From the NCBI RefSeq assembly GCF_014268885.2, contig NZ_CP077095.1, positions 711,001 to 775,000 on the forward strand: a DNA stretch of 64,000 nucleotides, written 5' to 3'. This stretch comes from Pseudomonas xantholysinigenes. Lineage in GTDB: Bacteria > Pseudomonadota > Gammaproteobacteria > Pseudomonadales > Pseudomonadaceae. The notes under the pieces were generated by a model. The model was not told the DNA's origin and did not search any database. It saw only the letters and a program-made list of their open reading frames with translations. The translations under genes were made by a program, and so were the position numbers. Positions 1-64,000 of the stretch are shown here, piece after piece; positions within the stretch are counted from its first letter, which is position 1; each line of letters opens with the position of its first letter.

Positions 1-7
1 CCAGCAG

Positions 8-802
8 ATGCTAGACCTATTCGAAGGCCGTATCGAATACAGCTACAGCGAGCACCTGCAAGCGTTCAGAGCTGCATGTCAGGACATAGGGTTGGAGCGC
101 CACCCTGATGGCTCTGCCTGTCTGAATGAGGAGGGTACGGCCTACCTGGATCATCATCACAGCATGAACGTCTTGGTCGCCCGGATCCGTCAGTTGACTC
201 ATGAGCGCTGGTATCTCCGCAGGAAACATGACCTCCGCCACCAGGCCAAGGAGCAGGAAATCCAAGTCTGTGACTACGCCGATGCCTTATGTGAGCTCTA
301 CTCACGCATCACCATCATCAGGATCGACTTCCACTACCGTTCTGAGGCGCAGGCCAGGCTACGCGTCGAGCACGTGTTCGAAGACTTGGATGAGCTGATT
401 GCCAAGCACAAGCGCAATACGATTTTTGACCACCTCATCGGCCAGATTTATTCGGTGGAGCAGGGCGACAGGAATGATGGTGGGGGCTACCACATCCACG
501 CTGCCTACTTCTTCAACGGCAACGAGGTGCAGGGCGATGTCTACAAGGCCATCCAGCTCGGTGAGCTATGGGAAGACATCACGCATGGCCAGGGTTACGT
601 GCACAGCTGTAACTACGACAAGGAGAAATACGGTGACGAGTGTGGTATCGGCCGCATCCTGAGGAGTGATCGAGCAATTCGGCGTCATGTCCACAAGGTG
701 GTGAGGTATCTCGTCAAAGATGCTCAGCACCTGCGCTTGAGACCAGAGGGGGCTCGATGCCTGCGGACGGGTCAGGTGAAGCATTCTCGTCGAGGGGGGT
801 GA
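8..802 (+). CDS. YagK/YfjJ-like (inovirus Gp2-type) protein, 5' end possibly truncated by window edge
   Basis: Recognised by similarity to the YagK/YfjJ C-terminal domain, which occurs in CP4-type cryptic prophages and is related to inovirus Gp2 replication-associated proteins. The visible core has a beta strand with IIRIDFHY (about residues 100-107), a GGGYHIHAAYF stretch whose HIH pair resembles the HUH metal site of Rep-type endonucleases, and a basic C-terminus. The reading frame is open to the left edge, so the ATG at 8 may be internal and the true start may lie outside the window. It lies inside the ssrA-linked island and is the leftmost gene seen. A replication role for the element is an inference from the family; nuclease activity is not shown. 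Confidence 0.7.
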   Translation: MLDLFEGRIEYSYSEHLQAFRAACQDIGLERHPDGSACLNEEGTAYLDHHHSMNVLVARIRQLTHERWYLRRKHDLRHQAKEQEIQVCDYADALCELYSRITIIRIDFHYRSEAQARLRVEHVFEDLDELIAKHKRNTIFDHLIGQIYSVEQGDRNDGGGYHIHAAYFFNGNEVQGDVYKAIQLGELWEDITHGQGYVHSCNYDKEKYGDECGIGRILRSDRAIRRHVHKVVRYLVKDAQHLRLRPEGARCLRTGQVKHSRRGG

Positions 803-1237
803 CAGGACGTGGCCTCCTGGATTCTTGCAACTAGAAGCTCAGTCCACCGAGCAGTGTAAGCAGAGGGGGCCAAAACTCTAGTCGTTTCGCCCGCTAGCCG
901 GCTTGGCAACCAGTTCATAGAGCCGCAATTTGAGCTCGATGACGCCCATGCCAACTACGCCTCGGCCTGCAGAGCGGCATGCGCATCAGCCTTATCTGTA
1001 CAGGTGGCGGCGATGTGGCAAAACGCCGATGTCCAAGGATTGCGCCCTGGCCAACTGAAAGCACATCTGGAGCTCAACAAGTAGGTTCTGGCTCGATTCG
1101 CTTCAGACGGTTAAAGTTCGTCATCTGCATTAATCGTATCCTTTTATGGCTATTAAGATTTCTCGCGTTCAGAACCCAAAAATCCGGTTAGTTAATAGCC
1201 TTTCTGTCGTCTCAAAATTAATCGAACGGAATCCCCG
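803..1237. other. Gene-poor stretch between the YagK-like gene and the defence operon
   Basis: No convincing complete gene is seen. On the plus strand a reading frame is open from 860 to the TAG at 1082-1084. It ends in LKAHLELNK and has no plausible start codon, so at best it is the 3' remnant of a lost gene. From about 1090 the sequence becomes AT-richer and probably holds the promoter of the downstream helicase-methylase operon. Confidence 0.4.
1148..1200. promoter_or_regulatory. Inverted repeat upstream of the defence operon (possible operator)
   Basis: GGCTATTAA at 1148-1156 is repeated in inverted orientation as TTAATAGCC at 1192-1200. The arms flank 35 AT-rich bases about 40-90 bp before the start of the first operon gene. 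This placement suits a regulator-binding site or a long-loop hairpin in the leader. No regulator is encoded next to it in the window. Confidence 0.3.
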
Positions 1238-4200
1238 ATGAACAATTCAGACACAGCGGCCAGCCACGTGCCCCGTGTTGGCATGCTCGCCACTGTCCGG
1301 AACCGCCGCGGTGTGATCTCCTCTGTAGAGCCCTTCAGTGACAGTAAGACCTCTGCGTTGCTGCACCTGGTTACCATCGAGTTCAGCGATGCCGATGGTG
1401 ATGTAGAAGAATCGCTGCTATGGGAGCGTGAGCGCGGTCCGGTGGTATTGGAGCCGAATGCTCTGCCTAAAGTCGATCGCGAAGCCCCGATGCAGCAGGA
1501 TGAGTTTCTGGCTCTGCAGCGTGCCGCTCGATGGAGCGCCCTTACTCCGTTCTTATCTGCAAGTGATCTACATGAGCGCTCGGAGCCAGTGCCTACTGCT
1601 CCGGTATATGGTGCGGTCAGCGTTGATGACTTCCAGCTCGTACCCCTAGCGCGGGCCATGCGCATGCCACGTGTGTCTCTACTGTTAGCCGATGATGTGG
1701 GTTTAGGGAAAACCGTCGAAGCCGGTCTGATTCTGGCTGAACTGATCCGCAAGCGTCGTATCCGCCGGGTGCTGATCATTACTCCTGCGGCTTTGCGTAC
1801 CCAGTGGCAGCAGGAGATGGAGGAGAAGTTCTCCCTCGGTTTCGATATTGTCGACAAAGCCGCCACCCACAAGCTGCAGAAAGAGATGGGACTGGATGCA
1901 AACCCCTGGCGTGCACTGCCGCGCATCATCACGTCTTACCACTACTTGCGTCAGCCTGATGTGCTGGAGCAGTTCATCGCCAATTGTGAATCCATTAAGC
2001 AGCGGGGTGGTGCACAGCTGCCGTGGGATCTGCTGATTGTTGATGAAGCCCACAACCTGATGCCGTCCAACTTCGGCGAAGACAGCGATCTGGCCAAAAT
2101 GCTGCGGATCTTGACGCCGTACTTTGAGCACCGCCTGTTTCTGACAGCCACACCGCACAACGGCCATACCCGCTGTTTCTCGGGTCTGCTGGAGCAACTA
2201 GACCCAGTTCGCTTCACTCAGACGCCGGACTTCACCGATAAAGAGCGTAAAATGATCGGCGATGTGCTGATCCGCCGTCTGAAAAGCGAGATCAACGATC
2301 AGGATCGCCATGCGGGCCGAGTGCCGCGTTTTGCCAAGCGCTACCTCGAACCGTTGCCGCTGTATATGTTCAAGCCGGAGCAGGAGCTGGCGGGTGCCGT
2401 TCGCAAGTTTTGCGCGCAGTTGAAAGGAATTATCCGCACCGCTCCCGAAGCACGCATGGTGCTCAATTTCGCCATTGAGATTTTGCGCAAGCGGTTGTTG
2501 TCGTGTCCGGTGGCCTTCGCCGACAGCTGGTTGCGCTTCAAGGAGGGCCTGGCTGCCAAAGAGGCGTTGCAGGCAACTGAAGTGGCTGCCGCCCGTCGTG
2601 CCAGTGAAGAAGATATCGACGATGATCAGGAGCGCGAGAGCCGCAGCCGCCATGCCGCGCAGCTCGTCGGCGCCTGGATGCACCCCTACGTGGATGCACT
2701 GCAGTCAGAGATTGACGCAATTGATGCCGCGCTGAAGTCTTTGGGGCTGGACAAGCAGCCCGTGGTTATGGCTAAGCCGAAATCGGATGCCCGGTTTGAT
2801 CGCCTGCGCGAGCTGATCGGCAAGGAGCTGCGTAACGCTGAACAGTGGAAAAATGATGAGCGACTGATAATTTTCACCGAGTACAAAACCACGCTCGACT
2901 ATTTGGTCAACCGCTTGAATGACGAGTATGGCGCTGAACCCGGCAGCATCTGCATGCTCTATGGCGGCATGCATGAGGACGAGCGCGAGTCGGTAAAGCG
3001 CGCCTTCAACGATCCAGATGCGCCGATACGAATTTTGGTCGCGACCGATGCAGCCTCTGAAGGTCTTAACCTGCAGCACACTGCCCGCTTGTTGATGCAC
3101 TACGAGATTCCGTGGAACCCCTCGCGTCTAGAACAGCGTAACGGCCGTATCGACCGTCATGGTCAATCACGGGATGTCACCATCTTTCACTTCACCAGCG
3201 AAGATGACAGTGACCTACAGTTTGTCGCCCGCGTGCTGGGCAAGGTCAACGACATCCGCGAGGATCTAGGTTCGGTGGGTGAGGTGTTTGATGCCGCTTT
3301 TCAGCGTCGCATGATGGAGATGGACGAAGACCGCGATGTGTTGGGTGACCTGGACCTGCAGATAAGCAGTCGCAGAAGTGCAACCGAAGATGCTCAGGTT
3401 CACACAGAGGAAAGCGGCGAAGACGAAAAACAGCGGTTGCAACAGCTGCTAGACGATCTAGACCTTAATCCCGGTACCCTCAAAGACACACTCGGCGTTG
3501 CCATGGGTCTGGGCGCCTCGCGAGAAGTGCTGGATGGTCCTGATGCCCAGGGCCGCATGCGCTTGCGTACGCCGCTACCTATGCGCTGGCAGGCCGTGGT
3601 CGATGACACCCTGCGCTTGCCCTTGCAGAAAGGTATCAGCGGCGCCATGCCCTGGCTGGTGTTCGACAACCACTTCTTTATCCACAACATCAATGGTCGG
3701 CCGGTATTCCGGCCCTCCCCGGACACCGTGCTGCTGCACCTGGGCCATCCATTGCTGCGTCAGTCGCTCAATGCCTTTGCACGCTTGCGCTTTCCGGGCG
3801 GGCAGGCCGAATTTCAGCCGCCTAGCCGCTGGCTGGTAAGCCGAGGCCAGGTGCCGGCTGGCGCTGAAGCGCTGGTGCTGTTCACTGTGGAGGAAATGGC
3901 CGTTAACGATCTGCGCGAAACCTTCCACCACTGGACCCGCACTCTGGCACTGCCGGTGCAAAACAATGCTCTGGGTGAACCCTTGCCTTACAGCGGGCCG
4001 CACTTTGGTTTGCTTGGGCAGCAAAGTGCAGCCGATGTACCCGCCGCACGCGATCTATGGGACGAGGTAGAGGACAATATTAAAACCTTATTGGGCAGTT
4101 ACCGAGCTGATTTGACTCAGATCCTTCGTACCCAACTCAAGAGTGCGTACGAGCAGGCGAGGGATCATGAAAAGGATGCATTCGAGCAGCGCATTCGTGA

Positions 4201-4504
4201 AGTTGCGGCCCTGCAAAAGGCACAGAGCATCGACAAGCTAAAACGAGAAATTGAGCAACAGCGGGTGGCTAGCATCCAGCAGCAACTATTTGATAACGCC
4301 GATGCACTGGCCGAAAAGCGTCTGCGTGATCTGGAGTACGAGCTCAAGCGCCGCCAGAACCAGTTTGGTGACCTGCAAGAGCGTCTGACCGAAGAGAAGC
4401 GTCGTATCCTTGAGCAGGTTCTGCCGCGCCGCTTTGCCCTGCGTGGCGAAGCTCAAGTCTTTCCGGTAACCATTGAAATTCGTTTCCCGGAGGTGGGTGT
4501 ATGA
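1238..4504 (+). CDS. SNF2/RapA-type DEAH helicase, DrmD-like (DISARM-related)
   Basis: A 1088-residue superfamily 2 ATPase of the SNF2/RapA branch. Walker A lies in LLADDVGLGKT (about residues 150-160), DEAH near 269, and motif III as LFLTATPHNGH. The helicase C lobe has IIFTEYKTTLDYL (about 545), motif V ATDAASEGLNLQ and motif VI QRNGRIDRHGQ (about 633). Residues 15-70 form a small beta-rich module (RNRRGVISSVEPF ... LLWERERGP) like the N-terminus of DISARM DrmD. Residues about 965-1070 are charged and helical, likely a coiled coil. The stop overlaps the next start (ATGA), so the genes are translationally coupled. The start follows a weak GGA Shine-Dalgarno. Role inferred from family and context: DNA or chromatin-like remodelling in phage defence. 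RapA itself is less likely because of the extra domains and the operon. Confidence 0.85.
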   Translation: MNNSDTAASHVPRVGMLATVRNRRGVISSVEPFSDSKTSALLHLVTIEFSDADGDVEESLLWERERGPVVLEPNALPKVDREAPMQQDEFLALQRAARWSALTPFLSASDLHERSEPVPTAPVYGAVSVDDFQLVPLARAMRMPRVSLLLADDVGLGKTVEAGLILAELIRKRRIRRVLIITPAALRTQWQQEMEEKFSLGFDIVDKAATHKLQKEMGLDANPWRALPRIITSYHYLRQPDVLEQFIANCESIKQRGGAQLPWDLLIVDEAHNLMPSNFGEDSDLAKMLRILTPYFEHRLFLTATPHNGHTRCFSGLLEQLDPVRFTQTPDFTDKERKMIGDVLIRRLKSEINDQDRHAGRVPRFAKRYLEPLPLYMFKPEQELAGAVRKFCAQLKGIIRTAPEARMVLNFAIEILRKRLLSCPVAFADSWLRFKEGLAAKEALQATEVAAARRASEEDIDDDQERESRSRHAAQLVGAWMHPYVDALQSEIDAIDAALKSLGLDKQPVVMAKPKSDARFDRLRELIGKELRNAEQWKNDERLIIFTEYKTTLDYLVNRLNDEYGAEPGSICMLYGGMHEDERESVKRAFNDPDAPIRILVATDAASEGLNLQHTARLLMHYEIPWNPSRLEQRNGRIDRHGQSRDVTIFHFTSEDDSDLQFVARVLGKVNDIREDLGSVGEVFDAAFQRRMMEMDEDRDVLGDLDLQISSRRSATEDAQVHTEESGEDEKQRLQQLLDDLDLNPGTLKDTLGVAMGLGASREVLDGPDAQGRMRLRTPLPMRWQAVVDDTLRLPLQKGISGAMPWLVFDNHFFIHNINGRPVFRPSPDTVLLHLGHPLLRQSLNAFARLRFPGGQAEFQPPSRWLVSRGQVPAGAEALVLFTVEEMAVNDLRETFHHWTRTLALPVQNNALGEPLPYSGPHFGLLGQQSAADVPAARDLWDEVEDNIKTLLGSYRADLTQILRTQLKSAYEQARDHEKDAFEQRIREVAALQKAQSIDKLKREIEQQRVASIQQQLFDNADALAEKRLRDLEYELKRRQNQFGDLQERLTEEKRRILEQVLPRRFALRGEAQVFPVTIEIRFPEVGV

Positions 4505-7500
4505 GCCTTCATGCGGAAGGATGGGCGCAGCTCAAACATGGTGGCCTGCTGTTATCCCCGTCCAAGCTGGATGAGTTTTTCCCGGTAGCCGCACCTGTCA
4601 TGAGGGAATTTGCGGCCGAAAAACTCCGTCGTGCCCTCACGGCGTTTGACGGCAGTAATGAAAGCCTGAGCAGCCTGCTGGATTACATCCTGCAGGATCT
4701 TTCCGGGCTGCCCGCAGATGAATGGCAAAAGGCTCAGGGCGTCGACAGTCGCTGGGCCGTACGTAGCTTTACCGGCGCCCAGATCAAACCCCGCCGTCTG
4801 TGGCTGGGGCCAAACGGTGAAACCCTGGCCGTGTTCGTGCCTGATGATGGCGGCTCGCGTCAGTTCGCCAGCCGCTTGGGGGTAGGGCGCTCACGGCAGT
4901 TGTTGGGACGCGTGGTCGAATGGCTGCGTCGTACCGGGCAGGCGCTGGCGCTGGTAACCAATGGCCGCCAATGGCGCCTGGTGCAAGCCGGTAGCGATCA
5001 CGACGCCTGGTGCGAGTGGGATATCGACCTCTGGTTCAACGAAGGTCAACCCTCAGCCCAGACAGTGGCCTGGCGCACCCTGCTCAACCGCAACACTCTG
5101 CTGGCAGGGCAGGGCCAGAGTCTCCTGCTGCAAGCCATCAGCGGCTCCCGAAAGGGCCAGGCTGAGCTCTCCAACATACTGGGTGAGCGCGTGCGGCAGG
5201 GAGTGGAAGAGCTGATCACCGCTTCTCATATCGCCATCGAGCAGGCTCAACAGCAAGGGCAGGCGCACGATTACAAAGATCTATACGTCGCCGGCTCGCG
5301 CATTATCATGCGCTGCATCATTACCCTCTTTGCCGAAGCCCGCGGCCTAGTGCCGGTCGACAACCCTATTTATCAGCAGGCCTACAGCCTGGAAGGGTTG
5401 CGTCATCAAATGGACCGCCGCGCCGGTGGCCGAGGCAACGAACGCCTGAGCCAGGGCCGCAGCGCCTGGCCGCGCCTGATTGGCCTGTTCAACCTGATCC
5501 ATGAAGGCTCCGCTCACGAACGCCTGACTGTTCCTCGTTATGGCGGTGCGCTATTCGAACCGGGAAATCCTGGCAGCGACGATGGCATTTCCCGTGCACT
5601 GGCGCTGCTGGAAAGCAGTCAGAATCTGGTCAGCGATCTGCAGGTGCACAAACTGCTGCGCCTGCTCACCCGCACCAAAATGAAGGTGCGACAGGGGCGC
5701 GGCAGCCGCTGGGTTGATGCGCCGGTAGATTTCTCTACTCTGTCTTCGGAATACATCGGCATTCTTTACGAAGGCCTGCTCGACTTCGAACTCAAACAGG
5801 CTGGCGACAATGACCCGGTGATCTTTCTCGCCGTAGGCAACCAGCCTGCCCTGACTTTGTCTCAGTTGGAGGCGATGGACGACAAAGCCATCAAGCAGCT
5901 GTTCGAAGCCCTGAAGAAAAAAGACAAGGCCGGGGATGACAGTGGTGACGAAGGTGACGGGGACGCGGAAGAAACCGCCGACAGCGAAGAAAGCGAAGAG
6001 AACGCCGACGAAGAAACCGAATCCGTCGAGGACGACAGCCAAGAAGGGATTGTCGCCAGCGACGACAGCGCAGAAGAGCTGATCCTTAGCGAAGAACATC
6101 TAGTCCGGGCCAATACCTGGCTGCAGCGTGCCGCGCAGATTGCCGGGCTGGTAAAAAAGCCCCGTGGCCGCAAAGCCAATGCCACCGGTGATGAAGAACA
6201 ACAGGTACTGGAAAAGGCCGGCAAGCATCTGTGTGTTCGTATGGTCTCCCCCGGCCAGTTCTTCCTGGTGCGCTGGGGTGGTACCCGTAAGGGCGCCGGC
6301 ACCTTCTACACCCGGCCCCAACTGGCCGCGCCCACCGTGCGCCGCACCCTGCAACCACTGGCTTATGAGGCCGTGCGCAGCGAAATCGATTCGCGCACCG
6401 GGCTGGACGCCGTAGTGGAGTGGGCACCGAAAAAGCCCGAGCAGATTCTGGCCCTGAAGGTGTGCGACCCGGCCATGGGCTCTGGCTCTTTCCTTGCGGG
6501 TGCCCTGCGTTACCTCACCGAAGCACTGACCCAGTCGCTGTTCCACCATAAGCTGATCGAGCGTAGCGAAGATGGCGGTGTGCCACGCATGGCTGACGGC
6601 AAGTTGGCCGAACTGCTCAGCGATGAGTTGACCAAACTCAATCCCAAAGATGATGGCTTTGAAGAGGCTCTACGCGCCCAGCTCAAGCGTCACATTGTGG
6701 AAAACTGCCTGTACGGCGTCGACCTTGACCCGCTAGCAGTGGAGCTGGGGCGTATGGCGCTCTGGGTGGAAACTATGGACCGCGATCTGCCCTTTGGCTT
6801 TCTTGATCACAAGCTCAAGGTCGGTAACGCCCTGGTGGGCACCTGGTTTGACAACTACCGCGACTACCCAGCCTTGGCCTGGGAGCGGGAAGGCGGCGAC
6901 AAGGACTACCAAAAGAACAAACCGGACAACCTGATCAATCACGGGTACGAAGACGCCAAGGGCAAGCGCAAGGGTGACGTCTTTACCGATGCGATAAAGG
7001 CTCGCAGCAAGGCTGTACCCGAGCAACTGCAGGCGCTGCTGAGTGGCCAGATGACCCTGGAGGGCAATCTTGATGCCGGCAATGTCCACGACGAGCTGCT
7101 CAAGGTGTTCAAGAAGCTACATCGCCTGCCGGTACACGAGAGCGAAAAACGTGCCGAGGTCTACCGCAACGAGGTACTGAACAACCCGCACTACCATGCC
7201 CTGAAAGCGCGCATGGACCTATGGTGCGCACTGTGGTTCTGGCCCGGCGAGCAGATCGAGCTGGCACCGCTGCCGCGTGAGTTTGCCAACCCCAATGAGC
7301 ATGCGTTGGCCATTGCCGGCGAAGTAGCCCGCCGCCAGCGCTTTTTCCACTGGGAGCTGGAGTTCCCGGATGTGTTCACCGCCACTCAGGACGGCTTTGA
7401 TGCGTTGCTGGGAAACCCTCCATGGGAAATCCAGAAGCCCAACTCCAAGGAGTTTTTCTCCAACCACGACCCGCTCTACCGCGCCTATGGCAAGCAGGAG

Positions 7501-9582
7501 GCGCTGGTCAAGCAGCTGGAGTATTTCCGCGCCTGGCCGCAACTGGAGCACGACTGGATTGCTTACAACGCCAGCCTGAAAGGGATGTCCAACTGGGCGA
7601 AGTATGTGGGCAAGCCTTTTGGTGATCGCGTTACCGAAGACAAGAATGGTAAGAAGAAGCACGACCTGAACTTGGGCAGCGGCAGAAACAGCTTTGAAGC
7701 CTCGGCGGTCGTGCATAAAAAGTGGCTGCAACAGCGTAAGAAAAACAAGGGCTTCGCCGATACCGCACATCCTTTCCTGCATCAGGGCTCAGCTGACCTC
7801 AATACCTACAAGCTGTTTCTGGAGCTAAGTCATGCACTGCTGCGCGGGCAGGGGCGTCTGGGCATGATCGTGCCCAGCGGTATTTATACCGACAAGGGCA
7901 CCACCGACCTGCGTGAGTTGTTCCTCAGTCAGTGCGACTGGCAGTGGCTGTTTGGCTTCGAGAACCGCGAAGGCATTTTCGATATTCACCGCTCTTTCAA
8001 ATTTTGCCCGCTGATCGTGCAGAAGGGCGGGCAAACCGAGGCCATCTGTGCTGCCTTTATGCACCGCAACGTGGATGACTGGGAGCAGGCCGAGCGCCAT
8101 GTGCTGGCCTATCCACGCGCGCGGGTGGAGGAATTCTCGCCGTACTCCAAGGCCATTCTGGAGATCCGCAGCGAGCAGGATCTGCGTGTGTTGCAGAAGA
8201 TGTACGCCAACGGCGTGTTGCTGGGTGACCAAAGCGAGAACGGCTGGGGTATCAAGTACGCCACCGAATTCCACATGACCAACGATTCCAAGCTGTTCCC
8301 TCCGCGGCCCAAGTGGGAGGAGAAGGGCTATTACCCCGACGAGTACGGCCACTGGCTGAAAGGACCTTGGCGCGACTACTGCGGCTCGAAGCATATCCTG
8401 GAGCGCGACCCTGGGTTGGTGCTGTCGCGGGATGGGCGGCAGGGGATACCTGTTGAGGCGATTGAGGATGTGGCATTGCCAATTTACAACGCCAAGATCT
8501 TTGATCTTTGGGACTATTGTGTTTCTGGTTGGCTATCCGGAAAGGGACGTGGCGCGAAGTGGGAAAATATCGGTTTCCCGAAGGTGATGAGGCCCGAATA
8601 CCTTATGGGTTTGGCTGACTGGATAGATACAGGTGCAGTCCGTAAAACAAGCCGCCTCTTGTTCAAAGATATCAGTACAGCCGTCCACAAACGTACGATG
8701 ATGTCTGCTATTACACCAAATTTCCCGGCAGTTAATGCTTCGCCGGTGCTCTCGTGTAGTCGATTCGACGGGGAACTTGAGCTTCAATCAGTTCTTGGGT
8801 CTTTTGAATTTGACTATATTGCCAAGTTCAAAATTGGCTACCTTCATCTTAATTACTTCATCGTGGAAGAGTGTGCGCTGGCCAGACCGGAATCGATTGG
8901 TAGTGTGCAGCAGATCATCAAAAAAATCAGCGCGCAACTTTCATGCTGCTCGGAGAGCTTTTCGCCCGCTTGGATCGATGCCGTGCGTTCTGATACCGCA
9001 ATGTCATGGAGAAGGCTGTGGGCGCTTACTCAGGCCGAGAGATTGAGGCTTAGAGTTATTCTTGATGCTCTTATTGCTCATTTGTATGGATTAGATGGCG
9101 ATGAATTTTTTTGGATTTTAAAAGATACGGATTACCCTTTGGAGTTTTTGAGGGTAAAGGCAAATACGCAGGCTCTTGATCAAAAAAGGTTCTGGCGTAT
9201 CGACAAAGACAAAGACCCCGAACTGCGCCATACCGTCCTGTCACTCGTCGCCTTCCAAGACCTCCAGGAAAAAGGCCTTGTTGCCTTCCTTGCCCAGAAC
9301 GATGGTGAAGGCTGGATGATTCCCGAGGAATTGCGTCTGGCGGACTATGGTTTGGGCCATGACGAGCGCGCCCATTGCAACCAGCCGGTAGCTTCACGCC
9401 TGGGACCACGATTCTACGACTGGCAGTTGAAAGAAGATGTGGAGCGTTCCTGGCAGGAGTGCACCGCCCATGCCGAGTTGATCCGTCGCATTGTGCCGCT
9501 GCCGGAGTTGGAACAGTCCGACCGGCTCGCCGAAGCGCATGCGTCCCATAAAACAGAATCACCGCAGGGAGCACTGTTCTGA
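4501..9582 (+). CDS. Giant N6-adenine DNA methyltransferase, DrmMI / type IIG-like
   Basis: A 1693-residue gamma-class amino-methyltransferase of the Eco57I/type IIG kind. SAM-binding motif I is DPAMGSGSF, starting at residue 656, and catalytic motif IV is NPPW at about 972. The N-terminal 300 residues have the ALVTNGRQWRLV signature seen in type IIG and ISP enzymes, but I see no clear PD-(D/E)XK there. Residues about 471-527 are an extremely acidic Asp/Glu linker. After the catalytic core, GIFDIHRSFKFCPLIVQ marks the entry to a TaqI-type target-recognition region. The DNA for about 8460-9200 within that region is visibly AT-richer than its flanks. It overlaps the upstream gene by 4 bp and the downstream ATG by 1 bp. 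Likely job: host modification for the defence operon. An alternative is a stand-alone type IIG enzyme or a BREX PglX relative. Confidence 0.85.
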   Translation: MSLHAEGWAQLKHGGLLLSPSKLDEFFPVAAPVMREFAAEKLRRALTAFDGSNESLSSLLDYILQDLSGLPADEWQKAQGVDSRWAVRSFTGAQIKPRRLWLGPNGETLAVFVPDDGGSRQFASRLGVGRSRQLLGRVVEWLRRTGQALALVTNGRQWRLVQAGSDHDAWCEWDIDLWFNEGQPSAQTVAWRTLLNRNTLLAGQGQSLLLQAISGSRKGQAELSNILGERVRQGVEELITASHIAIEQAQQQGQAHDYKDLYVAGSRIIMRCIITLFAEARGLVPVDNPIYQQAYSLEGLRHQMDRRAGGRGNERLSQGRSAWPRLIGLFNLIHEGSAHERLTVPRYGGALFEPGNPGSDDGISRALALLESSQNLVSDLQVHKLLRLLTRTKMKVRQGRGSRWVDAPVDFSTLSSEYIGILYEGLLDFELKQAGDNDPVIFLAVGNQPALTLSQLEAMDDKAIKQLFEALKKKDKAGDDSGDEGDGDAEETADSEESEENADEETESVEDDSQEGIVASDDSAEELILSEEHLVRANTWLQRAAQIAGLVKKPRGRKANATGDEEQQVLEKAGKHLCVRMVSPGQFFLVRWGGTRKGAGTFYTRPQLAAPTVRRTLQPLAYEAVRSEIDSRTGLDAVVEWAPKKPEQILALKVCDPAMGSGSFLAGALRYLTEALTQSLFHHKLIERSEDGGVPRMADGKLAELLSDELTKLNPKDDGFEEALRAQLKRHIVENCLYGVDLDPLAVELGRMALWVETMDRDLPFGFLDHKLKVGNALVGTWFDNYRDYPALAWEREGGDKDYQKNKPDNLINHGYEDAKGKRKGDVFTDAIKARSKAVPEQLQALLSGQMTLEGNLDAGNVHDELLKVFKKLHRLPVHESEKRAEVYRNEVLNNPHYHALKARMDLWCALWFWPGEQIELAPLPREFANPNEHALAIAGEVARRQRFFHWELEFPDVFTATQDGFDALLGNPPWEIQKPNSKEFFSNHDPLYRAYGKQEALVKQLEYFRAWPQLEHDWIAYNASLKGMSNWAKYVGKPFGDRVTEDKNGKKKHDLNLGSGRNSFEASAVVHKKWLQQRKKNKGFADTAHPFLHQGSADLNTYKLFLELSHALLRGQGRLGMIVPSGIYTDKGTTDLRELFLSQCDWQWLFGFENREGIFDIHRSFKFCPLIVQKGGQTEAICAAFMHRNVDDWEQAERHVLAYPRARVEEFSPYSKAILEIRSEQDLRVLQKMYANGVLLGDQSENGWGIKYATEFHMTNDSKLFPPRPKWEEKGYYPDEYGHWLKGPWRDYCGSKHILERDPGLVLSRDGRQGIPVEAIEDVALPIYNAKIFDLWDYCVSGWLSGKGRGAKWENIGFPKVMRPEYLMGLADWIDTGAVRKTSRLLFKDISTAVHKRTMMSAITPNFPAVNASPVLSCSRFDGELELQSVLGSFEFDYIAKFKIGYLHLNYFIVEECALARPESIGSVQQIIKKISAQLSCCSESFSPAWIDAVRSDTAMSWRRLWALTQAERLRLRVILDALIAHLYGLDGDEFFWILKDTDYPLEFLRVKANTQALDQKRFWRIDKDKDPELRHTVLSLVAFQDLQEKGLVAFLAQNDGEGWMIPEELRLADYGLGHDERAHCNQPVASRLGPRFYDWQLKEDVERSWQECTAHAELIRRIVPLPELEQSDRLAEAHASHKTESPQGALF

Positions 9583-12500
9583 TGTTGAACCCCATTACCT
9601 ACACCGAAGACGTGGTCAGCGACTTTCTGCGCTACCAGCTCAGTACCTATGCCTTTGCTGACGAGAATCTGTATCGACAGATGCGTGAACTGCTCAACCT
9701 CGAGCACACCCGTAATACGCCGCTGATGAAAGGGCCATTTATCTCCCTGTCGCGGACCTTTATGAAAGGTGCGAGCCTTGATCAGTTGGTCAAGGACGAC
9801 GTGTTGCACCCGCATATCCGCCAGTTGTCTCCCTATCCGGGGGCCTACCGGCACCAGGAAAAGGCTTTTCGCTCCATCAAGGCTGGCCGCACCACGCTGG
9901 TGGCCACCGGTACTGGGTCGGGTAAGACAGAGTGTTTCTTGCTGCCAATCATCAGCCGTTGCCTGCACTTGCGCGACGAGGGTGCCGAAGCGGGTGTGAC
10001 GGCTGTGATCGTTTACCCCATGAACGCCCTAGCTGAAGATCAGCTGCAGCGAATGCGCGAGCTACTGGTCGGCACCGGTGTCACCTTCGGCATGTATGTG
10101 GGCAAAACCCCGCGTACCGAAGCCGACATCAATGGCGTGCGTCTGGCACCCGGCAGCACTGTGGTCGATTACCGCTGCAAGTTGCAGCAGATGCAGCTAC
10201 AGAAAATGGACGTGGCTCTGCACCCGGCTGAGGAACGGGTGAGCCGTGAAGCCATGCGCACACCTGGCCAGCAGCCACGTATTCTGCTGACCAACGTCAA
10301 GCAGCTGGAGCTGCTGCTTACCCGGCAGCAGGACCTGGAATTGTTCGACAAGGCACTGCTGGAGTTCATGGTATTTGACGAGGCGCACACGTTCACCGGC
10401 GCTGGCGGCGCCGAAACCGCCTGCCTAATTCGCCGTTTGCGTGCCTATTGCGGCAAGGACGAAAACAGCACCACCTGTGTCGCCACCTCCGCCACCATTG
10501 CTGACCCGCACCGCGGTATTGAAGCCGGCCGCGAGTTTGCCAGTCGTTTCTTTGGCGTGGATGGCCAGGATGTCGAGCTGATCGGCGAAGCCTACGAAGA
10601 GGATATCTGGGGCGAGCCGCGCACTGTCAGCGCGCCCTTCAATGGCGATCAGGCCATGCAACTGAAAACCGTGCTGGAAATGCTCGGTACCCTGGACCGG
10701 ACCGAGTTAGAGCCCGCTGACCTGCAGGCATTCCGCATCTGGTTCCAGACAACCAGCGGTATTCGCATGGCCGGTGACAACTGGCGTGAGGCCCTGAACC
10801 AGTGGCTCAGCCATAACGAGGTGGTGTTTCAAATCGCCGATGTGCTGCGCCGTCCGCGAGCCGTGGTTGCCTTGTTGGAAGAACTGAACGACAAACTGGG
10901 ACGCCCCGTCACAGAAGAGGAAATCCTGATCTGGCTGGCCCTGGGAGCTGCGGCCCGGAATGGTGAGCGGCCGTTGCTGCGCCCGGTGGTACACGGCTTT
11001 GTGCGCGGTGTCAGCGGTGCAGTGGTGACCTTTGAAGAAGGGCAAGGGCAACTGGGGCGCCTGTGGCTGTCGGCTGAGGATGCACAGGCTGCGACTGAAT
11101 GGCGTGATCCTGAACTGAAAACCTTTCCACTGTCGAGCTGTACGACCTGTGGCCAGCACTACTTCGAGCATGCGCTGGAGGATTTCGATTACACCGGTGA
11201 TGCGCCTGGCGGTGGCTCCGCAGAGGGCACGAGTCGTGTATGGCGTGCCCTGGACATTCCGTTGGGGGGCGTACGTGCGGTTTCACTGGATCATCAGGTT
11301 GGCTCCGATGGTGAGGAGGAACCCTCGCGTACTGAGGTGCTCTTCGTCTGCCGTTATTGCGGCACCACGCATGACCGGCAGGCTCCTGAATGTGTTGGTT
11401 GTGGCCGCAACAAGACCCTTAAGGCATTGCACTTCGTACAGCAGAAAGAAGAACATATCGGCCGTCTGACCCGCTGTGTATCCTGCGGCGCCCATGGTCG
11501 CCGGGTTAGCGGCAGCTACCGTGAACCGGCCCGTCCAGTACGCGCGACGGGCGTAGCGGATGTGCATGTCCTGGCCCAGAGTATGATCCACCGTGCCGAG
11601 CGCAAGCGCCTCCTGGTGTTCGCAGACAACCGCCAGGATGCCGCTTTCCAGGCGGGCTGGATGCAGGATCGCTCCCGTCGTTATCGCCTCAGGGAATTGG
11701 TCTACAAAAAGCTACGCGAAGGCGCCGTCTCGGTCGGTGATCTGGTGTTGTGGCTGGACAAGTTTCTGGATGCAGATGATGAGTTGTCGCGGGCGTTGAT
11801 CCCAGAGGTTTGGCGGGTCGAACCCAAATCGGAAACCAGCCTGGCGCATGCCGAGGAGCGCAAGTGGTTTTTGCGCGCGCAGGTGCTGCGTGAGTTGACC
11901 TTGGGCGCCCGCCAAAGCACCGGTCTGGAGCCGTTGGGGCGTTTGAAGATCCAGTATCTGGGGCTGGATGAAGCACTTCCGGTTATTCAGAAGTGGGCAA
12001 GGGCATTGGGCTGCTCACCAGCTGACTTGCGCGACGGAATTGCCTCGCTGTTGGATGCCGCCCGGTCACGGCGCATGCTGTTTGACCCTGTCACCCGCAT
12101 GTTTTCCAAATTCTGGCTGGACGGTGAGAAGGAAGTACTGCGCGGTTATCTGCCTATCATGCGTGGCGTACCTGAAGGCTTGGTGTTTGTGCGCGATGGT
12201 CAGCACGACAAAGGGCGTATCAAGCAGTGGTTCAGCACTTACGACAGTTCCGCCAAACAGGCTGCTGTGAGTTGGGGAGTGGATCCCGATCACGTTCAGT
12301 CGTTTCTGGATGAAGTTTGGCGCCTCTGTACCGATGAACTGGAGTTGCTGACGCAGGTGCAGTTCAAGGGAGCCCGCGGCAAGAACTTGCCAGGCTGTCA
12401 CGCCGCCACCCAAGTGCATGTAGATCACATGATGCTGGTGCCTGCGTCAGGCATGTATCGCTGCCAAACCTGCCGGCGCCTGCATGCCCGAGGTAACCCG

Positions 12501-14999
12501 GGTATGACCTGTATGGCCTGGCGTTGTAGTGGCAAGCTGGTATTCGAGGCCGAGAATCCAGACAACTACGACCTGCTGCTGCTGGATCAAGAGTTTTCTA
12601 TGCTCCGTGCCCGCGAGCACTCTGCGCAGATTCCGGGGCCGGAGCGTGAACGCATCGAAAACGCTTTCAAGGGCGAGAGCGAGCGGATCAACACGCTTGT
12701 GTGTACGCCCACGCTTGAGATGGGCGTGAACATCGGTTCGCTGGATGCAGTTTTGATGCGCAACGTACCGCCCCTACCGGCCAATTACTGGCAGCGGGCT
12801 GGTCGTGCCGGGCGTCAGTTCCGCATGGCGCTGGATCTGACCTATGCACGCACAACCAGTCATGACCGAGCTTATTTCAATGAACCGCTGAAGATGCTCG
12901 AGGGGTTGGTGGAACCTCCCAGCTTCAACCTGCGCAACCCTGTCATGGTGGCGAAGCACGTGAATGCCACAGTACTGACCACGCTGCTGCAAATGCTGCG
13001 TAGTAACAGTCTGCCAGGACAACAGGTCACTGCGCTGCAGGAGGCCTTGTCTGCCTGCTTGCCACCTCAAATTAGACCCTATCTGTTTACCTCTGATGGC
13101 ATGGTGAGGACTGAGCCTCTATCGGTTGAAGCACTGAGCCAGCAGATAGCTCAGCATGATGCAGCACTCTTGAATGCGGTGATTAAAGCCTTCCACCAAG
13201 GATGGCCGGCTAGTGACCGCGAGGTAGTAAGCCGTGGCCAGTTAGAGGTGCTCATTGGTAGTTTTGCTGAGCAGCTCCAGGGGGTAATCAATCGTCTATT
13301 CCAGCGCCTGCAGTGGGCGTTGGGGCAGTTGGAGCGGTTGCGTAAGGTGGCCGCTGGCAAGGGCACACTGGACGCCGATGAAGAGGCCTTGCGAGCCCGC
13401 TGCGAAAGGCTGGTAAAAAAACTAAAAGGCGAGGCCAAGCGCAATCGTAGCCAGGCAGAGGGTTTTGATGACACCAATACCTATGGCGTATTAGCGGCTG
13501 AAGGCTTTTTGCCGGGTTATGGATTGGATACCGGTGCGGTTACCTTGACCCATGTAGCGCCTCGTCACAGCAGTGACATTAGTGATTGGGAGTTACGCCG
13601 TAACACTGCGCTGGCTGTTCGCGAATATGTGCCTGGTAACCTGATTTACGCAAATGCTCACAAATTTGTGCCTCGTCACTTCCATCTAGTCCCGGAAGAG
13701 CCTTTGGTATTTGCTGTAGATGTGGCAAGTGAGTCAGTCCAGGAAACTGGCCCGAACACTAAGGCTGGCAGTGAAGCCAGCTCCATGTCGGTCACGCAAA
13801 TTCCGGGTGTAGCGATATGCGATGTGGATGCCCCCCATCATTCCTATATTTCGGACGATGAAGACTATCGCTTTCAGATGGCGGTGGCAGTCTTTGCTCA
13901 AGATCAGGGGCGGCACTCCGGCGGTAAAGTCTATGAGTGGGGCAAAGCGCAGTTGCATCTGAAGCATGGCCTGCACATGCGTTTGGTGAATGTTGGCGCG
14001 GCTTCGCAAGTGCGATCCGGGGCGTTGCTGGGTTATCCGCTTTGTCTGGTGTGTGGTGCTAGCCGCTCGGCCATGAGCAGCCAGCAGGAGCTGGATAAGT
14101 TCAATGAGCATCATATCGAGCGCTGCGGCCGTCCCGTTCAGACCATCGCTTTCTACGCCGAGGTGGTAGCCGACGTACTAGTACTCCAGGACTGCCCCTC
14201 CCAGGAAACGGCCTACAGCGTCATGGAGTCGCTGCGTCAAGGAGCAGCCGACGTTATGGATATGGAGATATCCGATCTCCAGGTACAGGTGATAGGCAAA
14301 CCGGGGAGTGAGTCGGTAGATGCGCTGCTGTATGACCCCATGCCGGGTGGCTCGGGCCTGCTGGAACAGTTGCTGGAGCACTGGCCGAATGTGGTGAGTG
14401 CGGCAAGGCGCTTGGTCGAGGAATGCCCGTCTGACTGTGAGTCGTCCTGTGTGGACTGTCTCCAGCATTTCCGCAACTCTTTCTATCATGACAAACTGAA
14501 TCGCCATACTGCGCTTGAAGTCTTCAACGACTGGGGGAGCACCCTGAACTTTGCCCATGAGTTGGCGCCTGTTTTGCCGGATGAAACAATGACTCAGCAA
14601 CCGGGTAATCCGCCTGAGCAACACCTAGTGGCAATGCTGAAGGCGGCAGGCATGGCTGCGTTTGAGACTGAGCGACCTATTGAGCTATCCGGTGGCATCA
14701 CGACTCGTCCGGATGTGTATTTCCACGAGCCCAACGATCAGTACGAGGGCGTTTGCATCTATTTAGATGGCATGAGCGAGCACCTGCACGGCAATGCCCT
14801 AACAGCCGCCAAGGATCGTCAGATCCGTCTGGAATTACTGAACAAAGATTACGAGGTGATCGAAATCCAGTTCCAGGAGTTGTATGACAAGACTGTGATG
14901 CGTGAACACATGCGCCGCATTGCGCGAGCAGTGATCGGCAAGGCGAAGGCCAAGGAGTTGGCTGCTAGTGATGACTGGTTTGATTCTGCGAGCAGCTGA
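9582..14999 (+). CDS. DEAH helicase with zinc ribbons, DUF1998-like domain and Vsr-like nuclease tail (DrmA/DrmB or DruE-like)
   Basis: An 1805-residue multidomain protein. ATGTGSGKT (Lys115) is Walker A, DEAH lies at 266-269, and QRAGRAGR at 1071 is motif VI, so both SF2 lobes are present but widely separated. Between them are CxxC pairs (CTTCG at 520 and further pairs around 590-635), suggesting zinc ribbons. At about 1615 the pattern C-x3-C-x3-C-x2-C (PSDCESSCVDC) is typical of the DUF1998/MZB module of DrmB, DruE and related helicases. The last 100 residues hold RPD (1709-1711), YLDG (1727-1730), HLHG (1734-1737) and KDRQ (from 1744) in the order seen in Vsr-type endonucleases. It is the last gene of the operon. 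A helicase-nuclease effector is inferred. DrmA+DrmB fusion and Druantia DruE are the two closest models. Confidence 0.82.
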   Translation: MLNPITYTEDVVSDFLRYQLSTYAFADENLYRQMRELLNLEHTRNTPLMKGPFISLSRTFMKGASLDQLVKDDVLHPHIRQLSPYPGAYRHQEKAFRSIKAGRTTLVATGTGSGKTECFLLPIISRCLHLRDEGAEAGVTAVIVYPMNALAEDQLQRMRELLVGTGVTFGMYVGKTPRTEADINGVRLAPGSTVVDYRCKLQQMQLQKMDVALHPAEERVSREAMRTPGQQPRILLTNVKQLELLLTRQQDLELFDKALLEFMVFDEAHTFTGAGGAETACLIRRLRAYCGKDENSTTCVATSATIADPHRGIEAGREFASRFFGVDGQDVELIGEAYEEDIWGEPRTVSAPFNGDQAMQLKTVLEMLGTLDRTELEPADLQAFRIWFQTTSGIRMAGDNWREALNQWLSHNEVVFQIADVLRRPRAVVALLEELNDKLGRPVTEEEILIWLALGAAARNGERPLLRPVVHGFVRGVSGAVVTFEEGQGQLGRLWLSAEDAQAATEWRDPELKTFPLSSCTTCGQHYFEHALEDFDYTGDAPGGGSAEGTSRVWRALDIPLGGVRAVSLDHQVGSDGEEEPSRTEVLFVCRYCGTTHDRQAPECVGCGRNKTLKALHFVQQKEEHIGRLTRCVSCGAHGRRVSGSYREPARPVRATGVADVHVLAQSMIHRAERKRLLVFADNRQDAAFQAGWMQDRSRRYRLRELVYKKLREGAVSVGDLVLWLDKFLDADDELSRALIPEVWRVEPKSETSLAHAEERKWFLRAQVLRELTLGARQSTGLEPLGRLKIQYLGLDEALPVIQKWARALGCSPADLRDGIASLLDAARSRRMLFDPVTRMFSKFWLDGEKEVLRGYLPIMRGVPEGLVFVRDGQHDKGRIKQWFSTYDSSAKQAAVSWGVDPDHVQSFLDEVWRLCTDELELLTQVQFKGARGKNLPGCHAATQVHVDHMMLVPASGMYRCQTCRRLHARGNPGMTCMAWRCSGKLVFEAENPDNYDLLLLDQEFSMLRAREHSAQIPGPERERIENAFKGESERINTLVCTPTLEMGVNIGSLDAVLMRNVPPLPANYWQRAGRAGRQFRMALDLTYARTTSHDRAYFNEPLKMLEGLVEPPSFNLRNPVMVAKHVNATVLTTLLQMLRSNSLPGQQVTALQEALSACLPPQIRPYLFTSDGMVRTEPLSVEALSQQIAQHDAALLNAVIKAFHQGWPASDREVVSRGQLEVLIGSFAEQLQGVINRLFQRLQWALGQLERLRKVAAGKGTLDADEEALRARCERLVKKLKGEAKRNRSQAEGFDDTNTYGVLAAEGFLPGYGLDTGAVTLTHVAPRHSSDISDWELRRNTALAVREYVPGNLIYANAHKFVPRHFHLVPEEPLVFAVDVASESVQETGPNTKAGSEASSMSVTQIPGVAICDVDAPHHSYISDDEDYRFQMAVAVFAQDQGRHSGGKVYEWGKAQLHLKHGLHMRLVNVGAASQVRSGALLGYPLCLVCGASRSAMSSQQELDKFNEHHIERCGRPVQTIAFYAEVVADVLVLQDCPSQETAYSVMESLRQGAADVMDMEISDLQVQVIGKPGSESVDALLYDPMPGGSGLLEQLLEHWPNVVSAARRLVEECPSDCESSCVDCLQHFRNSFYHDKLNRHTALEVFNDWGSTLNFAHELAPVLPDETMTQQPGNPPEQHLVAMLKAAGMAAFETERPIELSGGITTRPDVYFHEPNDQYEGVCIYLDGMSEHLHGNALTAAKDRQIRLELLNKDYEVIEIQFQELYDKTVMREHMRRIARAVIGKAKAKELAASDDWFDSASS

Positions 15000-15243
15000 A
15001 TGGTTGGTGTGGCTGTATCCCATGACAAGTATTGCCATTCAAGACCGTAAACTCGAATGAAGCAGGCTTTGTACCCTATCAGGGCTGCGTACCATTGGTT
15101 GGCCTGCAGGTCGCTGCTGGAGCCTAGAGTAAGGAGCAGGATGGACGACTTGAGCTGGCCGAACATGCTGAAGACTGGGTCGTGCTGCAGAAAAAATTGA
15201 CGTCTCGATAGAGCGGGATGACAAAAGCAATTCACGTGACGGT
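15000..15243. other. Non-coding stretch after the defence operon
   Basis: No gene with a credible start and coding character is seen on either strand. A 128-residue minus-strand frame entering this region overlaps the end of the helicase gene antisense and looks spurious. Confidence 0.4.
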
Positions 15244-15273
15244 CGCATGGGTAGCCTTGCTGCTACCCATGCG
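15244..15273. terminator. Perfect 12-bp hairpin between convergent operons
   Basis: CGCATGGGTAGC and GCTACCCATGCG pair over 12 bp around a 6-base loop. It lies where the plus-strand defence operon and the minus-strand radC operon converge. There is no long T tract on either side, so it is either a weak bidirectional terminator or an RNA-stabilising hairpin. Confidence 0.5.
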
Positions 15274-15284
15274 TTCCAAGGTTC

Positions 15285-15467
15285 CTATTGATGTGCTGAC
15301 TTTGAATCTCTAGCCAGTCGGTTGAAAATCCAGCAGGCCAGCAGCACCACGATTAGCAGCGGTGGAAAGCGCACTATCAGAACCACCAGCAGTAATATTG
15401 CCAGGCAGCCAGCAAAAATGCCTGCAAACACGAGTACAGCGGTGAATGTGCGTAGCAGCACCTTCAT
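15285..15467 (-). CDS. Small hydrophobic membrane protein
   Basis: Sixty residues, dominated by two hydrophobic segments (about 8-28 and 33-50) separated by a short VRFPP turn, and ending in a polar Arg/Lys tail. This suits a two-helix inner-membrane hairpin. AAGGAGA lies 6 bases before the ATG, a strong ribosome-binding site that supports a real gene. It begins about 10 bases after the radC-like stop codon, so the two are probably cotranscribed. I do not recognise a family. Confidence 0.6.
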   Translation of the reverse strand: MKVLLRTFTAVLVFAGIFAGCLAILLLVVLIVRFPPLLIVVLLACWIFNRLARDSKSAHQ

Positions 15468-15476
15468 ATTGTCTCC

Positions 15477-15974
15477 TTACAAGTAGCCTTGTTCAGCCAG
15501 CGACACACAGCCGTCACTGCCAACGATGATGTGATCCAGCGTTCGCACACCTATCAGATTGAGTGCCTCTTTGAGCGTGTAGGTCAGTGAGCGATCAGCC
15601 TGGCTTGGCTCGGGGTTACCGGATGGATGGTTGTGAACCAAGATAACAGCTGCGGCATTGTGCTCTAGGGCGATTTTGACCACTTCCCGCGGATACACGC
15701 TGGCACTATCCAGAGTGCCTCTAAATAGCTCCTGAAAGCTGATTACTCGGTGTCTAGTATCGAGTAACAGCAATGCAAAGACTTCGTGCTCGTGATACTG
15801 CAGCAGTGTTTGCAGGTGGCTGAATACTTGCTTCGGATCAGTCAGCGCCCTGCCTTTAGATAGACGACTCATCGCCAGCTGCTGAGCCATCCGCAGGATG
15901 TCAGCTTCGGTGACCGGTGATTCCATAACGTAGGTGCCGGTCATCTCACCGGCTTTGAGCTTGTGATATTTCAT
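15477..15974 (-). CDS. RadC/YfjY-like JAB-domain protein of the island
   Basis: A 165-residue RadC-family protein (JAB/MPN fold). The metal motif is visible as LVHNHPSGNPEPSQAD (HxH followed by a distal Asp), preceded by the conserved block KIALEHNAAAVI. It has only the JAB part and lacks the helix-hairpin-helix N-terminus of chromosomal RadC, as is usual for copies on mobile elements such as YfjY of CP4-57. I chose the ATG at 15974 because AGGA lies 8 bases upstream; the frame extends further only to a TTG. Despite the name, RadC proteins have no proven repair role. Function on islands is unknown. Confidence 0.85.
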   Translation of the reverse strand: MKYHKLKAGEMTGTYVMESPVTEADILRMAQQLAMSRLSKGRALTDPKQVFSHLQTLLQYHEHEVFALLLLDTRHRVISFQELFRGTLDSASVYPREVVKIALEHNAAAVILVHNHPSGNPEPSQADRSLTYTLKEALNLIGVRTLDHIIVGSDGCVSLAEQGYL

Positions 15975-16407
15975 GTGGGTAGTCCTGTACAAATTTGGGA
16001 GAATGCACTGGGGCGTTTGAGGAGGGCGTTACTGGGCCGAGTCCCCGCTGTTCTGCCTCGTGGCTTGTTTGGGGTAATGAGGGGCTGGCAGGTGCTGCCC
16101 GCTGGGCTTGGGGCTTTGCGGGGCTAGACTGATCTTCAATGGTGGGGAAGAACTCTTCGACGATGGCACTGGTGTCCTCTTGACTGTCTTCGAAGGCTCC
16201 ATTGCGAAATCCCTCTAGGGCCGCGTCGTCCAAGGCACTCTAGTCAAAGCCCGCAGCTTGACGGGTCTCCTCCAGTTGTTTGGCCTCCAAGGCGTCTTCC
16301 AGGCCTAGGCCGCTTCGTACCGTGGGCTGTTTCTGAGTGAGCTGATTGCCTAGGCCGTGCCACGGGGTAGCGCCAGCGTAGGCAATAGTTTCGACGAGAT
16401 GTGCCAT
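15946..16407 (-). pseudogene. Decayed DUF932 (phage/plasmid-like) gene with internal deletion and in-frame TAG
   Basis: The frame starting at 16407 reads MAHLVETIAYAGATPWHGLG, which matches the N-terminus of the DUF932 / TIGR03299 family common on integrative elements. The family has about 250 or more residues. Here the DUF932 similarity ends after about 30 residues and passes directly into unrelated acidic sequence. A TAG at 16240-16242 interrupts it, after which the same frame continues as SALDDAALEGFRNG and a Pro/Ser/Gln-rich tail to 15946, overlapping the radC start. I read this as a deletion that joined the DUF932 5' end to the 3' end of a neighbouring gene, followed by a nonsense mutation. 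The downstream 95-codon part might still be translated from an internal start, but no good ribosome site is seen. Confidence 0.6.
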
Positions 16408-16497
16408 GTGAGAGATTCCTTTGGGTACAAGCCGGCATAAAGCGCCGCGCGAGGCGCAGCACTGACCGGACGAATAAATGGAGGGAGATAGGGCTGA

Positions 16498-16827
16498 TTA
16501 GGTTGGCAGATTGAAGCGGTGGCCGCAGAGCAAGCAGAGGTTGTGAGCCAGGACGTGGCGGTCGAGCGACTCGCCGAGCTGAGCGCCGAGCGCGCAGCCA
16601 CCGACACCACCGGCCAGGCCGCCGAGGATGGCGCCCGACACGGAGCCAAGGGTGATGCCAACTGGCCCGGCGATAGCGCCAATGGCTGCGCCGGCCTGGC
16701 CGCCAGCTAGGGCAGCGCTGACGCCACGCGCAACACCGCCCAAGGTGCCGATGGCCGCGCCGACTTTCTTGGCGTGATGGAAATAAGCGACTTTGGGGGA
16801 ATGACAGCAGGGGCACTGCAATGACAT
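16498..16827 (-). CDS. Small glycine-zipper membrane protein with terminal cysteine pairs
   Basis: A 109-residue protein. The ATG at 16827 is chosen because AGGAGG lies 8 bases upstream; upstream in-frame starts lack one. Cys residues at 5, 7 and 8 (CPCC) and a C-terminal CLLCGHRF could together form one zinc ribbon. The middle (about 22-90) is a run of Gly/Ala/Ile residues with GxxxG spacing (AAIGAIAGP, GAILGGLAGGVGG), as in glycine-zipper membrane domains. Proteins of this layout are frequent on Pseudomonas integrative elements next to radC and DUF932 genes. The function is unknown. Confidence 0.65.
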   Translation of the reverse strand: MSLQCPCCHSPKVAYFHHAKKVGAAIGTLGGVARGVSAALAGGQAGAAIGAIAGPVGITLGSVSGAILGGLAGGVGGCALGAQLGESLDRHVLAHNLCLLCGHRFNLPT

Positions 16828-17199
16828 GGGGCGAACCTCCTTTGTGCTGATGTCATCGCGATAATGTATTGCTGAGATTTTTTCGAATCGAATGGCTGCT
16901 TTCAGCAGTGAAGCCAATGGAGTAACGGGCACAGACGGCCAAAAGCGGTCGGTGGACACCCTACTGGCGAAACGTTAGTCTATCGATAGTAATGTTCGAC
17001 AACGGATCTTGTCGCCTATGTCGAGTTTCTCTTTAGGCTGTGGTGTTTGAAATAGGACCCTTGATGATTAACAAAGGCTTACGAAGCAAAAAATAAATTT
17101 GTATGACAGTCTGTCGCGATTGGATGCGAAATTGTGCATGAATACATTTATGCGCTAAGTCGAAGTTGAGTAATACGATAACGATTAATGGAGGTAGTG
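16828..17199. other. AT-rich intergenic region between divergent island genes
   Basis: No gene is seen. The part from about 16980 onward is markedly AT-rich compared with the core genome and probably carries divergent promoters for the glycine-zipper gene and the orphan gene to its right. Confidence 0.4.
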
Positions 17200-17661
17200 G
17201 TGTTAACTTGTAGTGGTCTATTTGAAATCTCCGTTTATAGGCTTGGAGAGTCAGATTATTATAATGAATTATCGGCGCATATCACCAATCTTAATGCTGG
17301 CAAGCAATACCCGCTAGGCGAAAACTATCTGAGGGCGGATTACGGCGGAGATTGGCGGTACAATGAAATTGTTGGGTTCTTACGATTTTATCGGTATGGC
17401 GCCAGTCAAGTACGGTGCGAATATTGGGAGACTGACGCGAAGAAGAAGGTTCGTACTCGTAAAAAGCGGTTCATCAAAACATCGGACAGATACTGCAATG
17501 AGCATTTCTCAATGGAATCTTCAAATTCAGAGCTGGCAGGGGTAATGAAAAGCGCAGTAGATCACTGCGAGGTTCGACTGACGAAGCGAGTTCTTGATAG
17601 GGTGCTTTTTGATAGAATGGTGGATTTTGTCGATTGGCGAACACTTCTGAGTCAAGCATAA
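17200..17661 (+). CDS. Orphan hypothetical protein of low GC
   Basis: About 153 residues, soluble, rich in Tyr, Arg and Lys, with no signal peptide and no motif I recognise. The start is uncertain. An ATG at 17188 overlaps a GGAGG sequence that would serve as ribosome-binding site for the GTG at 17200, 5 bases downstream, so I prefer the GTG. The base composition is clearly lower in GC than the core genome, which points to recent transfer. It converges with the glycosylase-like gene and has no operon partner. Confidence 0.55.
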   Translation: MLTCSGLFEISVYRLGESDYYNELSAHITNLNAGKQYPLGENYLRADYGGDWRYNEIVGFLRFYRYGASQVRCEYWETDAKKKVRTRKKRFIKTSDRYCNEHFSMESSNSELAGVMKSAVDHCEVRLTKRVLDRVLFDRMVDFVDWRTLLSQA

Positions 17662-17760
17662 CAAATCAATAAACTGCGCGCCTTCGGTGTTGGAAGGCTT
17701 ACACTGCGCTTTGCTTCATTCCGGCCGCCGGTTAGTCGACACAAAATTGGCGTTCTCGCT

Positions 17761-18558
17761 CTATGCATAACGAGGCTCGTACTTACAATAGCTCTTAATA
17801 CTGCAATCGCTGCATCGAGGCGTCTTCAAGCAAATACCCTCAGGAATACCAAAAACCTCAGACTGCATTTGTCCATAGGCTACAAATACAATGTCAATGT
17901 ATCGAATGGGATGCCCTGTTGCTTCGGCAAACTTCCTACCCTGCAGCACAGTCTTGAGAAGCTGGTCTTCGTTTTCCAGAAGTCCAAGCCGCTTGAAAAT
18001 TCGGCACATAACTCGGTCCGGTTTGAGTACCGGAAGGCCAATGTCAGTCATGAAATGGTAAACAGTAACTCCACCTAAATAGACAAATGCTGCTTCGAGT
18101 GATTCTTTCAGCAGAAGAAGATTCTCGAACGATTCAGATGCGGTAAAATTATCTAGGTATTGCTTGAATGAGCCATGCTGAGCAACAAACTCTTGCACTC
18201 GCCTCGCGTTTTTAAGGCATCCACGAATTTTTCCCTCATGAGCAATCATCTCTGGGTCGGCAAGAATCCTCTGAACATCGTCTTCGGTGTATGCTGCCAC
18301 AGTTTTCCAGTCTGGGAAGTGGCGTTTGATGATGTCGGTCTTGGCAGTCACCGTGGCAGCCCTAAACCCTGAATAAAACGCAACGAAAACTAAGATTAAG
18401 TAGTATTCATTGTCAGTACGTTTACGAGTGCCGTAAGTTTTGAATTTGTCGAGATTGGCGCGGATCTCGACCTCAGGTTTGTTTAGTGAGCCATATTTGA
18501 CCAGGTGACTCTCAACGGTCTCAAAAATTTCTTTGTATGGGAATGGAGTAGAGCTCAT
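17761..18558 (-). CDS. HhH-GPD / Tag-like DNA glycosylase with C-terminal Cys cluster
   Basis: About 265 residues. The central part (IIKRHFPDWKTVAAYT, then ILADPEMIAHEGKIRGCL) follows DNA-3-methyladenine glycosylase I (Tag). The segment FVYLGGVTVYHFMTDIGLP, followed by KPDRVMCRIFKRLGLL, resembles the helix-hairpin-helix and catalytic-Asp region of HhH-GPD glycosylases. The C-terminus has C-x5-C-x2-C-x5-C, close to the C-x6-C-x2-C-x5-C iron-sulfur loop of endonuclease III and MutY and not a feature of canonical Tag. The N-terminal Cys of the Tag zinc site is not seen. The ATG at 18558 is preferred; the frame reaches a TTG at 18624. Likely a base-excision enzyme carried as island cargo; the substrate is unknown. 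Confidence 0.7.
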   Translation of the reverse strand: MSSTPFPYKEIFETVESHLVKYGSLNKPEVEIRANLDKFKTYGTRKRTDNEYYLILVFVAFYSGFRAATVTAKTDIIKRHFPDWKTVAAYTEDDVQRILADPEMIAHEGKIRGCLKNARRVQEFVAQHGSFKQYLDNFTASESFENLLLLKESLEAAFVYLGGVTVYHFMTDIGLPVLKPDRVMCRIFKRLGLLENEDQLLKTVLQGRKFAEATGHPIRYIDIVFVAYGQMQSEVFGIPEGICLKTPRCSDCSIKSYCKYEPRYA

Positions 18559-18756
18559 AAATTTTTGACTTGGATTGATTCCTAAACAGCGATGGTAGCT
18601 TGGGCCGGCGGGCGTATTAGACAATTTTTAATTTCAGGTGATGGCCGACCCTATTTCCTCGTCCGAAGCTAGCAAAACGCTATCTTGGTGTCTATCGCCC
18701 GTTTCTTGCCTTATGTAGCCTACTGCGACCGGCTACTTTTGGGGCAGTATTTTTGA

Positions 18757-20013
18757 TCAGCGTATCGAAACGACTTTTCTGTCCCGATTCTCCTGGATAG
18801 CTGACACCGACAGATTTCCCGTCGCTGCTTCCTTGATGTGCTCACTCCACCAGGCCATCATCGGGCGTCTCCGTTCGATGTAGTCCGCACGGTTGTAAGC
18901 GCTGCGAACCTCGTCCTTATCGACGTGGGCAAGCGCAACCTCGATCAATTCAGGATCCCAGCCATGCTCGTTGAGGATGGTGCTCGCCATAGAGCGCATC
19001 CCATGGCTTACCAGGCGCCCTTCGAAACCCATGCGTTTGAGCGCCATGTTGGCGGTTTGGCTATTGCAGTGGGTACGAGGGTTTCGGTCTGCGGGGAACA
19101 CATACTCCCGATGTCCACTGTAGGGCTTGATCGCTTCGAGGAGTGCAAGAGCCTGCTCCGTGAGCGGGACAATGTGCGTGCGGCGCTTCTTCATGCGCTC
19201 CGCAGGGATCGTCCAGATCTTCTTCTCAATGTCGATATCTGTCCAGCGGGTGGTTGCTGCCTCGACTGGCCGGGTCATGGTGTGGAGCTGCCACTCGATA
19301 AGGCAGCGGGTTGTTCTTTTTATGCTGGCATTGGCGATTGCCACCATGAGCTCTTTCAGCTCATTGGGGGGGAGTGCCGCCATGTTTTTCTTTTTCGGTT
19401 TCTTGAAGACGGAGCGGATACCGCTGAGCGGGTTCGCGTGAATCAGTCCCGAGTTGACCCCGTAGGTCATGATCTCGTTGAGCCGCTGCGTCAGCCGCTT
19501 CACGGTTTCAAGGCTGCCCTTGGTTTCTAGTGGGCGGAGCAGGTTGATGACTTGCGGTGCGCTGATGGCTGAAATCGGTGTGGAGCTCAAGTCCGGGAAT
19601 ATGTGCAATGTCAGCGAGCGCCAGATGTCCTCAGCGTAAGCCGGCGTCACAGCATCCTTCTTCAGTTCATACCAGGACGTCGCTACATTCTGGAATGTGT
19701 GCTCAGTGGCAGCTTGTTTGGCTTGCAGCAGAGCATCCCGTTTCTCTTTAGGGTCGATACCGTGGGCAAGTGCCTCCCTCGCTTCAACGGAACCCTTGCG
19801 TGCTTGAGCTAACGAGACTTCGGGGAAGGTTCCCAGTCCCATGTTGATCCGCTTCTTCGTCACAGGGTGTCGATAATTGAAGTTCCACAGCTTAGAGCCA
19901 TTGCTTCTCACTCGCATTTGTAGTCCGCCGCCATCAAATAGGACGTAATCCTTTTCAGCAGGCTTGGCAGATTTGACTTTGAGTTCAGAGAGGCGGGTAG
20001 CTTGTGCGCACAT
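18757..20013 (-). CDS. P4-type tyrosine recombinase (integrase) of the ssrA island
   Basis: Tyrosine site-specific recombinase. The N-terminal DUF4102-type arm-binding module (LSELKVKSAKPAEKDYVLFD) is followed by a core-binding domain and the catalytic domain. Visible catalytic residues are Arg in TMTRPVEAA, the HGMRS box, His in LAHVDKDEV and the nucleophilic Tyr in SAYNRADY. It sits directly beside ssrA and reads away from it, the arrangement of elements integrated in the tmRNA 3' end. The frame extends to an ATG at 20103. That extension (FWHSKWHSK...FWNAK) is only the translation of four copies of a DNA repeat, so I favour the ATG at 20013, which has TGGA 6 bases upstream and begins just before the conserved domain. 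Confidence 0.9.
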   Translation of the reverse strand: MCAQATRLSELKVKSAKPAEKDYVLFDGGGLQMRVRSNGSKLWNFNYRHPVTKKRINMGLGTFPEVSLAQARKGSVEAREALAHGIDPKEKRDALLQAKQAATEHTFQNVATSWYELKKDAVTPAYAEDIWRSLTLHIFPDLSSTPISAISAPQVINLLRPLETKGSLETVKRLTQRLNEIMTYGVNSGLIHANPLSGIRSVFKKPKKKNMAALPPNELKELMVAIANASIKRTTRCLIEWQLHTMTRPVEAATTRWTDIDIEKKIWTIPAERMKKRRTHIVPLTEQALALLEAIKPYSGHREYVFPADRNPRTHCNSQTANMALKRMGFEGRLVSHGMRSMASTILNEHGWDPELIEVALAHVDKDEVRSAYNRADYIERRRPMMAWWSEHIKEAATGNLSVSAIQENRDRKVVSIR

Positions 20014-20014
20014 G

Positions 20015-20084
20015 GGCATTCCAGACTTGATTTTGGCATTCCAAAAATTAGCACCAACGGGCTTGGAATGCCATTTGGAATGCC
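20015..20084. repeat. Four copies of GGCATTCCA in direct and inverted orientation before int
   Basis: GGCATTCCA occurs at 20015-20023 and 20035-20043 (start-to-start 20 bp), and its complement TGGAATGCC at 20064-20072 and 20076-20084 (12 bp). Copies 2 and 4 share a longer core TTGGCATTCCAA. Clustered inverted short repeats between the integrase gene and the attachment site are typical of arm-type integrase or excisionase binding sites, which may also autoregulate int. Confidence 0.65.
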
Positions 20085-20160
20085 AAAAGGTGTAGCTGCT
20101 CATGGATGTCCGTGGACGCCGGTGGCGTTGAAAGCCGCGTATTTACTGGCTTTCAGGCAC

Positions 20161-20186
20161 AAAAAAAGACGTCCGTGGACGTCTTT
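20161..20186 (-). terminator. Rho-independent terminator downstream of ssrA
   Basis: On the minus strand AAAGACGTC pairs with GACGTCTTT and is followed by seven T residues. It lies 12 bases past the tmRNA CCA end. Because the island is inserted at this point, this terminator belongs to island DNA and would replace the original one. Confidence 0.75.
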
Positions 20187-20197
20187 AGATGTAAATT

Positions 20198-20596
20198 TGG
20201 TGGAGCCGGGGGGATTTGAACCCCCGTCCGCCAGTACTCCGCTGTCGGTACTACATGCTTAGCCGTGTCTACTGATTTAATCCGCAGCCGCCCGACGGGC
20301 AGGGTGCTTTGGATGAGTTGTGTAAGTTTTAGTCACTTCGCCCACAACGTGCTACGCGACGATCCTGTTCTGTATGACAATCAGTTCGGGTTTACAGGCA
20401 TCCCCTAGTGATTGCTGGAGCCGAAGCTACCAGAAGCAACGGGTCAAGAGGGCCGCTTACGCAGCCAGCTTGTACTCCGCGCCGTAGTTTTCGTCATTGG
20501 CAACTATAAAAGTTGCAACAGTGGATTTACGAGTTCTGTTACCAACTCGGCATGCACCTAGAGTTTCGCTACCGGCGTCGAATCCTAATCGGCCCC
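20198..20596 (-). ncRNA. ssrA: tmRNA (SsrA)
   Basis: Transfer-messenger RNA of about 399 nt that rescues stalled ribosomes with SmpB, whose gene is in this window. The 5' end GGGGCCGATTAGGATTCGAC and the 3' end with the T-arm GGTTCAAATCC and CCA at 20198 are diagnostic. The resume frame on the minus strand, 20501 to 20457, encodes the degradation tag ANDENYGAEYKLAA followed by TAA. A TATACT hexamer about 45 bases upstream of the mature 5' end (20640-20645 on the plus strand) could be the -10 box. The 3' end is the attachment site of the adjoining island; the CCA and T-arm are intact after integration. Confidence 0.97.
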
Positions 20597-20681
20597 ACAC
20601 TCAGCTCTAGCTGACCGTACCTTTCGGCACGTGAGACGCAGTATACGCCTTTGCGCGCGCGGCGTCGACAGGCGGGGCTTT

Positions 20682-20960
20682 TCAGGTGCCGCTGCCGCCT
20701 TTCTCGGTTTTCTCCAGGCGCTCCAGCACCTTGCTGGTGATGGCGATGCATTCCTTGGTGTCCCCGGAGGCCTGGGCGGCCTTGGCTTTGTCCACGTGTT
20801 CGGTGAGGGCCTTGTCCAGGCCTTCGGAGGTGGCGCCGGCGGTGGCCATGGCGTCGTCGATCTTTTGCAGGTTCAGGGCGCACAGGTCGTCGGCGGCGAA
20901 CACAGGCGAGGCCAGCAGGGTCGCGGCCGCGAACAGGGCAGATAGCGCAGTGCCTTTCAT
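20682..20960 (-). CDS. Small secreted protein of unknown function
   Basis: Ninety-two residues starting at the ATG at 20960, which has AAGGAGA 7 bases upstream. A Sec signal peptide ends at about SPVFA-AD. The mature part is mostly helical and charged, with two cysteines (DLCALNL and TKECIAI) that could form a periplasmic disulfide. I recognise no domain. Its nearest neighbours are ssrA and two other small uncharacterised genes. It lies on the chromosomal side of ssrA, so it is probably core genome rather than island. Confidence 0.7.
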   Translation of the reverse strand: MKGTALSALFAAATLLASPVFAADDLCALNLQKIDDAMATAGATSEGLDKALTEHVDKAKAAQASGDTKECIAITSKVLERLEKTEKGGSGT

Positions 20961-21069
20961 GGGAGTCTCCTTGTGCAGGCCTCGGGAGGGTGGGCCTGAA
21001 CGGTGGACGGCCGACGGTGGGGAGAGTTCAATCGGCGTGATGGGCAAGGGCGAAGCAGGGGCTGAACAC

Positions 21070-21318
21070 TTATTCAGTGTCTTCACGAAAATAGCGTGAC
21101 CGCTTGAAAAGCAGCCGTTGACCTACGAGCAAGCACAGGCTTGCCCACTGTCCGCCATGCAGATGCAGCACTTCCTGTTGGCCAAGCTGCGTGCAGGCGG
21201 TGATACCTGTGGCCGTAAGCACTAAGCAGAGTACGCATCTGATGGTGCTTGATTTGAAGGCCCAGTCGAGAAAGACGCCCACGATCATCAAGCAAGCGAG
21301 GAAATAGAGGTCGTTCAT
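21070..21318 (-). CDS. Small putative membrane protein
   Basis: An 82-residue frame with two hydrophobic stretches (about 5-19 and 27-44) and a basic tail. It starts 7 bases after the stop of the upstream 165-residue gene, suggesting one transcript, but no clear Shine-Dalgarno precedes the ATG. No family is recognised. Coding status is moderately supported. Confidence 0.4.
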   Translation of the reverse strand: MNDLYFLACLMIVGVFLDWAFKSSTIRCVLCLVLTATGITACTQLGQQEVLHLHGGQWASLCLLVGQRLLFKRSRYFREDTE

Positions 21319-21325
21319 GGTGGCG

Positions 21326-21823
21326 TCAGAGTATGAGGAGTACGGAGGATGTTTGTGGGCCTATGCCACCGTTTACCCGGGCAAAGAGGAAAACCAGTAC
21401 ATCACTTGCATGAAACGTCGGTAGCCGGCTTCTGGCCAATTGGTTTGTTGCGGTTTTTGTCACGCCGCCGGCAATCAAACCGGCGGTGAGCCCCATAGGT
21501 CCCCCCACGAGTGTGCTCACTGCTTGTCCTATTGCTGTGCTGAACAGGTCTGAAATGTCGTGGCGCTGCTCGTTCAACCGATCACCTTGCAAACGACTGA
21601 GTGGCCGCGACACGGCAACCCGCATATGGCACGGCAACTTGCCGGGCAGCATCCTGTCGTAGAGCTCCGCCACTTTCTCGACAACCTGATAATGCCCTGT
21701 GCGCACGAACGGCAAGCTCAGGGTACGCAGGTGACAGCATTGCTCGGGCGCAATCACGAACTCGTTCACGTCGAAGACAACGCCGTGCGAGGTAATGACT
21801 TGATAGGTCTTGTCGACGTGCAT
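21326..21823 (-). CDS. Hypothetical protein with glycine-rich hydrophobic segment
   Basis: 165 residues from the ATG at 21823, chosen because AAGGGA lies about 9 bases upstream. The N-terminal half is soluble and contains a CC pair. The second half holds a Gly/Ala/Thr-rich hydrophobic stretch (TLVGGPMGLTAGLIAGGV) that could insert into a membrane. Likely cotranscribed with the small gene that follows. No known domain is seen. Confidence 0.5.
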   Translation of the reverse strand: MHVDKTYQVITSHGVVFDVNEFVIAPEQCCHLRTLSLPFVRTGHYQVVEKVAELYDRMLPGKLPCHMRVAVSRPLSRLQGDRLNEQRHDISDLFSTAIGQAVSTLVGGPMGLTAGLIAGGVTKTATNQLARSRLPTFHASDVLVFLFARVNGGIGPQTSSVLLIL

Positions 21824-21943
21824 GCGCGCTTCCCTTGCGAGGCTCCGTGGAGCCCGGAGCCGAGGCATCGAACGATGCCACTGGAGGGAGGGCGCGGCTA
21901 TTCAGCCGGGGCTGAATGATCGGTACGAAACGTCTGGGGCGGT

Positions 21944-22005
21944 TCGCCGGCAAGCCGGCTCCTACAGTCTGCTGCGAGCAGGTAGGAGCCAGCCTTGCTG
22001 GTGAA
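21944..22005. repeat. REP palindrome (gccggcaagccggctcctaca type)
   Basis: Two inverted REP units, TCGCCGGCAAGCCGGCTCC and its diverged partner TAGGAGCCAGCCTTGCTGG, in the gap downstream of dld and upstream of the hypothetical operon. Confidence 0.75.
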
Positions 22006-22020
22006 GCAGTTGGCGCAGTG

Positions 22021-24831
<2,811 letters not shown>

Positions 24832-24900
24832 GCAGTCTCCTCGCGGGGCCGCCGCGTCTGGCGCGCGGCGTGCCCCGGGTATTCAGGCGTTGGCGGGCGC

Positions 24901-26046
24901 TCAGGCGCCCAGTTCGCGGACCAGCGAGTCGCGGGTGATCTCGCTGATGGACTTGGCGCCGGTCAGCACCATGGCCACGCGCATTTCCTTCTCGAACAGC
25001 TCCAGCAGGTTCTTCACCCCGGCCTCGCCGTGGGTGGCCAGGGCATAGAGGAAGGCGCGGCCGATCAGCACGGTGTCGGCGCCCAGGGCGATCATGCGCA
25101 CCACGTCGAGGCCGCTGCGGATGCCGGAGTCGGCGAGGATCTTGATATCGCCCTTCACCGCGTCGGCGATGGCCGGCAGGGCGCGGGCGCTGGACAGCAC
25201 GCCGTCGAGCTGGCGGCCGCCGTGGTTGGAGACGACGATGCCGTCGGCGCCGAACTTGACCGCGTCGCGGGCGTCATCGGCGTCGAGGATGCCCTTGATG
25301 ATCATCGGGCCGTCCCAGAATTCGCGGATCCACTCCAGGTCTTTCCAGGAGATGGACGGGTCGAAGTTGTTGCCCAGCCAGCCGATGTAGTCGGCAAGGC
25401 CGGTGGGGTTGCCACGGTATTTGGAGATGTTGCCCAGGTCGTGGGGGCGGCCCATCACACCGACGTCCCAGGCCCACTGCGGGTGGGTCATGGCTTGCAG
25501 CACACGGCGCAGCGGGCCGTTGGCGCCGCTCATGCCGGAGTGGGCGTCGCGGTAGCGGGCGCCGGGCACGGGCATGTCGACGGTGAATACCAGGGTCTTC
25601 ACGCCGGCCGCTTTCGCCCGCTCCAAGGCGTTGCGCATGAAGCCGCGGTCTTTTAGGACATAGAGCTGGAACCACATCGGCCGGTCGATGGCCGGGGCCA
25701 CCTCTTCGATCGGGCACACCGATACCGTCGACATCGTGAACGGAATGCCATGGGCCGCCGCCGCACGGGCCGCCTGCACTTCGCCACGGCGGGCGTACAT
25801 GCCGGTGAGGCCAACCGGGGCCAGGGCCACGGGCATGCTCAGGGGTTCGTCGAACAGTCTGGTCTCGAGGCTGAGCTCGGACATGTTGTTCAGCACGCGC
25901 TGACGCAGGGCGATACCGGCCAGGTCGGAAACGTTGTGGCGCAGGGTGTGCTCGGCGTAGGCGCCGCCGTCGGCGTAGTGGAACAGGAACGGGGGCAGCT
26001 TGCGTTGGGCCGCGGCGCGATAGTCGGTAGAGGCGGAAATGATCAT
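24901..26046 (-). CDS. lldD: L-lactate dehydrogenase (FMN, quinone-linked)
   Basis: 381 residues, the usual LldD length. FMN-dependent alpha-hydroxyacid dehydrogenase that converts L-lactate to pyruvate at the inner membrane. Recognised by the N-terminus [18 protein letters not shown], the membrane-loop region around 180-220, and the family active-site block [10 protein letters not shown] with the catalytic His, followed by [13 protein letters not shown] and IGRAFLYAL for phosphate binding. It sits between lldP and dld on the same strand, so uptake and both lactate oxidases form one unit. Confidence 0.95.
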
Positions 26047-26106
26047 GGATTCTCGCAGCGTGGGTTGAGGGAGATGCCGGGCACCATGGCGCCCGGCCCC
26101 TTCACT

Positions 26107-27777
26107 TTAGTGATGAACCAGCATGCCGGTCAGCCAGTAGGCCTGAATCAAGGTGATCAGGCCGACGATGGTGGCGAAGAACAGGCTGTGCTTGACGGTG
26201 AAACGGAACAGGTCGGATTCCTTGCCGACCAGGCCGGTGGCGGCGCAGGCCACGGCGATCGACTGCGGCGAAATCATTTTGCCGGTCACGCCGCCGCTGG
26301 TGTTGGCGGCCACCAGCAGGGTGTCGTTGACCCCGATCTGGTGCGCGGTGGTGGCCTGCAGCGAGCTGAACAGGGCGTTGGACGAAGTGTCCGAGCCGGT
26401 CAGGAACACGCCCAGCCAGCCCAGGAACGGCGAGAAGAACGGGAACGCCGCACCGGTGCCGGCCAGCACCAGGGCCATGGTCGAGGACATGCCCGAGTAG
26501 TTGGTGACGAAGGCGAAGGCCAGCACCATGCCGATCGACAGGATCGGCCAGCGCAGCTCCCAGAAGGTCTCTTTCAAAGTGGTCAGACCAGTTTTGAAGT
26601 TGATTTTCAGCACCGCCATGGAAACCAGCGCCGAAAGGAAGATCGCGGTGCCGGTGGCGGAGATCGGATCGAGCTTGAACACCGCCGGCATGGCGGTCGG
26701 CGCAGTGACGATCGGCGCGGTCTTGATCACCAGCTGGTCGAGGTGCGGGATGGCGAAGTTGAACACGAAGTTGTACATCGCGCCGCCCGGGGCGAAGGCC
26801 GCCTTGAATGGCTTGAGCGTCCAGATGGTGACCAGCACGGTAAGGATCAGGAACGGCGACCAGGCCTTGAAGATTTCGCCGAAGCTGTACGGCGAAGGCT
26901 GGCTGCCGCTCGGTTGCACCACGGCGGCGCCGACACTGCCCTTGGCTTCGGCGAACGCGCGCTTGGGTTGCCAGACTTTCAGGAACAGGGTCAGGGCGAT
27001 CAGGCTGGCCAGGGCCGAGGTGATGTCCGGCAGCTCCGGGCCGATGAAGTTGGAGGTGAAGTACTGGGTGACGGCGAAGCTTGCGCCTGCCACCAGCGCG
27101 GCGGGCCAGGTCTCTTTCACACCGCGCAGGCCATCCATCATGAACACCAGCCAGAACGGCACGAACAGCGACAGCAGCGGCAGTTGGCGGCCGGTCATGG
27201 CGCCGATGTGGAAGGCGTCGATGCCGGTCACCTGCCCGGCGACGATGATCGGGATGCCCAGGGCGCCGAAGGCCACCGGCGCGGTGTTGGCGATCAGGCA
27301 CAGGCCCGCGGCGTACAGCGGGTTGAAGCCCAGGCCCACCAGCAGCGCGGCGGTAATTGCCACCGGGGCGCCGAAGCCGGCCGCGCCCTCGAGGAAGGCG
27401 CCGAAGCAGAAGCCGATCAGCAGCACTTGCAGGCGCTGGTCGTCGGTGATTGACAGCACCGAGCTGCGGATCACTTCGAACTGGCCGCTCTTGACCGTGA
27501 GTTTGTAGAGGAACACCGCCGCGACAATGATCCAGGCAATCGGCCACAGGCCGTAGAGGAAGCCGTAACCGGCGGCGGCCAGGGCCATGTCGACAGGCAT
27601 CTGGAAGGCGAAGATGGCCACCAGGATCGACAGCGCGAGGGTAATGCTGCCGGCGACGTGGCCCTTGAGGCGGAACACGGCGAGGGCGAGGAAGAAGAAC
27701 ACGATGGGGATGACCGCCGCCAGTGCGGACAGGCCAAGACTACCAAGCGGGCTATAGAGTTGTTGCCAGGTTTGCAT
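26107..27777 (-). CDS. lldP: L-lactate permease
   Basis: 556 residues, almost wholly hydrophobic with about a dozen membrane helices, of the LctP family that imports L- and D-lactate and glycolate with protons. Family blocks such as [27 protein letters not shown] and the C-terminal [17 protein letters not shown] are clear. It is first of the lldPD-dld unit. An LldR-type operator lies 46 bases before the ATG. The Shine-Dalgarno is poor (AGGGG about 10 bases upstream). Confidence 0.95.
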
Positions 27778-27822
27778 ATGGGGTGGCCCCTAATTGTTGT
27801 TGGTCAGGCACTGGCATTGGAT

Positions 27823-27839
27823 AATTGGTAAGACCAATT
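27823..27839. promoter_or_regulatory. LldR operator
   Basis: AATTGGTAAGACCAATT, a perfect 7-bp inverted repeat around a 3-base centre. It matches the operator form known for LldR-type GntR regulators of lactate genes (TnGTnnnACnA core). It lies in the lldP promoter region within the lldP/lldR divergent gap. Repression relieved by lactate is the expected behaviour. Confidence 0.85.
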
Positions 27840-28036
27840 TACAATGGCTGGACGCTAGGTTAAGAGCGCCGTTGCGGGTGTGTCAATTTGTCCTGTGGAA
27901 AACTTTGCTCGGATGCCGATGAGCGGGCATCTGAGCGGCAGGGAAAATCGCCGCCTGATGGGTGTCGGCGTGGGCCGGATAGGCGCAGAATAGGCGCCCC
28001 CGGCTTCGCATCCCCGGGGTTCGTGGAGAGCATGTG

Positions 28037-28804
28037 ATGGTTTTTGATCAGGTCCGCCAGCGGCGCCTGTCCGACGACATCGTCGATCGGTTGGAAGGGA
28101 TGATTCTCGAGGGCACCCTCACCTCAGGCCAGCGCCTGCCGGCCGAGCGCGCCCTGGCCGAGCAGTTCGGCGTGTCCCGCCCGTCGCTGCGCGAGGCCAT
28201 CCAGAAGCTGGTGGCCAAGGGGCTGCTGGTCAGTCGTCAGGGTGGCGGCAACTATGTCGCCGAGTCACTGGGCTCGACCTTCAGTGATCCGCTGCTCCAG
28301 TTGCTCGAGGGCAGCCCCGAGGCGCAACGCGACCTGCTGGAGTTTCGTCATACGCTGGAGGCGTCCTGCGCCTATTACGCCGCGCAGCGCGCCACCGAGC
28401 CTGATCGGCAGCGGTTGAAGACGGCGTTCGATGCCCTGCAGGACTGTTACAACCGCGTTGGCGAGGTCGACCGGGCAGAGGAGGGCGCCGCCGATGCGCG
28501 TTTCCACCTGGCCATTGCCGAGGCCAGCCATAACGCGGTGCTGCTGCACACCATCCGTGGGCTGTTCGACCTGCTCAAGCGCAACGTGGTGACCAATATC
28601 GGCGGTATGTACCAGCAGCGCACGGAAACGCGCGACATGCTGATCAGTCAGCATCGCGAGTTGTACCTGGCGATTGTCGAGGGGCGGGCGGACGATGCGC
28701 GGGAAGTGTCGAGCCGGCACATCCTGTATGTGCAGGAGGTGCTGCAGGAGGCACAACAGGAAGCTCGGCGGGTGGCGCGGGCGGAGCGGCGCAGCGGGCG
28801 CTGA
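28037..28804 (+). CDS. lldR: Lactate-responsive GntR/FCD regulator
   Basis: About 255 residues. An N-terminal winged helix (RLSDDIVDRLEGMI, then QRLPAERALAEQFGVSRPSLREAI) and an all-helical FCD effector domain with conserved metal-site histidines, for example in DARFHLAIAEASHN. Divergent from lldPD-dld, with the LldR operator between them, so it should repress that unit without lactate. GTG at 28034 and ATG at 28037 are both possible starts; GGAG spacing allows either. Confidence 0.92.
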   Translation: MVFDQVRQRRLSDDIVDRLEGMILEGTLTSGQRLPAERALAEQFGVSRPSLREAIQKLVAKGLLVSRQGGGNYVAESLGSTFSDPLLQLLEGSPEAQRDLLEFRHTLEASCAYYAAQRATEPDRQRLKTAFDALQDCYNRVGEVDRAEEGAADARFHLAIAEASHNAVLLHTIRGLFDLLKRNVVTNIGGMYQQRTETRDMLISQHRELYLAIVEGRADDAREVSSRHILYVQEVLQEAQQEARRVARAERRSGR

Positions 28805-28869
28805 GATGCGGCAGGCGCGGGTCTTGTGGGAGTAACTGTCTTGCGCAACTGCTAAAGCTAGCGCGGTCG

Positions 28870-28971
28870 CTGTGGGAGCGGCTTCAGCCGCGAACACCGT
28901 CACAGCCGGTGCCAGGCACCGCGTCGCTTGCTTCGCGGCGGTTCGGCGCCCCGATAAACCCGCTCCCACAG
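28870..28971. repeat. REP pair (ctgtgggagcggcttcagccgcgaac type)
   Basis: Two inverted REP-like arms, CTGTGGGAGCGGCTTCAGCC and TAAACCCGCTCCCACAG, about 40 bases apart. With the next element it fills the 335-base gene-free gap between lldR and smpB. Confidence 0.75.
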
Positions 28972-29001
28972 GTGTAGTGCATGCCCGAGGTCGGCGCGGT
29001 C

Positions 29002-29120
29002 GTTGTAGGAGCGGCCTTGTGTCGCGAAAAGGGCGCGCAGCGGCCTCGGGATTTTTGTACCACTCAAGATCGTCGGGGGCTGCTTCGCAGCCCTATCGCG
29101 ACACGAGGCCGCTCCTACAG
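29002..29120. repeat. REP pair (ttgtaggagcggccttgtg type)
   Basis: Inverted arms GTTGTAGGAGCGGCCTTGTG and CACGAGGCCGCTCCTACAG enclose about 80 bases of further dyad sequence. It is a different subtype (taggagcggcc) from the preceding gggagcgg element, and lies 20 bases after the smpB stop. Confidence 0.75.
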
Positions 29121-29139
29121 TGACCGAGCTGGGCGGGAA

Positions 29140-29622
29140 TTACTCTTCCTTGCCCTTGTTGCGCATGGTGCGCTGCAGCTCGCGGTTGGAGTCGCGCTCG
29201 CGCACGGTATCGCGCTTGTCGAACTCCTTCTTGCCCTTGCCGAGCGCGATTTCGCACTTGATCAGGTGCTTGCTCCAGTACAGCGACATCGCCACGCAGG
29301 TGTAGCCCTTCTGCGCCACGGCCGCTTCCAGGCGCTCGAGCTCGCGCTTGTTCAGCAGCAGCTTGCGGGTGCGGATGGGGTCGGCGATGACGTGGGTGCT
29401 GGCGGTGGTCAGCGGGGTGATGTGGCTGCCGAACAGCCAGGCTTCGCCATCCTTGAGCAGCACGTAGCTGTCGGTCAGGTGCGCCTTGCCGGCCCGCAGG
29501 CTCTTTACTTCCCAACCGGACAGGACCAGCCCGGCCTCGAACTTGTGTTCGATGAAGTAATCGTGTCGCGCCTTCTTGTTCTGCGCGATGGTCCCGGTCG
29601 GATGTTTCTTTTGCTTAGCCAT
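29140..29622 (-). CDS. smpB: SsrA-binding protein SmpB
   Basis: 160 residues, the usual length. Binds the tRNA-like part of tmRNA and delivers it to stalled ribosomes. Family features: an N-terminus with [12 protein letters not shown], the beta-barrel blocks [19 protein letters not shown] and [19 protein letters not shown], and a basic disordered tail that probes the empty mRNA channel. Its RNA partner ssrA is encoded 9 kb to the left. It is divergent from ratA. Confidence 0.97.
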
Positions 29623-29783
29623 AGGGGCGGCATTATAGGCAGTCAGCGCGTGCTCGGCTATGGGGTTTAGGTGCGCTTGAGCCTGTTGTGTGAATCCCGG
29701 ACAATGCAGGCCATGTTCCGCCGCGCGGAACCGTTTTCACGGCGCTGTCGAGCGCTGCCGCCCTGTTTGGAAGTGACGCCTGG

Positions 29784-30218
29784 ATGACTACCCATATTCA
29801 ACGCTCCGCCCTGCTGCCATACCCTGCCCAGGCGCTCTATGACCTGGTCAACGACGTGGCCAGTTATCCAGAGTTCCTGCCCTGGTGCTCGGCCTCGACG
29901 GTGATCGAGGCCAGTGACACGCACATGCGCGCGAAGCTCGAGGTGGCCAAGGGGGGCATGAGCCAGCAGTTCGTCACGCGTAATGTGCTGGTGCCGGGGC
30001 AGTCCATCGAGATGAACCTCGAAGAGGGGCCGTTCTCGCAGTTGCATGGTGTGTGGGTATTCAAGCCGCTGGGTGAGAAGGCCTGCAAGATCAGCCTGGA
30101 CCTGTCGTTCGACTACGCCGGCGCCCTGGTGCGCGCGACACTGGGGCCGCTGTTCAATCAGGCCGCCAACACCATGGTCGATGCCTTCTGCCAGCGCGCC
30201 AAGCAGCTGTATGGCTGA
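29784..30218 (+). CDS. ratA: RatA/COQ10-type START-fold protein
   Basis: 144 residues of the polyketide cyclase/START fold. Family blocks are YPAQALYDLVNDVASYPEFLPWC at the N-terminus (here from residue 12) and GPLFNQAANTMVDAFCQRA at the end. E. coli RatA was reported to inhibit 70S formation, and homologues relate to ubiquinone-binding Coq10; which applies here cannot be told from sequence. The last codons overlap the rnfH start. Confidence 0.9.
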   Translation: MTTHIQRSALLPYPAQALYDLVNDVASYPEFLPWCSASTVIEASDTHMRAKLEVAKGGMSQQFVTRNVLVPGQSIEMNLEEGPFSQLHGVWVFKPLGEKACKISLDLSFDYAGALVRATLGPLFNQAANTMVDAFCQRAKQLYG

Positions 30219-30519
30219 GGCTTCAATCGCTATCGAGGTGGTCTATGCCACGGCCGAGCGCCAGTGGCTGCTGGCTTGCGAGGTGCCAGCGGGATCCTCG
30301 GTGAGCGACGCGTTACGCCTGTCGGGCCTGGTCGAGCAGGTGCCGGGGTTGGACCTGGCGTGCTGCCCGGTGGGCATCTTCGGCAAGGTGGTCAGTGATC
30401 CTGCGGCTCGACGGGTCGAGGCGGGAGATCGACTGGAGGTCTATCGGCCTTTGCAGGTCGATCCGCTGGAGGCGCGCAAGCGTCGTGCGGCCAAGGCCAG
30501 GGCGGCGCGCGAGGGTTGA
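30211..30519 (+). CDS. rnfH: RnfH family protein (UPF0125)
   Basis: 102 residues with a ubiquitin-like beta-grasp fold (IAIEVVYATAERQWL, CPVGIFGKVV, GDRLEVYRPL) and a basic C-terminal tail. The ATG at 30211 overlaps the end of ratA by 8 bp, the standard ratA-rnfH coupling. The true function is unknown in spite of the name, which derives from linkage to rnf genes in other bacteria. Confidence 0.9.
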   Translation: MAEASIAIEVVYATAERQWLLACEVPAGSSVSDALRLSGLVEQVPGLDLACCPVGIFGKVVSDPAARRVEAGDRLEVYRPLQVDPLEARKRRAAKARAAREG

Positions 30520-30542
30520 GTTGATGCCGTACGACAGGCAAT

Positions 30543-30572
30543 AAAAAGCCCGGACCTTGATCCGGGCTTTTT
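30543..30572. terminator. Bidirectional terminator between rnfH and bamE
   Basis: AAAAAGCCCGGA, a short loop and TCCGGGCTTTTT give a GC stem with A/T tracts on both sides, serving the convergent rnfH and bamE genes. Confidence 0.9.
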
Positions 30573-30585
30573 AGTCTCGCCGCGA

Positions 30586-31101
30586 TTATTGCGGGGCGGT
30601 TTCCAGCGGTGCTGGCGTCGGTACCGGGGTGGTCTCGACGTTGTCGATTTCTTTTTGCAGGGTTTCTTCCAGCGAACCGGCCTTGGCAGGTTTTTCCTGG
30701 CTCGGTTGCTTGTTCGGGCTGACAGTGGTGTCGCTGCTGCCACCGAGGATTTCCTGGTCGCGGCTGACGCCCGGCATGAAGTCGCCGGACAGGTTGACCA
30801 GTTGGTCGCTGTCGTTGAAGAACACGCTCATGCGTTCTTGCTGACGCTCGCCGCCGCCAGGCTGCAAGCTGTACAGGTAGTCCCAGCGATTGGTGTGGAA
30901 GGTGTCCTGCAGTAGCGGATTGCCCATGATAAACCTTACTTGCCGGCGGGTCATTCCCGGGCGCAATTGGTCTATCATGTCCTGCGTGACGACATTGCCC
31001 TGCTGGATGTCGATTTTGTAAACCCCGGGAAACGAGCAACCGGCGAGTGCGAGCAGTCCCACTAGGGTGAGGCTGGTTAGCAAGAGCTTGGTGTTTTGCA
31101 T
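30586..31101 (-). CDS. bamE: Outer-membrane assembly lipoprotein BamE (OmlA)
   Basis: 171 residues. A lipoprotein signal peptide with lipobox LALAGC places Cys near residue 21 for acylation. The BamE fold follows ([27 protein letters not shown], then [10 protein letters not shown]). The C-terminal 60 residues are a Pro/Thr/Gln-rich extension longer than in E. coli BamE but usual for Pseudomonas OmlA. Part of the BAM beta-barrel assembly complex. Divergent from fur, as in other pseudomonads. Confidence 0.95.
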
Positions 31102-31198
31102 CGGTGGGCGACTTCCACTATCTTGGCTGGACAACGTAAACCCCGATCATACCCGTATTAAGAGAAGCTGCGAAGCAGCATCGGCGAGAAAGCTGACC

Positions 31199-31603
31199 AT
31201 GGTTGAAAATAGCGAATTGCGCAAAGCGGGCCTGAAGGTAACCCTGCCTCGGGTCAAGATTCTTCAGATGCTCGACTCCACCGAGCAGCGTCACATGAGT
31301 GCCGAGGATGTCTACAAGGCACTGATGGAGGCTGGTGAGGACGTCGGTCTGGCGACCGTGTATCGCGTCCTGACCCAGTTCGAAGCGGCGGGTCTGGTGG
31401 TTCGCCACAACTTCGACGGCGGTCACGCGGTCTTCGAGCTGGCGGACGGCGGCCACCACGACCATATGGTCAATGTGGATACCAGTGAAGTCATCGAATT
31501 CATGGACGCCGAGATCGAGCGGCGCCAGAAGGAGATCGTGGCCGAGCACGGCTTCGAGCTGGTGGACCACAATCTGGTCCTGTATGTGCGTAAGAAAAAG
31601 TAA
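31199..31603 (+). CDS. fur: Ferric uptake regulator Fur
   Basis: 134 residues, exactly the Pseudomonas Fur length. Winged-helix DNA-binding domain (KVTLPRVKILQML ... TVYRVLTQFEAAGLV), then the dimerisation domain with the metal-binding His cluster GGHHDHMV. Represses iron uptake genes with ferrous iron. Notably, the protein contains no cysteine at all, so the structural CxxC zinc site of E. coli Fur is absent. Start ATG at 31199 has GAGAAAG upstream. A strong terminator follows. Confidence 0.97.
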   Translation: MVENSELRKAGLKVTLPRVKILQMLDSTEQRHMSAEDVYKALMEAGEDVGLATVYRVLTQFEAAGLVVRHNFDGGHAVFELADGGHHDHMVNVDTSEVIEFMDAEIERRQKEIVAEHGFELVDHNLVLYVRKKK

Positions 31604-31626
31604 CGATTTAGATCGTTATTGATGGC

Positions 31627-31650
31627 AAAGGCGACCCTCGGGTCGCCTTT
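31627..31650. terminator. Terminator after fur
   Basis: AAAGGCGACC, loop CTCG, GGTCGCCTTT. A 10-bp stem with a T-rich end 23 bases past the fur stop. Confidence 0.9.
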
Positions 31651-31680
31651 GTGCTTTCTGGGTCAGCGTACAAATTCCCT

Positions 31681-31798
31681 TGTAGGAGCGGCCTTGCGCC
31701 GCGAAAGGGGCGCGCAGCGGCCCCGGGATCTCTGCATGACTCAGAATCGCATGGGCTGCTACGCAGCCCTTTCGCGGCGCAAGGCCGCTCCTGCGGGG
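31681..31798. repeat. REP pair (tgtaggagcggccttgcg type)
   Basis: Inverted arms TGTAGGAGCGGCCTTGCGCC and GGCGCAAGGCCGCTCCTGC enclose further dyad sequence in the gap between the convergent fur and recN genes. Confidence 0.75.
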
Positions 31799-31808
31799 AT
31801 CGACAGGA

Positions 31809-33482
31809 TTAGGCTTTGCTGCTCACCACCATCTTGCGCGCATGGGCCAGCGATTCCTTGGTCAGGTCGATCCCGCCCAGCATCCGCGCCACTTCCTCGA
31901 CCCGCTCGCGTTTGCCCAGGCTGGCGACGGCGGTATGGGTTGTGTCGCTGTTGCGCACCTTATGCACGAACAGGTGGTGATGCCCTTGTGCCGCCACCTG
32001 CGGCAGGTGGGTCACGGTCAGCACCTGGCCACGCTCGCCCAGGCGACGCAGCAACTGGCCGACAATCTCGGCGGTCGGGCCGCCGATGCCCACATCCACC
32101 TCATCGAAGACCAGGGTGGGGATGCGTGAGGTCTGGGCGGTGATCACCTGGATCGCCAGGCTGATGCGCGACAGCTCACCGCCCGAGGCAACCTTGGCCA
32201 GGCCCTTGAGCGGCTGGCCGGGGTTGGCGCTGACCAGCAGTTCGACCTGCTCCAGGCCATGGGGCGACAGGTCGCCGGCTTCGAACGGCGTGAGTTCGAT
32301 GCAGAAGCGCCCGCCGGGCATGCCCAGGCGTTGGATCTCCTGCTCCACGGCCGTGGCCAGTTGCTTGGCCGCCTGCTGGCGCAGGGCGCTGAGCTCGCTG
32401 GCCTTCTCTTTATAGTGCTGGGCGAAGGCGGCCAGTTCTTCGCCCAGGCGTTCAATGGACTCGTCGCTGGCGTTCAGGCCCTCCAGCTCCTCCATCAGGC
32501 GCTGCTGCAGGTGCGGCAGCTCGGTCGGGTGCACGCGGTGCTTGCGGGCGAGGGTATAGATAGTGTCGAGGCGCTCCTCGAGGTCCTGCAGGCGCATCGG
32601 GTCGGCGTCGAAGTGGTCGAGGAAGCGGTTTAGCTCACCCACGGCCTCTTCAATCTGGATTTGCGCGCTGGCGATCAGGTTCACCGCCTCGCCGAGCGCC
32701 TTGGGCGCGTTGGTCACGGCCGTGAGGCGGTTGAGGCTGACGGTCAGGGCGCTGAGCACATTGCCCGAGTCGCTTTCGCTGCACTGGTCGATGACCTGGC
32801 GGCAGATGCCGAATAGCGCCTCGGCATTGGTCAGGTTCTTGTGCTCCTGTTCCAGCTGTTCCAGCTCGTGCTCGCCCAGGCCCAGGTTGTCCAGCTCTTC
32901 GAGCTGGTAACTGAGTAGCTGATGGCGTGCGCGCTGTTCGTCACCCGAGTTGTTCAGGCGCTCCAGCTCCTGGCGCGTCTGGTTCCAGCGCTTGGCGGCC
33001 AGTTGCACCTGGCGGGCCAGGTCGATGGCGCCAGCGTATTCGTCCACCAGGCGGCGGTGGGTGTCGGTCTTGAGCAGTGACTGGTGTTCATGCTGGCTAT
33101 GGATGTCGATCAGCAGTTCGCCCAGTGCCTTGAGGTCGCCGAGCGGGCAGGGCGTGCCATTGATGTAGCCGCGGCTGCGGCCTTCGGCGGTGATGACCCG
33201 GCGCAGGATGCACGGGCCGTCGCTTTCCAGGTCGCGCTCGGCCAGCCAGGCATGGGCCTCGGGGATGTCGACCAGGTCGAAGGTGGCGAGGATGTCGGCC
33301 TTGTCGGTGCCCGGGCGCACCACGCCGCTGTCGGCGCGATCACCCAGGGCCAGGCCCAGGGCGTCGAGCATGATCGACTTGCCGGCCCCGGTCTCGCCGG
33401 TGATCACGGACATGCCGCGGGCAATCTCGAGGTCGAGGTGTTCGACGATGGCGTAGTTTTGGATGGACAGGTGCACCAGCAT
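31809..33482 (-). CDS. recN: DNA repair protein RecN
   Basis: 557 residues, SMC-like ATPase that holds DNA ends during double-strand break repair. Walker A is GETGAGKSIMLDALGL near residue 30. The long middle is coiled coil. The C-terminal lobe has LSRISLAIQ (signature), TLVFDEVDVGIGG (Walker B) and THLPQVAAQGHHH. The start MLVHLSIQNYAIV at 33482 is the family N-terminus. A LexA box lies 25 bases upstream, so it is an SOS gene. Confidence 0.97.
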   Translation of the reverse strand: MLVHLSIQNYAIVEHLDLEIARGMSVITGETGAGKSIMLDALGLALGDRADSGVVRPGTDKADILATFDLVDIPEAHAWLAERDLESDGPCILRRVITAEGRSRGYINGTPCPLGDLKALGELLIDIHSQHEHQSLLKTDTHRRLVDEYAGAIDLARQVQLAAKRWNQTRQELERLNNSGDEQRARHQLLSYQLEELDNLGLGEHELEQLEQEHKNLTNAEALFGICRQVIDQCSESDSGNVLSALTVSLNRLTAVTNAPKALGEAVNLIASAQIQIEEAVGELNRFLDHFDADPMRLQDLEERLDTIYTLARKHRVHPTELPHLQQRLMEELEGLNASDESIERLGEELAAFAQHYKEKASELSALRQQAAKQLATAVEQEIQRLGMPGGRFCIELTPFEAGDLSPHGLEQVELLVSANPGQPLKGLAKVASGGELSRISLAIQVITAQTSRIPTLVFDEVDVGIGGPTAEIVGQLLRRLGERGQVLTVTHLPQVAAQGHHHLFVHKVRNSDTTHTAVASLGKRERVEEVARMLGGIDLTKESLAHARKMVVSSKA

Positions 33483-33506
33483 GGGGCGGCTCCCGAAGGG
33501 TCGTGT

Positions 33507-33522
33507 CTGGATATTTATACAG
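33507..33522 (-). promoter_or_regulatory. LexA (SOS) box of recN
   Basis: On the minus strand CTGTATAAATATCCAG, i.e. CTG-N10-CAG with an AT-rich centre, 25 bases before the recN ATG. This is the form and place expected for SOS control of recN. Confidence 0.85.
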
Positions 33523-33578
33523 TGCTTTTTGTGGGTCTGCCAATAGCTGTCCGATGAATGCGGAAAAGCACCTTGCCC

Positions 33579-33604
33579 CTTGAAGCCGAATTTTCCGACC
33601 CCAT
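33579..33604 (+). promoter_or_regulatory. Sigma-32 heat-shock promoter of grpE
   Basis: CTTGAA (33579-33584), a 14-base spacer and CCCCAT (33599-33604, followed by ATA) match the sigma-32 consensus CTTGAA-N13/14-CCCCAT. The -10 element ends 60 bases before grpE. Confidence 0.92.
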
Positions 33605-33664
33605 ATAGCCCGCAAGACAAGGCGAGCCCGGCTCGCACAACAGAAATTGCGAAGGAGAAACCCG

Positions 33665-34219
33665 ATGGCTGACGAACAGCTGGATGAGAAGAACCTGAAT
33701 ACCGAAGAAGCCGGTGCCGCGACCGCCGACGCTCGCGTTCTGGAGCTCGAGGAGCAGCTGGCCGCCGCCAAGGACCAATCCCTGCGCGCCGCCGCCGACC
33801 TGCAGAACATCCGCCGCCGTGCCGAGCAGGATGTCGAGAAGGCGCACAAGTTCGCCCTGGAGAAGTTCTCCACCGACCTGCTGCCGGTGATCGACAGCCT
33901 GGAACTGGCCCTGGCGCATTCCAGCGCCGAAGACGAGAACGTCAAGAAGATCCGCGAGGGCGTCGAGCTGACCCTGAAGATGTTCCAGGACACCCTCAAG
34001 CGCTACAACCTCGAAGCCGTCGATCCGCTCGGCCAGCCGTTCAACGCCGAGCACCACCAGGCGATGGCCATGCAGGAAAGCGACAGCGCCGAGCCGAACA
34101 GCGTGCTGAACGTATTCCAGAAAGGCTACCTGCTCAACGGCCGCCTGCTGCGCCCCGCCATGGTGGTGGTCAGCAAGGCCCCGAGCGCGCCGCAGCCTTC
34201 GATCAACGAAAAGGCTTGA
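33665..34219 (+). CDS. grpE: Nucleotide exchange factor GrpE
   Basis: 184 residues. Acidic N-terminus and long helix (residues about 15-90, with [17 protein letters not shown]), then the beta domain ending in [13 protein letters not shown]. Releases ADP from DnaK. Start ATG at 33665 with AAGGAG 8 bases upstream. The stop codon lies within the -35 element of the dnaK heat-shock promoter. Confidence 0.97.
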
Positions 34220-34240
34220 AATCCGTCGGGACACCCCCAT
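34215..34240 (+). promoter_or_regulatory. Sigma-32 heat-shock promoter of dnaK
   Basis: CTTGAA (34215-34220), 14-base spacer, CCCCAT (34235-34240, followed by CTA). The -35 hexamer overlaps the grpE stop. The -10 element ends 80 bases before the dnaK ATG, so dnaK has its own heat-shock start in addition to read-through from grpE. Confidence 0.92.
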
Positions 34241-34320
34241 CTAGGTGTCAAGCCTTCAAGTATTACTGCAGTTGGCCAAAGTAGTCGCTGCCACCAAATT
34301 CAAGTTTCGGGAGAATCATC

Positions 34321-36246
34321 ATGGGTAAAATCATCGGTATCGACCTGGGGACCACCAACTCCTGCGTCTCCGTGCTGGAAAACGGCACTGCCAAAGTCAT
34401 CGAGAACGCCGAAGGCGCGCGTACCACGCCTTCGATCATTGCCTACGCCAACGACGGCGAAATCCTGGTCGGCCAGTCGGCCAAGCGCCAGGCGGTCACC
34501 AACCCGCACAACACCCTGTTCGCGGTGAAGCGTCTGATCGGTCGTCGTTTCGAAGAAGATGTCGTGCAGAAAGACATCAAGCTGGTGCCTTACAAGATCG
34601 TCAAGGCCAGCAACGGTGACGCCTGGGTCGAAGCTTCCGGCAAGGAAATGGCTCCGCCGCAGATCAGCGCCGAAGTCCTGAAGAAAATGAAGAAGACCGC
34701 CGAAGACTACCTCGGCGAGCCGGTTACCGAAGCGGTCATCACCGTGCCGGCCTACTTCAACGACAGCCAGCGTCAAGCCACCAAAGACGCCGGCCGCATC
34801 GCTGGCCTGGACGTAAAACGCATCATCAACGAACCGACCGCCGCTGCGCTGGCGTACGGCATGGACAAGGCTAAGGGCGACCACACTGTCATCGTCTATG
34901 ACCTCGGTGGTGGTACCTTCGACGTTTCGGTCATCGAAATCGCCGAAGTCGACGGTGAGCACCAGTTCGAAGTACTGGCCACCAACGGCGACACCTTCCT
35001 GGGTGGCGAAGACTTCGACATGCGCCTGATCGACTACCTCGTCGACGAGTTCAAGAAAGAGTCCGGCATGGATCTGAAGAACGATCCGCTGGCCCTGCAG
35101 CGCCTGAAAGAAGCCGCTGAAAAGGCCAAGATCGAGCTGTCCTCGGCGCAGTCGACCGACGTCAACCTGCCGTACATCACTGCAGATGCCACAGGTCCCA
35201 AGCACCTGAACGTGAAGATCTCCCGCGCCAAGCTGGAGTCGCTGGTCGAAGACCTGGTCAACCGTACCATCGAGCCTTGCCGCATCGCCCTGAAGGACGC
35301 CGGCATCGACGCCAGCAAGATCGACGACGTGATCCTGGTCGGTGGCCAGACCCGTATGCCGATGGTGCAGAAAGCCGTTGCCGACTTCTTCGGTAAAGAA
35401 GCGCGCAAGGACGTCAACCCGGACGAAGCCGTCGCCATGGGCGCAGCCATCCAGGGCGCCGTTCTGGCGGGTGACGTGAAGGACGTGCTGCTGCTGGACG
35501 TCAGCCCGCTGACCCTGGGTATCGAAACCATGGGCGGCGTGATGACCGCGCTGATCGAGAAGAACACCACCATCCCGACCAAGAAGTCGCAGGTGTTCTC
35601 GACCGCCGACGACAATCAGGGCGCTGTGACCATTCATGTGCTGCAGGGCGAGCGCAAGCAAGCTTCGCAGAACAAGTCGCTGGGCAAGTTCGACCTGGCT
35701 GACATTCCGCCGGCTCCGCGCGGTGTGCCACAGATCGAAGTGACCTTCGACATCGACGCCAACGGCATCCTGCACGTCGGCGCGAAAGACAAGGCCACCG
35801 GCAAGGCGCAGTCGATCGTGATCAAGGCCAACTCTGGCCTGTCCGACGAAGAAATCGAGAAAATGGTGCGTGACGCCGAGGCCAACGCCGAGGAAGACCG
35901 CAAGTTCGAAGAACTGGCTGCTGCCCGTAACCAGGGTGATGCGCTGGTCCACTCGACCCGCAAGATGGTCACTGAAGCAGGTGACAAGGTCACCGCTGAA
36001 GAGAAGACCGCCATTGAAGCGGCCGTGGTTGCCCTGGAAGCCGCCGTCAAAGGCGACGACAAGGCCGCCATCGACGCCAAGGTCGAGGAGCTGTCCAAGG
36101 TATCCGCGCCTGTCGCGCAGAAGATGTACGCCGAGCAGCAGGCCGAACAGCCACAGGGCGGCGCCCAGCAGGCCGAGCCGGAAGCCAAGCACGATGACGT
36201 GGTTGACGCCGAGTTCGAAGAAGTGAAAGACAACAACAAGCAGTAA
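34321..36246 (+). CDS. dnaK: Hsp70 chaperone DnaK
   Basis: 641 residues. Nucleotide-binding domain begins [13 protein letters not shown] and includes the phosphate motifs [13 protein letters not shown] and [14 protein letters not shown]. The linker VLLLDVSP precedes the peptide-binding domain and a helical lid ending in a Gln-rich tail (KDNNKQ). Works with DnaJ and GrpE, both adjacent. GGGAG lies 8 bases before the ATG. Confidence 0.98.
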
Positions 36247-36459
36247 TTCCTGCATGTTGTCGGCCGGTTCACCGCCGTTTGGCGGTGAGCTGGTAGAGTG
36301 TCGCCGCGCGGGGGCTTGCTCCCGCGTTGGCGTGTCTGGAACACGAGAATTATTTACAGCATCTGTCTGGGCGCATTCGCGTATGGCGGCAGGTGCTGAC
36401 GGCATGGCGCACTGACGCGCCGAGGTATGCCGAACGCCCCCAAAGAGTGCAAATGACCT

Positions 36460-38404
<1,945 letters not shown>

Positions 38405-38424
38405 GCCGTTGGCGCGGTGTTGGT

Positions 38425-38494
38425 TTCTTCGCGGGTAAACCCGCTCCCACAGTGTTGGCGCGGTCCCTGTGGGAGCGGGTTTGCCCGCGAAGAG
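38425..38494. repeat. REP pair (cgcgggtaaacccgctcccacag type)
   Basis: Inverted arms CGCGGGTAAACCCGCTCC and GGAGCGGGTTTGCCCGCG between dapB and carA. Together with the carA leader it accounts for the 303-base gap. Confidence 0.8.
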
Positions 38495-38586
38495 GCCGCC
38501 GCCGAAGCCGGCCTGTCGCAATCCTGCGTTTTAGAGGCACAATCGCGGTAGACCAAAAACGCATTTTTCTGTAAGCTACAGCTTTA

Positions 38587-38691
38587 GTGTGTCCACTAAA
38601 AGCGCGCAGACTAATTCAGCATAAAAGCGGGGTGACGTGTCCATACGTCATTCCGCTTTTTTGCAACCTGCGATCGCCCTTTCAGGCTTGA
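38587..38691 (+). promoter_or_regulatory. carA leader with possible leader peptide frame
   Basis: A 34-codon frame from GTG at 38587 to TGA at 38689-38691 runs through the terminator-like hairpin and ends 16 bases before carA. No clear Shine-Dalgarno is seen. If translated, ribosome movement would open the hairpin, as in attenuation by coupling. This is inference. Confidence 0.3.
38623..38662 (+). terminator. Terminator-like attenuator in the carA leader
   Basis: AAAAGCGGGGTGACGT and ACGTCATTCCGCTTTTTT form a long stem with one or two mispairs, a 6-base loop and a run of six T residues, 45 bases before the carA start. A full terminator in this place implies attenuation of carAB. Confidence 0.75.
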
Positions 38692-38707
38692 TTTACGGGA
38701 GGTCTTC

Positions 38708-39844
38708 TTGACTAAGCCAGCCATACTCGCCCTTGCCGATGGCAGCATTTTTCGCGGTGAAGCCATTGGAGCCGACGGTCAGACCGTTGGTGAGGTCGTG
38801 TTCAATACAGCAATGACCGGCTACCAGGAAATCCTCACAGACCCTTCCTACGCCCAGCAAATCGTCACCCTGACTTACCCGCACATCGGCAACACCGGCA
38901 CCACCCCAGAAGACGCCGAGTCCAATCGCGTCTGGTCCGCCGGCCTGGTCATCCGTGACCTTCCGTTGCTGGCCAGTAACTGGCGTAACACCCAGTCGCT
39001 GCCTGAATACCTGAAAGCCAACAACGTCGTGGCCATCGCTGGCATCGACACCCGTCGCCTGACCCGCATCCTGCGCGAAAAAGGCGCCCAGAACGGCTGC
39101 ATCCTCGCCGGTGACAACATCACCGAAGAGCAGGCCATCGCCGCCGCCCGTGCCTTCCCGGGCCTCAAGGGCATGGACCTGGCCAAGGTCGTCTCCACCA
39201 AGGAGCGCTACGAGTGGCGCTCGAGCGTGTGGGAACTGAAGACCGACAGCCACCCGACCCTCGAAGCCGCCGACTTGCCGTACCACGTGGTCGCCTTCGA
39301 CTACGGCGTCAAGCTGAACATCCTGCGCATGCTGGTTGCTCGCGGCTGCCGCGTGACCGTGGTGCCGGCCCAGACCCCGGCCAGCGAAGTGCTCGCGCTC
39401 AACCCTGATGGCGTGTTCCTGTCCAACGGCCCTGGCGATCCCGAGCCTTGCGACTACGCGATCCAGGCGATCAAGGAAATCCTCGAGACCGAGATCCCGG
39501 TGTTCGGCATCTGCCTCGGTCACCAGCTGCTGGCCCTGGCCTCCGGCGCCAAGACCGTGAAAATGGGCCATGGTCACCATGGTGCCAACCACCCGGTCCA
39601 GGACCTGGACACCGGCGTGGTCATGATCACCAGCCAGAACCACGGTTTCGCCGTTGACGAAGCCACCCTGCCGGGCAACGTGCGCGCCATCCACAAGTCG
39701 CTGTTCGACGGTACCCTGCAGGGCATCGAGCGCACCGACAAGAGCGCGTTCAGCTTCCAGGGCCACCCTGAAGCGAGCCCAGGCCCGACCGACGTCGCGC
39801 CACTGTTCGATCGTTTCATCGATGCCATGGCCAAGCGCCGCTGA
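38708..39844 (+). CDS. carA: Carbamoyl-phosphate synthase small (glutaminase) subunit
   Basis: 378 residues. Hydrolyses glutamine and feeds ammonia to CarB. N-terminal CPSase domain, then a class I glutamine amidotransferase with nucleophilic Cys in [14 protein letters not shown] and His/Glu in [11 protein letters not shown]. Start is a TTG ([13 protein letters not shown]), preceded by GGGAGG about 5 bases upstream; no in-frame ATG fits. The preceding attenuator suggests control by pyrimidine or arginine. Confidence 0.96.
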
Positions 39845-39948
39845 GCATCCTGCATCAAGGCCCCGGGCTGGCTCGCGCCGCCCGGAAGCGCCTGACCCAG
39901 ATTGTTCAAGACGGCTTGCCGACTGACCCGCGGATTTGAGTGACAACC

Positions 39949-43166
<3,218 letters not shown>

Positions 43167-43170
<4 letters not shown>

Positions 43171-43649
43171 GCATTACCAAGTACCCGATGACCGTCCAGG
43201 GCGCTCGCGCCCTGGAAGAAGAACACCTGTTCCTGAGCAAGACCGAGCGCCCGCGCCTGAGCCAGGCGATCGGTGAGGCCCGCGAGCTGGGCGACCTCAA
43301 GGAAAACGCCGAATACCATGCCGCCCGCGAGGAGCAGGGCATGGTCGAGGCGCGTATCCGTGACATTGAAGGCCGCCTGCAGAACTCGGTGGTGATCGAC
43401 GTCACCACCATCGCCCATACCGGCAAGGTGATCTTCGGCACCACCGTCGATCTGGAAAACACCGAGACCGGCGATCAGGTGACCTACCAGATCGTCGGCG
43501 AGGACGAGGCCGACATCAAGAAGGGCAAGCTCTCGGCGAGCGCGCCGATTGCCCGGGCGATCATCGGCAAGGAAGAGGGCGACACCGTCGTCGTCAAGAC
43601 GCCGAGCGGCACCGTCGAGTACGAGATTGTCGAAGTCAAGCACATCTGA
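43167..43649 (+). CDS. greA: Transcript cleavage factor GreA
   Basis: 160 residues. N-terminal antiparallel coiled coil with the acidic tip and [18 protein letters not shown], and a C-terminal FKBP-like domain ([17 protein letters not shown]). Rescues backtracked RNA polymerase. Its ATG overlaps the carB stop (ATGA), so carA-carB-greA are cotranscribed and coupled. Confidence 0.97.
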
Positions 43650-44067
43650 TCGGCGCCTGCGGGCGCCTTCCCTCGAGGGGATCCTCTGGCAACTGGCCCA
43701 GGTTTTCTGGGTCGGTGGCCTGTGGGTGTTCCACGTTGGGTTGGTGCCGGCGCTCAAGGTCAGCGGCCTGGCGCCGCTGCTGGTGCAGGACATCGCCGGG
43801 CAGATCGACCGTTGGTTGATCGGCGTGGCATTGCTCGGGTTGTTGACCCAGCTGGCGGTATTGGCGCGGGTGGACGGCCTGGCGGCCTGGTGGCGGCAAT
43901 TCCGCGGCCAGATGCTGTTGCTCGGCTTTGGCGCCTGTATCGGCTACTACACACTGCGCTACGGGATTTCCGTCGGCGAGCGCTGGCAGATGTTCTGTTT
44001 CCTGGTGCTGGGCTTTTCCGGCATCGTGCTGGTGGCCCAGCCGGTGCCGATCAGGGCGCGCCGCTAG
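43627..44067 (+). CDS. Four-helix membrane protein (DUF4149-like)
   Basis: About 146 residues with four hydrophobic helices (WQLAQVFWVGGLWVFHVGL, the WLIGVALLGLLTQLAVLA region, MLLLGFGACIGYYTL, MFCFLVLGFSGIVLVA). It resembles the DUF4149 family found between greA and yhbY in pseudomonads. The start is uncertain. No ATG lies in frame near the first helix; a TTG at 43627 inside greA is the only standard candidate, with a weak ribosome site. Function unknown. Confidence 0.65.
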   Translation: MSKSSTSDRRLRAPSLEGILWQLAQVFWVGGLWVFHVGLVPALKVSGLAPLLVQDIAGQIDRWLIGVALLGLLTQLAVLARVDGLAAWWRQFRGQMLLLGFGACIGYYTLRYGISVGERWQMFCFLVLGFSGIVLVAQPVPIRARR

Positions 44068-44092
44068 TCGGGTTTCCCAGGTTTGCGCGGTC

Positions 44093-44180
44093 CCTGTGGG
44101 AGCAGGCTTGCCCGCGAACACGGGCGAAGCCCGTGCCATCCACCGCAGTGCATGCTTCGCGGGCAAGCCCGCTCCCACAG
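44093..44180. repeat. REP pair (ctgtgggagcaggcttgcccgcg type)
   Basis: Inverted arms CTGTGGGAGCAGGCTTGCCC and GGGCAAGCCCGCTCCCACAG, separated by a GC hairpin (CACGGGC and GCCCGTG), between the convergent DUF4149-like gene and yhbY. Confidence 0.8.
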
Positions 44181-44204
44181 GGGGCAGGCATTGCGCTCTG
44201 AACG

Positions 44205-44513
44205 TTACTTGTAACGGTGGATATTGGACAGCTGCTTGTTCGGCTGCGGATTCTTGCGGTAGATCAGCGCTTTCTTGCCGATGGTCTGCACCAGCTCGGC
44301 GCGACCGGCCTTGCACAGCGCGGCGATGGTCTCGGCGCGTTCCTCGCGATCTTCCGAGCGAATCTCGACCTTGATCAGCTCGTGATCGGCCAGGGCGCGT
44401 TCCAGTTCGGCAACCACGCCTTCATTCAAACCGTTGCCAGCGACGATCAGAACCGGCTTCAGGTCATGACCAATGGACTTGTATTGCTTCTTCTGCTCGT
44501 TATTGAGCGGCAT
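44205..44513 (-). CDS. yhbY: YhbY-type CRM-domain RNA-binding protein
   Basis: 102 residues forming one CRM domain. LKPVLIVAGNGLNEGVVAEL, HELIKVEIR and a GxxG-like KALIYRKN end are visible. Associates with the large ribosomal subunit precursor. Start ATG at 44513 is preferred over the upstream extension, which lacks conservation signals. Divergent from rlmE, another 50S maturation gene, as in E. coli. Confidence 0.93.
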   Translation of the reverse strand: MPLNNEQKKQYKSIGHDLKPVLIVAGNGLNEGVVAELERALADHELIKVEIRSEDREERAETIAALCKAGRAELVQTIGKKALIYRKNPQPNKQLSNIHRYK

Positions 44514-44615
44514 AATCTGACCCTTTTCGTCTGATTCTGTAAAATTGACGGGCATTTTACCCGAGGGCCTGTGGCTCCGCCCAGTCAAACACGACGCATA
44601 TCATCGAGGTGCCCC

Positions 44616-45242
44616 GTGGTACAACGTTCCAAAAGCAGCGCAAACTGGCTGCGCGAACATTTCAACGACCCTTTTGTGAAGCAGGCGCAGAAGGATGGCT
44701 ACCGCTCGCGCGCGAGCTACAAACTGCTGGAGATCCAGGAGAAAGACCGCCTGATCCGGCCTGGCATGAGCGTGATCGACCTCGGCGCGGCCCCAGGTGG
44801 CTGGTCGCAGGTGACCAGTCGTCTGATTGGTGGCCAGGGCCGGCTGATCGCTTCCGACATCCTGGAAATGGACTCGATCCCCGATGTGACCTTTATCCAG
44901 GGCGACTTCACCCAGGACGAAGTGCTGCAGCAGATCCTGCAGGCGGTCGGTGATTCGCACGTAGACCTTGTGATTTCCGATATGGCCCCCAATATGAGTG
45001 GTACGCCCGCGGTGGACATGCCGCGCGCCATGTTCCTCTGTGAGCTGGCCCTGGATCTGGCGACCCGCGTGCTCAAGCCCGGCGGGGATTTCCTGATCAA
45101 GATCTTCCAGGGTGAAGGCTTCGACATGTACCTCAAGGATGTGCGCAGCAAGTTCGACAAGGTGCAGATGCGCAAGCCGTCGTCCTCGCGGGACCGCTCC
45201 CGTGAGCAGTACCTGTTGGGCAGGGGTTTCAAGGGGGCGTGA
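44616..45242 (+). CDS. rlmE: 23S rRNA U2552 2'-O-methyltransferase RlmE (FtsJ/RrmJ)
   Basis: 208 residues. SAM-binding [12 protein letters not shown] (about residues 52-63), the DMAPNMSG block and the K-D-K-E tetrad region. The start is a GTG ([12 protein letters not shown]) with GAGGT a few bases before it. Heat-shock regulated with ftsH in E. coli; here a 194-base gap separates it from ftsH. Confidence 0.96.
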
Positions 45243-45436
45243 GCGGCGTTATGCGGAGTTTCCGATAGTTAAAACCAATCGGTCACCCCGTCTGGATCGT
45301 CCGAACTTCGTGTAGTCTAGCTTTCACAAAGGGTTACAGACGGTGCCTGCGGATGCGTGGGTAATGTAGTAAGTTAGGGCGATGAATATCATGCGAGGCA
45401 CGGCTGCGTCGTGCGCCGGCCTCAGAGGGTAGCGAA

Positions 45437-47353
45437 TTGAACGACATGGCAAAGAATCTGATCCTCTGGTTGATCATCGCCGCCGTCCTGGTGACGGTGA
45501 TGAACAACTTCTCCAGCCCTAACGAGCCGCAGACCCTCAACTATTCCGACTTCATCCAGCAGGTCAAGGATGGTAAGGTCGAGCGCGTGACCGTCGACGG
45601 CTACATCATTACCGGCAAGCGCACCGATGGCGACAACTTCAAGACTGTCCGCCCGGCCATTACCGACAACGGCCTGATCGGCGACCTGGTCGACAACCAT
45701 GTCACCGTCGAAGGCAAGCAGCCCGAGCAGCAGAGCATCTGGACCCAGTTGCTGGTGGCCAGCTTCCCGATCCTGGTGATCATCGCCGTGTTCATGTTCT
45801 TCATGCGCCAGATGCAAGGCGGCGCTGGTGGCAAGGGCGGGCCGATGAGCTTTGGCAAGAGCAAGGCGCGCCTGCTCTCCGAAGATCAGGTCAAGACTAC
45901 CCTGGCTGACGTCGCCGGCTGCGACGAGGCCAAGGAAGAAGTTGGCGAGCTGGTCGAATTCCTGCGCGACCCCGGCAAGTTCCAGCGCCTGGGTGGCCGT
46001 ATCCCGCGTGGCGTGCTGATGGTCGGCCCGCCCGGTACCGGCAAGACCCTGCTGGCCAAGGCCATCGCCGGCGAAGCCAAGGTGCCGTTCTTCACCATTT
46101 CCGGTTCCGACTTCGTCGAGATGTTCGTCGGCGTGGGCGCCAGCCGTGTCCGTGACATGTTCGAACAGGCCAAGAAGCACGCGCCGTGCATCATCTTCAT
46201 CGACGAGATCGATGCCGTCGGTCGCCACCGTGGCGCCGGCATGGGCGGCGGTCACGACGAGCGCGAGCAAACGCTGAACCAGTTGCTGGTGGAGATGGAC
46301 GGCTTCGAGATGAACGATGGCATCATCGTCATCGCCGCCACCAACCGTCCCGACGTGCTCGACCCGGCGCTGCTGCGTCCTGGTCGCTTCGACCGCCAGG
46401 TGGTGGTCGGCCTGCCGGACATTCGTGGTCGTGAGCAGATCCTCAAGGTGCACATGCGCAAGGTGCCGGTTGGCGAGAACGTCAACGCGGCGGTCATCGC
46501 CCGTGGTACCCCTGGCTTCTCCGGTGCCGACCTGGCCAACCTGGTCAACGAGGCGTCGTTGTTCGCCGCCCGCGCGAGCAAGCGCCTGGTCGAAATGAAG
46601 GAGTTCGAGCTGGCCAAGGACAAGATCATGATGGGCGCCGAGCGCAAGACCATGGTCATGTCCGAGAAAGAGAAGCAGAACACTGCCTATCACGAGGCCG
46701 GTCATGCCATCGTCGGTCGTGTCGTGCCCGAGCACGACCCGGTCTACAAGGTATCGATCATTCCCCGTGGCCGCGCCCTGGGCGTGACCATGTTCCTGCC
46801 GGAGGAAGATCGCTACAGCCTGTCCAAGCGCGCCCTGATCAGCCAGATCTGCTCGCTGTACGGTGGCCGTATCGCCGAAGAGATGACCTTGGGCTTCGAC
46901 GGTGTCACCACCGGCGCGTCCAACGACATCATGCGTGCCAGCCAGATTGCCCGGAACATGGTGACCAAGTGGGGCCTATCCGAGAAACTCGGCCCGCTGA
47001 TGTACGCTGAAGAAGAGGGCGAGGTATTCCTCGGTCGCAGCGCCGCCAGCCAGCACGCCAGCGTCTCGGGCGAAACCGCCAAGATGATCGACTCCGAGGT
47101 GCGCAGCATCATCGATCAGTGCTACGCCACGGCCAAGCAGATCCTCACCGACAACCGTGACAAGCTCGACGCGATGGCCGAGGCCTTGATGAAGTACGAA
47201 ACCATCGATGCCGACCAGATCGACGACATCATGGCGGGTCGTACCCCACGCGAGCCGCGTGACTGGGACAATGATTCCGGTACCTCCGGTAATCAGGCTT
47301 CCCAGGATGATCGTCCGGAGTCGCCGATCGGCGGTCCAGCGGCGCAACACTAA
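45437..47353 (+). CDS. ftsH: Membrane-bound ATP-dependent zinc protease FtsH
   Basis: 638 residues. Two N-terminal membrane helices (about 5-24 and 100-122) flank a small periplasmic domain. Walker A GPPGTGKT lies near 196-203, the AAA+ SRH region includes [17 protein letters not shown], and the zinc motif HEAGH lies near 419. Degrades sigma-32 and LpxC in E. coli. The TTG at 45437 is chosen because GAGGG lies 7 bases before it; the ATG at 45446 has no good site. Confidence 0.97.
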
Positions 47354-47361
47354 GGGTTTCT

Positions 47362-48213
47362 ATGACCTCACAGCAGTACCCAACCCGGTTGCCTTGCGGC
47401 AACCGGGTTCTTGATTTGTCCCGTACCCATGTCATGGGTATCCTCAATATCACCCCCGATTCCTTCTCCGACGGCGGGCGCTTCAGCCAGCGCGACGCGG
47501 CCCTGCGTCATGCCGAGGCGATGGTCGCGGCCGGCGCGACCCTGGTCGACGTCGGTGGCGAGTCCACGCGCCCCGGGGCGCGTGCGGTTTCACCCACCGA
47601 GGAGCTGGAGCGCGTGGCGCCGATTGTCGAGGCGATCAGCAGCCGGCTCGACGTGGTCATCTCTGTCGATACTTCGACGCCTGCGGTCATGCGTGAGTCA
47701 GCGCGCCTTGGGGCTGGCCTGATCAATGATGTTCGCGCGCTCGAGCGTGACGGTGCCCTGGACGCCGCGGCCGATACCGGGTTGCCGGTGTGTCTCATGC
47801 ATATGCGCGGCGAACCGGGCACCATGCAGGATAATCCGCACTACGAGGATGTGACGACCGATGTCACGCGCTATCTTGAACAGCGTATGGCTGCCTGCGC
47901 GGCAGCGGGCATTGGTGCCGAGCGCATAGTGCTCGACCCAGGCTTCGGTTTTGCCAAGACCCTTGAGCACAACCTGAGCCTGTTCAAACACATGGAAGCG
48001 CTCTATCGCCTCGGGCGTCCACTGTTGGTGGGTGTTTCGCGCAAGAGCATGATCGGCCTCACGCTGGACCGTCCGGTCGGCGAGCGGCTCTACGGCAGTC
48101 TGGCCCTGGCCGCCTTGGCCATGACCAAGGGCGCGAGCATCCTGCGGGTGCACGACGTGGCGGAAACCGTCGACGTGGTACGCATGATCGCCGCGGTCCA
48201 GAACGCCGAATAA
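47362..48213 (+). CDS. folP: Dihydropteroate synthase
   Basis: 283 residues, TIM barrel. Signatures [15 protein letters not shown] and GGESTRPGA bind pterin diphosphate and sulfonamides. Couples 4-aminobenzoate to the pterin in folate synthesis. Eight bases after ftsH and 16 before glmM, the conserved ftsH-folP-glmM order. Confidence 0.97.
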
Positions 48214-48229
48214 GAACATTGGAGTCACT

Positions 48230-49570
48230 ATGAGCAGAAAATACTTTGGTACCGATGGTATCCGTGGTCGCGTCGGCCAATACCCCATTACCCCTGACTT
48301 CATGCTGAAGCTCGGCTGGGCGGCGGGCATGGCCTTCCGCAAGCAGGGCAATTGCCGTGTGCTGGTGGGCAAGGACACGCGGATCTCCGGCTACATGTTC
48401 GAATCCGCGTTGGAAGCCGGGCTTTCTGCCGCAGGCGCTGACGTGATGCTGCTTGGCCCGATGCCGACCCCGGCCATCGCCTATCTGACCCGTACTTTCC
48501 ACGCCGAAGCCGGCATCGTCATCAGTGCCTCGCACAACCCGCACGACGATAACGGCATCAAGTTCTTCTCGGGTGCTGGCACCAAGCTGCCGGACGAAGT
48601 CGAGCTGATGATCGAGGAACTGCTCGATCAGCCGATGACCGTGGTCGAGTCGAGCAAGCTGGGCAAGGTCTCGCGCATCAATGACGCGGCCGGGCGCTAT
48701 ATCGAATTCTGCAAGAGCAGCGTGCCCAGCAGCACCAGCTTCGAAGGGCTGAAGATCGTCGTCGATTGCGCCCATGGCGCGACCTACAAGGTGGCGCCGA
48801 GCGTGTTCCGCGAGCTGGGGGCCGAGGTCACGGTGCTGCACGCGGCGCCGGATGGCCTGAACATCAACGAAGGCTGTGGCTCGACCCATATCGAGTCGTT
48901 GCAGGCGGCGGTGCTGGTCGGCCACGCCGACATGGGCATCGCCTTCGATGGTGACGGCGACCGGGTGCTGATGGTCGACCATACCGGCGCCATCGTCGAC
49001 GGTGACGAGTTGCTGTTCATCATCGGTCGCGACATGCAGGAGCGCGGCAAGCTCCAGGGTGGCGTGGTCGGTACACTGATGAGCAACCTGGGCCTGGAGT
49101 TGGCGTTCAAGGAGCTGGATATCCCGTTCGTGCGCGCCAAGGTCGGTGACCGCTATGTCATGGCCGAACTGCTGGAACGCGACTGGCTGCTGGGCGGCGA
49201 GAACTCTGGTCACGTTGTTTGCGGCAGCCATACCACGACCGGTGATGCGATCATCGCCGCGCTGCAGGTGCTGATGGCGCTCAAGCGCCGCGGCGAGAAC
49301 CTGGCGCAGGCGCGACAGGCCGTGCGCAAGTGCCCCCAGGTGCTGATCAATGTGCGCTTCGCGGCGGGCAAGGCCGATCCACTGGAAAACCCCTTGGTCA
49401 AGGAAGCCAGTGCCAAGGCCACCGAAGCCATGGCCGGGCGTGGGCGGGTGCTGTTGCGCAAGTCCGGTACCGAGCCGCTGGTGCGGGTGATGGTCGAGGG
49501 TGATGACGAAAGCCAGGTGCGCGGCCATGCCGAAGCCCTGGCCAAGCTCGTTGAAGAAGTTTGTGCCTGA
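48230..49570 (+). CDS. glmM: Phosphoglucosamine mutase
   Basis: 446 residues. Converts glucosamine-6-phosphate to glucosamine-1-phosphate for UDP-GlcNAc. The phosphoserine loop [13 protein letters not shown] has the catalytic Ser at about 101-102. The metal loop [12 protein letters not shown], sugar loop GGENSGHVV and phosphate loop [12 protein letters not shown] are all present. GGAG lies 5 bases before the ATG. Confidence 0.98.
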
Positions 49571-49583
49571 AATAGGCTTGCCA

Positions 49584-49612
49584 GCGCAGATCGGGTTGGG
49601 TAAGATCTGCGC
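49584..49612. other. 9-bp hairpin between glmM and tpiA
   Basis: GCGCAGATC and GATCTGCGC pair around an 11-base loop. There is no T tract, so a transcript-stability or weak pause element is more likely than a terminator. Confidence 0.5.
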
Positions 49613-49636
49613 CCACTTTGACCGACGAGGTAAAGC

Positions 49637-50392
49637 ATGCGTCGCCCCATGGTAGCTGGTAACTGGAAGATGCACGGTACCCGCGCCAGCGTCGTAGAGC
49701 TGACTCAGGGCTTGGGCAATTTGTCCCTGCCAGGCGGTGTGGAAGTCGCGGTGTTCCCTCCCTTGCTGTACGTCAATCAAGTGATTGATGCACTGGAAAT
49801 CACAGGGATCAACGTAGGCGCACAGAATTCTGCTGTACAGCCTGAACAAGGCGCGCTGACCGGCGAAGTTGCACCGAGTCAGTTGGCTGAAGTCGGTTGC
49901 AAGTATGTCTTGATCGGGCACTCCGAGCGTCGCCAGATTATTGGTGAAACGGACGAAGTGCTGAACCAGAAGTTTGCAGCTGCTCAGAAAAGTGGTTTGA
50001 CGCCAGTGCTCTGTATAGGGGAAACTCTCGCAGAGCGCGAAGCCGGCGAGACGCTCGAAGTTGTAGGGCGTCAACTAAGCAGTGTTATCGACGCGTTCGG
50101 TATCAAGGCTTTCGCCAATGCAGTTATTGCCTATGAGCCTGTTTGGGCCATTGGTACTGGTTTGACGGCCACGCCACAACAAGCCCAGGATGTGCATGCA
50201 GCCATCCGCAAGCAGTTGAAGGCGATGGACGCCGAAGTTGCAGATAATGTGCAGCTTCTCTACGGCGGCAGCGTGAAGGCGGCCAATGCGGCTGAACTGT
50301 TCGGCATGCCGGATATCGATGGGGGGCTCATTGGTGGAGCGTCCCTGAACGCAGACGAATTCGGTGCAATTTGTCGCGCCGCAGGAAACTGA
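49637..50392 (+). CDS. tpiA: Triosephosphate isomerase
   Basis: 251 residues. Lys in GNWKMHGT, His95 in LIGHSERR and the catalytic Glu in [11 protein letters not shown] are in place, with the phosphate loop GGSVKAANA. Interconverts DHAP and glyceraldehyde-3-phosphate. Codon choice is less GC-biased than in its neighbours (several CTA, ATA, GTT and TTG codons). GAGGT lies 7 bases before the ATG. Confidence 0.97.
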
Positions 50393-50396
50393 ACAA

Positions 50397-50789
50397 ATGC
50401 TGGAAACAGTCGTAGTCGTATTTCATCTGTTGGCAGCGTTGGCACTGGTTGTAATGGTGTTGCTGCAACAGGGTAAAGGTGCGGAAGCTGGTGCATCTTT
50501 CGGCGCAGGTGCTTCAAATACTGTGTTCGGAAGCCAAGGTTCCGCTACCTTTTTGAGTAAAGTTACTGCTATACTTGCCGCCACTTTCTTTTTGACTGCA
50601 CTTGGGTTAGGATACTTCGCCAAGCAGCAGGCTCACCAGCTGACTCAAGCTGGTCTGCCAGATCCAGCAGTTCTGGAAGTCAAAGAGCCAAAGCCGGCAG
50701 TCAATGATGATGTACCGGTGCTCCAGCAGCAGAAGAGCGAAGCCACCAACTCTGGTGACGTACCTCCTCCAGCCAAAGAGCAGCAGTAA
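50397..50789 (+). CDS. secG: Preprotein translocase subunit SecG
   Basis: 130 residues. Two membrane helices (about 2-22 and 52-72) with the conserved cytoplasmic loop [21 protein letters not shown], then a long polar Pro/Gln/Glu-rich tail typical of Pseudomonas SecG. Accessory subunit of SecYEG. Starts 4 bases after tpiA; AGGAA in the tpiA end serves as ribosome site. tRNA-Leu follows. Confidence 0.95.
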
Positions 50790-50810
50790 CGGGTTTCAAG
50801 AAGTAGTATT

Positions 50811-50896
50811 GCCGAGGTGGTGGAATTGGTAGACACGCAACCTTGAGGTGGTTGTGCCCATAGGGTGTAGGGGTTCGAGTCCCCTTCTCGGTACCA
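50811..50896 (+). tRNA. tRNA-Leu (anticodon GAG)
   Basis: 86 nt with a long variable arm, GGTTCGAGTCC T-arm and encoded CCA. The anticodon stem CAACC/GGTTG encloses loop TTGAGGT, giving anticodon GAG. Same position (secG, tRNA-Leu, tRNA-fMet, rimP) as in E. coli. Confidence 0.97.
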
Positions 50897-50909
50897 ATTG
50901 AAGCATGAG

Positions 50910-50933
50910 AGCCCGCTTTAGCGGGCTTTCTTG
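50910..50933 (+). terminator. Terminator after tRNA-Leu
   Basis: AGCCCGC, loop TTTA, GCGGGCT, then TTCTT. Confidence 0.85.
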
Positions 50934-50994
50934 CAGGTGGAGGTTGGATTGACCCTGCACAGGGTTCGGTCTTATACTTTCGCCCCAGCTTTGT

Positions 50995-51071
<77 letters not shown>

Positions 51072-51081
51072 GCTTCAGCAG

Positions 51082-51103
51082 AGCCCCTTTTCAGGGGCTT
51101 TTT
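51082..51103 (+). terminator. Terminator between tRNA-fMet and rimP
   Basis: AGCCCC, loop TTTTC, AGGGGCT and a T run, directly after the tRNA. Confidence 0.85.
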
Positions 51104-51149
51104 GCTAGCCGACAGTTTTCGGCGCCGTTGTCCAACGGCGCTTTCAGGG

Positions 51150-51172
51150 ATGGGCGCTTCGCCCATTTTTTA
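51150..51172 (+). terminator. Second terminator-like hairpin in the rimP leader
   Basis: ATGGGCG, loop CTT, CGCCCAT and six T residues, ending 28 bases before the rimP GTG. A 9-bp GCGCCGTTG/CAACGGCGC hairpin (51122-51141) precedes it. Two terminators in tandem suggest attenuation of the nusA operon. Confidence 0.75.
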
Positions 51173-51200
51173 TTTGCACAGCATGCACGAGGGGGTTCAG

Positions 51201-51659
51201 GTGTCGAGCAAGCTAGAACAGTTGCAGGCCTTGTTGGCCCCGGTGGTCGAGGGTCTGGGCTATCAGTGCTGGGGGATCGAGTACGTATCCCAGGGTAAGC
51301 ATTCGGTACTGCGCATCTACATCGACAAGGAAGGCGGCATCCTGGTGGAGGACTGCGAAGCGGTCAGTCGTCAGGCTAGCGCGATCCTCGACGTGGAAGA
51401 TCCGATCAGCAGTGAATACACCCTCGAAGTTTCTTCGCCTGGCATGGATCGCCCACTGTTCACTCTGGAACAGTTTGCCTCGCATGCCGGCGAACAAGTG
51501 AAGATCAAGCTGCGTTCACCCTTCGAGGGTCGTCGTAACTTCCAGGGCCTTCTCCGTGGTGTGGAGGAGCAGGATGTGGTGGTCCAGGTGGACAACCAGG
51601 AGTTCCTGCTGCCGATCGACTCGATCGACAAGGCCAATATTATTCCCAGTTTTGACTGA
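51201..51659 (+). CDS. rimP: Ribosome maturation factor RimP
   Basis: 152 residues. N-terminal alpha/beta domain ([23 protein letters not shown], residues about 23-45) and C-terminal SH3-like domain. The signature [10 protein letters not shown] is clear. Needed for 30S assembly. Start is GTG at 51201 with GAGGGG upstream; the ATG at 51183 lies before that site. Confidence 0.95.
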
Positions 51660-51718
51660 GACGTGCCGGGCCCGGTGGACTTTCCGGGGCCAATGGCTTG
51701 CGCAAGGCGAGGCGTACG

Positions 51719-53200
51719 ATGAGCAAAGAAGTACTGCTGGTTGTTGAATCGGTATCCAACGAAAAAGGTGTACCGCCAGGCGTCATTTTCGAAGCGCTGG
51801 AAGTGGCTCTGGCCACTGCAACCAAAAAACGTTTTGAGGACGAAGTCGACCTGCGTGTGGAAATCAACCGCCACACCGGTAGCTACGAGACCTTCCGCCG
51901 CTGGACCGTGGTCGACGAGAACGACCTGGACGATCCGGCGATCGAGACCTGGCTGGAAAAGATCCAGGACACGCACCCGGACGCCAAGATCGGTGACGTG
52001 ATCGAAGAGAAGATCGAGTCGATCGAATTCGGCCGCATCGCCGCCCAGACCGCCAAGCAGGTCATCGTGCAGAAGGTCCGCGAGGCCGAGCGCGCCCAGG
52101 TGGTCGACGCCTACCGCGAGCGCGTCGGCGAGATCATCTCCGGCACCGTGAAGAAGGTCACCCGCGACAACGTCATCGTCGACCTGGGCAACAACGCCGA
52201 GGCGTTGCTGGCCCGCGAAGACATCATCCCCCGTGAGACCTTCCGTGTCGGCGTGCGCCTGCGTGCGCTGCTCAAGGAAATCCGCACCGAGAACCGCGGT
52301 CCGCAGCTGATCCTGTCGCGCACCGCGCCGCAGATGCTGATCGAGCTGTTCCGCATCGAAGTGCCGGAAATCGCCGAAGGCCTCATCGAAGTCATGGCCG
52401 CCTCCCGTGATCCGGGTTCGCGTGCCAAGATCGCCGTCCGCTCCAAGGACAAACGCATCGACCCGCAAGGCGCCTGCATCGGCATGCGCGGTTCGCGTGT
52501 CCAGGCCGTATCCGGCGAGCTGGGTGGCGAGCGTGTGGATATCGTCCTGTGGGACGAGAACCCGGCGCAGTTCGTCATCAACGCCATGTCGCCGGCAGAG
52601 GTTGCCGCGATCATCGTTGACGAAGATGCCCATGCGATGGACATCGCCGTGGCCGAGGACAACCTGGCCCAGGCCATCGGACGTGGCGGCCAGAACGTCC
52701 GTCTGGCCAGCCAGCTGACTGCATGGACCCTGAACGTGATGACCGAGAAGGACATCCAGGCCAAGCAACAGGCTGAGACAGGCGACATCCTGCGTAACTT
52801 CATCGAGGAACTGGAAGTCGACGAAGAGCTGGCACAGGTGCTGGTCGACGAAGGCTTCACCAGCCTCGAAGAAATTGCCTACGTACCGTTGGAAGAAATG
52901 CTCAACATCGATGGCTTTGACGAAGATATCGTCAATGAGCTGCGCGCTCGTGCCAAGGACCGTTTGTTGACCAAAGCCATCGCTACCGAAGAAAAACTGG
53001 CAGACGCCCATCCGGCCGACGACCTGCTCTCCCTCGAGGGCATGGACAAGGACCTGGCGGCGGAACTGGCGGTGCGCGGCGTGGTTAACCGCGAAGACCT
53101 GGCCGAGCAGTCGATTGACGACCTGCTCGACATCGACGGCATCGACGAAGAGCGTGCCGGCAAGTTGATCATGGCCGCCCGAGCCCACTGGTTCGAGTAA
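51719..53200 (+). CDS. nusA: Transcription elongation/termination factor NusA
   Basis: 493 residues. N-terminal RNA-polymerase-binding domain ([17 protein letters not shown]), S1 domain (about 135-200), two KH domains (with [13 protein letters not shown] and [12 protein letters not shown]) and two C-terminal acidic HhH repeats typical of gamma-proteobacteria. GAGG lies before the ATG. Confidence 0.97.
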
Positions 53201-53227
53201 TTAGGCGCGGCCTGAGGAGAGAAGTGC

Positions 53228-55768
53228 ATGACGCAAGTCACGGTGAAAGAACTGGCCCAAGAGGTCGAGGCACCGGTAGAGCGCCTGCTGCAGCAGATGC
53301 GTGAGGCAGGTCTGCCGCACACCGACGCCGGTCAGGTAGTGACCGATAATGAGAAGCAGACCCTGCTGACCCATTTGAAGAGCAGCCACAAGAGCAAGGC
53401 GGAAGAGCCGCGCAAGATTACCTTGCAGCGCAAGACCACCAGCACGCTGCGTGTCGCCGGTAGCAAGAGCATCAGCGTAGAAGTACGCAAGAAGAAAGTA
53501 TTCGTGCAGCGCAGCCCGGAAGAGATCCAGGCCGAGCAGAAGCGCGAGCAGGAAGAGCGTCGTGCGGCTGAAAACGCCGCGCGCGAAAAAGTCGAGGCCG
53601 AAGTTCGCCAGCGCAACGAGGAGCAGGCTCGCCGTCAGGCTGCCGAGGCCCCGGCCGCGGCGCCTGCGCCGAAGGCTGAGCCTGCCCCTGTCGCTGCCCC
53701 GGTAGTGGCTGACGCGCCGGTCTCCGAAGACGCCGCCGCACGTGCTGCCGAGCGCAAGAAAGACGAGACCCGTCGCAATGAAAGCCGTACCCGTGATGAC
53801 GATCGTCGCGGTGGTGGCCCGGCGGCTGCCGGCCGTGGCGATGCGCCGCGCATGTCGGTCAAGGTCAAGGTCAAGGAGAAGGAAAAGGCTCCGACTCCAC
53901 GTGCCGCGCCGCGTACCACCGACGAAGAGAGCGATAGCTTCCGTCGTGGCCGTGGTGGCAAGGGCAAGGGCAAGAAGCGCAATGCGCACGGCTTCCAGAG
54001 CCCGACCGGTCCGGTCATTCGTGACGTGACCATTGGCGAGACCATCACCGTCTCGGAACTGGCGCAACAGATGTCGGTCAAGGCCGCTGAAGTCGTCAAG
54101 TTCATGTTCAAGCTGGGTACCCCGGTCACCATCAACCAGGTGCTCGACCAGGAAACCGCGCAGCTGGTCGCCGAAGAGCTGGGCCACAAGGTCACCCTGG
54201 TCAGCGACACTGCCCTGGAAGACTCCCTGGCCGAATCGCTGAAGTTCGAAGGTGAAACCACCTCGCGTGCTCCGGTCGTGACCGTCATGGGCCACGTCGA
54301 CCACGGTAAGACCTCGCTGCTCGACTACATCCGTCGCGCCAAGGTTGCCGCTGGCGAAGCCGGTGGTATCACCCAGCACATCGGTGCCTACCACGTCGAA
54401 ACCGACCGTGGCATGGTCACCTTCCTCGACACCCCGGGCCACGCTGCGTTCACCCAGATGCGTGCCCGTGGTGCCAAGGCCACCGACATCGTCATCCTGG
54501 TGGTGGCGGCGGACGACGGCGTGATGCCGCAGACCCGCGAAGCCGTGCAGCACGCGAAAGCTGCTGGCGTGCCGCTGGTCGTGGCCGTGAACAAGATCGA
54601 CAAGCCAGGTGCGGACCTCGATCGCATCCGTAACGAGCTGTCCGTCGAAGGCGTTACCTCCGAGGAATGGGGTGGTGACACGCCGTTCGTCAAGGTGTCG
54701 GCGAAGATGGGTACCGGCGTCGACGAACTGCTCGAAGCTGTCCTGCTGCAGGCCGAGATCCTCGAACTCAAGGCCACCCCGACCGCACCTGGTCGTGGTG
54801 TCGTGGTCGAGTCGCGCCTGGACAAGGGCCGCGGCCCGGTCGCCACCATCCTGGTTCAGGACGGTACCCTGCGTCAGGGCGACATGGTCCTGGTTGGCTC
54901 CAACTATGGCCGCGTGCGCGCCATGCTCGACGAGAACGGCAAGCCTGTGAAGGAAGCCGGCCCGTCGATCCCGGTCGAGATCCTCGGCTTGGACGGCACG
55001 CCGGACGCTGGTGAAGAGATGTCGGTGGTTGCCGACGAGAAGAAAGCGCGTGAAGTTGCGCTGTTCCGTCAAGGCAAGTTCCGTGAGGTCAAGCTGGCCC
55101 GTGCTCACGCCGGCAAGCTGGAAAACATCTTTGAGACCATGGGTCAGGAAGAGAAGAAGACCCTCAACATCGTCCTCAAGACCGACGTGCGCGGTTCGCT
55201 CGAGGCGCTGCAAGGTTCGCTCGGCGGCTTGGGCAACGACGAAGTTCAGGTACGCGTCATCGGTGGCGGCGTCGGTGGTATCACCGAAAGTGACGCCAAC
55301 CTGGCGCTGGCTTCGAATGCAGTACTGTTCGGCTTCAACGTGCGTGCCGATGCCGGCGCGCGCAAGATCGTCGAGCAGGAAGGTCTGGATATGCGTTACT
55401 ACAACGTGATCTACGACATCATCGAAGACGTCAAGAAGGCCCTGACCGGCATGCTCGGCAGCGATGTTCGCGAGAACATCCTGGGTGTCGCTGAAGTGCG
55501 TGACGTGTTCCGTTCGCCGAAATTCGGCGCCATCGCTGGCTGTATGGTCATCGAGGGTACCGTGTACCGCAACCGTCCGATCCGCGTACTGCGCGACGAC
55601 GTGGTGATCTTCGAAGGCGAACTGGAATCGCTGCGTCGCTTCAAGGACGATGCCTCCGAAGTGCGTAACGGCATGGAGTGCGGTATTGGCGTCAAGAGCT
55701 ACAACGACGTCAAGGTCGGCGACAAGATCGAAGTCTTCGAGAAAGTCCAGGTGGCTCGTACCCTGTAA
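53228..55768 (+). CDS. infB: Translation initiation factor IF-2
   Basis: 846 residues. An N-terminal domain and a long Glu/Arg/Ala-rich charged linker (about 90-265), then the GTPase domain: G1 GHVDHGKT near 355, DTPGH as G3, NKIDKP as G4. Domains II-IV follow, with the fMet-tRNA-binding C-terminal part. GAGGAG lies 6-7 bases before the ATG. 27 bases after nusA. Confidence 0.98.
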
Positions 55769-55825
55769 GGGCCGAGCGTGGTGCGGGCCCCGCCCCAGGG
55801 CGGTTGCCGGCACCTCTGAAGGTAG

Positions 55826-55856
55826 CGCCCGGTCAGGCTTTTCGCTTGACCGGGCG
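55826..55856 (+). other. 10-bp hairpin between infB and rbfA
   Basis: CGCCCGGTCA and TGACCGGGCG pair around an 11-base loop followed by only three T residues. A partial terminator or RNA-processing hairpin within the operon. Confidence 0.5.
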
Positions 55857-55885
55857 TTTGCCGCTTTAAGATACAGGTAGCAAGA

Positions 55886-56284
55886 ATGGCAAAAGAATAC
55901 AGCCGTACCCAACGTATCGGTGATCAGATGCAGCGTGAGCTGGCCGAGCTGATCCGCCGCGAAGTCAAAGACCCGCGCGTCGGCCTGGTGACCATCACCG
56001 CCGTTGACGTCAGCCGCGACCTCGGCCACGCCAAGGTGTACATCACCGTGATGGGCCAGGACGGTGCCGATGCCGTGCCGCAGACTCTCAAGGCCCTCAA
56101 CAGCGCCGCGAGTTTCCTGCGCCTGCACCTTGGCCGCGTCATGCAGCTGCGCAGCGTGCCGCAGCTGCATTTCCACTTCGATGAAAGCGTCAGCCGTGGT
56201 GTCCACCTGTCGGCGCTGATCGAGCGTGCGGTGGCCGAAGACCGTCTGCACAAGGATGCCGACGAGCCGGACACCAAGGAGTAA
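55886..56284 (+). CDS. rbfA: Ribosome-binding factor A
   Basis: 132 residues, KH-like fold. [25 protein letters not shown] at the N-terminus and the [12 protein letters not shown] end block are characteristic. Assists 16S rRNA 5' processing and 30S maturation. Ends 3 bases before truB. Confidence 0.96.
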
Positions 56285-56287
56285 GCG

Positions 56288-57205
56288 GTGGCCCAGGTCA
56301 AACGTATCCGCCGCAACGTCAGCGGCATCATCCTGCTCGACAAGCCGCTGGGGTTCACCTCCAACGCCGCGCTGCAGAAAGTCCGTTGGCTACTCAATGC
56401 CGAGAAGGCCGGTCACACCGGCAGCCTCGACCCGTTGGCCAGCGGTGTGCTGCCGCTGTGCTTCGGCGAGGCGACCAAGTTCTCCCAGTACTTGCTCGAT
56501 TCCGACAAGGGCTACGAAACGGTCATGCAGATGGGGCAGACTACGACCACGGCGGATGCCGAAGGCGAAGTGCTGCAAACCCGTGAGGTGACCGTTGGTC
56601 GCGCCGACATCGAAGCGGTGATTCCGCGTTTTCGTGGCGAAATCAAGCAGGTACCGCCGATGTACTCGGCCCTCAAGCGCGATGGCCAGCCGTTGTACAA
56701 ACTGGCGCGTGCAGGAGAGGTAGTGGAGCGCGAGGCGCGTTCTGTTACTATTGGCCGCTTGGAGTTGCTCGAGTGCGAAGGCACCCGTGCGCGCCTGTCG
56801 GTGGGTTGCAGCAAAGGCACCTATATCCGCACCCTGGTGGAGGATATCGGTGAGGCGCTGGGCTGTGGTGCCTACGTCGCCGAACTGCGCCGTACCCAGG
56901 CCGGGCCCTTCGCGCTGGCACAGACCGTGACGCTCGAGGAACTCGAACAGGCCCACGCCGAAGGTGGCAACGAAGCGCTCGATCGCTTCCTGATGCCGTC
57001 TGACAGCGGCCTGCAGGACTGGCCCCTGGTGGTGCTTTCCGAGCACAGCGCGTTCTATTGGCTGCATGGCCAGGCCGTGCGTGCTCCAGATGCGCCACAG
57101 TTCGGCATGGTCCGGGTACAGGATCACAATGCGCGTTTCATCGGTATCGGTGAGGTGAGCGAAGACGGGCGTATTGCGCCGCGTCGACTGATTCGGTCGG
57201 AATGA
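56288..57205 (+). CDS. truB: tRNA pseudouridine-55 synthase
   Basis: 305 residues. Catalytic Asp in [15 protein letters not shown] (near residue 46), [11 protein letters not shown] and [12 protein letters not shown] confirm TruB. A C-terminal PUA domain follows. Start is GTG at 56288 (VAQVKRIRR) with AAGGAG overlapping the rbfA stop region. Confidence 0.97.
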
Positions 57206-57354
57206 CCGAAACCACCGGTGCAGGCTTCGGCTGAAACCGGCGGGATCGAGGGTGGCTGTTATTAGGCACGGTCACACCTCTTCTTATTAATACGGGGACT
57301 TGTCCCTGGCCTATTGGACCCCGCTTGCGGGTTCCGTTTATCAGGAGAAGCCAA

Positions 57355-57624
57355 ATGGCCCTCAGCGTCGAAGAAAAAGCCCAAATCGTTGCAGACTATC
57401 AGCAAGCCCAAGGCGACACCGGTAGCCCGGAAGTTCAGGTTGCCCTGCTGACCTTCAACATCAACAAGCTGCAAGGCCACTTCAAGGCCAACGAAAAAGA
57501 CCACCACTCGCGTCGTGGCCTGATTCGCATGGTCAACCAGCGTCGTAAGCTGCTGGACTACCTGAAGGGCAAGGACACCACTCGTTACAGCGCCCTGATC
57601 GGTCGCCTGGGTCTGCGTCGCTAA
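57355..57624 (+). CDS. rpsO: 30S ribosomal protein S15
   Basis: 89 residues, all helical, the standard length. [14 protein letters not shown] and [20 protein letters not shown] are diagnostic. CAGGAG lies 7 bases before the ATG at 57355. The leader has short hairpins (for example ACCCCGCTTGCGGGTT at 57318-57333) where S15 could feed back on its own mRNA. Confidence 0.98.
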
Positions 57625-57667
57625 TAGCGGCCTGGCCAGTGGTGTTGCATGGCGTGTCGCATTCTTC

Positions 57668-57692
57668 GGCAAGGCTGCCTGTCAGCCTTGCC
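57668..57692 (+). other. rpsO-pnp intercistronic hairpin
   Basis: GGCAAGGCTG and CAGCCTTGCC pair perfectly around loop CCTGT in the 248-base rpsO-pnp gap. No T tract. In E. coli an RNase III-cut hairpin in this gap lets PNPase repress itself; this could be its counterpart. Confidence 0.6.
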
Positions 57693-57872
57693 GTTGGGCA
57701 CGCCACGCGATCTGCGAGGTTGGCAGCCTGGTCTGCCGTGCGGTTGATCCGCTCGGCGCCAGGCTCCCAGCCTCGTGTTGTATCTGGACGGTCGATGGGG
57801 CCGATTCCCCGTGCCGCCCAAGAATTCGCAAGAACCAGTTCCCCCAAGAGCCACTGAAAAAGGTAGGAAACC

Positions 57873-59978
57873 GTGAACCCGGTAATCAAGACGTTCCAGT
57901 TCGGTCAATCGACCGTTACTCTCGAAACGGGCCGCATTGCCCGTCAGGCCACCGGCGCCGTGCTGGTCACCGTCGACAACGATGTCACCGTGCTGGTGAC
58001 CGTGGTCGGTGCCAAGCAAGCCGATCCGGGCAAGGGCTTCTTCCCGCTGTCCGTGCACTACCAGGAAAAGACCTACGCCGCCGGCAAGATCCCTGGTGGC
58101 TTCTTCAAGCGTGAAGGCCGTCCTTCCGAGAAGGAAACCCTCACCTCGCGCCTGATCGACCGTCCGATCCGCCCGCTGTTCCCTGAAGGCTTCATGAACG
58201 AAGTGCAGGTCGTCTGCACCGTCGTTTCCACCAGCAAGAAGACCGATCCGGACATCGCTGCGATGATCGGTACCTCGGCTGCCCTGGCCATCTCCGGCAT
58301 TCCGTTCGAAGGCCCGATCGGCGCCGCCCGCGTCGCCTTCCACGAAAGCACCGGCTACCTGCTGAACCCGACCTACGAGCAACTGGCTGCCTCGAGCCTG
58401 GACATGGTCGTCGCCGGTACCGAATCCGCCGTTCTGATGGTTGAATCGGAAGCCCAAGAGCTGACCGAAGACCAGATGCTGGGCGCCGTCCTGTTCGCCC
58501 ACGACGAATTCCAGGCTGTGATCAAGGCGGTCAAGGAGCTGGCTGCCGAAGCCGCCAAGCCGACCTGGGACTGGAAACCAGCCGTTGCCAACACCGAGCT
58601 GTTCAACGCCATCCGCGCCGAGTTCGGCGAAGCGGTATCGCAGGGCTACACCATCACCGTCAAGGCTGACCGCTACGCGCGCCTGGGCGAGCTGCGCGAC
58701 CAGGCCATCGCCAAGTTCTCCGGCGAAGAAGGCCAGCCATCGGCCGGCGAAGTCAAAGACATCTTCGGCGAGATCGAATACCGCACCGTTCGCGAAAACA
58801 TCGTCAACGGCAAGCCACGTATCGACGGTCGCGACACCAAGACCGTGCGTCCGCTGAACATCGAAGTCGGTGTTCTGCCGAAGACCCACGGCTCGGCCCT
58901 GTTCACTCGCGGCGAAACCCAGGCCCTGGTCGTCGCGACCCTGGGTACCGCCCGTGACGCCCAGTTGCTGGACACCCTCGAAGGCGAGAAGAAAGACCCC
59001 TTCATGCTGCACTACAACTTCCCGCCGTTCTCGGTGGGCGAGTGTGGCCGCATGGGCGGTGCCGGTCGTCGCGAAATCGGCCACGGCCGTCTGGCCCGTC
59101 GTTCGGTCCAGGCCATGCTGCCGGCCGCCGACGTGTTCCCGTACACCATCCGCGTGGTGTCGGAAATCACCGAGTCCAACGGTTCCAGCTCCATGGCTTC
59201 GGTCTGCGGCGCCTCGCTGGCCCTGATGGACGCCGGCGTGCCGATGAAAGCTCCGGTTGCCGGTATCGCCATGGGCCTGGTCAAGGAGGGTGACAAGTTC
59301 GCCGTCCTGACCGACATCCTCGGTGACGAAGACCACCTGGGCGACATGGACTTCAAGGTAGCCGGTACCGCCAAGGGCGTCACCGCGCTGCAGATGGACA
59401 TCAAGATCAACGGCATCACCGAAGAGATCATGGAAATCGCCCTGGGCCAGGCCCTGGAAGCGCGCCTGAACATCCTCGGCCAGATGAACCAGATCATCGG
59501 CGAATCGCGTACCGAACTGTCGGCCAACGCCCCGACCATGATCGCGATGAAGATCGACACCGACAAGATCCGTGACGTCATCGGCAAGGGCGGCGCCACC
59601 ATCCGCGCCATCTGCGAAGAGACCAAGGCTTCGATCGACATCGAAGACGACGGCTCGATCAAGATCTTCGGCGAAACCAAAGAAGCCGCTGACGCTGCCA
59701 AGCAGCGCATCCTGGGCATCACCGCCGAGGCCGAGATCGGCAAGATCTACGTCGGCAAGGTCGAGCGCATCGTCGACTTCGGCGCCTTCGTCAACATCCT
59801 GCCGGGCAAGGACGGCCTGGTGCACATCTCCATGCTGAGCGATGCTCGCGTCGAGAAAGTCACCGACGTGCTGAAGGAAGGCCAGGAAGTCGAAGTACTG
59901 GTACTGGACGTGGACAACCGCGGCCGTATCAAGCTGTCGATCAAGGACGTTGCCGCTGCCAAGGCATCGGGCGTCTAA
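57873..59978 (+). CDS. pnp: Polynucleotide phosphorylase
   Basis: 701 residues. Two RNase PH domains joined by a helical domain; the second carries the catalytic region [11 protein letters not shown] and [15 protein letters not shown] domain (about 553-610, with [14 protein letters not shown]) and an S1 domain (about 622-690) bind RNA. Degrades mRNA 3'-5' with phosphate. AAAGGTAGG before GTGAACCCGG supports a GTG start at 57873. A strong terminator follows. Confidence 0.98.
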
Positions 59979-59997
59979 GCCTTCACAGGCTGAAAGG

Positions 59998-60022
59998 AAG
60001 GACCCTTCGGGGTCCTTTTTTT
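59998..60022 (+). terminator. Terminator after pnp
   Basis: AAGGACCC, loop TTCG, GGGTCC and seven or more T residues, 20 bases past the stop. Ends the rpsO-pnp unit. Confidence 0.95.
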
Positions 60023-60237
60023 ATGCCTGTGGCTTTGTCTTGTGGACTTGCATCTTGCATGCAGGATTTTGCCCGGGCTTGCAAAATGCACGACCAGCAA
60101 TGTTGTATGTGATTGTTAACTAATTGATTTGTAAGGTAAAAATAAAAATCAAAAAGCTGGCACACGCCCTGCAACATCACTCCTACCTGACGCCAGGAAC
60201 CACGGCGCAGACCTTTCGAAAAACAGGAGTGACCCAT

Positions 60238-60588
60238 ATGAAGAAGTTCGCCATTGCTGCCGCTACTGCCACCGCTCTGACCCTGACCATGGCTAACGCG
60301 GCGTTTGCTGCCCAGTCCACCCAGGCCCCGATGACGCTGGCGGCCGGTGAGGTGACCAAAGCCAAGGAAGCTACTTCCGACACTTGGATCACCACCAAGG
60401 TGAAGGCCGACCTGATGACCGAGAAAGGCGTGCCGGGCAGTGATATCAAGGTCGAAACCAACAAAGGTGTAGTGTCTCTGTCCTCGGACGTGGCCATCAC
60501 CGATGCGCAGAAGGAGATGGCGGTCGCCATCGCCAAGAAGATCAAGGGCGTGCAGGCCGTCTCGGCTGATGGCCTGAAGTCCGAATAA
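60238..60588 (+). CDS. Secreted BON-domain protein
   Basis: 116 residues. Signal peptide cleaved at about AAFA-AQ. One BON domain follows (DTWITTKVKADLMTEKGVPG, then VVSLSSDVAITDAQ and VQAVSADGLKS), as in OsmY-type periplasmic proteins thought to bind membranes or phospholipid. CAGGAG lies 9 bases before the ATG. The upstream region 60110-60160 is AT-rich and probably holds its promoter. Stress induction is plausible from the family only. Confidence 0.85.
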   Translation: MKKFAIAAATATALTLTMANAAFAAQSTQAPMTLAAGEVTKAKEATSDTWITTKVKADLMTEKGVPGSDIKVETNKGVVSLSSDVAITDAQKEMAVAIAKKIKGVQAVSADGLKSE

Positions 60589-60633
60589 GGAATGTCCCGT
60601 CGGCCAAAAGGATTTGGCCACCCCTTCAAGCAC

Positions 60634-60663
60634 AAGCCCCGGCATTTGCCGGGGCTTTTGTTT
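60634..60663 (+). terminator. Terminator after the BON-domain gene
   Basis: AAGCCCCGGCA and TGCCGGGGCTT around a short T loop, followed by TTGTTT. Confidence 0.9.
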
Positions 60664-60726
60664 GCACATCACGATCCCCGCTCCGCACCTATGGAACAAC
60701 ACGTAGCCCATTGACTTATCTCGGCC

Positions 60727-60813
60727 CTGTGGGAGCGGGTTTACCCGCGAAGAATCCCGCGCGGTGTTTGGCACCGGCTTCGCCGGTGTTCGCGGGTAAA
60801 CCCGCTCCCACAG
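60727..60813. repeat. REP pair (ctgtgggagcgggtttacccgcg type)
   Basis: Inverted arms CTGTGGGAGCGGGTTTACCC and GGGTAAACCCGCTCCCACAG, with an inner CACCGGC/GCCGGTG hairpin, between the BON gene and the convergent ABM-domain gene. Confidence 0.8.
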
Positions 60814-60886
60814 AGATAACAGTTCCCTGCGCGACAGCACAGCCCCGAAAGGCTGGGCGATCTCCTACAGAAGGCGTTTTAGCGTC

Positions 60887-61189
60887 TCAGTGCACCGGGT
60901 TGCGCGCGATCACATCGCTCTCGTAGCACAGCTGCTCCTCGATCAGAGGCTCCACCAATGGCCGGCTGTCGCGAAAATGCGCGGTCTGGGTATGGGCCTC
61001 GTACGCGGCGTCGTCCTGGTAGATCTCGTACAGGTAGATCACCTGTGCATCCTCCCGGTCCTGCGTCACATCGAATACCAGGCAGCCTGGCTCGGTGGCG
61101 ACCGAGGCAGCGGCATTGGCCTTGATGGCACTCAGGAACGCGTCGGCGGTACCGGGCTTGACCCGGGTCTTGATAAACAGACAGTACAC
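60887..61189 (-). CDS. Antibiotic biosynthesis monooxygenase (ABM) domain protein, YgiN-like
   Basis: 100 residues forming one ferredoxin-like ABM domain. It starts MYCLFIKTRVKPGTADAFL, has EPGCLVFDVTQDRED in the middle and YEIYQDDAAYEAHTQTAHF carrying the conserved His. Relatives are quinol monooxygenases or heme-degrading enzymes; the substrate is not evident here. AAGGAG lies 5 bases before the ATG. Divergent from a VOC-domain gene with a shared palindromic operator, so the two may act together. Confidence 0.85.
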   Translation of the reverse strand: MYCLFIKTRVKPGTADAFLSAIKANAAASVATEPGCLVFDVTQDREDAQVIYLYEIYQDDAAYEAHTQTAHFRDSRPLVEPLIEEQLCYESDVIARNPVH

Positions 61190-61223
61190 AGGAAACTCCT
61201 TTTGTTTTAAATTCTGTTTTGAA

Positions 61224-61233
61224 TTGTATACAA
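61224..61233. promoter_or_regulatory. TTGTATACAA palindrome in a divergent promoter
   Basis: A perfect 10-bp palindrome, AATTGTATACAAAA in context, in the 60-base gap between the ABM and VOC genes. The form matches known GntR/FCD sites such as those of VanR. No GntR gene is adjacent; the cognate regulator would be elsewhere. Confidence 0.55.
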
Positions 61234-61249
61234 AAATGGAGTTGTGCTC

Positions 61250-61663
61250 ATGTCCGAACTACCTGTGCGCCCAGGTCGCCTGAATGGCCTGCGCCATATC
61301 GCCTTGCTGGTCCCCAACCTGGAGGAATGCGAGCGTTTCTACGTCGATGTGCTGGGCATGGAGGTGTTGAACCGTGCCAACGAAGACCTGGTCTACCTCA
61401 CCTGTGGCAACGACAACCTGTCGCTCGGGCGTGGGGCGGGGGCGGCCAACGGGCTGCAGACCCTGGACCACTATGGCTTCATCGTTGATAGCATCGAGGA
61501 GTTGGAAGCCTGGTACCAGTACTTCAAGGCCCGTGGCGTGACCTTGCTGGATCGCCCATTCAACCATGGTGATGGCGCGCGCAGCTTCCATCTGCTGGAC
61601 CCGGCGGGGAACAAAGTGCAGCCGCTGTATCACCCGGCGGTATCGGGACAGCGGCTAGCTTGA
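61250..61663 (+). CDS. VOC (glyoxalase/bleomycin resistance/dioxygenase) fold protein
   Basis: 137 residues with two beta-alpha-beta-beta-beta units. LRHIALLVPNLEECERFYVDVLGM holds the first metal His; HYGFIVDSIEELEAWYQYF and RSFHLLDPAGNKVQPLYHP supply the second half, with candidate ligands His and Gln. Start ATG at 61250 has TGGAG 8 bases upstream. Substrate unknown. Shares a promoter region with the ABM gene. Confidence 0.85.
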   Translation: MSELPVRPGRLNGLRHIALLVPNLEECERFYVDVLGMEVLNRANEDLVYLTCGNDNLSLGRGAGAANGLQTLDHYGFIVDSIEELEAWYQYFKARGVTLLDRPFNHGDGARSFHLLDPAGNKVQPLYHPAVSGQRLA

Positions 61664-61675
61664 AGGTTGTGCGCC

Positions 61676-61701
61676 GTAGGAGCCAGTAAGCTGGCTCCTA
61701 C
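61676..61701. terminator. 11-bp hairpin between VOC gene and DUF748 gene
   Basis: GTAGGAGCCAG, loop TAAG, CTGGCTCCTAC. A single compact REP-like palindrome placed between two convergent genes; a likely bidirectional barrier. Confidence 0.65.
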
Positions 61702-61722
61702 AGGTCAAGGCAGATTCGATGC

Positions 61723-64000
61723 TTATTCGGCATCCAGGTGCATCGGCGTCACTACGCGCCCATCGCTTTCGGCCTGGCCGAGGTTGGTGTCGATGAAGTA
61801 CACCCGGTCATCCTCCAGCTGCCCTTTGTCCACCAGGTAATCCTTGATGCTGCTGGCACGTTCCTGGCCGAGGGTACGCAGCAATGCAGTGCTCTCCGCC
61901 CAGGACCTGATCACCGCTTCGCGCAGCTTGGCACTGCGCTCGTCACGCCCCAGCTTCTCCCACTCGGCTGGCGGTTGCTGTTTCAGACGGGTGCGATAGA
62001 TGCCTTCGAGCATCGCCGGTTTGTCGCTGTCATCCACCACCAGCAGCGAGGCGTTGGCCGGGACCTTGTCGCCACGGCGCTGGAGGATCTTGTACCAGGT
62101 GGCCTGGTATTCACGCTCCAGGCGCTGCTGGGCGATCAGTGGGCCATCGCTGCTCTGCGCCGCGGTGCCTTCGATCTCCAGGCGCAGTTCCGGGCGTTCC
62201 TTGAGGGCCGAGGCCAGCTTGTCGAGGGATGTTTGTACCTCAGGGGTCAGGTCGCTGGAGCCCGGCGCGAACGAGACATTGCCGAGGTCCTCGGCACCGC
62301 CGCCCGAGACCAATCCGCCCAGCAGCTTGAACGGCGCTTGGGCCGCGCGCAGCACCAGGTTGCGCAGGGTCTGCCAGACGATCGGCATCACGCTGAACTG
62401 CGGGTTGTTGAGGTCGCCCGACACCGGCAGTTCGATGGAGATCTTGCCTTCGGTGTCCTTGAGCAGCGCCACCGCCAGGCGGATCGGCAGGTCTACCGCG
62501 TCCGGGCTGTCGACCTTCTCACCCAATTGCAGTTGCTCGATCACCACCTTGTTCTCAGCCTTGAGCTGGCCGTTGGTGATCAGGTAGTGCAGGTCGAGGT
62601 TCAGGCGCCCCTTGCGGATGCGCAAGCCGGCGAACTTGCCGGAGTAGGGGGTCAAGGTGGTCAGCTCGACACGCTTGAAGCTGGTGGCGATATCCAGGCT
62701 GGCCAATGGGTTGAACGGGTTGAGCGCGCCTTTGATGGTCACCGGCGCGTAGCGATCGACCTTGCCCTTGATGTCCACTTTTGCCGGCACCGGCTTGCGG
62801 TTGTCGATGGTGCCGATCTGGCCATTGAGTTGCTGCACCGCGGTGGCGAAGTTGGGGGTCAGGGTCAGGTCGGCGAAGTTGGCCGAGCCGTCGTTGATGC
62901 TGATCTGGCCGATACGGATGCCCAGCTCCTTGCTACTGCCGGAGCTGGCCGGCTTGCTCGCGGCTGCGGCCGGCTTGTCGGCGGGCTGCGGGATCAGCAG
63001 GTCGTCGACGTTGGTGGTGCGGTCTTCGTTGATGATGAAGCGCGCATAGGGTTGCAGCAGGGTCACCTTGTCGATCGACAGGGCGTCGCCGTGCACATAC
63101 GACAGGCCATCGACGTTGACCTGCTGCCATTTGACGAAGTCGCGGTTCTTGATGGTGTCGAGGGTGTGCAACTGGTTGGCCTGGGCCTTGCCGGTGATGC
63201 TGAAGGCCAGTGGCTCGGTGCTCTTGAGGTCGACCTTGAGGTCACTGGAGAGCATACCGCTGCGCAATTCGAGGCGGATGAACGGGCTGATGTAGGCCTG
63301 GGCCACGCGCAGGTCGATATCGCGGGTGGCGACGTCCAGCTTGGCGCTCACCGGTGCCAGGTTGACCTGGCCGGCGGCCTGCAGCTTGCCCTGCTTGCCC
63401 ACCCCGGTGTCGAGCTTGAGGGTGAAGGGCGACTGGTTGAGGCTGTCGAAGTTCTGCAGGTCGAGGTTGAGCGGGCCGACATCCAGCGCCACGGGCTCCT
63501 TCTGGCTACGGTCGGCCAGGTGCACCAGGTAGTTGCGCGCCTGGACGTCCTTGAGCAGTACCTGCCAGGGCTTGCTCGGTGTCGCGGCAGCCTTTTCCTG
63601 GGCGCTCGGTTCGGCAGTGGCCGGCTCGGCCTTTTCCTTGGGCGTGGTTTTTTCCGGCTGGCTGGCGAACAGCTTCTGCCAGTCGAGTTGGCCGTCCTTT
63701 TCCAGGGCAGCCCAGGTCTCGAGTTTTTCGCTGCGGATCTTGCCGACCGTGACCAACTGCTTGGCCAGGTCGATGGAGGTCTCGCTCACCTCCAGGCTGG
63801 CCAGGCGTGCCAGTGGGCGCCCGTCCGGCGCCTTGATGGCGAAAGGCGCGACCCGCACCGAAGTGTTGTCCAGTAGTAGCTCGGTTTCCTTGGCCAGGTT
63901 GAGCTTGTAGTGGGTGTCGAGGCTGACCTTGCCGTCTTCCAGCACCAGCGGCACGGCATCGCGCACGTAGGGCCAGAACAGCTTCATCTGGCCATCGCTG
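61723..64000 (-). CDS. DUF748 (AsmA-like) envelope protein, 5' end beyond window
   Basis: At least 758 residues; the frame stays open past the right edge, so the N-terminus, probably with a membrane anchor, is missing. Repetitive amphipathic beta-rich sequence with DUF748 features (KVDIKGKVDRYAPVTIKGALNPFNP, IRKGRLNLDLHYLITNGQL). An Ala/Pro/Lys-rich insert lies near the seen N-terminus (PEKTTPKEKAEP). The last 160 residues form an OmpA/SmpA-like periplasmic region. AsmA-like proteins are proposed to move lipids across the periplasm; the role here is inferred only. Confidence 0.82.
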   Translation of the reverse strand, partial: SDGQMKLFWPYVRDAVPLVLEDGKVSLDTHYKLNLAKETELLLDNTSVRVAPFAIKAPDGRPLARLASLEVSETSIDLAKQLVTVGKIRSEKLETWAALEKDGQLDWQKLFASQPEKTTPKEKAEPATAEPSAQEKAAATPSKPWQVLLKDVQARNYLVHLADRSQKEPVALDVGPLNLDLQNFDSLNQSPFTLKLDTGVGKQGKLQAAGQVNLAPVSAKLDVATRDIDLRVAQAYISPFIRLELRSGMLSSDLKVDLKSTEPLAFSITGKAQANQLHTLDTIKNRDFVKWQQVNVDGLSYVHGDALSIDKVTLLQPYARFIINEDRTTNVDDLLIPQPADKPAAAASKPASSGSSKELGIRIGQISINDGSANFADLTLTPNFATAVQQLNGQIGTIDNRKPVPAKVDIKGKVDRYAPVTIKGALNPFNPLASLDIATSFKRVELTTLTPYSGKFAGLRIRKGRLNLDLHYLITNGQLKAENKVVIEQLQLGEKVDSPDAVDLPIRLAVALLKDTEGKISIELPVSGDLNNPQFSVMPIVWQTLRNLVLRAAQAPFKLLGGLVSGGGAEDLGNVSFAPGSSDLTPEVQTSLDKLASALKERPELRLEIEGTAAQSSDGPLIAQQRLEREYQATWYKILQRRGDKVPANASLLVVDDSDKPAMLEGIYRTRLKQQPPAEWEKLGRDERSAKLREAVIRSWAESTALLRTLGQERASSIKDYLVDKGQLEDDRVYFIDTNLGQAESDGRVVTPMHLDAE

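Follow-up and report, generated by a model that had tools for sequence, protein, structure and literature searches.

An ARMADA-like operon in Pseudomonas xantholysinigenes beside the remnant of a LexA-like S24 tail carried by its relatives

Three overlapping genes and their products

The DNA analyzed here (the window) is a stretch of 64,000 nucleotides from Pseudomonas xantholysinigenes. It carries three overlapping open reading frames on the + strand: an armA-like gene (1238..4504, 1088 aa), an armB-like gene (4501..9582, 1693 aa), and an armC-like gene (9582..14999, 1805 aa), with overlaps of 4 nt between armA and armB and 1 nt between armB and armC. An earlier note on this DNA had described these three overlapping genes, and its coordinates proved exact. 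It had also proposed a survey of the trio in other genomes. The order armA-armB-armC recurs in fetched genomes of several phyla, so the trio is not a chance arrangement. When one genome per GTDB species was scanned by pattern, 64 distinct loci emerged. The window's own lineage is rare: two of the 95 near genomes carry it, as do two of the 390 from the order (its own genome counted in both), and the nearest named carrier of its ArmC is Pseudomonas aestuarii. E. coli DNA searched with window positions 9582-13500 gave no match, and a search of a phage collection with ArmC matched 2 of 50,697 records, each covering <40% of the query. In the record of the Synechocystis sp. B12 plasmid (L079), armA, armB, and armC are each split into several short ORFs.

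Profiles and motifs identify ArmA as a RapA/SNF2 (DrmD/BrxHII-like) helicase. It has SNF2 and Helicase_C domains above the Pfam cut-offs, a Walker A motif at aa 155-159 and a DEAH motif at 269-272, and it matches DrmD and BrxH models (PADLOC/NCBIfam); the DrmD-like SNF2 helicase of the earlier note is upheld by the NCBIfam DrmD profile (NF038317), which scores 641.6 bits against a cut-off of 610. The same holds for the gamma-class adenine methylase named there. ArmB, which resembles PglX, DrmMI, and type IIG enzymes, passes the Pfam cut-off for Eco57I and scores strongly with the PADLOC IIG model (PDLC03622, 2702.5 bits) and with DrmMI (418 bits), but only weakly with PglX models (19-28 bits). 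Its SAM motif (656-664) lies ahead of NPPW (972-975), and a SAM motif before an NPPW-type motif is the gamma order of adenine methylases.

ArmC is a YprA/DruE-type DEAH helicase with a DUF1998/MZB zinc cluster and a Vsr-like nuclease. Pfam places its RecA1 (DEAD) domain at residues 90-307 (9849..10502, + strand), RecA2 (Helicase_C) at 1004-1078 (12591..12815, +), and the DUF1998/MZB (MrfA zinc-binding) domain at 1549-1627 (14226..14462, +), all above cut-off, and the chain has a Walker A motif at 110-116, DEAH at 266-269, and seven CxxC motifs, as fits the giant DEAH helicase with DUF1998 that the note had seen. Two features go beyond that note: a Vsr-like nuclease at the end of ArmC and a decayed S24 remnant just 3' of its stop codon. 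The nuclease domain (approximately residues 1676-1786; 14607..14939, +) was placed from a model of the homolog at locus L011, which has the same numbering and is 93% identical to the window ArmC over the shared part; its fold was predicted on that homolog, and its invariant residues are kept in the alignment. On this model, the C-terminal nuclease of ArmC is predicted to be of the Vsr-like PD-(D/E)XK kind, unlike the PLD nuclease of DrmC.

Relation to ARMADA, DISARM, and Druantia

ARMADA, as set out in the preprint by Bell et al. (2025, PMC12458937), has three core proteins: ArmA, a helicase resembling RapA; ArmB, a methylase resembling PglX; and ArmC, a YprA-like helicase that carries a Vsr-type nuclease. 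A BrxA-like insertion after RecA1 is a further ARMADA feature. Type II adds ArmD (RelE-UvrD), which “almost always” follows genes in the order A-B-C. An E. coli type II system is reported to protect against phage, each of its four genes being required; the action of ARMADA is described as direct and non-abortive, and its mobile elements as lying at tRNA or tmRNA genes. The window has a BrxHII/RapA-like helicase, a PglX-like methylase, and a YprA-like helicase with DUF1998 in one chain and a predicted, fused C-terminal Vsr-like nuclease, in the A-B-C order of type II and with ArmD missing. Because the trio has what defines the ARMADA core, comparison of sequences identifies the operon as ARMADA-like rather than as DISARM with fused genes.

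The latter had been the reading of the earlier note, which took the operon for a compact class 1 DISARM variant with drmA, drmB, and drmC fused in the third chain and named ARMADA as a comparison; the comparison was apt and the identity was not. The DISARM reading draws on the matches of ArmA and ArmB to the DrmD and DrmMI models, a real likeness to class 1 systems. A PADLOC search, which the note had proposed, did return DrmD, DrmMI, and DruE models, but DrmA only weakly: the best DrmA model gives ArmC 51.4 bits, against 399.8 bits for DruE3. The operon has no separate drmA, drmB, or drmC, the ArmC nuclease is Vsr-like rather than PLD, and no DrmC/PLD model was among the matches listed for the three window proteins (PADLOC best 25; Pfam). 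As the trio also equals the published ARMADA core, a fused DISARM operon is very improbable. DISARM as such was likewise set aside, since its separate DrmA and DUF1998 (DrmB) genes are replaced by one chain holding both functions. The novelty that the earlier note had made dependent on there being no already named three-gene system is largely gone, given the account of the ARMADA core in PMC12458937; what may be new is the S24 tail of the window's relatives and its loss in the window.

Druantia was also considered and rejected. ArmC shares with DruE a YprA-type helicase with DUF1998 and matches DruE models (E. coli DruE, 214 bits), but the partners of Druantia are absent: no DruH-like ORF is found in window positions 1-25000, and the partners present are ArmA and ArmB.

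Reference operons were taken from E. coli ATCC 8739, Haloquadratum, Thermus, Rhodococcus, Paraburkholderia, Meiothermus, Mesorhizobium, and others. With type II ARMADA (E. coli ATCC 8739 / NCTC 12900), the window shares the ArmA-ArmB-ArmC order, the three protein kinds, and a probable mobile element beside a tmRNA gene, but it differs in having neither ArmD nor the E. coli-type ArmC tail, and its ArmC scores 221 bits to E. coli ArmC and falls in a separate clade. With type I (C-A-B; Rhodococcus L077, Paraburkholderia L080, Mesorhizobium L082), it shares the three core genes and the lack of an ArmD annotated beside them, but differs in gene order and in ArmC (210-258 bits, separate clade). A 30-row ArmC tree gives the window lineage (13 rows), the E. 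coli-type group (7), and the type I group (7) each 100 SH-aLRT. L098b, which had been labelled window-type beforehand and fell outside the clade, was then dropped together with the long-branched L097. After this, AU tests gave p 0.059 for the window group with type II and p 0.244 for the window group with type I, and the best tree joins types I and II with support 84.9. An earlier 59-row tree had base support of 33, and long branches are present in the trees. We call the window ArmC a third lineage apart from type II (E. coli-type) and type I (C-A-B), a sequence-based placement whose base is poorly supported, and the lineage may lie inside one of the two published types.

A probable mobile element

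The operon lies approximately 4 kb from a tyrosine integrase gene (18757..20103, - strand), likely that of a mobile element, which adjoins a tmRNA gene (20198..20596, -), the probable integration site. The operon is thus probably on a mobile element, and the setting agrees with the mobile elements of Bell et al. (PMC12458937). No direct repeat of the tmRNA 3' region was found within 60 kb upstream (14-mer exact; 20-mer with <=3 mismatches). Next to the operon is a RadC/JAB-like gene (15477..15992, -; PF04002, 159.8 bits), a possible cargo of the element, which is matched in L011 twice, at 15969-16759 and 23955-24452. A methyladenine glycosylase-like gene (17761-18624; 61.6 bits, cut-off 25) lies between operon and integrase. 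On the other side, from 908 to approximately 1130, homology with L011, L008, and G012 starts at 908. Judged by eye, this point falls within the 3' portion of a small gene that precedes armA in L011 and G012; the 5' part of that gene is unmatched in the window.

Exchange of the ArmB target region

The approximate target-recognition region of ArmB (residues 1300-1550; 8398..9150, + strand) appears to be exchanged between close relatives. Across its 50-residue blocks, the window shares 8-62% identity with seven close relatives, while other blocks of ArmB are mostly 80-100% identical; in L008 the drop starts at residue 1200, and for some relatives identity is also lower in the first block, between 450 and 600 (where it falls to 58%), and in the last residues. 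The blocks of ArmA (six relatives) and ArmC (seven relatives) are mostly >80% identical to the window. Localized divergence of this kind is typical of modification enzymes whose target-recognition domains have been exchanged. Since the ArmB target region has this pattern, its putative exchange argues for a sequence-specific marking of self DNA and leads to the prediction that such marking is general among ARMADA-type systems.

An S24 tail in relatives, and ArmD

The C-terminus of ArmC is modular, which appears to be new: some chains end in an S24 (LexA-like) tail, others in a tail resembling that of E. coli ArmC, with an ArmD gene following, and others in neither. The ten best ArmC homologs (1980-1986 aa) all have Peptidase_S24, and PF00717 is above cut-off in all three S24-bearing ArmC proteins scanned. 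Among the best 120 of 3402 ArmC homologs, 41 have an S24 tail, 62 a tail of <=40 residues (some of these may be incomplete proteins), 13 an ArmD-linked-type tail, and 4 another tail. In these last four (P0085, P0090, P0091, and P0093) the other tails sit at the same C-terminal position, as if the end were a slot for exchangeable modules. An S24 tail is present in 19 of the 56 loci that reach the end of ArmC, the window included, and in all seven other members of the window's eight-row ArmC clade.

The S24 tail of relatives is predicted to have the LexA fold, with cleavage site, Ser, and Lys present, and the Ala-Gly site, Ser, and Lys are conserved in 13 of 13 aligned ArmC S24 domains. In its predicted fold the tail is similar to LexA domains whose structures were solved in complex with RecA filaments, though in sequence comparison the S24 profile gives only weak matches to LexA chains (E 0.13-0.75). 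The tail is like the LexA/UmuD S24 peptidases in its predicted fold and in its Ala-Gly site, Ser, and Lys, and unlike them in being fused to a helicase-nuclease; the window copy is a remnant. A search with our own S24 profile found no separate S24 gene among the ORFs of the surveyed loci, and none besides the remnant in the window's own genome, where four candidates were scored and distant S24 proteins such as LexA could be missed. In 17 of 17 regions, the approximately 500 bp that precede armA lack a LexA-box-like CTG-N10-CAG, one simple consensus. No S24 domain fused to a restriction or defense enzyme appeared in the literature at the level of titles and the starts of abstracts, a body that left subscription papers and most preprints outside, or in word finds in the accessible text of PMC12458937 and PMC7159879.

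The S24 tail and ArmD were never found together. Among 47 assessable loci (those with a downstream side long enough or with ArmD seen, 9 of 56 being dropped and two E. coli loci with ArmD standing outside the count), 16 have S24 without ArmD, 11 ArmD without S24, 20 neither, with the window among them, and none both. The tail of all 11 ArmD-linked ArmC proteins spans 78-132 residues and can be aligned with the C-terminal end of E. coli ArmC, which Bell et al. (PMC12458937) describe as an “inactivated Vsr”, and all 20 ArmC proteins with neither have a tail of <=13 residues. Fisher's test of the exclusion gives p 0.0085, ignoring relatedness; on a tree of 50 ArmC bodies, with 5 changes of S24 and 6 of ArmD, there are only 5 independent pairs, too few for significance (median p 1). 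ArmD is absent downstream of the window operon, and elsewhere in the genome only a weak UvrD-like match (25.9 bits) was found. By analogy with the E. coli system, in which ArmD is essential, systems lacking it, as here, might be weak or dead.

Loss of the tail in the window

Directly after the ArmC stop lies the decayed S24 remnant (15000..15187, + strand), marked by a junction stop, one gap column, and the deletion of most of the domain; an intact S24 with a Ser-Lys dyad is absent from the window copy. Window positions 908-8480 and 9185-15187 align with L011 1328-8902 and 9603-15607, the ArmB target region falling in the gap, and 15184-15974 resumes at L011 15969. Since window 15184 joins L011 15969, approximately 361 bp is missing from the window relative to L011, and the junction has a 4-bp overlap (15184..15187). 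The window copy, amid S24 carriers, has thus lost its S24 domain by a junction stop and an approximately 361-bp deletion. Substitutions number 10 in 197 columns of the remnant and 175 in 5409 of the ArmC body, which leaves the loss undated. For Cobetia L013, which sits beside the S24-bearing Marinobacter L014, the simplest reading is that the tail was lost a second time; DNA downstream of ArmC in L013 did not match that of L014.

With its S24 deleted, ArmD absent, and no att repeat found, the window operon could be taken for the leftover of a mobile element, in decay and no longer functional, the relatives alone being of interest. We regard this as unlikely. The three long ORFs are intact with their motifs, and ArmC without S24 and without ArmD is common (20 of 47 loci, the window included). 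The nonsynonymous/synonymous ratio on the window branch is also low, at 0.052 for ArmA, 0.071 for ArmB without the target region, and 0.041 for ArmC, with 0.014-0.085 on three other branches; these ratios come from unique single-base changes among four sequences and pool the time before and after the loss of the tail. They indicate that, apart from the lost tail, ArmABC has probably been under purifying selection.

A possible RecA-triggered off switch

On balance, we favor as probable, with some reserve, a mobile ARMADA-like defense operon in which ArmB marks self, ArmA and ArmC attack, and the S24 tail of relatives is an off switch that RecA triggers by self-cleavage, a switch lost in the window. 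ArmB would mark the host's DNA by methylating adenines at a sequence that its exchangeable target-recognition domain reads, and ArmA and ArmC would act on DNA without the mark. From the ARMADA and Druantia papers, we infer that ArmC starts at single-stranded stretches, translocates on the DNA, and uses its Vsr-like nuclease to cut. In relatives, RecA-ssDNA filaments would induce self-cleavage of the S24 tail, most likely shutting the nuclease down while host DNA is damaged, which would be restriction alleviation built into the enzyme; in the window copy, its tail lost, ArmC would act without S24 control. The sequences themselves show the gene content, the motifs, the predicted folds, the distribution and loss of the tail, the exchange of the target region, and the low nonsynonymous rate, from which defense, methylation, cleavage, dependence on RecA, and the sense of the switch are inferred.

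According to PMC13192584, DruE engages intermediates containing ssDNA and is thought to compete with RecA. For EcoKI, restriction alleviation works through ClpXP proteolysis, by which the enzyme is held back (PMC11109961). A section heading of the same paper calls this alleviation not an SOS function, which counts against a RecA off switch, as do the missing LexA-box-like site ahead of armA and the weak sequence match of the S24 profile to LexA chains.

The switch could also run the other way, the S24 tail keeping ArmC inactive until phage ssDNA loads RecA, the tail cleaves itself, and the nuclease is freed under SOS gating; copies lacking the tail would then be active at all times or rely on a different partner, the role that ArmD has in type II. 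The LexA-like predicted fold with its intact site, the fact that S24 and ArmD never occur together, and the action of DruE on ssDNA intermediates also covered by RecA (PMC13192584) all fit such an on switch. However, the apparent repeated loss of the tail with an intact body would leave the enzymes unrestrained, and RecA occupancy seems inhibitory rather than activating in Druantia and Zorya, according to PMC13192584. We therefore give the on switch a minor place among the explanations. Still less probable, in our view, is recruitment, whereby S24 would dock on RecA filaments and bring ArmC to ssDNA-bearing phage replication forks, cleavage being secondary: the likeness of the predicted fold to LexA domains solved with RecA filaments speaks for it, but the site, Ser, and Lys kept in all 13 ArmC S24 domains are more than docking alone needs.

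How restriction-like enzymes spare the host's freshly repaired DNA is an old question, to which EcoKI's answer is ClpXP proteolysis (PMC11109961). A self-cleaving LexA-like domain inside the effector, if the off switch is true, would be another kind of solution, one open to direct testing, and would link the RecA filament with a defense helicase from the DISARM-Druantia-ARMADA family. The S24 tail of relatives hints that some bacteria wire a DNA-damage switch straight into a defense enzyme. ArmC proteins that carry S24, that are paired with ArmD, that have neither, or that, like the window copy, have lost the tail form a natural series for experiments.

The S24 module in other enzymes

With the S24 part alone as query, 587 matches were found among long proteins. 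By body, the best 120 of these comprise 39 ArmC, 79 BPTD_3080-like proteins, 1 IIG-like methylase, and 1 DUF3427 helicase. Both of the BPTD_3080-like proteins that were scanned pass the NCBIfam cut-off (848 and 864.8 against 800), and many listed members of this family of restriction endonucleases (NF046055) share with ArmC the same C-terminal S24 module, at 47-58% identity, on a different, ResIII-type body. In the last 200 residues of these 120 proteins, the Ser pattern is present in all 120, a simple cleavage-site pattern in 111, and the Lys pattern in 117; the 12 proteins missing a pattern all lie outside ArmC. By eye, Ala-Gly is missing in 8 of the 81 non-ArmC carriers among those listed, and 1 has Arg for Lys. 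The cleavage site is thus kept in the listed ArmC proteins and not in every other carrier, which calls for caution with the switch idea outside ArmC.

A broader proposal, which we advance tentatively and rate as somewhat short of probable, is that S24 is a portable RecA-triggered switch grafted onto the C-terminus of at least four DNA-cutting or DNA-modifying defense enzymes (ARMADA ArmC, BPTD_3080, the IIG-like enzyme, and the DUF3427 helicase), each of which would gain a built-in, protease-independent restriction alleviation, and that it replaces the ArmD module in the third ARMADA lineage. As further observations on these carriers, the 79 BPTD_3080-like restriction enzymes among those listed (P0122-P0202) are approximately 1200 aa long with S24 at the end, some without Ala-Gly, and the module also ends the IIG-like methylase (P0194, 1463 aa) and the HIT-ResIII-DUF3427 helicase (P0177, 1393 aa).
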